Below are positions 1 to 48,986 of a DNA stretch of 48,986 nt, piece after piece (position 1 is the stretch's first letter; each line of letters starts with the position of its first letter). This stretch comes from Nitrospirota bacterium (GTDB lineage Bacteria > Nitrospirota > 9FT-COMBO-42-15 > HDB-SIOI813). The DNA lies in the NCBI GenBank assembly GCA_020846775.1, contig JADLDG010000044.1:1-48986 (forward strand). Direction: 5' to 3'. The position numbers and the translations under genes were made by a program. The notes beneath the pieces are model-generated. The model searched no databases and was not told where the DNA came from. It saw only the letters and a list, made by a program, of their open reading frames with translations.

Positions 1-1043
1 AGAACTGTCACAAGTCTACCACTACATGGGCCTTCTCCCATGGTACTTTGACGACTGGCTGTGCAAGCTGTCATGCGACTTACAGCACACCGGTAAAACC
101 TGCTAACCACACTGCAAACAACTGGACTATTTGTGAGACCTGTCATAAGTCTACGCTTGCATGGACATTCACTTATTCCCACGGCACAGCAACAACCGGC
201 TGTGCAAGCTGTCATACGGCATACAGCAAACCTGCAAAGACGGCAAGTCACGCAACTAATAACTGGACTGTCTGTGAGACCTGTCATAAGTCTACTGTAT
301 CATGGGCTTTTACGCATCCTACTGCGACAACCGGCTGTGCAGGCTGTCATGCATCTTACAGCAAACCTGTAAAACCGGCGAGTCATGCTGCTAACAACTG
401 GACTATTTGTGAAACTTGTCACAAGTCAACTACTGCATGGACATTCTCTCATGGCACTTCAACAACTAACTGTACGACCTGTCATGCAACCTACAGTAAA
501 CCTGTAAAGCCGGCAAGCCATACGACGAACAACTGGACTACTTGTCAGAATTGTCATACATCAACTACTGCATGGACATTCTCTCATGGCACTTCAACAA
601 CTAACTGTACGACCTGTCATGCAACGTACAGTAAACCTGTAAAGCCGGCAAGCCATACGACGAACAACTGGACTACTTGCCAGAATTGTCATACATCAAC
701 TACTGCATGGACCTTTTCTCATGGCACGTCAACGACAAACTGCACGACATGTCATGCAACATATAGTACACCTGCACGTCCGGCAAGTCACACAACGAAC
801 AACTGGACTACTTGTCAGAACTGTCATAAGTCAACGACCACATGGGCATTTACTCACCCCGCTACTACGTTCCCTCTCAATCATGGAGGCACTAACCCGA
901 GCAGCTGTGCCTCATGTCATCCAGGGGGGGCTTACTCTAACAAGGGCGGGTGTATTGAATGTCATACAGCAAGAGGGAAAAAAGTTCATAAGACGACGCT
1001 GAACTCTGAATGTCTGCGATGTCACCCTGCTGGTAGAAAATAG
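1..1043 (+). CDS. Multihaem c-type cytochrome built of tandem two-haem repeats (5' partial)
   Basis: The frame is open to the left edge: bases 3-50 continue the same repeat, and bases 6-11 finish a CxxCH motif. The real start is therefore outside the window, and the TTG at 48 is not the start. The visible part has 15 complete CxxCH motifs plus that partial one. It is built of about 45-residue modules, each with two CxxCH motifs. A histidine precedes each motif by about 7-8 residues (F-[ST]-H before CxTCH, SH before CxNCH), as expected for bis-His haem ligation. The C-terminal three-haem segment (about residues 270-330 counted from base 48) departs from the repeat. The protein should be periplasmic or extracellular and carry electrons along a haem chain. 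A beta-barrel gene starts 6 nt downstream, suggesting an outer-membrane electron conduit or wire. Cytochrome identity is certain; the electron partner is unknown. Confidence 0.95.
   Translation, partial: NCHKSTTTWAFSHGTLTTGCASCHATYSTPVKPANHTANNWTICETCHKSTLAWTFTYSHGTATTGCASCHTAYSKPAKTASHATNNWTVCETCHKSTVSWAFTHPTATTGCAGCHASYSKPVKPASHAANNWTICETCHKSTTAWTFSHGTSTTNCTTCHATYSKPVKPASHTTNNWTTCQNCHTSTTAWTFSHGTSTTNCTTCHATYSKPVKPASHTTNNWTTCQNCHTSTTAWTFSHGTSTTNCTTCHATYSTPARPASHTTNNWTTCQNCHKSTTTWAFTHPATTFPLNHGGTNPSSCASCHPGGAYSNKGGCIECHTARGKKVHKTTLNSECLRCHPAGRK
452..721 (+). repeat. Near-identical 135-bp tandem duplication inside the multihaem cytochrome gene
   Basis: Two adjacent 135-bp units (about 452-586 and 587-721) differ at only a few positions, for example cctaca/cgtaca near 521/636 and cttgtc/cttgcc near 542/677. 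The flanking units encode the same protein module but have diverged more at the DNA level. This indicates recent expansion by unequal recombination or slippage. Each unit encodes 45 residues with two CxxCH haem sites. Confidence 0.9.
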
Positions 1044-1049
1044 AATAGA

Positions 1050-2297
1050 ATGAAAATGACATCTATTGTTACATACATCATAGCTATATTAATTATCATT
1101 ATATTACCAGCGAGTCATGTGTCAGGTGCCGAGTATCATGGCCTTGTCTCTATAGATGACTACTATTCCAACGACTCTTCCTCATCGTACGATTTTCATT
1201 TATTAACAACCCGGCTGCGCCTTGACGCTGAAAAATTAAACAAGGATGGAAACATTGCGGTTCATTTTGAAGGCAGAGAGCGACACAACCTTGGTTCAAA
1301 GGATTACAACAAGGGTATCAGCAGTGAACGCTTTGACGCCCTGAACATTGAATACACAGGCATTGGAAATTACTATATAGCAGCGGGGAGGTTAATGCCA
1401 AAAGAGCAGTATTCGGAGTCAGTGGATGGTATAAATATAGTCCGGCAATTCAAGGATACTGGTTTTGGCTTCTTTGCAGGGACCAAGCCCGATCCATATA
1501 ATCAGGGTTTTAACTCTAATTTTACTGCTGCAGGAGCTTATTATTATTATCACAAGCCGACCCTCTCTGCCAATCTTGCCTTTAACCATAATGGGTATAA
1601 GGGCAAGACAGACAGACAATACCTGTATGGATTAGCATCATATTCACCTTCAAATAAAATCAGGTTATTTGGTACTATTACCGCAGATATTGATCAGAAA
1701 TCAAAAGGCATTGATCTTTCTAATGCAATCGTTGAACTATCCTACCGCCCTGATTACCGGAAGGGATTTGCCATTGGGTATACTCAGTTTCGTGCAGTCC
1801 AGTTATATCAGTCAATGAACTTTGCTATAGATACAAGCATACAGCAATCATATTATATACAGGGTGATTACCGCTTAAATGACAAATATGCGTTATACGG
1901 AAGATTTAATCTTCAAACCCTCTACTATAATTCCCTGAAACAAAAGTTAAGCAGATCCACAACCTATCAGATAGGACTCAGGAATGACAACCTTTTTAAC
2001 AGTAAGATTTCCATGGATTTAAATGCGACGACGGCGGATAGTTATGGATCCAAATATGACACGTATGAACTGCAATTCAGCCGCTTCTTTAATGAGACAC
2101 TTCAAATGACCCTGCATAGCGCTTATATGCAGAGCACGAGCGATATTACCGGTTATACCGAAAATGCTATTATGTATGATTTGTCAGGATATTATTCTAT
2201 CAGCAGGATGTGGAACGTGTCTTTATCATACCAGGTCAGGGATGCTGAAGAATCCAGCACAAACACACTTAGTTCAAGGATTATGTATAAGTTTTAA
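1050..2297 (+). CDS. Outer-membrane beta-barrel (porin-like) protein
   Basis: The 415-residue product begins with a hydrophobic signal peptide (about residues 5-26, ending near HVSGA). The rest shows alternating aromatic and polar residues, many Tyr, and ends in MYKF with a terminal Phe, the usual C-terminal signature of outer-membrane barrels. No haem motif or plug domain is visible. It starts 6 nt after the multihaem cytochrome, so the two are almost certainly co-transcribed. A second in-frame ATG lies at 1056. By analogy with porin-cytochrome conduits (MtrB- or Ext-type), the barrel may sheath the cytochrome or let it pass electrons out. I do not recognise a specific family, so a plain porin remains possible. 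Confidence 0.8.
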   Translation: MKMTSIVTYIIAILIIIILPASHVSGAEYHGLVSIDDYYSNDSSSSYDFHLLTTRLRLDAEKLNKDGNIAVHFEGRERHNLGSKDYNKGISSERFDALNIEYTGIGNYYIAAGRLMPKEQYSESVDGINIVRQFKDTGFGFFAGTKPDPYNQGFNSNFTAAGAYYYYHKPTLSANLAFNHNGYKGKTDRQYLYGLASYSPSNKIRLFGTITADIDQKSKGIDLSNAIVELSYRPDYRKGFAIGYTQFRAVQLYQSMNFAIDTSIQQSYYIQGDYRLNDKYALYGRFNLQTLYYNSLKQKLSRSTTYQIGLRNDNLFNSKISMDLNATTADSYGSKYDTYELQFSRFFNETLQMTLHSAYMQSTSDITGYTENAIMYDLSGYYSISRMWNVSLSYQVRDAEESSTNTLSSRIMYKF

Positions 2298-2318
2298 TAA
2301 TGAGTACCGGAGGAACGG

Positions 2319-3620
2319 ATGATAGATACTATTATTTCACCTTTAGTTATTGCTGTTGCGGTAGGGGCATATGTAGCGCATCAAAGCAAGAGGAGCAGAA
2401 AGAACCTGAAGAAAATAAGCAAGGCAAGAGAATACGGCACCCATGAACCGGTTCATATACACCCCCTCGTGGACCCTGGTGTATGTATAGGCAGCGGGGC
2501 TTGTGCAACCGCATGCCCTGAAAAGGATATTCTGGGCCTTGTGAATGGGCGTGCAAGTCTGATCAATTCTTCACACTGCATAGGACATGGTGCATGCGCT
2601 TCTGCATGCCCTGTAGGGGCAATCAAACTTGTCTTTGGTACAGAGACTCGCGGAGTAGATATACCATATGTAACCCCTAATTTTGAGACGAACGTGAAAG
2701 GTGTTTTCATCGTCGGTGAGCTTGGGGGTATGGGACTGATTAAAAATGCCGTTACTCAGGGACGTGAGGTTATTGAATATATGTTGTGCCGTCTCCGGAG
2801 TGCTGACAAGAAACGGGATGACATACTTGATACCGTGATAATCGGAGCCGGTCCTGCCGGGATATCTGCTTCCCTTGCGGCAGTAGAAAACAACCTGAGG
2901 TTTGTCACATTAGAGCAGGAGGATATTGGAGGAACAGTCCTGCAGTATCCCCGGCATAAGATCGTCATGACCTCTCCTATGGACCTGCCGATATACGGAA
3001 AGGTAAAACTTGGTGAGACGAGTAAAAAGGCCCTTCTTGATCTCTGGATGACAGTAATAAATAAGTCCGAACTGAAGATCAGGACGCAAGAGAAGATGAC
3101 AGATGTTAAACAGGACGATGATTGTTTCAAGGTCTTTACCAATAAGGGTGAGTATGTTACAAGGACGATAGTGCTGGCTATCGGTCGCCGCGGAACACCA
3201 AGAAAACTTGGCGTTCAAGGGGAAAAATTACCTAAAGTTGCATACAGGTTATTGGAACCTGAACAGCACAGGGACCAGCATCTGTTAGTCGTGGGAGGCG
3301 GGGACAGCGCTGTCGAGGCTGCTATTGCCCTGTCAGACCAGCCGGGCAATGTAGTCACGCTCTCCTATCGTGGCGATGCCTTCAGCCGTATAAAGCCAAT
3401 GAACAAAGAACGTCTTGACAAGATGATAGAAAAACAATCAGTAGAAGTTATACTGAATTCCAATGTTAAAGAGATAGGAGAGAAGTCAGTCAGGATAGCG
3501 ATTAAAGACGATGTGACTGATATACCCAATGACTATGTATATATATTTGCCGGCGGCGAACTCCCCAATGAATTCCTCAGCAAGATCGGGGTCAGGATAG
3601 AGAAGAGATTCGGGACATAA
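2319..3620 (+). CDS. Membrane-anchored ferredoxin-like / FAD-dependent NAD(P)H oxidoreductase
   Basis: The start follows a good GGAGG site. Residues 3-20 are a single hydrophobic segment followed by basic residues, so the body probably faces the cytoplasm. Residues 56-66 and 87-97 are two ferredoxin-type motifs in which the usual second cysteine is replaced: C56-x2-S59-x2-C62-x3-C66-P and C87-x2-H90-x2-C93-x3-C97-P. A FAD Rossmann motif (GAGPAG, 176-181) and a second dinucleotide motif (GGGDSA, 326-331) follow in the order of the thioredoxin-reductase/YpdA fold. No redox CxxC disulphide is visible. It probably moves electrons between NAD(P)H, FAD and an Fe-S carrier. The upstream cytochrome and barrel genes suggest it feeds or drains that chain, which is inference. 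Confidence 0.85.
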   Translation: MIDTIISPLVIAVAVGAYVAHQSKRSRKNLKKISKAREYGTHEPVHIHPLVDPGVCIGSGACATACPEKDILGLVNGRASLINSSHCIGHGACASACPVGAIKLVFGTETRGVDIPYVTPNFETNVKGVFIVGELGGMGLIKNAVTQGREVIEYMLCRLRSADKKRDDILDTVIIGAGPAGISASLAAVENNLRFVTLEQEDIGGTVLQYPRHKIVMTSPMDLPIYGKVKLGETSKKALLDLWMTVINKSELKIRTQEKMTDVKQDDDCFKVFTNKGEYVTRTIVLAIGRRGTPRKLGVQGEKLPKVAYRLLEPEQHRDQHLLVVGGGDSAVEAAIALSDQPGNVVTLSYRGDAFSRIKPMNKERLDKMIEKQSVEVILNSNVKEIGEKSVRIAIKDDVTDIPNDYVYIFAGGELPNEFLSKIGVRIEKRFGT

Positions 3621-3659
3621 TTTTGATATGTCAATGTTTTTGGAGTAAAATATGCAGTT

Positions 3660-4634
3660 ATGCCGGAATATCTTGAACTATTTCACACAGGTGAACTGCA
3701 TAAACGATCTGAGGTCATGGAAGAGAAGCTCAGAGGGTGTAAGCTTTGTCCACGTGAATGCAAGGTTGACAGGGCTAAGGATGAGTACGGATTCTGCCGT
3801 TCCGGCCTCCTTCCCATAGTTGCAAGCTACTGTATCCATCATGGTGAGGAACCTGTACTCTCAGGAACAAGGGGTTCAGGTACAATATTTTTCGGCTACT
3901 GCAATCTGCGATGTGTCTTCTGTCAGAACCACCAGATTTCTCAACCTGTAAGTTCAATTAGAAATAAAGAAATAAGTATTGAACGTCTTGCAGACATCAT
4001 GCTTGAACTGCAGGCAAGTGGCTGTCACAACATTAACTTTGTCTCCCCGTCACATTGCAGTGCCCAGATTGTCAAGGCTGTTGAAATAGCAGCAGCAGAG
4101 GGGCTTAACATCCCGCTTGTATATAACAGTAACGGTTATGATTCCATTGAGACGCTTAAATTGCTGGATGGAATAATTGGTATATACCTTCCTGACATAA
4201 AATATGATGATGACAATACTGCATTTAAATATTCAATGGCTGCGGATTATGTGATTCATTCAAAGGCTGCAATTTGTGAGATGAAACGGCAGGTTGGTGA
4301 TCTTGAGGTTGATGAAAAGGGAATTGCAGTAAAGGGGTTGATAATCAGACACCTCGTATTGCCCAACAATCTGTCTGACAGTGAGGCAGTTTTCAGGTTT
4401 ATAAGTGAAGAGATTGGAGAGAAGACATTTATCAGCACAATGTCCCAATACTTTCCTGCGCATAAGGCACTAAATCATCCACTACTTACGAGATCAATAC
4501 GCGAGAGTGAGTATGACAAGGTTCTGGGATGGATTGAAAAGTATGGGCTTGATAACGGGTGGGTGCAGGATTTTTCAAGTCGCGACTACTATTGTCCGGA
4601 TTTCGAAAGAGATCAACCATTTGCCTTAGAGTAA
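3660..4634 (+). CDS. Radical SAM protein, PflX-like (COG1313 type)
   Basis: The 324-residue protein has the radical SAM cluster motif C81-x3-C85-x2-C88 within an FFGYCNLRC context. A preceding cysteine set (C27, C30, C34, C46) is typical of the PflX family, homologues of pyruvate formate-lyase activase. These proteins bind a [4Fe-4S] cluster and cleave S-adenosylmethionine; the substrate of this subfamily is not established. No glycyl-radical enzyme gene is adjacent. The start at 3660 lacks a well-placed ribosome site; a TGGAG lies about 18 nt upstream, and a later Met at 3717 is a possible alternative. It is the last gene before the copper-region promoter. Confidence 0.88.
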   Translation: MPEYLELFHTGELHKRSEVMEEKLRGCKLCPRECKVDRAKDEYGFCRSGLLPIVASYCIHHGEEPVLSGTRGSGTIFFGYCNLRCVFCQNHQISQPVSSIRNKEISIERLADIMLELQASGCHNINFVSPSHCSAQIVKAVEIAAAEGLNIPLVYNSNGYDSIETLKLLDGIIGIYLPDIKYDDDNTAFKYSMAADYVIHSKAAICEMKRQVGDLEVDEKGIAVKGLIIRHLVLPNNLSDSEAVFRFISEEIGEKTFISTMSQYFPAHKALNHPLLTRSIRESEYDKVLGWIEKYGLDNGWVQDFSSRDYYCPDFERDQPFALE

Positions 4635-4668
4635 AAAGATTTACCACATTAGTTGCCTGAATTTTTCC

Positions 4669-4697
4669 TTGACATTCTACGGTATGTAGAATATTCT
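4669..4697 (+). promoter_or_regulatory. Promoter with 19-bp palindromic operator in the spacer (copper block, rightward)
   Basis: TTGACA at 4669-4674 and TATTCT at 4692-4697 are 17 nt apart. ATTCTAC-GGTAT-GTAGAAT (4674-4692) is a palindrome with 7-bp arms that fills the spacer and overlaps both boxes, so a bound protein would block RNA polymerase. The same layout recurs upstream of the cusCBA operon at 16763-16791. The 17-nt spacing argues against MerR/CueR-type activation, which normally needs 19-20 nt, and favours a repressor. No candidate regulator is visible in the window. Confidence 0.85.
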
Positions 4698-4749
4698 TTT
4701 AGAAAACCAAAAGTGCCTCGAAAGAGGCGAGAGATGAAGGAGGAGGAAA

Positions 4750-5163
4750 ATGAAGATAAAGATTAAAAGCACATTAATAACACTTTTTACTCTGTTTGCG
4801 GCATTTGCATTTATAGGAGGTATTTCCTGGGGAGAAATGAAGCATGTCCCTTCAGAGGGGGTAAGTAAAATAGAGAATGGAATAAAGGCCACTCTCAAAG
4901 TTACGCCATCTAAAAATATGGTTGACTTGATACTTAAGGATGCTAAGACAGGAAAGCTGGTAACAGAGGCCGATGTAAATGCAAAGATTCAATTGCCGAA
5001 CGACAGCTATGTGGAAAAGAAACTCATCGGGATGAAGATGGGAAGCGTATTCTCCTTTATGAACTCACTCGATATGAGCAGGAAAGGGACATACTATTTA
5101 GAGATTACTGTAAGGGCTGCAAATAAAGAGATAAGGTTTAATTTCGAACACCAATTAAAGTAG
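4750..5163 (+). CDS. Secreted YtkA-like small protein, probable metal-handling accessory
   Basis: The 137-residue product has an N-terminal signal peptide (about residues 1-28, hydrophobic core near 8-26). It then has a small beta-rich domain resembling YtkA-like/FixH-type periplasmic domains. A strong AAGGAGGAGG ribosome site precedes the ATG. The gene is first after the operator-containing promoter at 4669-4697, with a leader of about 45 nt. A CopB-type ATPase follows 20 nt downstream, so the two are probably co-transcribed. Several Met residues in the Gly-Met-Lys-Met-Gly to Asp-Met-Ser stretch could bind copper, which is speculation. The family call rests on overall pattern and context. 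Confidence 0.65.
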   Translation: MKIKIKSTLITLFTLFAAFAFIGGISWGEMKHVPSEGVSKIENGIKATLKVTPSKNMVDLILKDAKTGKLVTEADVNAKIQLPNDSYVEKKLIGMKMGSVFSFMNSLDMSRKGTYYLEITVRAANKEIRFNFEHQLK

Positions 5164-5183
5164 CCTAAAGGGACGGAGATAAT

Positions 5184-7217
5184 ATGCATGAGGAACATTC
5201 CATAGGTACAGCTCACGCTGGTCATGAAGGACAAAACCATACGGAGAAGCATGACCACGGGGCGCATCACGCACGCATGGTTGCGGACTTTAGGAAGCGT
5301 TTTTGGATCTCCATAGTTATCACATTTCCCATCCTTATTCTCTCTCCTATGCTGCAAAGGGTGGTCGGACTTCGGGAGGCTATTCACTTCACTGGGGATA
5401 TCTATCTCCTGTTTGCACTTTCTTCTATCGTCTTCTTTTATGGCGGCTGGCCATTCCTCAAGGGATTGTTCGATGAATTGACATCTTTGAAGCCTGGAAT
5501 GATGACCCTCATTGCTATCGCCATTACAACAGCGTATGTGTATAGCAGCGCTATCGTGTTCGGCCTCGCAGGCAAAATGTTTTTTTGGGAACTGGCAACA
5601 TTGATTGACATCATGCTTCTGGGCCATTGGATTGAGATGAAGTCGCTCATGGGTGCTTCGCGTGCACTGGAGGAATTGGCAAAGCTCATGCCCTCAGACG
5701 CCCACAAGCTCATGCCCGACGGGAGCATCAAAGAAGTTCCGGTCAGCGAACTCGTGATTGGTGACAAAGTCCTGGTGAAACCCGGAGAGAAAATTCCTGC
5801 CGACGGTGCTGTCCTGGAGGGAGAAACTTCAGTGAACGAAGCGATGCTGACAGGCGAATCTCAACCCATCACGAAAAAAATGGGGAGTAAAGTGATAGGT
5901 GGCTCCATCAACGGCGAGGGATCCATTACTATCGAAGTGAAAGGAACTGGCAAAGACTCTTTCCTCTCGCAGGTTGTCGTCCTGGTCAAGCAGGCGCAAG
6001 AGAGCAAATCGAAAACGCAGGATCTCGCCAACACAGCGGCACTGTGGCTCACCCTCATTGCCCTGGGTGGAGGCGCCATCACGCTTTTCCTCTGGTTGTT
6101 CGTCATGAACCGAGACTTCGCCTTTGCAATGGAGCGCACGGTCACTGTCATGGTCATAGCCTGCCCGCACGCGCTTGGTTTGGCAGTACCGCTGGTGGTT
6201 GCGGTCTCCACGGCACTGGCCGCGACAAACGGGCTGCTGATCCGCAATCGCGCAGCTTTTGAACGCTCCCGAAAACTCCAGGCGATCATCTTCGACAAGA
6301 CCGGCACGCTCACAGAAGGCCGGTTTGGCGTAACCGAAACCATTGTATTCTCCAATGATATCAATGAACAGCAAGTGCTGAATTATGCTGCGGCGGTTGA
6401 TGCCCATTCCGAGCATCCCATCGCAAAGGCAATTGTAGCGTCAGCGAAGGAATCGCTGCCCGTCGAAGGTTTCAAGTCTATTCCAGGCAAGGGAGCGGAG
6501 GGCAATGTCAATGGCAAGCAGGTCAAAGTCGTCAGTCCAGGCTATCTGCGCGAGCAGAAGCTTTCTGTCACCGACAAGCGGGCGGAAGGACTGAAATCAG
6601 AGGGCAAGACCGTCGTGTTCGTCCTGATTGATGGAGCGTTGAAAGGCGCGATAGCCCTGGCCGACATAGTCCGGCCCGAATCGAAGCAGGCCATTGCGTC
6701 GCTCAAAGCAATGAACATTCGCTGCATGATGCTCACAGGGGACAATAAGCAGGTGGCCCAATGGGTGTCGGAACGAATCGGGCTGGATGAATATTTTGCC
6801 GAGGTGCTGCCGCAGGATAAAGCGGCCAAGGTGAAGGAAGTGCAGGCCCGGGGTCTGGTCGTCGGTATGACCGGCGACGGTGTAAACGACGCCCCGGCGC
6901 TGGCACAGTCCGATGTGGGCATAGCCATTGGTGCTGGAACGGATGTGGCCGTCGAGACAGCCGACATTATTCTGGTCCGCAGCAATCCGCTCGATGTCCT
7001 AGCCATCATCATGCTGGCCAACGCCACCTACCGTAAAATGGTGCAGAACCTCATTTGGGCCACGGGCTATAACTTGTTCGCTATTCCTTTAGCTGCCGGA
7101 GCGCTCTATGGCTACGGTTTCCTGCTCACCCCGGCGCTGGGCGCGGTGCTCATGTCGTTTAGCACAGTGATTGTGGCCGTAAATGCGAGGTTGCTTCACA
7201 TTGCAAGGGAAGCGTAA
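5184..7217 (+). CDS. copB: CopB-type P1B-3 copper-translocating P-type ATPase
   Basis: The 677-residue inner-membrane pump opens with a His-rich cytoplasmic tail (about 13 His within residues 1-35) in place of CxxC metal-binding domains. The intramembrane metal site is C327-P328-H329, the CPH signature of P1B-3 (CopB-type) pumps, rather than CPC. The phosphorylation motif is D371-KTGTLT, with TGES in the actuator domain and GDGVNDAP in the ATP-binding domain. It should export Cu(II) or Cu(I) from the cytoplasm using ATP. A GGAG site precedes the ATG. The 3' two-thirds is much more GC-rich than the neighbours (36 of 60 bases in 6121-6180, against 19 of 60 in 4741-4800), which suggests horizontal acquisition. 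Downstream lies a YHS protein, and further on the cus operon under the same operator type. Confidence 0.95.
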   Translation: MHEEHSIGTAHAGHEGQNHTEKHDHGAHHARMVADFRKRFWISIVITFPILILSPMLQRVVGLREAIHFTGDIYLLFALSSIVFFYGGWPFLKGLFDELTSLKPGMMTLIAIAITTAYVYSSAIVFGLAGKMFFWELATLIDIMLLGHWIEMKSLMGASRALEELAKLMPSDAHKLMPDGSIKEVPVSELVIGDKVLVKPGEKIPADGAVLEGETSVNEAMLTGESQPITKKMGSKVIGGSINGEGSITIEVKGTGKDSFLSQVVVLVKQAQESKSKTQDLANTAALWLTLIALGGGAITLFLWLFVMNRDFAFAMERTVTVMVIACPHALGLAVPLVVAVSTALAATNGLLIRNRAAFERSRKLQAIIFDKTGTLTEGRFGVTETIVFSNDINEQQVLNYAAAVDAHSEHPIAKAIVASAKESLPVEGFKSIPGKGAEGNVNGKQVKVVSPGYLREQKLSVTDKRAEGLKSEGKTVVFVLIDGALKGAIALADIVRPESKQAIASLKAMNIRCMMLTGDNKQVAQWVSERIGLDEYFAEVLPQDKAAKVKEVQARGLVVGMTGDGVNDAPALAQSDVGIAIGAGTDVAVETADIILVRSNPLDVLAIIMLANATYRKMVQNLIWATGYNLFAIPLAAGALYGYGFLLTPALGAVLMSFSTVIVAVNARLLHIAREA

Positions 7218-7385
7218 GCGAGTTCGCCATCGCTTACGAAACTGGATCATCCCAGTTCAGGCTGGAACAGCTCAGGCGTTGTCAGATTTAAGGGTGTGGA
7301 TATATCCAGGGCAACAGCTATAGAACTTGTGATAAAAGATATGGCCGGGGACAAAGATAGCGTCTTCAGGTTTGACATAAAGTAA
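7218..7385 (+). pseudogene. Possible 3' remnant of an unidentified coding sequence
   Basis: The stretch has one open frame with no plausible start codon. Its last 33 codons (7287-7385) read like a natural protein end, with FKGVDIS near the start, ELVIKDM in the middle and VFRFDIK before the TAA. The end resembles, weakly, the C-terminus of the YtkA-like protein at 4750-5163. It may be the tail of a small periplasmic protein displaced when the GC-rich copB segment arrived. The low-GC remnant contrasts with copB directly upstream. Evidence is only codon-level plausibility. Confidence 0.3.
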
Positions 7386-7432
7386 TGTTCATTATAAGAT
7401 TACTTAAGCTCCAGCCAGAGGAGGTAAGTAAA

Positions 7433-7894
7433 ATGGCGAAGGACCCTGTCTGTAAGATGGATGTGGATGAAATAACGGCTGTTCATTATACCCACTACCG
7501 GCACGAAACCATCTATTTCTGTTCCGAGATCTGCAAACAATCCTTTGATATGGACCATGAATCGGTTAAACGGTCATGGTGGCAGCGCCGGATGGATCGG
7601 ATGATTGAAGCCAACCGGAAACTCTTTGGGGAAAATCCGTCTCAAACCGTGCACGGAGGTATCATGAACACGTTCCCCGAACTCAGTGATAACCTTGGCG
7701 AGGCCGGTCTGGTGATTGATCCGGTTTGCCAGATGGAAATTCATAAGGGAGAAGCGGCAGATTCAAGGAGTTATGAAGGAAAAATCTATTATTTCTGTGC
7801 TGTGGAATGCGGGATCCGGTTTGATCAACATCCTGAGATTTATACAGGGAAGATGAAAGACCCATTAGAGGGGGAAGTGGATCAGAATGGATAA
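7433..7894 (+). CDS. Double YHS-domain metal-binding protein
   Basis: I chose the ATG at 7433 because a GAGGAGG ribosome site lies 7-8 nt upstream and the protein then begins directly with the domain (MAKDPVCKM). An ATG at 7385 in the same frame lacks such a site. The product has 153 residues with two YHS (TRASH-like) domains. Each begins DPVC(K/Q)M and has an aromatic-Cys pair later (YFCSEIC and YFCAVEC). A basic Trp-rich linker (KRSWWQRR) joins them. YHS domains bind heavy metals and often occur with or fused to copper ATPases. Lying behind copB, it may act as a cytoplasmic copper carrier or sensor accessory. Confidence 0.85.
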   Translation: MAKDPVCKMDVDEITAVHYTHYRHETIYFCSEICKQSFDMDHESVKRSWWQRRMDRMIEANRKLFGENPSQTVHGGIMNTFPELSDNLGEAGLVIDPVCQMEIHKGEAADSRSYEGKIYYFCAVECGIRFDQHPEIYTGKMKDPLEGEVDQNG

Positions 7895-7960
7895 GATATT
7901 CGATACTCCTATGGTAGTATTTCTGAGCCACAGGACTTAACATTACAAGTCCAAAGCTTG

Positions 7961-7989
7961 TTGACAGAAAAATCTCCTACTGCTAATTT
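7961..7989 (+). promoter_or_regulatory. Candidate sigma-70-type promoter for the beta-CASP nuclease gene
   Basis: TTGACA (7961-7966) and TAATTT (7984-7989) are separated by 17 nt. Transcription would begin near 7996, leaving about 30 nt before the ATG at 8026. No palindrome like the copper operator is present, so the gene is probably outside that regulon. Confidence 0.6.
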
Positions 7990-8025
7990 ATCCCCAGACA
8001 AAACTAATTTCAGAAAGATACATTA

Positions 8026-9384
8026 ATGAAGCTTCAGTTCTTAGGTGCAACTCATACAGTTACCGGATCAAAGTACTTAATTGAACACAACCGCAGAAAG
8101 GTATTGATTGATTGCGGTCTTTTTCAGGGGCTCAAGGAGCTTCGTCTCCGCAACCGGGAACCTTTTCCGATTGATCCGCAAAAAATAGACAGTGTTGTGC
8201 TTACCCATGCACATATTGACCACACAGGCTATCTTCCAGTACTCATGACACAGGGCTTCAGGGGTTCTATCTACTGCACCTCAGGCACGCGCGATCTTTG
8301 CCGGATACTTCTTCCGGATAGCGGAAGACTGCAGGAAGAAGAGGCAGGGTATGCCAACAGAAAGGGGTTCTCCAAACACAAACCAGCGCTTCCTCTTTAT
8401 ACAGAAGAAGATGCCATGCAAGTCCTGGGTCTGTTCCGTACCATTCCTTATGAGACTCAGTTTGATCTCGGTGATGGCATTAATCTGAAACTGATCAAAT
8501 CAGGTCATATCATTGGATCTGCCTTTGTATCGCTTACAAATGGAAAGACGTCCATTTTGTTCTCCGGCGACCTTGGACGCGAAAAAGATTTAGTACTGCG
8601 GTCGCCAGGACTTATAACTGAAAGCGATTATCTTGTTCTTGAATCCACTTATGGCGATCGTTTGCATGATCCGAGAGATCCGCAGGATCAGGTTGAAGAG
8701 ATCATTAATCGAGCGGTTGCTCGAAATGGGGTAGTCATAGTCCCCGCGTTTTCAGTCGGACGCACACAGACCTTGCTTTACATTCTTCATTTATTGAAGA
8801 TGAAAGGGCGGATACCGGACATACCTGTGTATTTAAACAGTCCCATGTCCATCAGCGCTACCGACGTCTTTTTTGATTATCCCGGCGAGCAGCGTCTGAA
8901 TCCGGATCAGCGTGAAGGTATCAGCAATGTGGCCAAATTCATCAACAGCCCTGAAGAATCAAAAGCGCTAAACGCAAAGAAGGGCCCCATGATCATTATC
9001 TCGGCAAGCGGGATGGCAACCGGTGGACGCGTCCTTCATCATTTGAAGGCATTTGCTCCTGACCCGAACAATACAATAGTATTTACCGGATTCCAGGCAG
9101 CAGGCACACGCGGTGCGTCAATGATTGCTAACGCAGAGAGTGTAAAAATCCACGGCCAGTATATTCCGGTCAGGGCAGAAGTAGATGTAGTTCACAATCT
9201 ATCGGCCCATGCAGATCAACATGAAATATTAAAATGGTTATCGCACTTCAGAAAACCGCCGAAGACCACCTTTATTACCCATGGAGAGCCGCAGGCAGCG
9301 CAAACCCTCAGGGAAAAAATCGAAGATACCCTCCATTGGAATTGTAAAATCCCGGAATATCTTGAGAAAATAGAGCTTTTATAA
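8026..9384 (+). CDS. Metallo-beta-lactamase-fold / beta-CASP ribonuclease (COG1236, CPSF-like)
   Basis: The 452-residue protein has the MBL zinc motif H61-A-H63-I-D65-H66. Further family features are SGHIIGS, the FSGDLGR aspartate and the terminal LSAHAD and FITHGEP motifs of the RMMBL region. The central beta-CASP block includes the VPAFSVGRTQ helix and SASGMATGGR. Members are RNA endo/exonucleases, in bacteria typically of unknown target. It is a full-length, soluble cytoplasmic enzyme. It has its own promoter (7961-7989) but lies inside the copper region; I see no functional link. Confidence 0.92.
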   Translation: MKLQFLGATHTVTGSKYLIEHNRRKVLIDCGLFQGLKELRLRNREPFPIDPQKIDSVVLTHAHIDHTGYLPVLMTQGFRGSIYCTSGTRDLCRILLPDSGRLQEEEAGYANRKGFSKHKPALPLYTEEDAMQVLGLFRTIPYETQFDLGDGINLKLIKSGHIIGSAFVSLTNGKTSILFSGDLGREKDLVLRSPGLITESDYLVLESTYGDRLHDPRDPQDQVEEIINRAVARNGVVIVPAFSVGRTQTLLYILHLLKMKGRIPDIPVYLNSPMSISATDVFFDYPGEQRLNPDQREGISNVAKFINSPEESKALNAKKGPMIIISASGMATGGRVLHHLKAFAPDPNNTIVFTGFQAAGTRGASMIANAESVKIHGQYIPVRAEVDVVHNLSAHADQHEILKWLSHFRKPPKTTFITHGEPQAAQTLREKIEDTLHWNCKIPEYLEKIELL

Positions 9385-9430
9385 CAATCACATGATTTGA
9401 AAACCGGGCGGGAGGATATCACATATAGAT

Positions 9431-9850
9431 TTACTCATTCAATTTGATTCTTCCGGAGCGGAGCTTTTTCTTTTGAGACTGGATTTTCTTATCAGCAAGC
9501 ATTTTCTCTTTGGATCTTTTTGAACGTTTCCTCTTCTGGCGGCGAATTTTTTCAATTTTCTCTCTTTCTTCGCTCTCCTTTCCCCTTATCATCTGCTCTA
9601 TTTTCTTAACAAGGAGTACCCTTGCGTGAAATCGGTTCAGAGATTGAGAACGTTCTCTCTGGCATTTAACCTCGAGACCGCTTGGAATGTGTCTCAGATA
9701 AACACAGGTCGAGACCTTATTGACATTCTGTCCCCCTTTTCCACTGGAACGGATAAAAGATTCCCTGATGTCATCTTCCCGGATATTCAGGGAATCCATC
9801 TTTTCTCTAAGTTCATTTTCTTTTGAAAGACTGACAGGAAACGTTCCCAT
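9431..9850 (-). CDS. GGQ-containing release-factor-like protein (ArfB/YaeJ-type ribosome rescue)
   Basis: I prefer the ATG at 9850 (139 residues), because the family begins a few residues before this point. An in-frame TTG at 9907 would add 19 residues. G39-G40-Q41 sits in IRSSGKGGQNVNK, the peptidyl-tRNA hydrolysis loop of class I release factors. The motif VKCQRERSQ and a Lys/Arg-rich C-terminal tail (residues about 95-139) follow. The protein lacks the codon-recognition domain of RF1/RF2. ArfB-type proteins use the basic tail to enter the empty mRNA channel of stalled ribosomes and release the peptide. It is convergent with the upstream nuclease gene. Confidence 0.85.
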   Translation of the reverse strand: MGTFPVSLSKENELREKMDSLNIREDDIRESFIRSSGKGGQNVNKVSTCVYLRHIPSGLEVKCQRERSQSLNRFHARVLLVKKIEQMIRGKESEEREKIEKIRRQKRKRSKRSKEKMLADKKIQSQKKKLRSGRIKLNE

Positions 9851-9990
9851 AATGATTTTGTACCATTCAACCTCTCTCTTGACTCTGCCCTGGTTATGTT
9901 TTAGCAAGTTATCACTTTTTCTTAAATAAGTCCAAGCGCAGATTGTTCCTGATTGAGTGATTATTTGACATGCATGGGCCGCTGCTTATA

Positions 9991-10019
9991 TTGACCTTCT
10001 GTATGTTAACAACTATAAT
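9991..10019 (+). promoter_or_regulatory. Candidate sigma-70-type promoter for the BrkB-like gene
   Basis: TTGACC (9991-9996) and a consensus TATAAT (10014-10019) are 17 nt apart. Transcription would start near 10026, giving a leader of about 40 nt before the ATG at 10068. No clear ribosome-binding site precedes that ATG. Confidence 0.65.
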
Positions 10020-10067
10020 TCAAGAAGACGGCGACATAAAGATTCTTTTCCTCCTCTTCACAATAAG

Positions 10068-10904
10068 ATGAAATTAATATTCAAAAGTATCACTGATTTT
10101 TTTAAAGATGATGGTCCGCTGCTTGCAGGTTCCATTTCCTACTTCTTCGTCATGGCCATCATCCCCTTTTCCTTCATAATTATAGCAATCATTGGTTATG
10201 TCCTTGGGGAAAAGCAGGAGTTCTATGCCTTTCTATTAAATAAATTATTAAATTTATTCCCTAAAGCAACTTACTCAATAACCAAAGAATTGGGTAAAAT
10301 CATTACCTTTAAAAGGATCGGTTTTTTTACGCTATTAATCTATGGGATATTTTCCTATCAGCTGTACTCCGCTGTAGAACGGGCCTTAAATATCATATTT
10401 AAAATTGGAAGCAAAAGATCACTTGTTCTTTCTATATTACTTTCTATATCACTGGTGACACTGATGATTACACTTCTTCTCATCTCCTTTGGCGCAACAT
10501 CAGTTATATCCATGGTGAAAATTCTTGATCAGTTTTTCCCGGGACTGGTAATCAGCAGGATAGCGGGCTTCCTCATAGCCTTTGTTATCCCTCTTTTTCT
10601 AACAATTCTCACAGCGACAGCCCTGTATATACTGCTTCCAAAGAGAAGAGTATTATTCATTCATGCGTTGCTGGGCGGGCTTTTTACGGCACTATTCATT
10701 GAGGCGGCCAAACATGTTTTTACTTTTTATGTGGCATCGAAACTGTACAAACTCGGAGCTGTATACGGACCTATTTCGGCATTTATCACTTTCTTAATGT
10801 GGGTATTCTATGCCGTATCTATATTCCTGATAGGTGCAGAGGTTGTTCACAATCTTGGAGACCGCCGGAAGACAAGAGAGATTTACAAGTCTTTACATAA
10901 GTGA
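10068..10904 (+). CDS. YihY/BrkB-family inner-membrane protein
   Basis: The 278-residue protein is very hydrophobic, with about six membrane segments. It has the family features DGPLLAGSISYFFVMAIIP near the N-terminus and the YKLGAVYGPISAFITFLMW block near residue 230. This family was once called ribonuclease BN, but the enzyme assignment was withdrawn; its members are integral membrane proteins of uncertain transport function. It has its own promoter at 9991-10019. Its stop lies 3 nt from the cusA stop on the other strand. Confidence 0.9.
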   Translation: MKLIFKSITDFFKDDGPLLAGSISYFFVMAIIPFSFIIIAIIGYVLGEKQEFYAFLLNKLLNLFPKATYSITKELGKIITFKRIGFFTLLIYGIFSYQLYSAVERALNIIFKIGSKRSLVLSILLSISLVTLMITLLLISFGATSVISMVKILDQFFPGLVISRIAGFLIAFVIPLFLTILTATALYILLPKRRVLFIHALLGGLFTALFIEAAKHVFTFYVASKLYKLGAVYGPISAFITFLMWVFYAVSIFLIGAEVVHNLGDRRKTREIYKSLHK

Positions 10905-10907
10905 TTT

Positions 10908-13900
10908 TCATTTAAACTTCCAGCCCTTCCAAACAATGTAAATCGCCGGCAACACAAGCAATTCCATCAGGGTTGATGTAACCATACCTCCTACCATTGG
11001 CGCCGCTATCCTCTTCATCACATCAGCCCCCGCACCAGTCCCCCACATGATTGGAAGAAGGCCGGCAATAATAGCTGTTACAGTCATCAATTTTGGTCTC
11101 ACCCTCAATACTGTTCCTTCAACTATCGCATCCCGCAGGTCCTCGTAGCTGTTCATCTTTCCCTCCTCCTTTCGCCTCTCATAAGAGTATTTCAGGTAAA
11201 TGAGCATTACAATCCCTGTCTCAGCATCAACACCCGCAAGGGCAATAAAACCTACCCAAACAGCAATACTGAGGTTGTAACCCAATAGAAAAAGAATCCA
11301 TGATGCACCTATCAATGAGAACGGTATCGCAAGGAGAATGATCAGCGTCTCTGTAAAAGACTTGAAATTAAAATAAAGCAACAGCACTATAATAAACAAC
11401 GTCAGCGGTATAATGTATCTAAGTCGTTCCCAAACCCTCGCCATATATTCATACTGACCACTCCATGTTATATAATAACCGGGCGGAAATTTTATATTCT
11501 CAATCACTGCCTTTTTTGCATCAGCGACATAGCCGCCAATATCACTGTCACTGACATCTACATAAACCCATGTATTTAAAAGGGCATTCTCTGTTTTTAT
11601 GCCTGCCACCCCCTTGCTCAGTCGTATATCAGCGACTTGAGATAAAGGGATATGCTGTCCTGTCATGGTCGGCACAAGGACACGGCCTATCTTATCCACA
11701 CTATCCCTTAGTTCCCTCTTGTATCTGACATTGATGGGGTATCTCTCAAGTCCCTCAACGGTAGTAGATATGTTCTCCCCTCCGATAGCAGACATTATTA
11801 CCTGTTGAATGTCTGCTATCTTAAGCCCATACCTCGCTGCTTCTTCCCGTTTTATATCAATGTCAATATAGTAACCTCCTATGAGCCTCTCCGCATAAAC
11901 ACTGGCCGTACCTGGAATGGTCTTCACAACTGACTCTATCTCTGTCGCAAGACGCTCAATAGTATTTAAGTCCTTTCCAAAGACTTTTATGCCCACGGGG
12001 GTTCGGATTCCCGTAGAGAGCATGTCTATCCTGGCCTTAATAGGCATGGTCCAGGCATTGGTCACTCCCGGCATCTCAAGGGCTTTATTCATCTCATCAA
12101 TAAGTTTCTTCTGTGTCATACCAGTTCGCCACGTATCTTCAGGCTTCAGGTTTATAATCGTCTCAAACATCTCCATTGGGGCAGGATCTGTGGCAGTCAT
12201 CGCCCTTCCGGCCTTTCCAAAGACAGACTCAACCTCAGGGAAGCTCTTTATAATCTTGTCCTGTGTCTGCATCAACTCAGCGGCCTTTGTCACAGATATG
12301 CCAGGAAGTGTAACAGGCATGAACATCAATGTCCCCTCGTTAAGCGGCGGCATAAATTCAGATCCAAGCCTGGAAAAGGGATAGATGCTGATGGCAAGAA
12401 TAACAACAGCAATAATGATTGTCGTCTTTTTAAACCTTAATACGATATCTATAGCCGGCCGGTAAATATAGATCAAAAACCTTGAAACAGGATTCTTCTC
12501 TTCGGGCATTATGTGCCCCCTTATGAAATATCCCATAAGGATAGGCACGAGTGTAATAGACAATAAGGCGGCAGCAGCCATTGAAAAGGTCTTTGTGTAG
12601 GCAAGGGGCTTAAACAGGCGACCTTCCTGAGCTTCAAGAGTAAAAACAGGTACAAAGGAAACGGTTATTATGAGAAGAGAAAAAAACAGTGCGGGGCCTA
12701 CCTCTTTACTCGCATCAAGGATTATCTCCCATCTGTCTTTCTCCTGAATCATGACTCCTGACTTGTGACGCCTTTCAAAGTGCTTATGGGCATTTTCTAT
12801 CATAACGATGGCTGCATCTATCATCGCTCCTATGGCTATGGCTATGCCGCCAAGGCTCATGATATTTGCATTGATCCCAAGATAATACATCACGATAAAC
12901 GACATCAGGATAGCTATAGGCAGCATAAGAATGGCAACAAGAGCGCTCCTGAAGTGCAGTAGAAAGATGATACATACTATGGATACAACAATAAATTCTT
13001 CGGTAAGCTTTTCCGTCAAGGTATGTATTGCGCTGAGTATCAGGTGACTCCTGTCGTATGTGGTAATAATCTTTACGCCCGGCGGCAGACCTGGCTTGAT
13101 CTCTTCAATCTTATTCTTTACATTACTGATTACGTTGAGCGCATTCTCCCCGAATCTCATTACAACGATGCCGCCTACAACCTCACCCTCCCCATCCCGT
13201 TCTACAATCCCCCTTCGCTCATCCGGACCAAGCTCAACACGCGCAACATCCTGAATCCTGATAGGTGTCCCGCTTTGATCTACCTTAAGAACGATATTCT
13301 CTATGTCAGGCAGTTTCTTTATATAACCAAGCCCCCTGACCATATACTCGCGTTCCGATAACTCAACAACCCTCCCTCCGACATCAACATTTCCCATCTT
13401 TATGGAATCCACCACATCCTTAAGAGATATGTTGTAAGTAAGAAGCTTGTTGGGGTCTATATTCACCTGGTACTGTTTTACAAATCCTCCAATGGAGGCT
13501 ACTTCGGAGACCCCGGGGACTGTCGCAAGCTGGTATCGTACATACCAGTCCTGTATACTCCTGAGCTCTGCAAGGTTGTATCCCTTACCTTCTATGCTGT
13601 ATTCAAAGACCCATCCAACTCCTGTTGCATCCGGACCAATAGTCGGGGATACACCCTTTGGGAGCTTTCCGGAGGCAAAGTTCAGATATTCAAGTACTCG
13701 TGAGCGGGCCCAGTATATATCAGTGCCGTCTTCAAAGATGATATATACGAATGATACACCAAAGAAGGAAAAGCCCCTCACTACCTTGCTCTTGGGAACT
13801 GCAAGCATTGCAGTAGTAAGAGGATAAGTAATCTGATCTTCAACTACCTGCGGGGCCTGGCCCGGATACTCTGTATAGATTATGACCTGAACATCAGAGA

Positions 13901-14024
13901 GATCGGGGATTGCGTCGAGAGGGGTTTTATAAAGAGTCCATATACCCCATATTATTGCCATTGCAGTGAAGAGGAGTACGATAAACTTATTCTTTATAGA
14001 AAATTCGATTATTTTGTTCAGCAT
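10908..14024 (-). CDS. cusA: CusA-type Cu(I)/Ag(I) RND efflux pump
   Basis: The 1038-residue heavy-metal RND pump has the expected 12 membrane segments in two halves. It has the family motif PTIGPDATGVGWVFEY in the first periplasmic loop. The three methionines that bind Cu/Ag in E. coli CusA (573, 623, 672) have clear equivalents: M569 in LMFMP, M619 in PMEMF and M668 in RIDML. This indicates a Cu/Ag pump rather than a Zn/Co/Cd CzcA. It assembles with the CusB-like adaptor and TolC-like channel encoded just upstream in the same operon, and exports metal from the periplasm and inner membrane through the outer membrane. An AGGAT site precedes the ATG. Confidence 0.95.
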   Translation of the reverse strand: MLNKIIEFSIKNKFIVLLFTAMAIIWGIWTLYKTPLDAIPDLSDVQVIIYTEYPGQAPQVVEDQITYPLTTAMLAVPKSKVVRGFSFFGVSFVYIIFEDGTDIYWARSRVLEYLNFASGKLPKGVSPTIGPDATGVGWVFEYSIEGKGYNLAELRSIQDWYVRYQLATVPGVSEVASIGGFVKQYQVNIDPNKLLTYNISLKDVVDSIKMGNVDVGGRVVELSEREYMVRGLGYIKKLPDIENIVLKVDQSGTPIRIQDVARVELGPDERRGIVERDGEGEVVGGIVVMRFGENALNVISNVKNKIEEIKPGLPPGVKIITTYDRSHLILSAIHTLTEKLTEEFIVVSIVCIIFLLHFRSALVAILMLPIAILMSFIVMYYLGINANIMSLGGIAIAIGAMIDAAIVMIENAHKHFERRHKSGVMIQEKDRWEIILDASKEVGPALFFSLLIITVSFVPVFTLEAQEGRLFKPLAYTKTFSMAAAALLSITLVPILMGYFIRGHIMPEEKNPVSRFLIYIYRPAIDIVLRFKKTTIIIAVVILAISIYPFSRLGSEFMPPLNEGTLMFMPVTLPGISVTKAAELMQTQDKIIKSFPEVESVFGKAGRAMTATDPAPMEMFETIINLKPEDTWRTGMTQKKLIDEMNKALEMPGVTNAWTMPIKARIDMLSTGIRTPVGIKVFGKDLNTIERLATEIESVVKTIPGTASVYAERLIGGYYIDIDIKREEAARYGLKIADIQQVIMSAIGGENISTTVEGLERYPINVRYKRELRDSVDKIGRVLVPTMTGQHIPLSQVADIRLSKGVAGIKTENALLNTWVYVDVSDSDIGGYVADAKKAVIENIKFPPGYYITWSGQYEYMARVWERLRYIIPLTLFIIVLLLYFNFKSFTETLIILLAIPFSLIGASWILFLLGYNLSIAVWVGFIALAGVDAETGIVMLIYLKYSYERRKEEGKMNSYEDLRDAIVEGTVLRVRPKLMTVTAIIAGLLPIMWGTGAGADVMKRIAAPMVGGMVTSTLMELLVLPAIYIVWKGWKFK

Positions 14025-14038
14025 AATATCCTGGAGAT

Positions 14039-15487
14039 TTAATGCATATGCTGCATGTGCTCATGCTCATTCTTTTCAATTTTTGTCTTCTTCTTTGTTG
14101 CTTCAGTCTTCTTGACTTTCTTGTCGGATAAAACCTTTTTGTCTTCCTTTTTGCCTTCCGTGCTTTCTGTCGAATGCTCCCCATGCTGATGGCTTGCCAT
14201 CCCGCCAAGCGCTGCCTTGAGATTGCTCTCTGAATCTATGAGGAAGTTTGCAGAGGTTACCACTGACTCTCCTGCCCTTACTCCCGTCAGGATCTCATAG
14301 TAACCCTCAGCCTTTCCCCCAACCTTCACATTACGGGGCTCAAACCGACCATCACCCTTATCTACAATTACCAATTGCCTGACCCCTGTATCTATCAGGG
14401 CAGAATCCGGTACAGCAAGGGCGTTAGAGGATTCTTCAACCCCCAGTTCAATATTTACATACATACCTAATTTTAACTTATGAGCAGGGTTTTTAAGCAC
14501 AAACCTTATCTTGGCGGTTCTTATTTCTGCGCTGCCTTCAGGTGTATAGGTAACCGTTCCGAGGTGGGTATAAATATGTGCTACAGCAGCCATGTATAGC
14601 TCCCCCGGGGAATAGGAAGGGGAAATCTTTGCCATCTGACCCATTCGTACAAACGGTAATTCGTATTCATAAAGCTCTCCATAAACCCACACTGATGTAT
14701 GATCTATAATCTTAAAGAGAGGCTCTCCTGCTTCGATCCTTTGTCCTTCAACCACCATCTTTTCTGTAACACTTCCTTGAGCCGGGGCCCGGATCGTCAT
14801 GGTCCGTGTGATCTTTCCGTCCTCTTCCAGTCTCTTTATCTGGTCATCTGAAATATCCCAGTATTTAAGGCGCTGCCTTGCGGCGTTCAGCATTGATTCT
14901 GTACTGCTCCTTACCTCAGGATATGGACTATCCTTAACTTTCTTTTTTTCCTTAAACACAAGCAGATATTCCTCCTGTGCAGAGACAAGCTCAGGGCTGT
15001 ATAATTCCAGGAGGGGTTCATTGTGTTCAACCATCTGATCTGTCCTGTTCAAGTAAAGCTTTTCCACCCAGCCGCCGACCTTGGCGTTAATGATGAACAC
15101 CTTCGTCTCATCAGGGTCAACCCTTCCTATGGTCCTTATAATCCGTTTCAGATGACGCCGTTTAACTACTTCTGACCTGACTCCTATCTTTTGAATCTTT
15201 TCTGTGCTGATCCTGACCGTACCGGGTAATTCCGCTTCTGACGCCACCTTGTCATCTTCTTCATAGACAGGTATGTAGTCCATACCCATATTATCCCTGG
15301 CTGGAGTTGGTGAGGTAACGGCCGGGTTCATAGGATTTCGGTAAAATAGTATCTTTTTTCCTTTCGTTGCAGGGCCTGTTTTCATATTTACACCTGCAGG
15401 TATTACATAGAACATCATAAGTGCACCGATACCAATACCGATTAATAAGCCTGCTGCAAGAATTATATATGGTTTAGTTTTCATCAT
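14039..15487 (-). CDS. cusB: CusB-type periplasmic adaptor with added metal-binding ends
   Basis: The 482-residue membrane-fusion protein has an N-terminal membrane anchor (residues 7-30). A heavy-metal-binding domain follows (about 49-75, YRNPMNP then MGMDYIPVYEED). The central region has the adaptor's coiled-coil and beta-barrel regions. The C-terminus (about 430-482) is highly charged, Lys-rich, and ends in a His/Met cluster (HEHMQHMH). It may hand copper or silver to the pump. The ATG at 15487 abuts the TAA of the channel gene with no gap, so translation is probably coupled. The long charged tail is unusual for CusB. Confidence 0.93.
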   Translation of the reverse strand: MMKTKPYIILAAGLLIGIGIGALMMFYVIPAGVNMKTGPATKGKKILFYRNPMNPAVTSPTPARDNMGMDYIPVYEEDDKVASEAELPGTVRISTEKIQKIGVRSEVVKRRHLKRIIRTIGRVDPDETKVFIINAKVGGWVEKLYLNRTDQMVEHNEPLLELYSPELVSAQEEYLLVFKEKKKVKDSPYPEVRSSTESMLNAARQRLKYWDISDDQIKRLEEDGKITRTMTIRAPAQGSVTEKMVVEGQRIEAGEPLFKIIDHTSVWVYGELYEYELPFVRMGQMAKISPSYSPGELYMAAVAHIYTHLGTVTYTPEGSAEIRTAKIRFVLKNPAHKLKLGMYVNIELGVEESSNALAVPDSALIDTGVRQLVIVDKGDGRFEPRNVKVGGKAEGYYEILTGVRAGESVVTSANFLIDSESNLKAALGGMASHQHGEHSTESTEGKKEDKKVLSDKKVKKTEATKKKTKIEKNEHEHMQHMH

Positions 15488-16753
15488 TTAATGCAGTTCC
15501 TCCCCCACTACACGCTCTAACAAGACCAATCTCTTATAATAAGTTGTTACAGCTTCTATATAATCTATCTTTGTCTTTTTCAGCAATCGCTCTGTATCCA
15601 GCAGTGTTAGAAAGTCTACCCTGCCGCTTTGATAGTTCTTGAGCGCTGACTCAAATGAGAGCTCTGCCTGTGGAATGAGGCTTGTCACATATAGCATCGT
15701 GATCCTGTCAGCTGTCTCGACCTTAACCACACCCTCTTTAACCTTGGCGTTTATCATATTTTCTTCTGCCTTCACTCTTGACCTCATTGCATCAGCCATG
15801 TTTACTCGTTCACCCACCTGATTCTCATACTTTGCCCTCCATAGAGGGATATTTATCTGAAACATGGCATCCCACGCATCGAACCTCCCGTCCCGCTGGA
15901 TCGGCGCTATCCCCAGCATAAAATCGGGGTAGTAGTTCTTCCTCGTAAGTTCAACCTCGCTCTCTTTATTTTCCACTTCATATTTCATAAGTTTGAGTTC
16001 CGGATTAACTTCAAGCGCCTTATTTGTCAGGCTGCCGAGATCTAATTTAACTTTTTCTTCAGGCAATTTTTCTGATGAAATAGTAAGGGTATTATCATCC
16101 TGCGGCCTGTTTAATAATGCCTTTATTTCCGCATGAACTACATCCTTTTCCGCTTCAAGCTCAAGGACTTCGTTTAAAAGCATGGTCAACTCAACCTGTG
16201 CTTTTATGACATCCTGCTGCGATACCTCTCCAACAGCATATTTAGTCTCAGCAATCCGGATCATACTGGATAGCAAACCCTTGATTTCTTCAAGAGTCCT
16301 GATTGATGTTGTCAAAAGAAGATACTCATAGTATGCCTCCTTGACCATTGTAATGGTCTCAAGTTCCTTTGACTGTAGTTCGGCCTCTGACATCATGACT
16401 TCCAACAGTGCAATTCGTCTCTCCAATTGAAGCTTGCCGGGATATGGGAGCATCTGGCTTACCTCATACCGTGTCTGCATTGCATTACCAGGGATGGGGA
16501 AAGGGTTTTCCTTTGACAGGTCCATCATCTCTATTTTGAGCCTTGGATCATCCAATATTCCCTCTGCCCTGGCCCCTGCCTCTTTGGCCTTCATATTCTG
16601 ACGAAGTGCCTGAATTGACGGATTGTTAAGTTTTGCCTCCTCTATGACTCGCTTAAGAGTCAGTGTGTCCTGAGCAACGGCAAACGACACAGGCAGCGGG
16701 CAGAGGGTAGCAGGTAGCAGAATTAAGAGGAAAATAAAAGAAAGATAACGCAT
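15488..16753 (-). CDS. cusC: TolC-family outer-membrane efflux channel (CusC-like)
   Basis: I place the start at the ATG at 16753, not at the farther ATG at 16822. The promoter at 16763-16791 lies between them, so a start at 16822 could not be transcribed from it. From 16753 the protein begins with a clean signal peptide (MRYLSFIFLLILLP..., cleavage near FAVAQ) and has 421 residues. It contains two repeats of the outer-membrane efflux domain, with NPELKLMKYE and FQINIPLW typical of the Czc/Cus channel group. The -10 box is only about 9 nt before the ATG, so the mRNA should be leaderless or nearly so. It is the first gene of cusCBA. Confidence 0.9.
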   Translation of the reverse strand: MRYLSFIFLLILLPATLCPLPVSFAVAQDTLTLKRVIEEAKLNNPSIQALRQNMKAKEAGARAEGILDDPRLKIEMMDLSKENPFPIPGNAMQTRYEVSQMLPYPGKLQLERRIALLEVMMSEAELQSKELETITMVKEAYYEYLLLTTSIRTLEEIKGLLSSMIRIAETKYAVGEVSQQDVIKAQVELTMLLNEVLELEAEKDVVHAEIKALLNRPQDDNTLTISSEKLPEEKVKLDLGSLTNKALEVNPELKLMKYEVENKESEVELTRKNYYPDFMLGIAPIQRDGRFDAWDAMFQINIPLWRAKYENQVGERVNMADAMRSRVKAEENMINAKVKEGVVKVETADRITMLYVTSLIPQAELSFESALKNYQSGRVDFLTLLDTERLLKKTKIDYIEAVTTYYKRLVLLERVVGEELH

Positions 16754-16762
16754 ATATGCGTT

Positions 16763-16791
16763 AATATATTCTACGACTCGTAGAATGTCAA
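16763..16791 (-). promoter_or_regulatory. Promoter with 19-bp palindromic operator in the spacer (cusCBA)
   Basis: On the minus strand TTGACA (16791-16786) and TATATT (16768-16763) flank a 17-nt spacer. ATTCTACGACTCGTAGAAT (16768-16786) is a perfect palindrome around a central base. It shares both 7-bp arms, the -35 hexamer and the spacing with the promoter at 4669-4697 that serves the copB block. This is strong evidence for one regulator acting on both transcription units. Confidence 0.88.
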
Positions 16792-16865
16792 GAAAAACCT
16801 TGTGATTTATAATCACGATCACGCAATTTTATTCGTTATAAGATAACAAGCTTAGGTGACAACGA

Positions 16866-17357
16866 ATGCTCATTGTGACTTTAACCCCTGCAGAGGCACA
16901 GGAAGCTGACAACATCCTCTTCTTTGACGAGGCTGATACATTCCTGTTCCCAAGAAAATCAGCCCGGCAATCATGGGAGATCAGTTTTACCAACGAAATA
17001 TTAACGCAACTTGAAAGTTTTAAGGGGACGGTGTTTTTTGCAACAAATGACATGGATGGGCTTGACCATGCTGCACTGAGACGGTTCAAGTTTAAAATAG
17101 AATTTAAACCCCTCACGCCTGAAGGCAATCTCATTTTTTACAATACTCTATTAAAAGGACTGGCGTCTGACAGCAACCTTTCGACAGGAGAAGTAATTGC
17201 TATAAAGGGCATTAAAAACCTTACTCCCGGAGACTTTGCTGTAGTAAAAGACCAGATGTCTTTTGCAGGGCCTGCTTCTATTACACATAAGATGTTGATA
17301 GAGGCCTTGGCAAATGATGTCAGATATAAAAAAATAGGAAAGGAGATAGGGTTTTAA
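16866..17357 (+). pseudogene. C-terminal half of an AAA+ ATPase (N-terminal part missing)
   Basis: The 163-residue frame starts close to the ATPase Walker B motif (ILFFDEAD, residues 17-24). It continues with a sensor-1 strand (VFFATN, N61), an arginine pair at R72-R73 likely to be the finger, and a small helical lid domain. Walker A and everything upstream are absent; an in-frame stop lies at 16857-16859. It cannot bind ATP as it stands. The remnant lies directly behind the cus promoter, marking the left end of the decayed accessory island. The original ATPase type cannot be told. Confidence 0.75.
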
Positions 17358-17512
17358 CAGGTATGGATTATTTGATAACGTTCTTTACTATGAGAAACAG
17401 GGCGTGATTATATAATGCAAAAATGTTTGCCGAGTCATAGGATATTATTGAGTGGAACGTTTTTGGAGATGCAATTTGGATACATTAAATCGACATCATA
17501 AAGGATATGGCT

Positions 17513-18056
17513 ATGTTTAAGACTGATATATGGAAAGATTACATACCCAAGGAAAGAGTTGGCAAACTTTGTTATTATTTATGCTCAAAGCAATCTATAT
17601 TACCCATCCGTGATATATTAGATGACCATGGTGCTGGCAATAAAATGGAGCCGAATATCGAAACAGAGACTTATAATTGGTATTGCTCTTATAACCAGAC
17701 ATCAGTGCAGGCAGCAATAAATAATGGTTTATCTCATATTTTGTTTATCACAAAATACACTGGGTACAAGGAAGAATATCGTAATCGCTACTTCATCGTT
17801 GGTTATTACGAAATTGGGGGGATAGCAATAAAAGAAGAGAGAAGAGTAATTCAAGCGGTAAAAACATGTTTTGTTCCTGTTGACAAATCTTCGATATGCT
17901 ACTCAGAGGATTGCTGGAGATTTACTTGATGAAATAATAAATCATCTTAACAAAGGTAATGCATTCAATGATTTTACACAAGAAGTTGAGGGTCTTAAAC
18001 TAAAACAAGACCAAAAGAAAAATAGAAATTGTCGTAGTGGTTTACGTAATTGCTGA
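17513..18056 (+). pseudogene. Frameshifted gene of unknown function next to the Nmad3-like gene
   Basis: I take the ATG at 17513 because an AAAGGA site (17500-17505) is correctly spaced for it but too close to the ATG at 17507. The first frame runs to 17929 (138 residues). A second frame overlapping from about 17871 to 18056 continues in a natural helical sequence (RIAGDLLDEIINHLNKG). The first frame's own end (CYSEDCWRFT) looks unnatural. One indel near 17886-17900 would join the two into a protein of about 180 residues. Strands such as ILFITKYTG and RYFIVGYYEIGG hint at a PUA/EVE-like beta fold, which is only a guess. It precedes the Nmad3-like gene and may have been its partner. Confidence 0.5.
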
Positions 18057-18069
18057 GGTAGAGTGAATT

Positions 18070-18750
18070 ATGCAAATCCTCTTGCTCAGAGTAGGAATTG
18101 ATCTTGGAACAGGAGGCGCCTTGGGGCCTATCTTTCCAGGCAGAACTTTCGAGTATGTACCGATTCCTGAGAGCAAACCATCTTCCCGCTCCGTAAAATA
18201 TTCTAATATCAATGCAAGATATGGAGGTACACTCGACCAGTTTGTACCGCTCAACATCCTCATTGACGGTGGGTATGCTCATCTTGATCCAGAATTTGAA
18301 ACATTCACTTATGGTGACCCGACGAAGAATAAGAGAGGTCAGCTACTACGCTTGATGGAAGGTGGCCTGCTTGTATTTTATGCCGGGCTGTGTCCACCAG
18401 AACAGAACAAAGGCTCTGTTTTGTACCTCATTGGTTTTTTCACTATAGATTGCGTATACGAGGTTAATGATAGACAGCCTTGGCCTCTGCCTGTTTTACG
18501 GCATCTCTGGGCAAACGCACACTTTCGAAGGGACAACCCGGATGATGGCCTTGTAGTTGTACAAGGTAAGCTGGATGAAAGCCGTCTTCTTGAAAGAGCT
18601 GTTCCTATGTCCGATGAACACCAGAACATCCTGCCTGAATTATATGATACATTAGGTTTAGAGGGTTCTATCAAGCGTAGTGGTGCAGGACGCTGGGTAC
18701 CCGATCCTTGGGTACAGAGGGCTGCTGAATGGATTCTCCGCCAATTATAA
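18070..18750 (+). CDS. Nmad3-like protein (nucleotide-modification-associated domain 3)
   Basis: The 226-residue frame is intact, with a GAGG site about 9 nt before the ATG. Its N-terminus (RVGIDLGTGGALGPIF, then FEYVPIPES) matches my recollection of the Nmad3 domain described by comparative genomics around phage and restriction-type DNA base modification genes. Later features are a Gly/Leu-rich LLVFYAGL strand and a C-terminal RWVPDPW helix. No catalytic mechanism is established for this family. No DNA methylase or base-modifying enzyme is adjacent here, so it may be an orphan. The family call is from memory of the motif and needs a profile search. Confidence 0.6.
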   Translation: MQILLLRVGIDLGTGGALGPIFPGRTFEYVPIPESKPSSRSVKYSNINARYGGTLDQFVPLNILIDGGYAHLDPEFETFTYGDPTKNKRGQLLRLMEGGLLVFYAGLCPPEQNKGSVLYLIGFFTIDCVYEVNDRQPWPLPVLRHLWANAHFRRDNPDDGLVVVQGKLDESRLLERAVPMSDEHQNILPELYDTLGLEGSIKRSGAGRWVPDPWVQRAAEWILRQL

Positions 18751-18772
18751 GGGATTACAGAGTGGCAAAAAT

Positions 18773-18907
18773 GTTAATATGTTCAAATTTATGGATCTAA
18801 AATTTCCCCTTGAGGATTTATTTGAACGGAAAATTGATCTGGTAACCATTGATGCCCTAAGACCACAATTAAAGGATGATATCCTGCAGGAAGTAATATA
18901 TGCATAG
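18773..18907 (+). pseudogene. mntA antitoxin (MNT-type nucleotidyltransferase) 3' fragment
   Basis: Only the last 45 or so codons are recognisable: FMDLKFPLEDLFERKIDLV and then a helix ending ILQEVIYA. This matches the C-terminus of MntA-type minimal nucleotidyltransferases. The N-terminal GSF...D catalytic part is missing; the sequence upstream is the end of the Nmad3-like gene in another frame. The stop overlaps the hepT start (18900) by 8 nt, the normal mntA-hepT arrangement. In intact systems MntA neutralises HepT by adding AMP to its HEPN domain. Confidence 0.75.
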
Positions 18908-19271
18908 AGAATATAAGCTCTATCTTGAAGATATTCTGACCTCTGTCAATAAGATCAGTAATTATCAAGGTGATAGTTCCTATGAGTCACTTCTTGCGGA
19001 TGAGATGAGACTGGATGCTATTGTGAGAAATTTTGAGATCATAGGAGAAGCTGCCAGCAACATTCCTGTAGAAATTAGAGACAAATATCCTGCTGTTGAA
19101 TAGAGAAAGATTTCTGATTTCAGAAATGTCCTGGCCCATGAATATTTTGGGATAAACTTTAAAATTATGTGGGATATCATAAAGAATAAACTCCCAAAGT
19201 TGATGCAGGATATAAAAACAATAGTTGAAAACGAAAATATTTCAGGAGATTCGGGGGACGTACTTAAATAG
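18900..19271 (+). pseudogene. hepT HEPN toxin interrupted by a single nonsense codon
   Basis: The frame is collinear with HepT from the ATG at 18900 to a stop at 19269-19271 (123 residues) except for one TAG at 19101-19103. The context PAVE*RKISDFRN indicates that the usual Trp codon (TGG) became TAG. Everything after the stop is well conserved, including the RNase motif R-x4-H-x-Y (RNVLAHEY). The truncated 67-residue peptide lacks that motif, so the toxin is dead. Inactivation fits loss of its antitoxin, since the adjoining mntA is only a fragment. Decay must be recent because the rest of the frame is intact. Confidence 0.88.
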
Positions 19272-19273
19272 AG

Positions 19274-19551
19274 ATGTTTGCATTTTATAAGGATTATATG
19301 GCAAACTTTAATAAAAAGAATCAAAAAGAGAAAATAAGAAGAAAAGGCAAGTAAAAAAGCTCAACATTAAAAACCTGTAGGAGAACCTGACAAGGTGGCA
19401 GAAAAACCACGAAGATATAAACTCTCTCAGGCAAGCCTGTCAGGAAGAGGTTCTAAATTGGATGGTAAGGTCCATGGAGTTCGAGAGGGAGCCAGTGGAT
19501 ATAAACCGCCTGAAGGAGATTCTGGCGAATTCCGGGAATTTCGAGAAGTGA
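19274..19551 (+). other. Gene-poor stretch with two short unassigned frames
   Basis: Frame 1, 19274-19354, encodes 26 residues, very Lys-rich, and begins directly after the hepT stop. Frame 2, 19381-19551, is 56 codons without a usable start and reads as a plausible protein tail (helices around NHEDINSLRQ and INRLKEIL) ending 10 nt before the Fic gene. Frame 2 may be the remnant of a gene formerly coupled to fic. Another frame across 19395-19601 has low-complexity Gly/Arg-rich translation and is probably not coding. Confidence 0.3.
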
Positions 19552-19560
19552 AAGAAAGCG

Positions 19561-20598
19561 ATGTTCAAACCAAAATATACCATAACCTCCGAAATTCTTA
19601 ATAACCTCATAAAAACAGCCGCAGCAAAGGCAGTAATTGATAATGCTTATCTCATTCCCAGGTGGGAGGTTGCATTGCGGAGAGAGGCGTTAATCAAGAA
19701 TGCCCATGCCTCGACAGCAATTGAGGGCAATCCCCTTACGCTTGAACAAGTCTCTGAGCTTGCAAGAGGCAGGGATATTATTGCAACGAGAAAGGCAAAG
19801 TCGGAAGTCATGAACTATTTGAAAGTGCTTGAGGACCTTCCGGATTTATCTGAAGCTGGCGTGATTACTGAAAAGGTAATCTTAAAGATCCACAAACTTC
19901 TTACAAAAGACGTTCTTGAAAACCATGCTGACTGCGGCGTATACAGAAACAGACAGGTGGTGATCGGAAATAGAATGACAGGAGTAATTACTTTCAGACC
20001 TCCTGAAACAAAAGATGTTCCGATTCTCATGGGAAAGTTAGTTAAATGGTTAAACAGCAGGGATGCACTTGAAACAAATCCGGTGCTTACTGCAGGGATA
20101 AGTCATTATGAATTTGTAAGAATTCACCCTTTTATTGATGGCAATGGACGAACAGCACGGGCGTTGGCAAGTCTCATTTTATATTTAAGAGGATTTGATA
20201 CTAAGCGATTTTTTGCTCTTGATGATTATTATGACAGCGACAGGCAGTCGTACTATACTGCCCTCCAGAGTGTTGATCCCGCGACACTTGATACGACGAA
20301 ATGGATTGATTATTTTACCTATGGTGTGGCTCTGCAAACAGACAAGGTAAGAGAAAGGATTTTGTCCCTGAGCAGTGATATGAAAAGAAAACAGCTAAAG
20401 GGACAGATAGCCCTTACTGAAAGACAAATGAAGATCGTTGAGAGGGTAAATGCAAACGGACATATTACAAACAAGATAATCAGAGAGATGTTTAAACTGT
20501 CTGATGAGGGGGCTCTTAAAGAAATACACAAGCTTGTAAAACTCGGTGTTGTCAAAGCTGAAGGGAAGGGCCGCAGTATCAGATATGTCCTTGTCTGA
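19561..20598 (+). CDS. Fic-family protein with N-terminal inhibitory motif
   Basis: The 345-residue protein has the Fic active-site motif HPFIDGNGRTAR starting at H189, complete in all key residues. Fic enzymes usually transfer AMP from ATP to protein hydroxyls. An N-terminal S51-T-A-I-E55-G-N motif matches the class II inhibitory helix ([ST]xxxE[GN]), whose Glu blocks productive ATP binding, so activity is expected to be self-limited. The C-terminal 80 residues resemble a winged helix (TERQMKIVERVNANGHITN...). It is the only clearly intact toxin-like gene in the decayed island 16866-20981. Confidence 0.92.
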   Translation: MFKPKYTITSEILNNLIKTAAAKAVIDNAYLIPRWEVALRREALIKNAHASTAIEGNPLTLEQVSELARGRDIIATRKAKSEVMNYLKVLEDLPDLSEAGVITEKVILKIHKLLTKDVLENHADCGVYRNRQVVIGNRMTGVITFRPPETKDVPILMGKLVKWLNSRDALETNPVLTAGISHYEFVRIHPFIDGNGRTARALASLILYLRGFDTKRFFALDDYYDSDRQSYYTALQSVDPATLDTTKWIDYFTYGVALQTDKVRERILSLSSDMKRKQLKGQIALTERQMKIVERVNANGHITNKIIREMFKLSDEGALKEIHKLVKLGVVKAEGKGRSIRYVLV

Positions 20599-20632
20599 GT
20601 TGGCGATTAGTTGGCAATTGAGTTGGCGATTA
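20597..20632 (+). repeat. Short direct repeat after the Fic gene
   Basis: The 13-mer GAGTTGGCGATTA occurs at 20597-20609 and 20620-20632 (23-bp offset), with a related GTTGGCAATT between them. The first copy overlaps the fic stop codon. It may be a slippage product; I see no insertion sequence attached to it. Confidence 0.6.
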
Positions 20633-20675
20633 AGTAACAGTACAATAAGGGGAAGCCATCTGATGACTTGTCTGA

Positions 20676-20981
20676 CAACACCCTCTCCTCTCCATCCTTA
20701 GACATCTTGATATACGTAAACAGTGCACACCTGAAACCCTGGCAGAAGAATTCGGCACTACACAGCGGAACATCTACAGTGATTTGAAAGATCTTGATTC
20801 CTCAGGGTTTTCAATTACCTTGCCAGGCGAGAGTTCATCTATGGTTGCAATCTTGATGACATGGGGTGTTTCTTCAGTTGGAATAACTCCCGATGTGGTC
20901 CTTGTTGATTTTTTCCCCCATTTAAATTCGATTTCCAACTTTTTTCTTCCGTGTTTTTCCGTTAAAAAATCCTTTGTATAG
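20676..20981 (+). pseudogene. Remnant of a DeoR/WYL-type helix-turn-helix regulator
   Basis: The frame is open from just after a stop (20673-20675) but has no start codon. Codons to about 20830 read as a classic HTH: TPETLAEEFGTTQRNIYSDL, then KDLDSSGFSI. This is the N-terminal part of WYL-domain regulators. The remaining codons to 20981 do not resemble a WYL domain. The regulator is both beheaded and truncated. It marks the right end of the decayed island. The rest of 20599-21032 holds only the direct repeat at 20597-20632. Confidence 0.6.
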
Positions 20982-21032
20982 ATTAACTTACAAGTAAGCT
21001 TTTGTCGAATAACCCTTACAACCCGAACGATG

Positions 21033-21061
21033 TTGAATATATAGTACCACTTATTTACAAT
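21033..21061 (+). promoter_or_regulatory. Candidate promoter placed against the GT51 start codon
   Basis: TTGAAT (21033-21038), a 17-nt spacer and TACAAT (21056-21061) lie so that transcription would begin at about 21068. The ATG is at 21070. The mRNA would be leaderless or nearly so, which agrees with the absence of a ribosome-binding site before this gene. Confidence 0.55.
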
Positions 21062-21069
21062 AAGAATAG

Positions 21070-22272
21070 ATGAAAACCTTTTTTTCTTTATTGCTTACGC
21101 TTTTAACTATAATGCTAGTTATAGTTATAGGCTCAGTGCTGTGGGTATATAAACTTTCCCGGGAGATACCGGATGACCGGGTCATAATAAATTTCAGTCA
21201 TGATGCTGCAACTACAGTTTATGATAAGGATGGGCGGGTACTTATTACACTGAGAGAAGATAAAGATCAGATATGGGTAAACCTTTCTGAAATATCATCA
21301 TCTGTGCGGGACTCACTGATAGCAACTGAAGACCCTTACTTTATGAGACACAGCGGCATTGATTACAAACAGACATGGGAGTCCATAAAAGACAATCTCA
21401 GGGTATGGCGATTAGTAAGGGGAGGGAGTACAATTACCCAGCAGGTTGCTAAAAATGTCTTCCTGACAAATGAAAAGACCTTTTCCAGGAAGATAGGCGA
21501 GTTCTTCCTTGCAAGAAGGCTGGAAAAGCTCCTCCCCAAGGAGAGGATTATTGAGATATACCTGAATGAAGTTGGATGGGGCTATGGAATATATGGTGTG
21601 GAGCTTGCATCCAGATATTACCTTGACAAGCATGCAGCAGACCTTAATGTTGCCGAGTCTGCATTTATGATTGCTATGCTCCGTAATCCTGCCACCTATA
21701 ACCCCTATAAGAACTTTGAAAAGGTAATAACCCGCCAGCAACTGGTACTTAAGCTAATGTTGAGGCATAAGTTGATAGAGGAGGAGAAGTATAATGAGGC
21801 CCTCTCATATAAAATTGATCTTCGAAGGAATAAAAAAAACAAACGGTTCAGTCGTATTGGTCTTGGTGAAACGAGTGACGAGGAAAAGGTAATTCCCTGT
21901 CACAAACGTTTAATAAGGGATTATCTGGTTAAGACACTGGGACATAATTTGATATTTGATGCAGGAGTAGAAATTCGCTCAACTTTAGATGAAGATATTC
22001 AGGATAAGTTGGAGAGCATAATTAATAAAGTTGAAAAACAATCTTTTTTTGATTCAAAGAAAAGGGGCAGTCAGCAGAGAAAGATTGTAGTATTATCATC
22101 AAAAAACAAGATCAGGGCTATCGGTTGTACCTCGATGGACAGGGAGATATTTAATTACATAAAGACACTTGGGGCACCTGTAAATAATTATGAATACCGT
22201 GTGATTCCTGAAAGGGAGGTACCGTGGAATGATATTTTATTGATTGTTGCAGGTAGTGAAAATACCTTGTAA
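21070..22272 (+). CDS. Monofunctional peptidoglycan glycosyltransferase (GT51 family)
   Basis: The 400-residue protein has one N-terminal membrane anchor (residues 5-27). Its GT51 domain has the catalytic Glu (E87 in ATEDPYF) and the signature RGGSTITQQVAKN, plus KERIIEIYLNEV. It polymerises lipid II into glycan strands outside the inner membrane. After about residue 260 there is a 140-residue tail with the character of the linker of bifunctional class A PBPs (EIRSTLDEDIQDKL), but no SxxK transpeptidase domain. Class A enzymes are usually 700-800 residues, so this is either a natural monofunctional form or a shortened one. A possible leaderless mRNA is described at 21033-21061. Confidence 0.88.
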   Translation: MKTFFSLLLTLLTIMLVIVIGSVLWVYKLSREIPDDRVIINFSHDAATTVYDKDGRVLITLREDKDQIWVNLSEISSSVRDSLIATEDPYFMRHSGIDYKQTWESIKDNLRVWRLVRGGSTITQQVAKNVFLTNEKTFSRKIGEFFLARRLEKLLPKERIIEIYLNEVGWGYGIYGVELASRYYLDKHAADLNVAESAFMIAMLRNPATYNPYKNFEKVITRQQLVLKLMLRHKLIEEEKYNEALSYKIDLRRNKKNKRFSRIGLGETSDEEKVIPCHKRLIRDYLVKTLGHNLIFDAGVEIRSTLDEDIQDKLESIINKVEKQSFFDSKKRGSQQRKIVVLSSKNKIRAIGCTSMDREIFNYIKTLGAPVNNYEYRVIPEREVPWNDILLIVAGSENTL

Positions 22273-22327
22273 ATCAATATATATTCAGTTAAAATATATT
22301 ATTTTTGATATCGAAAGGAGATATAAC

Positions 22328-23149
22328 GTGTTAAAAAGAGGAACTTTATTTCTTGGTTTATGGCTTTTAGTAAGTATGTCTCTGCTTTCTGTAACAACCC
22401 CATCAGTGACATATGCTGAACTTACTGCTGATGAAATTGCTGCTAAGTCAGAGGATGTATATCCTGGAACAGATCAGCAATCAAAGCTTACCTTTATCAT
22501 CCGGGAGGCTGACGGGGCAGAGAGAAAGGTGGTGTTGAGACGCTACTGGAAAAATTATCAGAAAGATTCTGAATTCGACTCCAAGGTACTTGTTTTCAAC
22601 GAATACCCTCCCGATACAAAGGGCAATGCATTTATGGTATGGACTTATAAGGCATCTTCACAAAAACCTGAAGATTTATGGATATATCTTCCCATACTGA
22701 GGAAAGTCCAGAAACTGCCGGAGCACCCTGACGAGATTTTCAGCGGCGCAAATCTCAGACCCTCCGATATGATACCAAGGGAAGTTTCCCTGGACAGACA
22801 CAAATTGCTTCGTGAGGAGACTATCGAAAATCAACAATATTATGTCATCGAAAGTACGCCTAAGGTAAAGGATCCTAACTATACATACGGTAAGGTTATT
22901 AAATGGGTAAAAAAGAATGATTTTCTAAAGGAACGTATTGACTATTATGATGCTGATGGGACAATGCTTAAGAAACAGCTCATTACATGGAAGAAGGTAA
23001 AAGATGCGTATGTCTGGGAAAAGGTCGTCCTTACTAATGTCAAGACAGACGTCCAGACGATTCTGAATATAAGCGATGTTGAAATTAACACCGGACTTAC
23101 AGATTCAGCCTTTACAGAAAGGGCTATGTCTTCCGGCAGGGTGAAGTAA
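22328..23149 (+). CDS. LolA-like outer-membrane lipoprotein-sorting protein
   Basis: I place the start at the GTG at 22328, which follows AAAGGAG with correct spacing. An upstream in-frame ATG at 22244 would overlap the GT51 gene and place the signal peptide internally. The 273-residue product has a signal peptide (hydrophobic core about residues 6-24) and a LolA/LppX-like single-domain fold with repeated beta strands. Recognisable blocks are PDTKGNAFMVW, WIYLPILRKVQK and SGANLRPSDM, typical of the LolA_like family often coupled to RND/MMPL lipid exporters. No such exporter is adjacent here. It probably binds a lipid or lipoprotein acyl chain in the periplasm. Confidence 0.85.
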   Translation: MLKRGTLFLGLWLLVSMSLLSVTTPSVTYAELTADEIAAKSEDVYPGTDQQSKLTFIIREADGAERKVVLRRYWKNYQKDSEFDSKVLVFNEYPPDTKGNAFMVWTYKASSQKPEDLWIYLPILRKVQKLPEHPDEIFSGANLRPSDMIPREVSLDRHKLLREETIENQQYYVIESTPKVKDPNYTYGKVIKWVKKNDFLKERIDYYDADGTMLKKQLITWKKVKDAYVWEKVVLTNVKTDVQTILNISDVEINTGLTDSAFTERAMSSGRVK

Positions 23150-23178
23150 GCGCTTTTCGGGGCACAAATATATTAATC

Positions 23179-23199
23179 CCCTCTCCATCAGGGAGAGGG
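23179..23199. repeat. REP-like palindrome (8-bp stem) upstream of the sensor gene
   Basis: CCCTCTCC (23179-23186) and GGAGAGGG (23192-23199) form a stem with a 5-nt loop, followed by CAGGGTGAGGG. This resembles the GC-rich intergenic palindromes common in many Gram-negative genomes. No T-run follows, so it is not a standard terminator. Confidence 0.65.
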
Positions 23200-23222
23200 C
23201 AGGGTGAGGGTGGGTATTACGA

Positions 23223-25010
23223 GTGAAAAAAACAGGCCTGCAAAAAAGGCTTATAACCTCTATCCTTGCAGTCAGTTTTGCTGCAGGTCTGATTGTGCTG
23301 ATACTTGTTTACTATACAGGCCGGTCCACTTTAAAAGAGAGTATTGGCGCTACATTTCGAGAGCTTGCAGAGACTGTAAGCAGTACCATAGACCTTTCTA
23401 TTGCTTATCATATCGAAGAGGCGAAATTACTCGCATCAGCACAGAGCATCCTGTCGGCAATTGAAGATTCAAACCTGTTGTATGAGGGCGAGACCAATCA
23501 GGAAATCGAAAAGAGGATAAAGGAAATAGATGCCAGATGGACAGGTGGTGTTGGAGTCAATGCTTACCTCTTCGAGGTACTAAATAACAGGGCAACCAAT
23601 TATCTTAAAGAATTTTCCGCGAGTGGTGAGAGAGGTGTATACAATATAATATTGGTTACTAATGAGAAGGGGGCTGTTGTAGGTGCTACAGAAAAACCGA
23701 GTCATTACAGTCATATCAATGAGAAATGGTGGCGTTCCGCTTATAATAACGGGGTAGGCGGCATTTATGTCAGCGATATCTATTTTAACGAGGAGTTTGG
23801 TGTAAAAACCCTTGACATAGCAACTCCTGTTATGAAAGGCGGAAAGGCAATGGGAGTGATCCTTATGTCCCATAATGTTGACGTCTTTTTAAAATTTATT
23901 TCAGCTACTAAGGTTGGATCTACAGATAATGTCATGCTCGCTAACTCTGATGGTACCATATTGTTTTCGCCACCCTCTGGCACAAAAGAACCTCAGATGG
24001 ACAAGGGACTGCTCCAGGATATATCAAAGGAAACTTCAGGGTGGCTTACAACCAGGGCAGATGTGACGTATCGCGGAAGGCAGTCAATAGTAGGTTATTC
24101 TCCTGTTAAGATTACTGCCGAACTTGGAAAAGATAATATCAATGGAAAACGCTGGTATGTATTTACGAGCCAGGACCCGTCAGAAACCTTTATGCCCGTA
24201 TATTCCCTTCTTCTGCGTATTGGAATAGCCGGCCTTGCAGGTGCAGGCCTTATTGCAATCCTTGCATATATTACTGCAGGAAAGATTGTACGGCCGGTAA
24301 AAGAACTTCAAAAGGGAGCTGAGCAGATGGGTGGCGGTGATCTTGACTACAGGATAACAGTCAACACCGGAGATGAGATAGAAGACCTCGCAACTAATTT
24401 TAATGACATGGCATCAAAACTGAAGCTCTTCTATATAAAGCTTGAAGAGATGGTGAAGGAACGGACCAGGGAACTGGAGCAAAGAAATGAGGAGATATCA
24501 ATTCTTTATTCAACTGCTACGACGTTAAATCAGTCACTTGATGCTGACAAGACATTTTCCGAATCATTAAAGACCCTGATAGAGGTAATGAAGGCGGATG
24601 CAGGCGTTATCTGGATGCTCGACAATAAACTAAGGAGATTTACTATTGCAGCATCTCAGAATATTGATTTAAAGCCGGAGCGTGAAAAGAGAATGTCAGA
24701 GATATTTGAATTTATCGGAGACAAGATTATCCACGACGGCAAGTTGTGGGCGTCTGAAAATATAACAGTAGATGACCGGCTTGAGAACGTACAGGTACCT
24801 GAAGAAGAATTTATTTCGATAGCCGGAATACCGCTTAAATCAAAGGACAAAGTCGTGGCAATCATGTTTCTTCTTAACAAGAATATCAAGGCCCTGACGT
24901 CAAGAGAAGAGGATATGTTGTTATCAATCGGCAGTCACATAGGTATAGCTGTTGAAAACTCCCTCCTGTTTGCGAAACTGCTCAGACATGATGAGCCTGA
25001 AACACTATGA
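23223..25010 (+). CDS. Membrane sensor: Cache-HAMP-GAF, without an output domain
   Basis: The 595-residue protein starts with GTG. It has a first membrane helix (about 12-31), a periplasmic dCache-like sensor region (about 32-325), a second helix (about 328-350) and a HAMP domain (about 350-400, IVRPVKELQ). A coiled coil (about 400-430) and a GAF domain (about 430-590) follow. It stops there: no histidine kinase, GGDEF, EAL or methyl-accepting domain follows. Either it signals through a partner, or it is a shortened kinase. No partner gene is adjacent. The ligand of the Cache domain cannot be told. Confidence 0.8.
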   Translation: MKKTGLQKRLITSILAVSFAAGLIVLILVYYTGRSTLKESIGATFRELAETVSSTIDLSIAYHIEEAKLLASAQSILSAIEDSNLLYEGETNQEIEKRIKEIDARWTGGVGVNAYLFEVLNNRATNYLKEFSASGERGVYNIILVTNEKGAVVGATEKPSHYSHINEKWWRSAYNNGVGGIYVSDIYFNEEFGVKTLDIATPVMKGGKAMGVILMSHNVDVFLKFISATKVGSTDNVMLANSDGTILFSPPSGTKEPQMDKGLLQDISKETSGWLTTRADVTYRGRQSIVGYSPVKITAELGKDNINGKRWYVFTSQDPSETFMPVYSLLLRIGIAGLAGAGLIAILAYITAGKIVRPVKELQKGAEQMGGGDLDYRITVNTGDEIEDLATNFNDMASKLKLFYIKLEEMVKERTRELEQRNEEISILYSTATTLNQSLDADKTFSESLKTLIEVMKADAGVIWMLDNKLRRFTIAASQNIDLKPEREKRMSEIFEFIGDKIIHDGKLWASENITVDDRLENVQVPEEEFISIAGIPLKSKDKVVAIMFLLNKNIKALTSREEDMLLSIGSHIGIAVENSLLFAKLLRHDEPETL

Positions 25011-25064
25011 TGACAATATAATGTTTTGCTCCTGCAACACAGTGCATTAAAAGGGTATTTTCTG

Positions 25065-25643
25065 ATGATCATAACCCAGATAGTCCCCCCGGAGTGGTGC
25101 TTCAAGTGTGACGTCTGCTGTCGTTTTCCTGAAAAGGATAGTTTCCTTGCACCCTACTTTACACATGATGAAATTTTGACTGCTCTCGCATACGTTGCTG
25201 AGAGCGCACATGCTGAGGGAACAGCATTTTATTCTGTTCTTAATCCTCCTCCGCACGGTGGCTGCAAAATTTCTCTTATTCCCTTCGAAGAAGGTTTTAT
25301 ATGCCCTGAATTTAACCCTGTATCTGCCCATTGTAAGATATATGACGTCAGACCGTTTGACTGCATCATCTACCCCTTTGCACTAATGTGGTCTGCAGAG
25401 GGTAAGGAGATTTTGCTTGGGGTGGACATGAAGTGTCCTTATATTGCAGAGTTTATTAATTCGGAAAGTCTGAGAGATGCTTATATAGAAATGAGCGCTA
25501 TTATTGACTCATCACCGGTACTCGATATTATTTCAAAAAACCCCGCTTTTATAGGACCTTACCAGCATGATGTCAGTCATGCAGAAACACTAATAAACCT
25601 TACTCAGGAAATTACCTGTTCTCGTTACAGGGGTCAGAATTGA
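25065..25643 (+). CDS. YkgJ-family cysteine-cluster protein
   Basis: I prefer the ATG at 25065 (192 residues), which puts the first cysteine cluster near the N-terminus as usual. An upstream TTG at 25026 would add 13 residues. The N-terminal CFKCDVCCRFP and the later set GGCKISL, FICPEF, AHCKIYDVRPFDC are the conserved cysteines of the YkgJ (UPF0153) family, thought to bind an Fe-S cluster or zinc. The family's role is not established. The stop overlaps the TTG start of the DUF2156 gene by 3 nt, so the two are translationally coupled. Confidence 0.88.
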   Translation: MIITQIVPPEWCFKCDVCCRFPEKDSFLAPYFTHDEILTALAYVAESAHAEGTAFYSVLNPPPHGGCKISLIPFEEGFICPEFNPVSAHCKIYDVRPFDCIIYPFALMWSAEGKEILLGVDMKCPYIAEFINSESLRDAYIEMSAIIDSSPVLDIISKNPAFIGPYQHDVSHAETLINLTQEITCSRYRGQN

Positions 25644-26611
25644 GTTCTTTCCCCGCTTTTCCCGGCCTTATCCCACTGAAGATAAAACATAAGCCCCGCA
25701 TTGACAGCATTCTTACCAGTCAAAATACCATGCTTTCCGCCTATTCGTTTGTTGCCCATTATATCTGGCGTGATCACTTCAATTTTCATTGGGGAATAAT
25801 AGATGGTTATTTCTGTTTGTTCGCACAGTATGATGACTATGTCTACATGCCTGTTCCTCCGGTATCACTTGAAAAAAATATTTCAAATCCTTCTGCACTC
25901 CCTTTTTCTAAAGGTGGGATTAAGGAGGTTCCATCTTCAGCTATCATAAATGAAGTATTCAATATTATGGATAAGATAAATAACAATAAGGCTGTCTCCC
26001 GCATTGAAAATATTGACGAGTCCTGGATAGATTCTTTCGTTGCTGCAGGATATAAGATTAAACCGGGTGAGCCTGAGTATGTCTATCTGCGTAAAGACCT
26101 TGCCACAATAAAAGGTGATCCCTATAAATCAAAGAGGGTCATGTGCAATTATTTTGAGAAACATTACAGATACAGTTATGAGCCTATTGAATCGGGACAT
26201 GCCGTCCAATGTATTGAACTCTTTAATTTGTGGAGGCAAATTAGAGCTAAAAAGGTGAGTGATTCCTTTTTTAATGCCATTCTTGAAGACTCCTTTCGGG
26301 TACACATAGAGGCCATAAATAATTATGAAACACTTGAGTTATCAGGCCGGGTTGTCATAATTGATAATAAGGTGGAGGGTTATATCTTCGGGTTTGAAAG
26401 GAATAAGGATCTCTTATATGCCTTGTTAGAAGTGACGAATCCCTGCATTAAGGGACTGGCACAATTTATTTTCAGGGAATTCTGTAGAGAAAAGGACGGA
26501 TATAGATACATTAATACAATGGGCGACTCAGGACTTGAGAATCTACGGACAGTCAAACAATCTTACAGACCCGTCTGTCTGGCACAAGCATTCACGGCAT
26601 ACATGGATTAG
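25640..26611 (+). CDS. DUF2156 protein (phosphatidylglycerol lysyltransferase C-terminal-like)
   Basis: The 323-residue protein starts with a TTG that overlaps the previous stop codon. It resembles the GNAT-like DUF2156/LPG_synthase C-terminal domain: an early FVAHYIWRDHF block, WIDSFVAAGYK in the middle, and GLAQFIFREFC with INTMGDSGLENLRTVKQSY at the end. Related domains in MprF transfer aminoacyl groups from tRNA to lipids; the substrate here is unknown. Residues about 84-98 (ALPFSKGGIKEVPSS) are encoded by a REP-like element and were probably added late. Confidence 0.8.
   Translation: MSSFPAFPGLIPLKIKHKPRIDSILTSQNTMLSAYSFVAHYIWRDHFNFHWGIIDGYFCLFAQYDDYVYMPVPPVSLEKNISNPSALPFSKGGIKEVPSSAIINEVFNIMDKINNNKAVSRIENIDESWIDSFVAAGYKIKPGEPEYVYLRKDLATIKGDPYKSKRVMCNYFEKHYRYSYEPIESGHAVQCIELFNLWRQIRAKKVSDSFFNAILEDSFRVHIEAINNYETLELSGRVVIIDNKVEGYIFGFERNKDLLYALLEVTNPCIKGLAQFIFREFCREKDGYRYINTMGDSGLENLRTVKQSYRPVCLAQAFTAYMD
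25898..25931 (+). repeat. REP-like element inside the DUF2156 coding sequence
   Basis: The stretch CTCCCTTTTTCTAAAGG followed by TGGGATTAAGGAGGTT belongs to the same palindromic family as the intergenic copy at 28194-28225 (CCCCCTTTGAAAAAG, then AAGGGTTAAGGGCATTT). The frame is kept open through it and it encodes LPFSKGGIKEV. This resembles known cases of palindromic elements that insert in phase into genes. Confidence 0.65.
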
Positions 26612-26662
26612 CGTAACAGCCTGGTGAAGGGTGGTGAAATGTCAACCTGAACCTTGTCAGGG

Positions 26663-27034
26663 TTATCTTTTTTTCTTCTTGCCTGATGCCAGAATCAGAA
26701 AATTTTTTATACAATTTTTATAATCTTCATTATCAATCTTCCGCAAATATTCGATAAATTCCCGTTCTTCGGGAGAAATATACCTTTCAGATTCTTTTAC
26801 CTGAATTCTATCATCTGCCTTCTCCTCAAAAAGAAATGAAATAGGGATATCAAGGGCGTTTGATAATGCCTGGAGTCTGTCTGTGTTGAGATTACTTTTC
26901 CCGCCTTCATATCGCTGAAGCTGTTGATAAGTAACGCCTATAGACTCAGCCAGCTTTTCCTGAGTCCACCCTAATTCTATCCTCCGTCCTCTGATCCTTA
27001 TGCCAATGAATTTCTTGTCTTTTATTTGGTACAT
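26663..27034 (-). CDS. XRE-family helix-turn-helix regulator
   Basis: The 123-residue protein has a Cro/CI-type HTH (about residues 11-68) with WTQEKLAESIGVTYQQLQRY and ISFLFEE at the domain end. A C-terminal segment of about 50 residues is charged (SPEEREFIEYLRKI) and ends in a Lys-rich tail. The layout is like small SinR/phage-type repressors without a peptidase domain. It is divergent from a second XRE gene at 27183, with 148 nt between them, so either may bind the shared region. Confidence 0.9.
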   Translation of the reverse strand: MYQIKDKKFIGIRIRGRRIELGWTQEKLAESIGVTYQQLQRYEGGKSNLNTDRLQALSNALDIPISFLFEEKADDRIQVKESERYISPEEREFIEYLRKIDNEDYKNCIKNFLILASGKKKKR

Positions 27035-27141
27035 GCAGACATCCTCTTAACTCCCTTTATGACAACATTCCTGAGTCATCAGAGTAAAACGATAATAGTG
27101 AGAGAAATAAATGTCTACAACATATGACGTGCATCAAGGCA

Positions 27142-27171
27142 TTGACAAGCACCAAACAAATGATGTATAGA
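27142..27171 (+). promoter_or_regulatory. Candidate promoter for the rightward XRE gene
   Basis: TTGACA (27142-27147), an 18-nt spacer and TATAGA (27166-27171) point rightward. Transcription would start at about 27178, and the ATG is at 27183. No ribosome-binding site lies between them, so the mRNA is probably leaderless. Confidence 0.65.
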
Positions 27172-27182
27172 TTCTAATTGCA

Positions 27183-27506
27183 ATGCATGAAAAGACCCTG
27201 ATATTAAATCGCTTTGGAAAACAGCTGCAAAGATACAGGAAACAGCTGCTGTTATCCCGTGAGGACCTGGGGATAAAAACTGGATTAACTGTTAAGGATA
27301 TAGAAGACCTGGAGAGAGGGATTGGAGACCCTTCATTAAGTATTATTTACCTTCTTGCCGAAGCCATAAAAATTGAACCTGCAGAACTTCTCCTGGTTCA
27401 CTCTGGATATGATGAAGAATATTTCGCTTACCGCTTTCATCTAATGCAGCTTGTGAACAAAATGACCAAAAAGGAACTGAAAAAGGTTATCGCATCTTTA
27501 AATTAA
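27183..27506 (+). CDS. Second, small XRE-family helix-turn-helix regulator
   Basis: The 107-residue protein has an XRE-type HTH at about residues 10-70 (RKQLLLSREDLGIKTGLTVK, then LERGIGDPSLSIIYLLAEA). A short helical tail (VNKMTKKELKKVIASL) follows. It is divergent from the XRE gene ending at 26663. Its 3' end overlaps the phoU stop by 4 nt on the opposite strand. The promoter at 27142-27171 lies almost against the start codon. Confidence 0.88.
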   Translation: MHEKTLILNRFGKQLQRYRKQLLLSREDLGIKTGLTVKDIEDLERGIGDPSLSIIYLLAEAIKIEPAELLLVHSGYDEEYFAYRFHLMQLVNKMTKKELKKVIASLN

Positions 27507-28168
27507 TATTTTGAAATGTTCATCTCCTCCATCTTGCCGGTTACCATAAAAACCACGCGTTCAGCAATATTGGTGACCCGGTCTGCAATCCTCTCAAGAT
27601 TATGGGCAGCCCAGATCATATACGTTGCGCCCTGAATAGTCCTCGGGTTTTCTATCATTATAAGAAGTAATTCCCTGTATGTCTGATCATAAAGGGCATC
27701 AACCTCATCATCGTCATAACATACCTGTCTGGCTGCCTCTAAATCCCTGTTAAGAAAAGCCTTCATGCACCTGTCAAGCATGGATAGTCCGAGCTCGCTC
27801 ATCTTCGGTATGTCTCTAAGCGGTTTTACCAAAGGCTCGTCTCCAATTGAAATATTTATCTTGGCTATTCCCTCCGCATGGTCGCCGATACGTTCCAGGT
27901 CAGTGATGATATTTATAACTGCCGCAAGGACCCTGAGGTCTACTGCCATTGGTTGTTGAGTTGCAATAAGTAGGAGACATTTTTCTTCAATATCAAATCT
28001 CTTCCTGTTTATAAGATTGTCATCATCTATGATCCTTTTCGAGGTCTCAAAATCTCTGTGCTTTAAAGCCTCCATAGAGTCTTTCAAGGCCTTGCCGACC
28101 ATTCCTGCCATCTTCATAACATCATCCTGTACATCCTTTAATGACCTGTGGTACGCCTCCCGTGTCAT
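27503..28168 (-). CDS. phoU: PhoU, phosphate-signalling regulator
   Basis: The 221-residue all-helical protein has two PhoU three-helix repeats. Recognisable motifs are VIDDDNLINRKRFDIEEKCL and DLRVLAAVINIITDLERIGDHA in the first, with YMIWAAHNLERIADRVTNIAERV in the second. PhoU links the Pst transporter to the PhoR kinase and limits phosphate uptake. It ends the porin-pstS-pstC-pstA-pstB-phoU operon. No phoB/phoR pair is in the window. Confidence 0.96.
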   Translation of the reverse strand: MTREAYHRSLKDVQDDVMKMAGMVGKALKDSMEALKHRDFETSKRIIDDDNLINRKRFDIEEKCLLLIATQQPMAVDLRVLAAVINIITDLERIGDHAEGIAKINISIGDEPLVKPLRDIPKMSELGLSMLDRCMKAFLNRDLEAARQVCYDDDEVDALYDQTYRELLLIMIENPRTIQGATYMIWAAHNLERIADRVTNIAERVVFMVTGKMEEMNISKY

Positions 28169-28193
28169 GTTTGCCTCCAGTTAATTCCGCCTA

Positions 28194-28225
28194 CCCCCTT
28201 TGAAAAAGAAGGGTTAAGGGCATTT
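28194..28225. repeat. REP-like element between pstB and phoU
   Basis: CCCCCTTTGAAAAAGAAGGG followed by TTAAGGGCATTT forms an imperfect hairpin (CCCTT/AAGGG). It belongs to a palindrome family widespread in environmental Gram-negatives. It reaches the pstB stop codon (28224-28226). A related copy lies inside the gene at 25640-26611. Confidence 0.65.
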
Positions 28226-28973
28226 ATCCAAATCTTCCGGTAATATAATCTTCCGTCATTCTGTTCGTCGGTGCTGTAAATATATGTTTTGTTATATCAA
28301 ACTCTATCAACTCGCCCATCATAAAAAAACCTGTCATGTCTGAGACACGAGCTGCCTGTTGCATGTTGTGCGTTACTATGACAACTGTATAATACTGTTT
28401 GAGCTCTGTTATCAGGTCCTCTACCTTAGCTGTTGCAATGGGGTCAAGCGCTGAACATGGTTCATCAAACAAAATCACTTCGGGCTCTGTGGCTATTGCC
28501 CGGGCAATACACAACCGCTGCTGCTGGCCACCCGACAGTGCAAGAGCACTTGCATTAAGCCTGTCTTTTACCTCATCCCAGAGTGCTGCCTTATTCAGGC
28601 TCTCTTCCACAACCTTGTCAATGATGCTCTTCTTCCTTATGCCCTGAATCCGCAGTCCGTAGGATACATTATCATAAATGCTCTTCGGAAAGGGATTGGG
28701 CTTCTGAAATACCATCCCTATGCGTCTTCTGAGTTCTGTAATATCCAAACCCCTCGAATATATATTTGTTCCATTATATAGCATCTCACCACTCACACGG
28801 AACATAGGCACCAGGTCATTCATCCTGTTAAGGCACCTGATGAATGTACTCTTTCCGCATCCTGAAGGTCCAATAATGGCGGTAACAGACTTGGCAGGTA
28901 TATCAATATTTACATTCTTTAATGCCTGTTTTTCGCCATACCAGGCATTAACTTCTTTAACTTTAAAGGCCAT
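28224..28973 (-). CDS. pstB: PstB, phosphate ABC transporter ATPase
   Basis: The 249-residue protein has Walker [10 protein letters not shown] (35-43), the ABC signature LSGGQQQR, Walker B VILFDEP and the TPN-type ending ([16 protein letters not shown]) characteristic of PstB. It powers phosphate import through PstC/PstA on the cytoplasmic side. It is full length for the family. Confidence 0.97.
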
Positions 28974-29014
28974 AAGCTATTACTCCATAATTACTGATAA
29001 AACCCATCAGAAAT

Positions 29015-29911
29015 TTACCATCTTATCTTCTTTGAATACTTATGTCTGATCCAGACCGCAATTGCATTCATAAGAAAGGTTATTATCAAAAGTACAATAA
29101 TGCCAGCCGCTGCATCTGCAAAGAAGCCCTTTTGCGGCCTTGATACCCAGTTGAATATCTGAATAGGCAGCACTGTAAAAGGATCAAATAGGCCCTGAAA
29201 ACTTATAAAAGGAAATTCAGAAGATATGGGGCTTGTTGGTAAGAATGCCACATAAGTCAGCGCCCCGATCGTAATGAGGGGGGCCGTCTCGCCAACTGCC
29301 CTTGACATGGCAAGTATAATACCTGTCATAATACCCGGCATGGCAGCAGGCAATACCTGATGTCTAATTGTCTGCCACTTTGTGGCCCCGAGTGCATAAG
29401 ATGCCTCTCTTATCGAGAACGGAATCGCCCTTAAGGCCTCGCGGGTGGATAGAATAACTATTGGCAGCACGAGTATGGCAAGGGTTGCCGCTCCGGAAAT
29501 AACACTCCGCTCAAGAGACATAACCCTGACAAAAAGACCAAGTCCCAACAACCCGTATATAATGGAAGGTACGCCGGCTAAATTTGCAATGTTTATCTCG
29601 ATCAGGTTTGTAAGCCAGTTCTTTTTGCCATACTCCTCCAGATGTACAGCCGCCATGATACCCAGTGGAATAGCGAGAAGGGCCGTTATCACCATAATCC
29701 AGACAGTGCCAATCCATGCAGAAAGTATTCCTGCAGCCTCAGGCTTTCTGGAAGGGTAATTTGCAAAAAACTGCCAGCCAAGCCTTCCGGCTCCATCAAG
29801 CAGAATGTCGACGATAAGCACCACGAGAATTGCCAGCCCGATCAGGGTAGCAGCAAATCCTAAGACATAGAAGGAACTGTCAAACCACTTACTTAAGGTC
29901 TTTCTATTCAT
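29015..29911 (-). CDS. pstA: PstA, phosphate ABC transporter permease
   Basis: The 298-residue protein has about six membrane helices. The permease EAA-type loop (REASYALGATKWQTIRHQVLPAA) contacts PstB. The motif SRAVGETAPLITIGA is characteristic of PstA. It forms the channel with PstC. It lies 14 nt after pstC. Confidence 0.96.
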   Translation of the reverse strand: MNRKTLSKWFDSSFYVLGFAATLIGLAILVVLIVDILLDGAGRLGWQFFANYPSRKPEAAGILSAWIGTVWIMVITALLAIPLGIMAAVHLEEYGKKNWLTNLIEINIANLAGVPSIIYGLLGLGLFVRVMSLERSVISGAATLAILVLPIVILSTREALRAIPFSIREASYALGATKWQTIRHQVLPAAMPGIMTGIILAMSRAVGETAPLITIGALTYVAFLPTSPISSEFPFISFQGLFDPFTVLPIQIFNWVSRPQKGFFADAAAGIIVLLIITFLMNAIAVWIRHKYSKKIRW

Positions 29912-29925
29912 GTATCTTTAATACC

Positions 29926-30813
29926 CTAATACTCCTCTCGAAATCTCTTTCTAAACCAATAGCTTACCATATTCAATCCAAACGTTACTACAAAAAGACT
30001 TATGCCGACTGCAAAAATAGTCCTATACTCAATCGTACCTGTCGGGGTATCACCGAGGCTTACCTGCACAATATATGCAGTTACAGTCTCGACTGGAACA
30101 AACGGGTTCATAGTGAGCCTGGGCTGTTGACCTGCCGCTATAGCGACTATCATTGTTTCTCCCACTGCCCTCGATATACCAAGTATGAAGGAGGCTGCAA
30201 TACCTGAAAATGCAGCAGGAACAACTACGCGTACAGCTACCTGCAGCCTTGTTGAACCGAGTGCATAGGCACCTTCCCTGAGTCCCATCGGTACGGCATG
30301 CATTGCGTCCTCGCTCAGTGACGAGATGATTGGAATTATCATTATCCCCATAACAATCCCGGGACTCAGCGCATTGAAGCCGGATAAATTCGGGAAAATC
30401 TTCTGAAGTGCAGGAGTTACCAGGAGAAGGGCAAAGTATCCATAGACTACTGTGGGGACAGCAGCGAGTATTTCCAGAGCTGGTTTAACAACGGTCCGTA
30501 CCCTGACAGAAGCATATTCGCTTAGATAAATTGAACTGGTCAGGCCGATAGGAATGGCTACTATGATTGCAATTAATGTTGTAAGCAGCGTACCGGCAAA
30601 CAATGGCAGTATACCAAAGTGCTTTTCAGCGAACAATGGAGTCCATTGAGTATCAGTTAGAAATTCTATAATCGAAACTTCCTTGAAAAACTCGAAGGTT
30701 TCAAATAACAGGACTGCAATAATTCCCGCAGTAATAAAAATAGAAAAGAGTGCGCTCAACAGCAGCATTCTCTCTATAAGTCTTTCTTTTATTCTCCTGA
30801 TTTTCTTGGACAT
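29926..30813 (-). CDS. pstC: PstC, phosphate ABC transporter permease
   Basis: The 295-residue protein has about six membrane helices. The cytoplasmic loop [20 protein letters not shown] and the motif [16 protein letters not shown] are typical of PstC. It pairs with PstA and receives phosphate from PstS. It starts 15 nt after pstS ends. Confidence 0.96.
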
Positions 30814-30828
30814 GAAGATGCTCTCAGA

Positions 30829-31827
30829 TTATTCCTTTTGCAAAAGCTCCTCAATCTTTACTCCCACCTGAGAGCCGTGACCTCCAAATATTGAGCCGGT
30901 CTTGCGAGCTGCATACCGTTTTAAAGCAAGGTCATATGCCATGTCAGGAAGAGCAATGTATCCGACCTCCTTAGTAAGGTCGGCGGCATTCTTCAGGTAA
31001 AACTCTACGAATCTCTTTACTTCAGGCCTGTCAGACGACTTCCTGTTTACATATATGAACAGTGGTCTTGATAATGGCTGATATGAACTCTCAGTTACAT
31101 TCTCATATGTTGGGAGGACAGGTCCTTTGCCATTTGAAGCGTTCCCGTCGTCAACCGGTGCAAGCTTCAGTCTCTCCTTATTGTTCTCATAGTATGCCAC
31201 ACCGGCAAATCCCAGTGCAAGGACATCTGTAGCTATTCCCTGAACAAGGATGTTATCATCTTCGCTCGATGTATAATCGCCACGGCTTGAATGTTCCTTT
31301 CCAACTATAGCCTCTGTAAAATAATCATATGTCCCTGAGTCTACGCCGGCTCCGTAAAGATGGATCTCCTTTTTTGGCCAGCCGCTGCGTATCTGATTCC
31401 ATTTAGTGATCTTTCTCTGTGCAGCCGGCTCCCATAACTTTTTTAATTCTGAAACTGTAATATAGTCAACCCAGGTATTTCCCGGATTTATCATTATGGC
31501 AATTCCATCATAAGCAATAGGTAACTCTAAGTATTCAATCCCGTTTTTCTTACAGAGACTGACCTCAGAAGGTTTGATTGGCCGTGAGGCATCAGCAATA
31601 TCAGTTTCATTATTACACAACTTCTTGAAACCACCGCCAGTGCCTGATATTCCAACAGTAACCCTTGTCTTTCCTCTCTCTGCCCCCTGAAACTCCTCTG
31701 CTACCGCCTCAGTAATAGGGTAGACAGTGGATGACCCGTCTACCTTTACAGTTGCAGCAGGATATGCATCTGAAGTTATTGATATGACAAAGAGTATTAA
31801 ACCCAAACATGGAATTATACGTTTCAT
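30829..31827 (-). CDS. pstS: PstS, periplasmic phosphate-binding protein
   Basis: I place the start at the ATG at 31827, which has a GGAGG site 4-5 nt upstream and begins a signal peptide ([18 protein letters not shown], cleavage near AYPA). A far upstream ATG at 31866 would add 13 charged residues. The mature domain has the phosphate-loop motifs DGSSTVYPI and [11 protein letters not shown], and the later DSGTYDYF and SRPLFIYVN. It captures phosphate in the periplasm and passes it to PstCA. It follows a phosphate-porin gene with a 72-nt gap. Confidence 0.96.
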
Positions 31828-31899
31828 GTTACCTCCGGTTTGTTCAAAACCCTGATTCTCAGACATATATTACAGGATTGTGGACTAAATGTTAAGCAC

Positions 31900-33096
31900 C
31901 TAGAAATAGAGTTGTGCCTGAAGCTGATATGTGTCTTTAGTATCAGCTTTGGCGAGGACTCCGCTGGCACTGCTGTCAAACTTTGTACTGACACGATTTA
32001 ACCCTATCTTCATACTGTGACCTTTTAAATACCAGTTGACTCCTACAGTAGTAGTCTTTTCCTGTTTATTATCACTATTTGAGTCCTGGTCATAAACTTC
32101 ATATCTTGCCACAGGTTCTAAGTCAATCCCCTGAATAAAATATCCAGCCTGCAGGTACCAGCCATTCGGCTCTTTTGCAGGTTTAGCTGGATCAGTAGAT
32201 TCTTCCTTCCATCTGTTATACTCTACCTGTCCAGTAAAGCCTCCCCAGTGTCCCGATATATCCAGACCTGTAAGGGTCCTTTCCTCTTCACAGGCAGTTG
32301 TCTGATACTCAATCCTTTTTTGGGTGGCATAGTTTGCTCCAAGGGTAAGGTGTTTTCCTTTGCCGAGGTGTGCATCGCTCTGACTTGCCTCTGTCCAGCC
32401 GGGTGGAGAGACCTCAATCCTTGCAACATACAACGGATCCGATTTATGAACAACAGTACTGGTCGCTATTGGGGTGTTTGGCTCCCACCCATCGCCAATG
32501 GCTATGTTATAAGTAAACAGACCTTCTGCAATCTTGCCGGAAAACATAAGATTAGACTGGTAATAGTCATCAAAGAGTTTTTTTGCAGCCTCAGTTGAAA
32601 CCGGCCTTTCAACAATCAGTTGTTTTGATGAAGACGATAATGAGACCCTTGAGTATGGAAGTTTTGCCTTGCCAAACCTCACTCCAAAAGCATCGTCAAA
32701 CTTGTAATCAATATTTGCGATCTGTATCTTAACCTCATTAGTCGGTGAACCGCTCGATGCGAACTTCCCATTCTTATCTGCCTCAAAGACCAGGCTGTAC
32801 TTTAATTCCTTCACCATATTGCCGCCGATCTCAAGACGGAGCCTTCTAAGATAGCTGTCCATTTCAGACTCATATGAAGTCCCTGCTTCATTTTTTATCA
32901 GGTCACCCATGTCTATTCTGGGCTGCATGCGGACTCTGATACCAATATCCGTGTCGTTGCTGATCTTTACTTTTAATCCCTTTGTCTCATCACCCATACT
33001 GAAATCCCGGGCAAATGCTGCTGTTGTCAGCGATAAAATCGCTACAGGTACTATTAGTAGTTTTGTTAATTTACTCATCTTTCTATGTTCCTCCAT
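31900..33096 (-). CDS. Phosphate-selective porin (OprO/OprP family)
   Basis: I choose the ATG at 33096 because AAAGGAGGTGA lies 4 nt upstream; an ATG at 33126 is upstream of that site. The 398-residue product has a signal peptide (hydrophobic core near LLIVPVAILSLTTAAFA) and an outer-membrane barrel of the phosphate-selective porin O/P type. It shows alternating strands, YLRRLRLEIGG near the N-terminus, and ends in LQAQLYF with a terminal Phe. It would let phosphate into the periplasm for PstS. Being first in the pst operon, it is probably induced by phosphate starvation. Confidence 0.9.
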   Translation of the reverse strand: MEEHRKMSKLTKLLIVPVAILSLTTAAFARDFSMGDETKGLKVKISNDTDIGIRVRMQPRIDMGDLIKNEAGTSYESEMDSYLRRLRLEIGGNMVKELKYSLVFEADKNGKFASSGSPTNEVKIQIANIDYKFDDAFGVRFGKAKLPYSRVSLSSSSKQLIVERPVSTEAAKKLFDDYYQSNLMFSGKIAEGLFTYNIAIGDGWEPNTPIATSTVVHKSDPLYVARIEVSPPGWTEASQSDAHLGKGKHLTLGANYATQKRIEYQTTACEEERTLTGLDISGHWGGFTGQVEYNRWKEESTDPAKPAKEPNGWYLQAGYFIQGIDLEPVARYEVYDQDSNSDNKQEKTTTVGVNWYLKGHSMKIGLNRVSTKFDSSASGVLAKADTKDTYQLQAQLYF

Positions 33097-33424
33097 TTCC
33101 TCACCTCCTTTCATCCTGTGAGGCATTCTATCCTGTGACTGTTACCGGATTACGACAGCAATATTAAGATTGGGTTACGAACTACAGATAGCTTTCCAGA
33201 GTAAGGCAAAAAAGGAGTAATGGATATCGTTCGTAAAGGTTGCTCAGGGAGTACTGTCGGTCCAAAGAACAAAAAAAATTCAGAATGCCTGTTTGACAGT
33301 TTAGGCCTGAGGTGATAGCATTCTGGCCTGGAAGAATGGTTTAAGTGGCAGCTGTTTGAATTAAGCCCCCGTCAATAGTGGGGAATTGCGGAGCAGGCTG
33401 CCGGAAAGTGAGGGACAAAATATC
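33097..33424. other. Intergenic region between the phosphate operon and mgsA
   Basis: This divergent spacer should carry promoters for the leftward phosphate operon and for mgsA. Near 33139-33179 there are three GTTAC/ATTAC-type words (plus strand), but their spacing does not fit the 11-bp Pho box, so I do not call one. A run of A (33270-33278) and AT-rich words are present. No open frame was convincing. Confidence 0.4.
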
Positions 33425-33949
33425 ATGAAAAACAGAAAAATCGTTATGATGCAGAATAAGAAGATCGCCCTTGTGGCCCATGACAACAAGAAGGCCGATC
33501 TGCTGGAATGGGCAAGGTTCAACCGTGATCTGCTGGCCCATCACGAGGTGTATGCGACCGGTACAACCGGCGCTACCCTCGAGCGTGAACTGGGTTTTGA
33601 TATCAACCGCCTCCAAAGCGGACCGCTGGGTGGAGATCAGCAAATAGGCGCCAAGATCGTCACCAACGAGATTGATTTTCTGATCTTCTTCTGGGACCCT
33701 CTTGAACCCATGCCGCATGATCCGGATGTTAAAGCGTTGCTGCGCATGGCGGTGGTTTGGAACATACCGATTGCATGCAACCGGACATCAGCTGATTTCA
33801 TGATATCCTCTCCACTGATGGAAGGCGAGTACAATCGCCTGGTGCCCGATTATGATGAATATCGCACAAGAAAAATAGAATGGGGCGGCAGCCCGGCTCA
33901 GGGCTCACCAGCGCCCCCCAACCTTGACACATCAGGAAAATCCGAGTAA
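33425..33949 (+). CDS. mgsA: Methylglyoxal synthase
   Basis: I chose the ATG at 33425 (174 residues); an ATG at 33449 is a possible alternative. The motifs KKIALVAHD, ATGTTGATL (phosphate binding), SGPLGGDQQIGA (catalytic Asp) and FFWDPLEPMPHDPDVKALLR are diagnostic. The enzyme converts dihydroxyacetone phosphate to methylglyoxal and phosphate. Its place beside the phosphate operon is suggestive, because phosphate inhibits this enzyme and methylglyoxal synthesis releases phosphate when supply is low. The Gly/Pro-rich C-terminal 25 residues are extra compared with short members. Confidence 0.95.
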   Translation: MKNRKIVMMQNKKIALVAHDNKKADLLEWARFNRDLLAHHEVYATGTTGATLERELGFDINRLQSGPLGGDQQIGAKIVTNEIDFLIFFWDPLEPMPHDPDVKALLRMAVVWNIPIACNRTSADFMISSPLMEGEYNRLVPDYDEYRTRKIEWGGSPAQGSPAPPNLDTSGKSE

Positions 33950-33969
33950 GTACAACAGCACAACAGCAG

Positions 33970-34018
33970 GGTCGGACCGCGCTAACCAATAAAATATTAT
34001 TCAAAACGCGGTCCGACC
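33970..34018. terminator. Strong inverted repeat between convergent genes
   Basis: GGTCGGACCGCG (33970-33981) is the perfect reverse complement of CGCGGTCCGACC (34007-34018), with a 25-nt AT-rich loop. It lies between the convergent mgsA and cytochrome peroxidase genes, ending 7 nt before the latter's stop. It could act as a bidirectional terminator, though there is no T-run, or be a mobile REP-type palindrome. The 12-bp GC-rich arms contrast with the neighbourhood. Confidence 0.6.
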
Positions 34019-34024
34019 TTACAA

Positions 34025-35044
34025 TCAATTCCTGTCAGGCTTTGGCGTCTTTTCTGTAGAAGGTGGCAGTACCGGAAGTTCTATCTTAGTCATCTCTCCA
34101 GTCAGTGAATTTAAGAACGCTACGATGTATTTTACTTCATCATCTGTAAACTTCGTATTTAACTGTTTCTCTCCCATAATCCTGACTGCTTCATCCAAAC
34201 TCCATACCTTTCCATCATGGAAGTAAGGATAAGTTAATGCGACATTCCTCCATGAGGCGACCTTAAAGACTTGTCTGTCTGCCTCATTTTTTGTTATATC
34301 AAATCTTCCAGGATCATCACTGTAATTGAACTTTTGAAAACTGTCTCCACCCATAGCTGGTCCACGGTGGCAGGCAATGCACCCTTTTGCAATAACAAGA
34401 TCAAGCCCCTTTTTCTCATCTGATGACAGGGCCTTTTTATCTCCCTTCAGGAAACGGTCGAAACGAGACGGCGTCATGAGTGTCCTTTCAAAAGCAGCTA
34501 TTGCCTTTGCAACGTTTTCGTAAGTAACAGGATCTTTTTCTCCTTTGAATGCCTTCTTAAAAAGAGATACATATTCCGGTATGGTATTAATACGGTCAAG
34601 GACCAGTTGCTTTGAAGATGCCATCTCACCTGGGTTGAGGACAGGCCCCTGAGCCTGCTCCTCAACATCTTTCGCACGGCCGTCCCAGAATTGTGTGAAA
34701 TGCAGCGCAGCATTAAAAACAGTAGGTGCGTTTCTTTCACCAGACTTCCACCCATGTCCTATAGAAGTGGGAAGGTTATCCACCCCGCCTGTAGTCAGAT
34801 TATGGCAGGTATTGCAACTGAAGAGACCGCTCTTAGAAAGCCTTGGATCAATGAAAAGCATCTTTCCAAGCATTATTTTATCAGGAGTTAACGGATTCTC
34901 TTTGTTATCAACCCTGTCAGGTATTGGTTGAAAGAATGCTTTGTAAGAGTCGGTGCCTGATGATTCAGACCACGCAAATGACGTGATCATCAATGAACTA
35001 ATAAAAACAACCATTAGAAAAACAAATACATTCCTATTTTTCAT
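34025..35044 (-). CDS. Di-haem cytochrome c peroxidase (MauG/CcpA family)
   Basis: The 339-residue periplasmic enzyme has a signal peptide (about residues 1-26) and two haem sites, C77-x2-C80-H81 and C222-x2-C225-H226. The family blocks FIDPRLSKSG, NAPTVFNAALH, WDGRAKDVEEQA and NVALTYPYFHDG surround them. It should reduce hydrogen peroxide with electrons from small cytochromes. An AGGAGG site precedes the ATG. It is divergent from a monohaem DUF3365 gene 70 nt away, suggesting joint control. It ends in a Pro/Lys-rich tail. Confidence 0.93.
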   Translation of the reverse strand: MKNRNVFVFLMVVFISSLMITSFAWSESSGTDSYKAFFQPIPDRVDNKENPLTPDKIMLGKMLFIDPRLSKSGLFSCNTCHNLTTGGVDNLPTSIGHGWKSGERNAPTVFNAALHFTQFWDGRAKDVEEQAQGPVLNPGEMASSKQLVLDRINTIPEYVSLFKKAFKGEKDPVTYENVAKAIAAFERTLMTPSRFDRFLKGDKKALSSDEKKGLDLVIAKGCIACHRGPAMGGDSFQKFNYSDDPGRFDITKNEADRQVFKVASWRNVALTYPYFHDGKVWSLDEAVRIMGEKQLNTKFTDDEVKYIVAFLNSLTGEMTKIELPVLPPSTEKTPKPDRN

Positions 35045-35114
35045 TACACACCTCCTCGTATTCCATTTAATAAATTATTGTTTTATAATTAAGCATAAAC
35101 GAGGAGGATTTCTT

Positions 35115-35681
35115 ATGCAAGCCATAACTTTAGTGATAATGTTTGTCATTTCCATCATTACCTGCCCTGCTTTTGCCGGGGATGATGTTGGAAAGATGAA
35201 GACCGGTGCTGTTGCGGCGGCAGAAGAGATTATTCAGATGAGAAGCACCCTTGCCCAGGAGTTTATCAAACCTGATATGGAAATCACAGAGGAGACCTTT
35301 AAAAATGTCTGCGGGGCGGTTGGTAAAAGGGTAAAAGAGATCATGGAAAATGATGGGTATAAAATCAGACATGCCTCGGCCAAAAACAGAAACCCTGCAA
35401 ATGCAGCTGCTCCGGATGAGGTTAATATCCTCGAAACCTTTGACCACAACAGGGAAATCAAAGGTCAATGGGATATAGTTGATACCGACGGAAAGAAATT
35501 TCAGAGGTACATGAAACCTATCTTTGTCGAAGACGCCTGTCTGGCTTGTCACGGACCAAAGGACAAGAGGCCGCAATTTATTGTTGATAAATACCCTAAT
35601 GACAGTGCATATGACTTCAAGACCGGTGACCTGAGGGGTATGGTGGAGGTAATGTTTCGAGACGATTCGGGGCAGGACTAA
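35115..35681 (+). CDS. DUF3365 (Tll0287-like) monohaem c-type protein
   Basis: I choose the ATG at 35115, preceded by GAGGAGG; a longer frame from 34953 would overlap the peroxidase gene. The 188-residue product has a signal peptide (MQAITLVIMFVISIITCPAFA) and one haem site, C142-x2-C145-H146. It matches the DUF3365 haem-binding/PAS-like domain (IRHASAKNRNPANAA, KFQRYMKPIFVEDACLACHG). It is probably a periplasmic redox or gas/redox-sensing protein, and its divergent pairing with a peroxidase fits oxidative stress. Confidence 0.88.
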   Translation: MQAITLVIMFVISIITCPAFAGDDVGKMKTGAVAAAEEIIQMRSTLAQEFIKPDMEITEETFKNVCGAVGKRVKEIMENDGYKIRHASAKNRNPANAAAPDEVNILETFDHNREIKGQWDIVDTDGKKFQRYMKPIFVEDACLACHGPKDKRPQFIVDKYPNDSAYDFKTGDLRGMVEVMFRDDSGQD

Positions 35682-35746
35682 AAGATTCGTTTGCCATTAT
35701 ATAAACCGTATTTGTCTCTTAACCGGGATGAAGAGCCGTAATATGC

Positions 35747-35977
35747 TTATTTAACCCTGCCTACTATCTCAACCAGCTTATATTTGCCTGTCGTCCCCTT
35801 TATAATCTGAATATGATTTTTGGGGACTCCGAAGTATTTGCTTAAAAGTCTGACAAGGGCATCATTTGCCTTGCCTTCAATTGGCGGCGCCTTGACATGG
35901 GCAATGAAGTTTGAGTCATCTACCCTTTCTATATCTTCTTTTTTCGAACCAGGTTTTACCTTAACTGAGATATTCAT
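35747..35977 (-). CDS. DUF167 / YggU-family protein
   Basis: The 76-residue protein matches the DUF167 family: VKVKPGSKKEDIE, AHVKAPPIEGKANDALVRLL and IIKGTTGKYKLVEI. The family is small, widely conserved and of unknown function. It is full length and stands alone on the minus strand between rightward genes. Confidence 0.93.
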   Translation of the reverse strand: MNISVKVKPGSKKEDIERVDDSNFIAHVKAPPIEGKANDALVRLLSKYFGVPKNHIQIIKGTTGKYKLVEIVGRVK

Positions 35978-36097
35978 AGGTCGAGTTTATCATAACTTGA
36001 CATACATTTCTAAAGGATGTTAGTGTAACAATGATACAGAGGGCAGGAATGTCCCCCTGAAAAATAAGAGAGTAATGAGTACCCCTTAAGCCGGCAA

Positions 36098-36406
36098 ATG
36101 AACAAAAAACTTGGCATATTATTATCAACTTCACCATCTGATAAGAATCTTGAGACCGTGATAGGTCTTATTTCTGCTGCGTTGCGCAATAATGTAAGCG
36201 TTTATCTCTACCTGGATGATGACGGAGTAGAGTGCATTAAAGATAACAGGCTTGTTTCCATGTCGGGAGATGGTTTGAAACTGTCTGTGTGTGCCTATGG
36301 CGCTCAGAAGAAGGGGATAGAGCCGAGTGAAGTTGCAATGTTCGGCGGACTTGCACTATTGTCTGAATTGATAAGCGCCTGTGACAGGTTTATCGCATTC
36401 GGGTAA
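36098..36406 (+). CDS. DsrE/TusD-like sulfur-relay protein
   Basis: The 102-residue DsrE-fold protein has the conserved sulfur-carrying cysteine in a typical context (LKLSVCAYGAQKKGI). The following GLALLSELISACDRFIAFG matches the family end. It is the first of three adjacent DsrE/F/H-like genes (36098, 36410, 36775), so the set is a DsrEFH/TusBCD-type persulfide carrier. No dsrAB, dsrC/tusE or mnmA is nearby, so its donor and acceptor are unknown. There is no obvious ribosome site. Confidence 0.8.
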   Translation: MNKKLGILLSTSPSDKNLETVIGLISAALRNNVSVYLYLDDDGVECIKDNRLVSMSGDGLKLSVCAYGAQKKGIEPSEVAMFGGLALLSELISACDRFIAFG

Positions 36407-36409
36407 AGG

Positions 36410-36751
36410 ATGAAGATTATATTTCTTATACGAAGCCGTCCCAGTGAGAGTCATAAGCCTGCTGAGGCCATAAGGATTGCTGCCGGTCTGGGAACCGGCA
36501 ATAACTCTATTAAGATAATTTTATCCGGTGAATCGGTGCGAATACTTTCTCCGGATGAAGATGACCTGGAAGATATTGATATAATAGAAAAATTTCTTCC
36601 CATAATAAAAGACTGGGAAATACCGCTTTATGTTGACAGTGGCGCTTTGGCAGCAATAGATCTTAAGAGCAGTCCGTATGCCTATAGAACAGTTGACAAT
36701 GATGAGATGTCTGAAATTCTTGCTGGCGGTCATAGTATATTTGTCTTCTGA
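36410..36751 (+). CDS. DsrF/TusC-like sulfur-relay protein
   Basis: The 113-residue DsrE-superfamily protein starts 3 nt after the DsrE-like stop. It has the Rossmann-like pattern (IIFLIRSRPSESHKPAEAIRIAAGL, about residues 3-27). It has no cysteine, consistent with TusC/DsrF subunits whose role is structural. It is assigned by order within the trio and by fold pattern. Confidence 0.75.
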   Translation: MKIIFLIRSRPSESHKPAEAIRIAAGLGTGNNSIKIILSGESVRILSPDEDDLEDIDIIEKFLPIIKDWEIPLYVDSGALAAIDLKSSPYAYRTVDNDEMSEILAGGHSIFVF

Positions 36752-36774
36752 CATTTTTATAAATAGATTTTTAT

Positions 36775-37050
36775 ATGAAACCAATTCTGCACATAGTTAA
36801 AAACCGTGATGATAAGCAGGCAGTTGAGATCATCAGCACACAGGCAAGAGACAATGCCTATGGTGTTGCAGTTGTGTATATACATGATGCAGTTTCCTTA
36901 CCGCCTGTTGCTGATGCAAGAACGTGTGCCCTTGCACAAGACACCAAAAAATCGGATAATATTAATAGCGTTAATCCTGACGTTGAACTCATAAGATACG
37001 ACGATCTCCTTAATTTGATATTCAGTGTTGAATCAATTACCGTATGGTAG
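36775..37050 (+). CDS. DsrH/TusB-like sulfur-relay protein
   Basis: The 91-residue protein is the third of the DsrE/F/H-like trio. The ending (LIRYDDLLNLIFSVESITVW) closely matches TusB/DsrH, which end in a similar aromatic turn. It has one cysteine (in DARTCALAQ), which may carry persulfide. Its last 7 nt overlap the start of the PmtA-like gene, so the two are co-translated. Confidence 0.78.
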   Translation: MKPILHIVKNRDDKQAVEIISTQARDNAYGVAVVYIHDAVSLPPVADARTCALAQDTKKSDNINSVNPDVELIRYDDLLNLIFSVESITVW

Positions 37051-37709
37051 GTTTAGAAGCGCCGGGGGGTCACACATTGGATAATGACAGAATTCAGAAA
37101 GTTTATGACAATTATGCTGTCTTCTATGATGCCATATTCGGGAAGCTTTCTGATGTCGGCAGGATGGCGGCGTTAGACAGGCTATTTTTAAAGCCGGGAG
37201 ACAAAGTGCTGGAAGTAGGCGTTGGTACCGGTCTTTCCCTGCCGCGGTTCCCGTCTTTCTGCCGTGTTCACGGGATAGATATGTCAGAAGAGATGATAAG
37301 GCGGGCTCATAAGAGGGTAGATAGGCATGGACTCTCAAATGTAGTTATTGAAAGAATGGATGCGTGCAAAATGGCCTTTTCGGATGACACATTTGATGCA
37401 GTATTTGCAGCCTTTCTGATTTCAGTAGTGCCAGATCCTATAATGCTGCTGTCGGAGATCAAGAGGGTTTGCAAAAAAGGCGGACGGATTACTATGGTAA
37501 ATCATTTCAAGAGTAATAATAAGGTAATATCATCAATAGAAACAGCCATATCACCATTCTGTAGTAAGCACCTTGGATTTCGGACTGATCTCCCGCTCTC
37601 TTTTCTCCTCAACGACAGGGAATTGAGATTAGTAGCCAGGAAACGCACTTCACCGGTGAGTGTATGGGAGGTTGTAGAGTTTTGTAACTTGAAGGAGAGA
37701 GGTAATTAA
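37044..37709 (+). CDS. pmtA: PmtA-like phospholipid N-methyltransferase
   Basis: The 221-residue class I SAM-dependent methyltransferase has the cofactor motif EVGVGTG (57-63), GIDMSEEMI and MDACKMAFSDDTFDAV. The YDNYAVFYDAIFGKLSDVGR start and VNHFKSNN are characteristic of Rhodobacter-type phosphatidylethanolamine N-methyltransferases. It would methylate phosphatidylethanolamine toward phosphatidylcholine. The start overlaps the TusB-like gene by 7 nt. The enzyme class is secure; the lipid substrate is inferred. Confidence 0.8.
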   Translation: MVGLEAPGGHTLDNDRIQKVYDNYAVFYDAIFGKLSDVGRMAALDRLFLKPGDKVLEVGVGTGLSLPRFPSFCRVHGIDMSEEMIRRAHKRVDRHGLSNVVIERMDACKMAFSDDTFDAVFAAFLISVVPDPIMLLSEIKRVCKKGGRITMVNHFKSNNKVISSIETAISPFCSKHLGFRTDLPLSFLLNDRELRLVARKRTSPVSVWEVVEFCNLKERGN

Positions 37710-37710
37710 G

Positions 37711-38124
37711 ATGAGGAAAAAACACATCTTTGATGAGATGGATGATCTACGCTGGGAGATGGAGAGGATGTTCAACAGTCTTTTTAATCCTAAACACCCC
37801 TTTCACGTCCTCGCCGACCGGCACTGGAAACCTCTTACAGATGTATATGAGCTGGAAAATGATATTGTCATAAAAGTCGAGGTGCCGGGTGTGGATAAAA
37901 ATGATATAACCATTACAGCAGAAGGCAAACAGCTCGTAATCAGCGGCACCAGAAAGTACCCGCATCAAACACCGGGAATTACATATCATCAGATGGAAAT
38001 TAACTACGGGGAATTTGAATGCATTATTGGTTTACCGGAGGTTCATGAAGCAGACCATATCAACGCAGAGCTGAAAGACGGGTTCTTGTGTATAAAAATA
38101 GCCAAGTCTCAAAAGCCAGGCTGA
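37711..38124 (+). CDS. Hsp20 / alpha-crystallin small heat-shock protein
   Basis: The 137-residue protein has a short N-terminal arm (MERMFNSLFNP) and the alpha-crystallin domain: DVYELENDIVIKVEVPGVDK, ITAEGKQLVISGTR and AELKDGFLCIKI. It holds unfolded proteins without ATP. It starts 1 nt after the methyltransferase and precedes Lon, so the pair may form a proteostasis unit. Confidence 0.93.
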   Translation: MRKKHIFDEMDDLRWEMERMFNSLFNPKHPFHVLADRHWKPLTDVYELENDIVIKVEVPGVDKNDITITAEGKQLVISGTRKYPHQTPGITYHQMEINYGEFECIIGLPEVHEADHINAELKDGFLCIKIAKSQKPG

Positions 38125-38160
38125 TAATACCACAATCGGAGTGATGGAGTTAGACAGACT

Positions 38161-40533
38161 ATGGTTGCATCAAATCTAAATGAAAAGGTTTTTAAAAATC
38201 CTCAAGAAGAGGCGGAGAAAGGACGTCAGGATATACCTGATACTATGCCGATTATCCCTGTCAAAGATACTGTACTATTTCCATTTACCGTTATCCCGCT
38301 TTTTATTACAGAAGAAAAGTCCATAAAGGCAGTTGAACAGGCAATGGGCGCTCAACGTATCATCGGCGTTGTTACAATGAAGCCAAATATTGAGGGCGAT
38401 GTTGGTCGTGATGACCTCTACTCTATTGGTTCTGCTGCAGTTATTCATAAGATGCTCCGGATGCCGGAAAAAGGGATGGCGTTAATAGTCCAGGGTCTTG
38501 CCAAGATAGCTGTAAAGGAATTTATCACGGAAGAGCCTTTTTTAAATGCCTCAATTGAAGTGATCATAGAAGATTCAATAAAGAACACGAGGATAGAAGC
38601 CTTGATGAGGTCGGCAATTGCGCAGACACAGAAGATGATTTCCCTCGCGCCTTACCTGCCGGAGGAATTACAGGTTACTGCTATTAACCTGGATGACCCG
38701 GTCAAGCTTGCTTATCTGATTGCAACTATCGTCAGGATGCCGCTTAATGAGCGTCAGGAACTTCTTGAACTGGAAAGTGTAGAAGAAAAGCTAAACCGTA
38801 TTGTTTCTGTACTCACCAGGGAGGTCGAACTCCTTGTACTTGGCGGCAAGATACAAACACAGGTACAGAGCGAGATGTCCAAGGCCCAGCGTGAGTATTA
38901 TCTCAGGGAACAGCTTAAGGCGATTAAGCAGGAACTTGGAGAGACTGACGAGAGGGTTCAGGAAACAAATGAGATAAGGGACAGGCTTGGTGAGGCCAAA
39001 CTTCCGGAAGAGGTTATGAAAGAGGCTGAAAGAGAATTGGGCCGTCTTGAGAAGCTGCCTGCAGCATCGCCGGAATATAATGTTATAAGGACATACCTTG
39101 ACTGGATAATGGACCTTCCCTGGGACAAGAGCACTGAGGATAATCTGGATCTCGAACGGGCAGAGAAGATCCTTAATGATGATCATTATGACTTGGAGAA
39201 GGTAAAAGAAAGGATAATTGAATATCTTGCAGTAAGAAAGCTTAAAAACGATACAAAAGGCCCTATACTCTGTTTTGTTGGTCCACCAGGTGTTGGGAAA
39301 ACTTCTCTCGGGCAGTCTATAGCGAGAGCCCTTGGCAGGCAATTTATCAGGATGTCTGTAGGAGGTATGCGAGATGAAGCTGAAATCAGGGGGCATAGGC
39401 GGACTTATATCGGGGCGCTTCCGGGACGTATTATCCAGAGCATACGCAGGGCAGGGTCAAACAACCCATTGTTCATGATTGATGAGATAGATAAAGTGGG
39501 ATCGGATTATCGTGGTGACCCTTCATCTGCCTTACTGGAAGTCCTGGACCCGGAACAGAATTATTCCTTCCGGGATCACTATATGGACCTCCCCTTTGAT
39601 CTTTCAAAGGTAATGTTTATAACTACAGCGAATGTTCTTCAGACTATACACCCTGCCCTGAAGGACAGGATGGAGGTCCTGAACCTTGTGGGATATACGG
39701 AAGAGGAAAAGCTTGGTATAGCGTTAAACTATCTTGTGCCGCGTCAATTGACAGAGCATGGTCTCACCAATGATAATATTGAATTTGATAAGGGGGCCCT
39801 GCGCAAGATTATATCAGGATATACAAGAGAAGCTGGGGTCAGGAATCTTGAAAGAGAGATTGCTGCTGTCTGCAGAAAGGTCGCTAAAAAAGTAGCAGAA
39901 GGCAAGATTACAAAGGTTACGGTCAGGGTTGATGATATCCACGACTTTCTTGGCGCTGAAAAGACTTACCCGGAGGTAGCAAAGAGGACGTCTGTTCCTG
40001 GTGTGGCAACAGGACTTGCGTGGACTGAGACGGGAGGTGATATCCTGTTTATCGAGTCTACCAGGATGCCTGGCAACAAGGGATTTACACTAACCGGTCA
40101 ATTGGGTGATGTTATGCAGGAATCGGCAAAGGCGGCACTCAGCTATGTCCGGTCAAAGGCGAAGGAACTGGGCATAGCGGAGAATTTTTTTGATACAGAT
40201 GATATTCACCTTCATGTCCCGGCAGGGGCAATTCCCAAGGATGGGCCATCAGCCGGTGTAACTATGGTCTCTTCCCTGGTGTCGCTTCTGACCGGCAGAC
40301 CTGTAAGCAATGACGTGGCTATGACAGGTGAAATTACATTGACAGGGCTTGTACTTCCTATCGGAGGGATCAAAGAAAAGATGCTTGCAGCCAGACGGGC
40401 GGGGATAAAGACTGTGATCCTTCCAAAGAGAAATGAAGCAGACCTGGAAGATATCCCGGAAGAACTCAGAAAGGATTTAAAGTTCGTGTTCGTAGAGACT
40501 GTGGATGAGGTGTTGAAGGCAGCGTTGAAATGA
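38161..40533 (+). CDS. lon: Lon ATP-dependent protease
   Basis: The 790-residue protein has an N-terminal substrate domain (from PIIPVKDTVLFPFTVIPLF), Walker A GPPGVGKT (374-381), Walker B LFMIDEIDK and the proteolytic domain. The serine is S697 in PKDGPSAG and the lysine is K740 in GGIKEKMLAARRAG, the expected 43 residues apart. It degrades damaged and regulatory proteins in the cytoplasm. It lies between the small heat-shock gene and ligA. Confidence 0.97.
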   Translation: MVASNLNEKVFKNPQEEAEKGRQDIPDTMPIIPVKDTVLFPFTVIPLFITEEKSIKAVEQAMGAQRIIGVVTMKPNIEGDVGRDDLYSIGSAAVIHKMLRMPEKGMALIVQGLAKIAVKEFITEEPFLNASIEVIIEDSIKNTRIEALMRSAIAQTQKMISLAPYLPEELQVTAINLDDPVKLAYLIATIVRMPLNERQELLELESVEEKLNRIVSVLTREVELLVLGGKIQTQVQSEMSKAQREYYLREQLKAIKQELGETDERVQETNEIRDRLGEAKLPEEVMKEAERELGRLEKLPAASPEYNVIRTYLDWIMDLPWDKSTEDNLDLERAEKILNDDHYDLEKVKERIIEYLAVRKLKNDTKGPILCFVGPPGVGKTSLGQSIARALGRQFIRMSVGGMRDEAEIRGHRRTYIGALPGRIIQSIRRAGSNNPLFMIDEIDKVGSDYRGDPSSALLEVLDPEQNYSFRDHYMDLPFDLSKVMFITTANVLQTIHPALKDRMEVLNLVGYTEEEKLGIALNYLVPRQLTEHGLTNDNIEFDKGALRKIISGYTREAGVRNLEREIAAVCRKVAKKVAEGKITKVTVRVDDIHDFLGAEKTYPEVAKRTSVPGVATGLAWTETGGDILFIESTRMPGNKGFTLTGQLGDVMQESAKAALSYVRSKAKELGIAENFFDTDDIHLHVPAGAIPKDGPSAGVTMVSSLVSLLTGRPVSNDVAMTGEITLTGLVLPIGGIKEKMLAARRAGIKTVILPKRNEADLEDIPEELRKDLKFVFVETVDEVLKAALK

Positions 40534-40538
40534 AATAA

Positions 40539-42542
<2,004 letters not shown>

Positions 42543-42582
42543 CATCGTACTCGATTGAAACTTAACTAAGGAGGTTTACTTT

Positions 42583-43704
42583 ATGTTCACCAGAGAAGAA
42601 TTGACAAGACTTAACACAGTAAAGGGTAACGGGGAGTTGTTTACTACGGTTTATCTTAATGTAAATCCGGTCACTAATACGAAGGGGGAATATTTTGTTA
42701 CATATAGAAATTTAGTCAAATCTGAGGTTGATAAGTTAAGCAATACCGATCAGAAGGTTGTGAAAGAAGATGTAAAAAAGATCGAGACTTATCTGAAAAG
42801 CGCTAAGACAGAATTTAAGAAGTCTCTTGTTATAATATCTTCCACCCAATTGGACATGTGGGAGATATACCACCTCTCTGTTCCATTAAAGAATCAGGTC
42901 GTAATTGACAAAACCCCTTATTTAAAGCCTCTGACAAGCATTATGGAACAAAACCGCAGTTATGCTGTGGCACTTGTAGACAGGGTGCATGCAAGACTAT
43001 TCAATATCCAGCTTGGTGAAATTGCAGAGTATGCTGAACTCCTGACACCTGATATCCCGGGTAAACATAAAAAGGGCGGCTGGCAGGGCAGGAATGAGAA
43101 CAGGTTCAGAAGACATATTGACCAGCATATACACTTTCACCTGAGGGATGTGGTGACGAAGTTGGAAGGCTTGCTTGTCAAGGGTGAAGTAAGTCATATA
43201 ATAATAGGGGGTTCTGAAGAGTCTCTACTTTTGTTCACCAAGATGCTCTCTCAACCTATAACAGCAAAGACAGCCGGTACGTTTACTGCAGACATGCATG
43301 CAGGCAACGATGAGATCCTTGAAAAATCTATGCAGATAATACGGGGAGTGGAAAAAACCGGTGAAGAGGGACTTGTTGAAGAACTGGTTACACGCGCAAG
43401 CAAAAATGGTTCTGCAGCAGCAGGTCTTGAAGATGTCCTGTCTCAAATGCAGAAGGGCAATATCCACCACCTGGTTTATCTCGCAGGCTTCAGTTCATCA
43501 GGCTATAAATGCCAGTCGTGCGACTTCCTTACCATACAGGACTTGAAGACATGTCCCTTTTGCAATACTGCACTTGAGAATGTAGAACACCTGATAGATT
43601 TTACCATACAAAAGGCCATTGACATGGGCTCTCAGATATCAGCTATTGCAGAAAACAGGCAGTTGCAAGAGGTTGGCAATATAGGGGCGCTGCTGCGCTA
43701 TTAA
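42583..43704 (+). CDS. Bacterial eRF1-like protein (baeRF/Vms1-type)
   Basis: The 373-residue protein follows a strong AAGGAGG site. Its architecture resembles eRF1 domains 2 and 3 as in bacterial/archaeal eRF1 homologues and Vms1: SYAVALVDRVHARLF, then a glycine-glutamine loop G165-G166-W167-Q168, then RFRRHIDQHIHFHLRDV. The loop would correspond to the hydrolytic GGQ of eRF1. A zinc-ribbon-like CxxC pair (CQSCDF and CPFCN) follows near residue 310. Relatives release peptides from stalled ribosomes or act as tRNA/peptidyl hydrolases. Activity here is inferred from the loop. Confidence 0.72.
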   Translation: MFTREELTRLNTVKGNGELFTTVYLNVNPVTNTKGEYFVTYRNLVKSEVDKLSNTDQKVVKEDVKKIETYLKSAKTEFKKSLVIISSTQLDMWEIYHLSVPLKNQVVIDKTPYLKPLTSIMEQNRSYAVALVDRVHARLFNIQLGEIAEYAELLTPDIPGKHKKGGWQGRNENRFRRHIDQHIHFHLRDVVTKLEGLLVKGEVSHIIIGGSEESLLLFTKMLSQPITAKTAGTFTADMHAGNDEILEKSMQIIRGVEKTGEEGLVEELVTRASKNGSAAAGLEDVLSQMQKGNIHHLVYLAGFSSSGYKCQSCDFLTIQDLKTCPFCNTALENVEHLIDFTIQKAIDMGSQISAIAENRQLQEVGNIGALLRY

Positions 43705-43710
43705 AATCAC

Positions 43711-43747
43711 CGGTATCATCTGTTTAATTCAGAAACAGATGATACCG
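43711..43747. terminator. Long perfect hairpin after the eRF1-like gene
   Basis: CGGTATCATCTGTTT (43711-43725) and AAACAGATGATACCG (43733-43747) form a 15-bp stem with a 7-nt loop, 7 nt after the stop at 43704. No T-run follows, so this may be a weak or factor-dependent terminator or an RNA-stabilising structure. Confidence 0.7.
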
Positions 43748-43859
43748 CCCGGCCTTGTTCCCTTGTTCCGGGGACACCATACTTAATTTAAAAAAAATCA
43801 GGTATGGGTTTCCCCAAGGTTGGTTGTGCTCCCTTAATCTTCCTTTAATTTTTAATCAA

Positions 43860-43865
43860 TATAAT
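43860..43865 (+). promoter_or_regulatory. Consensus -10 box for the 30-residue membrane peptide
   Basis: TATAAT at 43860-43865 lies in an AT-rich stretch about 38 nt before the GTG at 43903. No good -35 hexamer is visible 16-18 nt upstream, so the box is only suggestive. Confidence 0.4.
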
Positions 43866-43902
43866 GAAATTAAAAATAGTGGATGAAAGGGAGGTGAATA
43901 GA

Positions 43903-43995
43903 GTGGTTGCCGATTTCAAAATATATGCCTTAGTTTCAACAGGATTATTAGTAGCTTATCTGGTGATGGCTGTTACAGTTTCCTATCTGAGCTAA
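43903..43995 (+). CDS. 30-residue single-helix membrane peptide
   Basis: A GTG start at 43903 is preceded, with about 6 nt spacing, by GGGAGGTGA, one of the best ribosome sites in the window. The 30-residue product begins MVADFKIY and continues as one hydrophobic helix (LVSTGLLVAYLVMAVTVSYL). It is too short for usual gene finding. Such peptides often act as small subunits or regulators of membrane complexes. No partner is evident; the next gene is a MidA-like methyltransferase 46 nt on. I do not recognise a family. Confidence 0.65.
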   Translation: MVADFKIYALVSTGLLVAYLVMAVTVSYLS

Positions 43996-44040
43996 GATCC
44001 CAATCAGGGTATGTTGTACAATCCAGACGTATAGGTTAAA

Positions 44041-45204
44041 ATGCGTCCTGTGAAAGACAGCATGACCTTATCAAACGTACTTAAAGACCGGATATTGTCA
44101 CGTGAGAAAATCCCATTCGCAGAGTTTATGGAAGTTGCCCTCTTTTATCCATCACTTGGTTACTATTCTTCTGAAAGGGTAAAGATTGGCAAGGCAGGAG
44201 ATTATTTCACTTCAACCTCAGTCCATCAGGTCTTTGGCGAGTTAATCTGCAAGCAGATTGAAGAGATGTGGCGCATTACCGGCAGTGCGAGTTTTTTCAT
44301 CGTTGAGATGGGGGCCGGTGATGGTACTCTATGCTTTGACATCCTGAATGCAGCAACGGAGAGGTATCCCTCTTTTTTTGAGATGCTCCAATATCTAATT
44401 ATTGAAGAGAGCGAGGGACTGAGAAAAGTACAGAAAGAACGTCTGAATAATGGAGGTTATTGTGAGGGTGATAAAGTAAGGTGGACCGATATCTCAGACC
44501 CCGTTTTCCATGACGGGCTTATAGGGTGTGTTCTATCTAATGAGCTTGTTGACGCCTTCCCGGTTCACATTGTTGAAAAGAGAGATGGTAAATTAAAAGA
44601 GGTATATGTAAGTATGACGGATGATGCCTTTACGGAAGTTCTCGATACATTATCGTCTCCTGAGATCGAAGGCTATTTTGACAGGTTGGGAATCGAACTT
44701 CAGGAAGGGCAGCGTGCAGAGGTGAATCTCAGGGCGATAGAATGGATGAAGTGGGTGGCAAGGTCATTGAATACCGGTTTTGCGATAACTATTGACTATG
44801 GTTATACTTCGGAAGAACTATATGCCCCTGAGCGCAGCAGGGGAACATTCCTCTGTTATTATAAACACCAGGTGGTGGAGGACCCCCTTATAAATATTGG
44901 TGAGCAGGACATGACGAGCCATGTTGATTTTACCACCTTAATGATGACTGGGGAAGGTTGCGGGCTGATGACTGCCGGTTTTACAGATCAGATGCATTTT
45001 TTGTTCGGCCTGGGGATTGGAAAAAGTATCGAAGAAATAAGTGAAAAGACATCTACCGAGACTGATGCCTTAAATGCAAGACTCCTGATAAAAAACCTGA
45101 TTATGCCCGGCAGGATGGGTAATGTGTTCAAGGTACTTGTTCAATATAAAGGGTTTGATACAGTGCCTGAATTAAGCGGTCTTAATAAGAATCCGTTTGC
45201 TTGA
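44041..45204 (+). CDS. MidA/NDUFAF7-like SAM-dependent methyltransferase (DUF185)
   Basis: The 387-residue protein has the family blocks FAEFMEVALFYPSLGYYS, GDYFTSTSVHQVFGELI, VEMGAGDGTLCFDIL (SAM site) and LSNELVDAFPVH. The mitochondrial homologue NDUFAF7 methylates an arginine of complex I subunit NDUFS2. The bacterial substrate is not established. No complex I genes are in the window. Confidence 0.88.
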   Translation: MRPVKDSMTLSNVLKDRILSREKIPFAEFMEVALFYPSLGYYSSERVKIGKAGDYFTSTSVHQVFGELICKQIEEMWRITGSASFFIVEMGAGDGTLCFDILNAATERYPSFFEMLQYLIIEESEGLRKVQKERLNNGGYCEGDKVRWTDISDPVFHDGLIGCVLSNELVDAFPVHIVEKRDGKLKEVYVSMTDDAFTEVLDTLSSPEIEGYFDRLGIELQEGQRAEVNLRAIEWMKWVARSLNTGFAITIDYGYTSEELYAPERSRGTFLCYYKHQVVEDPLINIGEQDMTSHVDFTTLMMTGEGCGLMTAGFTDQMHFLFGLGIGKSIEEISEKTSTETDALNARLLIKNLIMPGRMGNVFKVLVQYKGFDTVPELSGLNKNPFA

Positions 45205-45208
45205 AAGT

Positions 45209-45637
45209 TCACGGTATGACGCCTCCCTGTTCGATAGGGTAGTTCATTTTTTTATATTCAAGGATGCCGCCCATTATATTAAATACCTTTTTAAATCCAT
45301 TTTCAGCGAGTATCTCACTTGCTGCCTTACTCCTTCTTCCGGAGCGGCATATTACGTATACTTCTTTGTCCTCAAGTCCCTTGAGCTCAGTTATCCGCTT
45401 TTTTAATTCTGAAACCGGAATAAGCCTGTCAGTAGCAGGTACATGCATTTCGCGGTATTCATCCGGAGACCTGACATCGAGGAGAAAAATGCCATTATCG
45501 AGTTTCGATTTTTCATAAAATCCGGTGACAGTAATATCGTTATACTGTTTTGGACCTGCCAACACAAAATAATTGAAACCGTAAATAATTGACGTTAGCA
45601 CAATTATAACCGCTGCTATTTTAATTTTATAATCCAT
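45209..45637 (-). CDS. Membrane-anchored rhodanese-like protein
   Basis: The 142-residue protein has one N-terminal membrane helix (residues 5-26) and a rhodanese domain with the active cysteine C97 in VICRSGRRSK. The intact CRSGRR loop indicates sulfurtransferase activity, probably on the periplasmic side. LLDVRSPDEY starts the domain. It may handle persulfide sulfur like the DsrEFH-type trio, but it is 8 kb away. It is convergent with the methyltransferase gene, 4 nt apart. Confidence 0.9.
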   Translation of the reverse strand: MDYKIKIAAVIIVLTSIIYGFNYFVLAGPKQYNDITVTGFYEKSKLDNGIFLLDVRSPDEYREMHVPATDRLIPVSELKKRITELKGLEDKEVYVICRSGRRSKAASEILAENGFKKVFNIMGGILEYKKMNYPIEQGGVIP

Positions 45638-45719
45638 ACATATAGCATAATATATTATGCGCCTTCATGCAAACATTAAAGTTTAAAATGAGTGAAACTT
45701 CATTATCCAGATAAATTAC

Positions 45720-45748
45720 TTGATTTGTTGGTAATGCTCAGATAATAT
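45720..45748 (+). promoter_or_regulatory. Candidate promoter for the PilZ gene
   Basis: TTGATT (45720-45725), a 17-nt spacer and TAATAT (45743-45748) lie upstream of the ATG at 45782, giving a leader of about 27 nt. Confidence 0.45.
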
Positions 45749-45781
45749 GCTGTCCTGAAAGGTAGATTTACGGAAAATTAC

Positions 45782-46144
45782 ATGAGTGAGCAAGAGGAAC
45801 CACAATATCTGTTAGACAAAAGAAGATATTTAAGAGAGCCTATAATAGTATTTAAGGTGTCAGAAGACAGTCAACATCAGCCGCTCTTCGGTTATGCCAG
45901 AAATATAAGCAGGGGCGGATTCTTTGTCGCATCAATCAACCCTCGTGAACCGGGTCAAAGATTTAGTATCTCTTTTCAGATACCTGATGCAAACATCAAA
46001 GTCAGATGTCAATGCGAGGTTGTGTGGGCCAGAAAGTTCAGTGATTCTAATAAGAATGAACCGGGGTATGGGGTCAGGTTTACTGATATAGCTGAAGAGA
46101 TTGCAGAGGCTATTGACAACTGGGTATCAGAGCAGCGTAAGTGA
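45782..46144 (+). CDS. Single-domain PilZ protein, probable c-di-GMP receptor
   Basis: The 120-residue protein has both halves of the c-di-GMP site: R14-x3-R18 (KRRYLREP) and N41-x-S43-x2-G46 (NISRGGF). It is a stand-alone PilZ domain, a type that often controls pili, motility or polysaccharide synthesis through protein partners. Its last 18 nt overlap the 3' end of the convergent Kelch gene. Confidence 0.9.
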   Translation: MSEQEEPQYLLDKRRYLREPIIVFKVSEDSQHQPLFGYARNISRGGFFVASINPREPGQRFSISFQIPDANIKVRCQCEVVWARKFSDSNKNEPGYGVRFTDIAEEIAEAIDNWVSEQRK

Positions 46145-47047
46145 GCAGACCTCAGATACAGGTGTCTTGCCATCCGGCCCCCGCCCCCCCAGGAGATAGA
46201 TGGTATCATCTAAGGATGCTACGCTCATTACTATGCGTCCTTCATTCAACTGTTCAAGCTCTTCCCAGGCATCACTGCCTTGTTCAAAACATGCTGCACG
46301 ATTTTCTATCTTATTGTCGCTTTTTCCGCCAAAGACGAATACTCTGTTGTTAAGAGACAATGCCCCCAGGCCTGCAGCAGGCCAGGGAAGTCTCATCCCT
46401 GAATCTCTCCAGCTGTTTGAAACAGGATCATAAGATTCCATAAGGTCAAAATTCATGAATCCATCTTCTCTGAGGCCGGCGCCTCCCATGACCACTATTT
46501 CGTCATTGATTACTACTGATACATGGGCAAAACGGGGCTCAGGCATCGGGGCAAGTTTGTTCCACACCGCCTCTTCAGGTGAAAATGCCTCGCAGAAGGA
46601 GAACCCGGGGTCTGTCATAGGACCGCCACTTGTGGCATCAGGATGGTGGCCGCCTATCACATAGATCTGATTATTGTATACAACTGAGGCCGGATAATCA
46701 TGCGGCATGAGCATGTCCGGTCCACTTGTCCATGTGTCATTTTCAGGGTCATATATTTCAACTATCCTGAAAAACTGAAACCTTCCATCATGGAGTTTCA
46801 GGCCTCCCCCCATGACATATATTTTATTGTTAAGGACAGCGGCAACTGTGCCTGAGCGCACAGTCGGCATATCTTTTCCCCTGGACCATACATCAGTTTC
46901 CGGGTCGTATATCTCAGTGCTGCAGAGGCTGGTAAATCCATCACCGCCACCTCCAAAGACATATATCTTTTCTTTGTAAGATGCCGCAGCAAAATGAGAC
47001 CGTGCAGCGTGCATTGGAGACCTTTTAACCCAACCGGAATACTTCAC
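46127..47047 (-). CDS. Kelch-repeat beta-propeller protein
   Basis: The 306-residue protein has about six Kelch repeats of 45-55 residues, each with a GG doublet (YVFGGGGDG, YVMGGGLK, YVIGGHH, VVMGGAG, FVFGGKSD, YLLGGRGP) and a later Tyr-Asp-Pro-x-x-Asp-x-Trp. It forms a six-bladed propeller. No signal peptide or membrane segment is present, so it should be cytoplasmic. The ligand is unknown. It lies convergent with the PilZ gene with an 18-nt overlap. Confidence 0.92.
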   Translation of the reverse strand: MKYSGWVKRSPMHAARSHFAAASYKEKIYVFGGGGDGFTSLCSTEIYDPETDVWSRGKDMPTVRSGTVAAVLNNKIYVMGGGLKLHDGRFQFFRIVEIYDPENDTWTSGPDMLMPHDYPASVVYNNQIYVIGGHHPDATSGGPMTDPGFSFCEAFSPEEAVWNKLAPMPEPRFAHVSVVINDEIVVMGGAGLREDGFMNFDLMESYDPVSNSWRDSGMRLPWPAAGLGALSLNNRVFVFGGKSDNKIENRAACFEQGSDAWEELEQLNEGRIVMSVASLDDTIYLLGGRGPDGKTPVSEVCSLTLL

Positions 47048-47077
47048 TCTGAAAAAATATACCTCCCTGTTGATCTT

Positions 47078-47677
47078 TTATTGAATCGGTTTCCTGCCCC
47101 CGCCCATCACATCCTCTTTGCCTATCCTGACTTCACTGAAAGATTTAATCCCTGCATAATAGTCTGCTCCCAAATAGAGTGCAGGTGTAAGTTTTGAGAG
47201 ATTAGGCTGTTTGTTCTTTTTATCAAATGCCTTCTCCTTATAGTGAACTGCAAGGACTTCCCCAATAAAAAGATCATGATCCCCTAGTCTGTGTCGTTTC
47301 ACGATCCTGCACTCATATGCGGCATATGCATCTTTGAGTATGGGGGTCTTTATCTCTGACGAGGGAAGTGTTTTTATCCGGTAAGCAGAGAACTTGTCAA
47401 GTTCTCTGCCGGAGGTCCTTCCCAGAGCTGCTATCGTGCCTGCATTGTCAAACTCCAGAAAGTTGACAGTGAATTCGCCGCTCTTTTTCAACATTTGATA
47501 GGAGTATCTCTTTGGTGCTATAGACACTGCAAACAATGGAGGTTCAAAGGATACGGCAGAATACCATGCACAGGCAAGGGCATCTATGGAATCCCCTGCT
47601 TTCACTACGATTATTGCCGGCACGACCGGATAGAAATGATAAAATCCCGTTTTACTTATATCCTTCTCTGTCTTCAT
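47078..47677 (-). CDS. Flavin-reductase-like FMN-binding protein
   Basis: The 199-residue protein has the FMN split-barrel fold: YHFYPVVPAIIVVKAGDS, DALACAWYSAVSFEPPLFAV (flavin loop) and SGEFTVNFLE. The family includes flavin reductases and related FMN proteins. It probably binds FMN and acts in the cytoplasm. The partner oxygenase or reductase is unknown. It follows the yjbQ-like gene, with a 27-nt gap. Confidence 0.9.
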   Translation of the reverse strand: MKTEKDISKTGFYHFYPVVPAIIVVKAGDSIDALACAWYSAVSFEPPLFAVSIAPKRYSYQMLKKSGEFTVNFLEFDNAGTIAALGRTSGRELDKFSAYRIKTLPSSEIKTPILKDAYAAYECRIVKRHRLGDHDLFIGEVLAVHYKEKAFDKKNKQPNLSKLTPALYLGADYYAGIKSFSEVRIGKEDVMGGGRKPIQ

Positions 47678-47704
47678 TATTTCACCTCCCCGTGTTGAAA
47701 GTCC

Positions 47705-48124
47705 TTATTCTCCGATTATCTTGACTAATACCCTCTTTTTCCTCCGGCCATCGAATTCTCCGTAGAATATCTGTTCCCATGGTCCAAAATCAAGTTTACC
47801 ATTTGTGATAGCGACGACTACCTCACGCCCCATGAACTGCCTCTTGATATGAGCGTCTCCGTTGTCTTCACCTGTCCTGTTATGCCTGTAAAATGAAACA
47901 GGCTCGTTTGGGGCAAGGCGTTCGAGAAAGTCATCGTAATCCTGCAGTAATCCCTGTTCGTCGTCGTTAATGAATACACTTGCTGTAATGTGCATGGCAT
48001 TAACCAGGCAAAGTCCTTCGCTTACTCCACTCTTACGCAAGGCGTCTTTCACGTGAGTTGTGATATTGATATACGATCTCCGGGTCTTTATTTCAAACCA
48101 CAGCTCTTCCCGGTAGGATTTCAT
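47705..48124 (-). CDS. YjbQ / UPF0047-family protein
   Basis: The 139-residue protein matches Yjb[19 protein letters not shown], then the histidine-containing [20 protein letters not shown] and [19 protein letters not shown]. Family members have been described as secondary thiamine-phosphate synthases, but the true role is uncertain. It is full length. Confidence 0.93.
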
Positions 48125-48277
48125 TATACGTTCCCTGAAATTAATGAATATGTTTAGATGGATTAATAGTCGCCTTTCAATTTATATCATACATAGTATA
48201 TTTCTTCAAAGTGTATTTATCGTTAAACTTCCTTTAAGATGTAGTGCTTATCCCATGAATGAAGGTTAAGTTAACGT

Positions 48278-48986
48278 TTAACGCCCGGGTTTTTTTCCGG
48301 AACCATACCCTCTGGGACTTTCAAGAAGCACGAATTGCGGGTCAATATGTGCTTTTCGTTTTGCCACGCCGCGAAAGGAATTTTCCTCAACATCCTCATT
48401 ACCCCATTGGTCCCAACCTGAACGACGAAATCTGGCAAACAATTCAAGATACGGACCAGGTGAGCATGCTTCGATTAAGTTATAAATTTCATCTGGCTTC
48501 CTTGAGTGCTCACGTTTTCGAGTATACAATAAATTTACTTGCGTTCGTCCTGGTTGAAGTGTCCTCATACTTCCGCGCACACCAAAAAGAATCAGTTCGG
48601 TAACATTCCTAAAATAGAATCCAACGCCCCTGCCATCTGGACCTCCATCTTTACGTACCTTATACCACACCAGATTTGACTTGTACGTAAATCCCCATGC
48701 TTCCATCACCTTAAGACCTTCCTGCAATAAGGCATTTGGCACCCATAAATAACAGTGGGACTTTGCCGCAGCGAGTTTGGACACAGGAAGCTCCATGATC
48801 TCTTTCAGCTCCATTGTTTGGTATCTGAGAAGCCTCTTATGCTCCGGAGCCATTTTCCCTGTTCTATTTTGGAATTGCCAGGGTGGATCAGCCAATATGG
48901 TCGAATAAATACCTTGAGCTTTAACAAGTAAATCTTCTGAAGGGTTAACCTGTGTTATGTTATACACTTTGCCCACAGCCTGCGCC
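48278..48986 (-). CDS. MT-A70-family adenine methyltransferase (possibly 5' partial)
   Basis: From a GTG at 48976 the protein has 232 residues, but the frame stays open to the window edge, so translation may begin outside. The catalytic D30-P-P-W33 motif of N6-adenine methyltransferases is present (LADPPWQFQN). Later KSHCYLWVPNALL and SNLVWYKVRKDG complete the Rossmann-type core, and LELFARFRRSGWDQWGNE is the usual end. It should methylate adenine in DNA or RNA. No restriction enzyme is visible to its left, so it may be an orphan or part of an island beyond the window. Confidence 0.88.
   Translation of the reverse strand, partial: AQAVGKVYNITQVNPSEDLLVKAQGIYSTILADPPWQFQNRTGKMAPEHKRLLRYQTMELKEIMELPVSKLAAAKSHCYLWVPNALLQEGLKVMEAWGFTYKSNLVWYKVRKDGGPDGRGVGFYFRNVTELILFGVRGSMRTLQPGRTQVNLLYTRKREHSRKPDEIYNLIEACSPGPYLELFARFRRSGWDQWGNEDVEENSFRGVAKRKAHIDPQFVLLESPRGYGSGKKPGR

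Follow-up and report, generated by a model that had tools for sequence, protein, structure and literature searches.

The described system closest to the locus reported here is PCC3, which was proposed from Fe(II) oxidisers and comprises a porin, an extracellular cytochrome (median 34 hemes), a periplasmic cytochrome (median 21 hemes) and a five-helix inner-membrane protein (IMP) that carries the WX3HX13H motif twice (PMC5566968). An analogy between this IMP and the transmembrane domain of the ferric reductase/NOX type has been drawn, PCC3 cytochromes take up 22-39 residues per heme, and 85 hemes have been reported in one protein (PMC5566968). In a study of Gallionellaceae, the PCC3 periplasmic cytochromes carry 21, 24 or 27 hemes and the extracellular ones 10-35 (PMC10734462). 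The PCC3 of Sideroxydans ES-1 is down-regulated on Fe(II) (PMC8788666). MtrCAB, MtoAB and PioAB also combine a barrel with a multiheme cytochrome and take electrons across the outer membrane, and in Cyc2 a heme c motif is fused to the barrel. With large conduits it is an open question how electrons get from one separate cytochrome to the next across the periplasm and the outer membrane.

Here we describe a conserved gene set in a Nitrospirota genome (G000) that likely specifies an electron wire across both cell membranes. The window, i.e. the whole stretch of DNA analysed, comprises 48,986 nt (G000:C44:1-48986), so that its base 1 is the contig edge, where the cytochrome gene is cut; the upstream part of the locus is found on contig C4. 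The features are as follows.

1-1043, plus strand: 3' end of a giant multiheme cytochrome gene (frame 3-1043; 346 aa, 15 CxxCH), wholly in the Ser/Thr-rich 'extracellular-type' C part
1-850, plus strand: 135-bp tandem repeats (Tandem Repeats Finder), the unit being 45 aa with two CxxCH, running on into C4
1050-2297, plus strand: outer-membrane beta-barrel, 415 aa, with signal sequence, C-terminal Phe and no Cys; modelled by AF2 at modest quality with 22 strands
2319-3620, plus strand: membrane-anchored Fe-S/FAD/NAD(P) oxidoreductase, 433 aa, with Fer4 domains and Pyr_redox
2484-2612, plus strand: two Fe-S motifs, CIGSGACATACP and CIGHGACASACP (residues 56-98), the second Cys being replaced by Ser and by His, respectively
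2844-2861, plus strand: FAD motif GAGPAG (residues 176-181)
3294-3311, plus strand: NAD(P) motif GGGDSA (residues 326-331)
C4:4146-5060: IMP, 304 aa, 6 nt upstream of the cytochrome gene
C4:4139, minus strand of C4: start of the giant cytochrome gene

The three genes in the window are co-directional, with gaps of 6 nt (cytochrome to barrel) and 21 nt (barrel to oxidoreductase), exactly as an earlier, sequence-only reading had described them. That reading took them for a module of three with a repeat cytochrome at its head. The module is conserved, but its core also includes the inner-membrane protein of the diheme-b type encoded upstream on C4; the cytochrome is indeed multiheme and repetitive, but the window holds only the 3' end of a two-part giant. 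The minus strand of C4:1-103 is identical to window positions 1-103, and through this exact 103-bp overlap the two contigs yield a cytochrome that begins with a signal peptide, is 1692 aa long and contains 70 CxxCH. The contigs meet within the 135-bp tandem repeat, which accounts for the contig break and leaves the copy number, and therefore the exact heme number in G000, uncertain. In a genome of the same genus (G001), a 164-kb contig holds the complete cytochrome gene (1638 aa, 68 CxxCH) in its interior, which rules out an assembly artefact as the source of the giant gene. A heme-count record was considered for the ~70 hemes and rejected, since 85 in one protein have been published (PMC5566968).

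The order IMP, cytochrome, barrel, oxidoreductase recurs on single contigs in four members of the same family (G001, G004, G005 and G006), and in a further one (G007) the first three genes lie together and the oxidoreductase is found on a separate contig. Relatives with a name on record are Nitrospirae MAGs. Family cytochromes with an unbroken frame have 38-68 CxxCH; the G004 frame contains a run of N. This recurrence in relatives implies that the arrangement is not due to chance, and it contradicts the possibility, raised in the sequence-only reading, that the trio is not conserved. A barrel match was absent from four further family members, whose genomes are 70-81% complete. A second group of MAGs (G099, G458, G516 and G521, two of them labelled Deltaproteobacteria) carries the cytochrome and the barrel, with the oxidoreductase convergent beside the barrel, and the IMP precedes the cytochrome wherever the contig extends far enough. 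G516 has an additional IMP-cytochrome-barrel set without oxidoreductase. Possible second cassettes are seen in G009, as a giant cytochrome with at least 38 CxxCH and a convergent oxidoreductase with no barrel between them (L130 1-4241), and in G007, as an extra cytochrome fragment near its oxidoreductase (L129 12734-13999).

The giant cytochrome falls into two parts of different composition. In G000, the first ~680 aa contain 19% Lys+Arg and 14% Asp+Glu, and the remainder contains 6% Lys+Arg, 3% Asp+Glu and 32% Ser+Thr. A composition break gives a log-likelihood gain of 27-116 in the giants versus 1-11 in single cytochromes, and a sharp split is seen in the giants alone. The N part has 22-24 CxxCH (30 in one protein) and the C part 11-46. 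For comparison, the proteins were split at a conserved motif close to the computed break; the fusion point bears the conserved stretch FDHSKTGYPLxGxHRxAECQDCHxNRxYRNT. We matched the parts to cytochromes of Nitrospirota clusters that we call PCC3-like from the published layout and motifs alone, not from comparison with the proteobacterial originals. In these clusters cytochromes of 24-27 hemes adjoin the IMP, and another cytochrome lies close to a larger porin, in some of them with N-terminal TPR signals. The N part matches the PCC3-like 24-heme periplasmic-type cytochromes end to end (E 4e-108, 555 columns) and the C part the extracellular-type cytochrome of G136 (E 1e-50, 554 columns), whereas the cross matches are far weaker, at about 1e-22; all these profile scores are inflated by the CxxCH repeats. 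As in PCC3, the cytochrome is heme-rich and built of repeats, its 23-26 aa per CxxCH lie within the 22-39 of that class, and the heme numbers of the two parts fit PCC3 periplasmic (21-27) and extracellular (10-35, up to 85) cytochromes. From these sequence comparisons the giant would seem to be a periplasmic and an extracellular wire fused, with a nearly fixed N part and a variable outer part. Such a natural fusion of both wires is evolutionary evidence that in PCC3-type systems they make up a single unbroken path, and it allows the topology to be tested within one protein. A possible unfused counterpart is seen in G020 (L098), where one gene encodes a cytochrome of 28 hemes and a separate gene next to it encodes another cytochrome.

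The IMP carries two WX3HX13H (diheme b) motifs on two helices, W103-H107-H121 and W273-H277-H291, and both are present in 17 of 17 IMPs examined. At ~300 aa with this motif pair it resembles the PCC3 IMP, and it aligns with the IMPs of the Nitrospirota PCC3-like clusters (E 2e-49); unlike the SGxxG of these proteins and the SGXXG on the fourth helix of PCC3 IMPs, it has an FGxLG, the IMPs of this group carrying FGILG or FGIIG. Like the ferric reductase/NOX domain (PF01794), the IMP has HX13H pairs on two helices, from which two b hemes are assigned, but it has no Pfam match, and for PCC3-like IMPs the b561 matches are weak and stay under the cut-off. An AF2 model of the IMP (pLDDT 48) was too poor for use.

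The oxidoreductase has an N-terminal hydrophobic helix followed by KRSRKN, which by the positive-inside rule suggests a cytoplasmic catalytic part. Its FAD and NAD(P) motifs are invariant in the alignment, and the membrane-anchored oxidoreductase proposed by the sequence-only reading is borne out by the anchor, by these motifs and by co-occurrence with the inner-membrane component. It does not conform to the canonical 2[4Fe-4S] ferredoxin pattern (CxxCxxCxxxCP twice): the second Cys is Ser in motif 1 of 14 of 16 distinct homologs and His in motif 2 of all 16, and these replacements may raise the cluster potentials. Of the 346 Nitrospirota genomes in the sample, 27 have the oxidoreductase (E <= 1e-80) as well as the IMP (best E <= 1e-17), and 3 and 6 have one without the other (Fisher p 4e-31, ancestry ignored). 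Together with its position in the neighbourhood of PCC3-like clusters in G136 and G017 (L100, L131), this is in keeping with an oxidoreductase that is probably the cytoplasmic partner of the IMP. It represents an unstudied family tied to conduits across Nitrospirota, both a marker and a candidate entry or exit point for electrons in the cytoplasm.

The barrel (~389 aa mature) ends in Phe, the usual mark of outer-membrane barrels, and matches nothing in Pfam or NCBIfam. Searched with a profile, 396 Nitrospirota genomes yielded 15 good homologs and one weak one, and the 297 genomes around G099 another five good copies; a single-sequence scan of the genome contigs found nothing. All 20 good homologs have a multiheme cytochrome frame directly upstream (at least 4 CxxCH; several are cut by contig ends), and three weak homologs inspected (G064, G422 and G550) also adjoin multiheme cytochromes. 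The earlier proposal that the barrel holds or passes the cytochrome is upheld in so far as the genes are tied. Because multiheme cytochromes adjoin its homologs, the barrel most likely serves as partner of a cytochrome rather than as the solute porin that the sequence-only reading had named as the alternative. A wholly incidental neighbourhood, in which an ordinary solute porin lies beside a thiol or redox-balance enzyme, could draw on a weak, below cut-off Porin_4 match in one family member and on the resemblance of the Pyr_redox part to YpdA/Bdr. The adjoining cytochrome at 20 of 20 barrel homologs and the co-occurrence of oxidoreductase and IMP make it very improbable. The oxidoreductase shares its FAD/NAD(P) part with YpdA/Bdr and thioredoxin reductases, but adds the N-terminal membrane helix and two Fe-S motifs, and it scores well under the NCBIfam cut-off for bacillithiol disulfide reductase (TIGR04018, 170.8 bits versus 339.9).

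Taken together, we think it rather likely that the locus encodes a relative of PCC3 that conducts electrons across the envelope and in which one chain combines the periplasmic and the extracellular cytochrome. This is argued by a gene order that the family keeps and the second group keeps in part; by the cytochrome upstream of every good barrel homolog; by the IMP, with both WX3HX13H motifs and its alignment to PCC3-like IMPs; by the matches of the N and C parts to PCC3-like periplasmic and extracellular cytochromes, with the composition break between them; by a residue-to-heme ratio that fits the published PCC3 range; and by the co-occurrence of oxidoreductase and IMP. From the gene order, conservation, homologies, two-part build and motifs observed we infer localisation, passage through the barrel, direction of flow and substrate. 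The IMP would bind two b hemes, and its exchange partner for electrons would be either the quinone pool or the FAD/Fe-S oxidoreductase on the cytoplasmic side, the latter giving a link to NAD(P)H. With ~24 hemes, the charged N part would bridge the periplasm, the barrel would give the chain itself or its line of hemes a way across the outer membrane, and the Ser/Thr-rich repeat C part (11-46 hemes) would meet a metal, mineral or other redox partner outside. The most likely route would run from quinol and/or, via the oxidoreductase, NAD(P)H to the IMP b hemes, the N part, the barrel and the C part, or in reverse. The conserved gene set probably makes a functional electron conduit; its most specific form, one covalent chain of up to ~70 hemes that starts at the inner membrane, reaches the exterior by way of a small barrel of an undescribed family and is fed by a cytoplasmic FAD/Fe-S enzyme with Ser/His-modified cluster motifs, is put forward more tentatively.

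The conduit could also work without threading, the giant cytochrome staying on one side as a periplasmic wire, charge store or exported surface fibre and the barrel serving as anchor, docking site or small-substrate channel. The small size of the barrel would suit this arrangement, as would the lack of a visible lipid anchor motif in the signal region of the cytochrome. We regard it as unlikely, given that the C part resembles PCC3 cytochromes annotated as extracellular and the N part those annotated as periplasmic, and that the barrel gene has the cytochrome gene as its neighbour in each of the 20 cases. Two points nevertheless weigh against the proposed conduit: the 22 strands of the low-confidence AF2 model (pLDDT 62) may be narrow for a heme chain, and outside the family of the window the barrel goes with a b561-type cytochrome that replaces the IMP and oxidoreductase, the gene after the barrel, where present, encoding such a cytochrome or an Fe-S protein.

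Electron 'export', as first proposed, is one of two possible directions. Inward flow would oxidise extracellular Fe(II), Mn(II) or another donor and feed the quinone pool with electrons, which would be driven on to NAD(P)+ at the expense of energy; this concerns direction only and is compatible with the conduit. The origin of PCC3 in Fe(II) oxidisers (PMC5566968) speaks for it, as do several COX1-family hits in the genome, on account of which G000 probably respires oxygen, so that oxygen could be the final acceptor, and the Ser and His replacements if they raise the cluster potentials. It is opposed by the response of the Sideroxydans ES-1 PCC3 to Fe(II) (PMC8788666) and by the uphill transfer to NAD(P)+, and we consider it a serious prospect but not the favoured one.

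The sequence-only reading had expected a different type of conduit; the locus is not wholly different, and is best filed as a variant with kinship to PCC3 as published (PMC5566968). Like PCC3, the cluster includes a barrel. It differs from PCC3 in having one fused cytochrome instead of separate periplasmic and extracellular ones, an Fe-S/FAD oxidoreductase in the operon, and a small barrel without detectable relation to the Nitrospirota PCC3-like porins (probability <=5%). We do not file it as a PCC3 member because it departs from two defining features and no homology to those porins was found. In other Nitrospirota, PCC3-like porins have a probable barrel preceded by weak TPR matches (L099 8956-10989; L100 3076-5364). 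In openly licensed literature, as far as it was accessible, neither a fused PCC3 cytochrome nor such an oxidoreductase in conduits was found.

Compared with MtrCAB, MtoAB and PioAB, the cytochrome is far longer, and the barrel, as the sequence-only reading had noted, does not look like MtrB. An MtrB-type barrel was rejected, with no PF11854 match at E 0.001 and an hhalign probability of at most 7% against MtrB homologs. Unlike Cyc2, the barrel has no Cys. PDB sequence searches with the barrel and IMP profiles gave no real relative, and Foldseek with the low-confidence barrel model returned generic barrels including MtrB at TM scores below 0.45, which we do not count as evidence. G000 has two separate MtrB/PioB-family genes (G000:C115:21106-23187 and G000:C82:9076-11091), another outer-membrane conduit candidate in this genome; at least one such gene is present in 10 of 10 family members searched.

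Further along the window, a radical SAM gene (3660-4634) comes after the oxidoreductase, likewise in G001, G004 and G005. It is followed by a copper-type P-type ATPase (5184-7217) and a CusB/CusA-like metal efflux pair (10908-15487). A phosphate-uptake (pst)-like gene set, recognised by eye, lies within 27503-35044, together with a Porin_O_P barrel (31900-33126) and, after it, a MauG-type diheme peroxidase (34025-35044).
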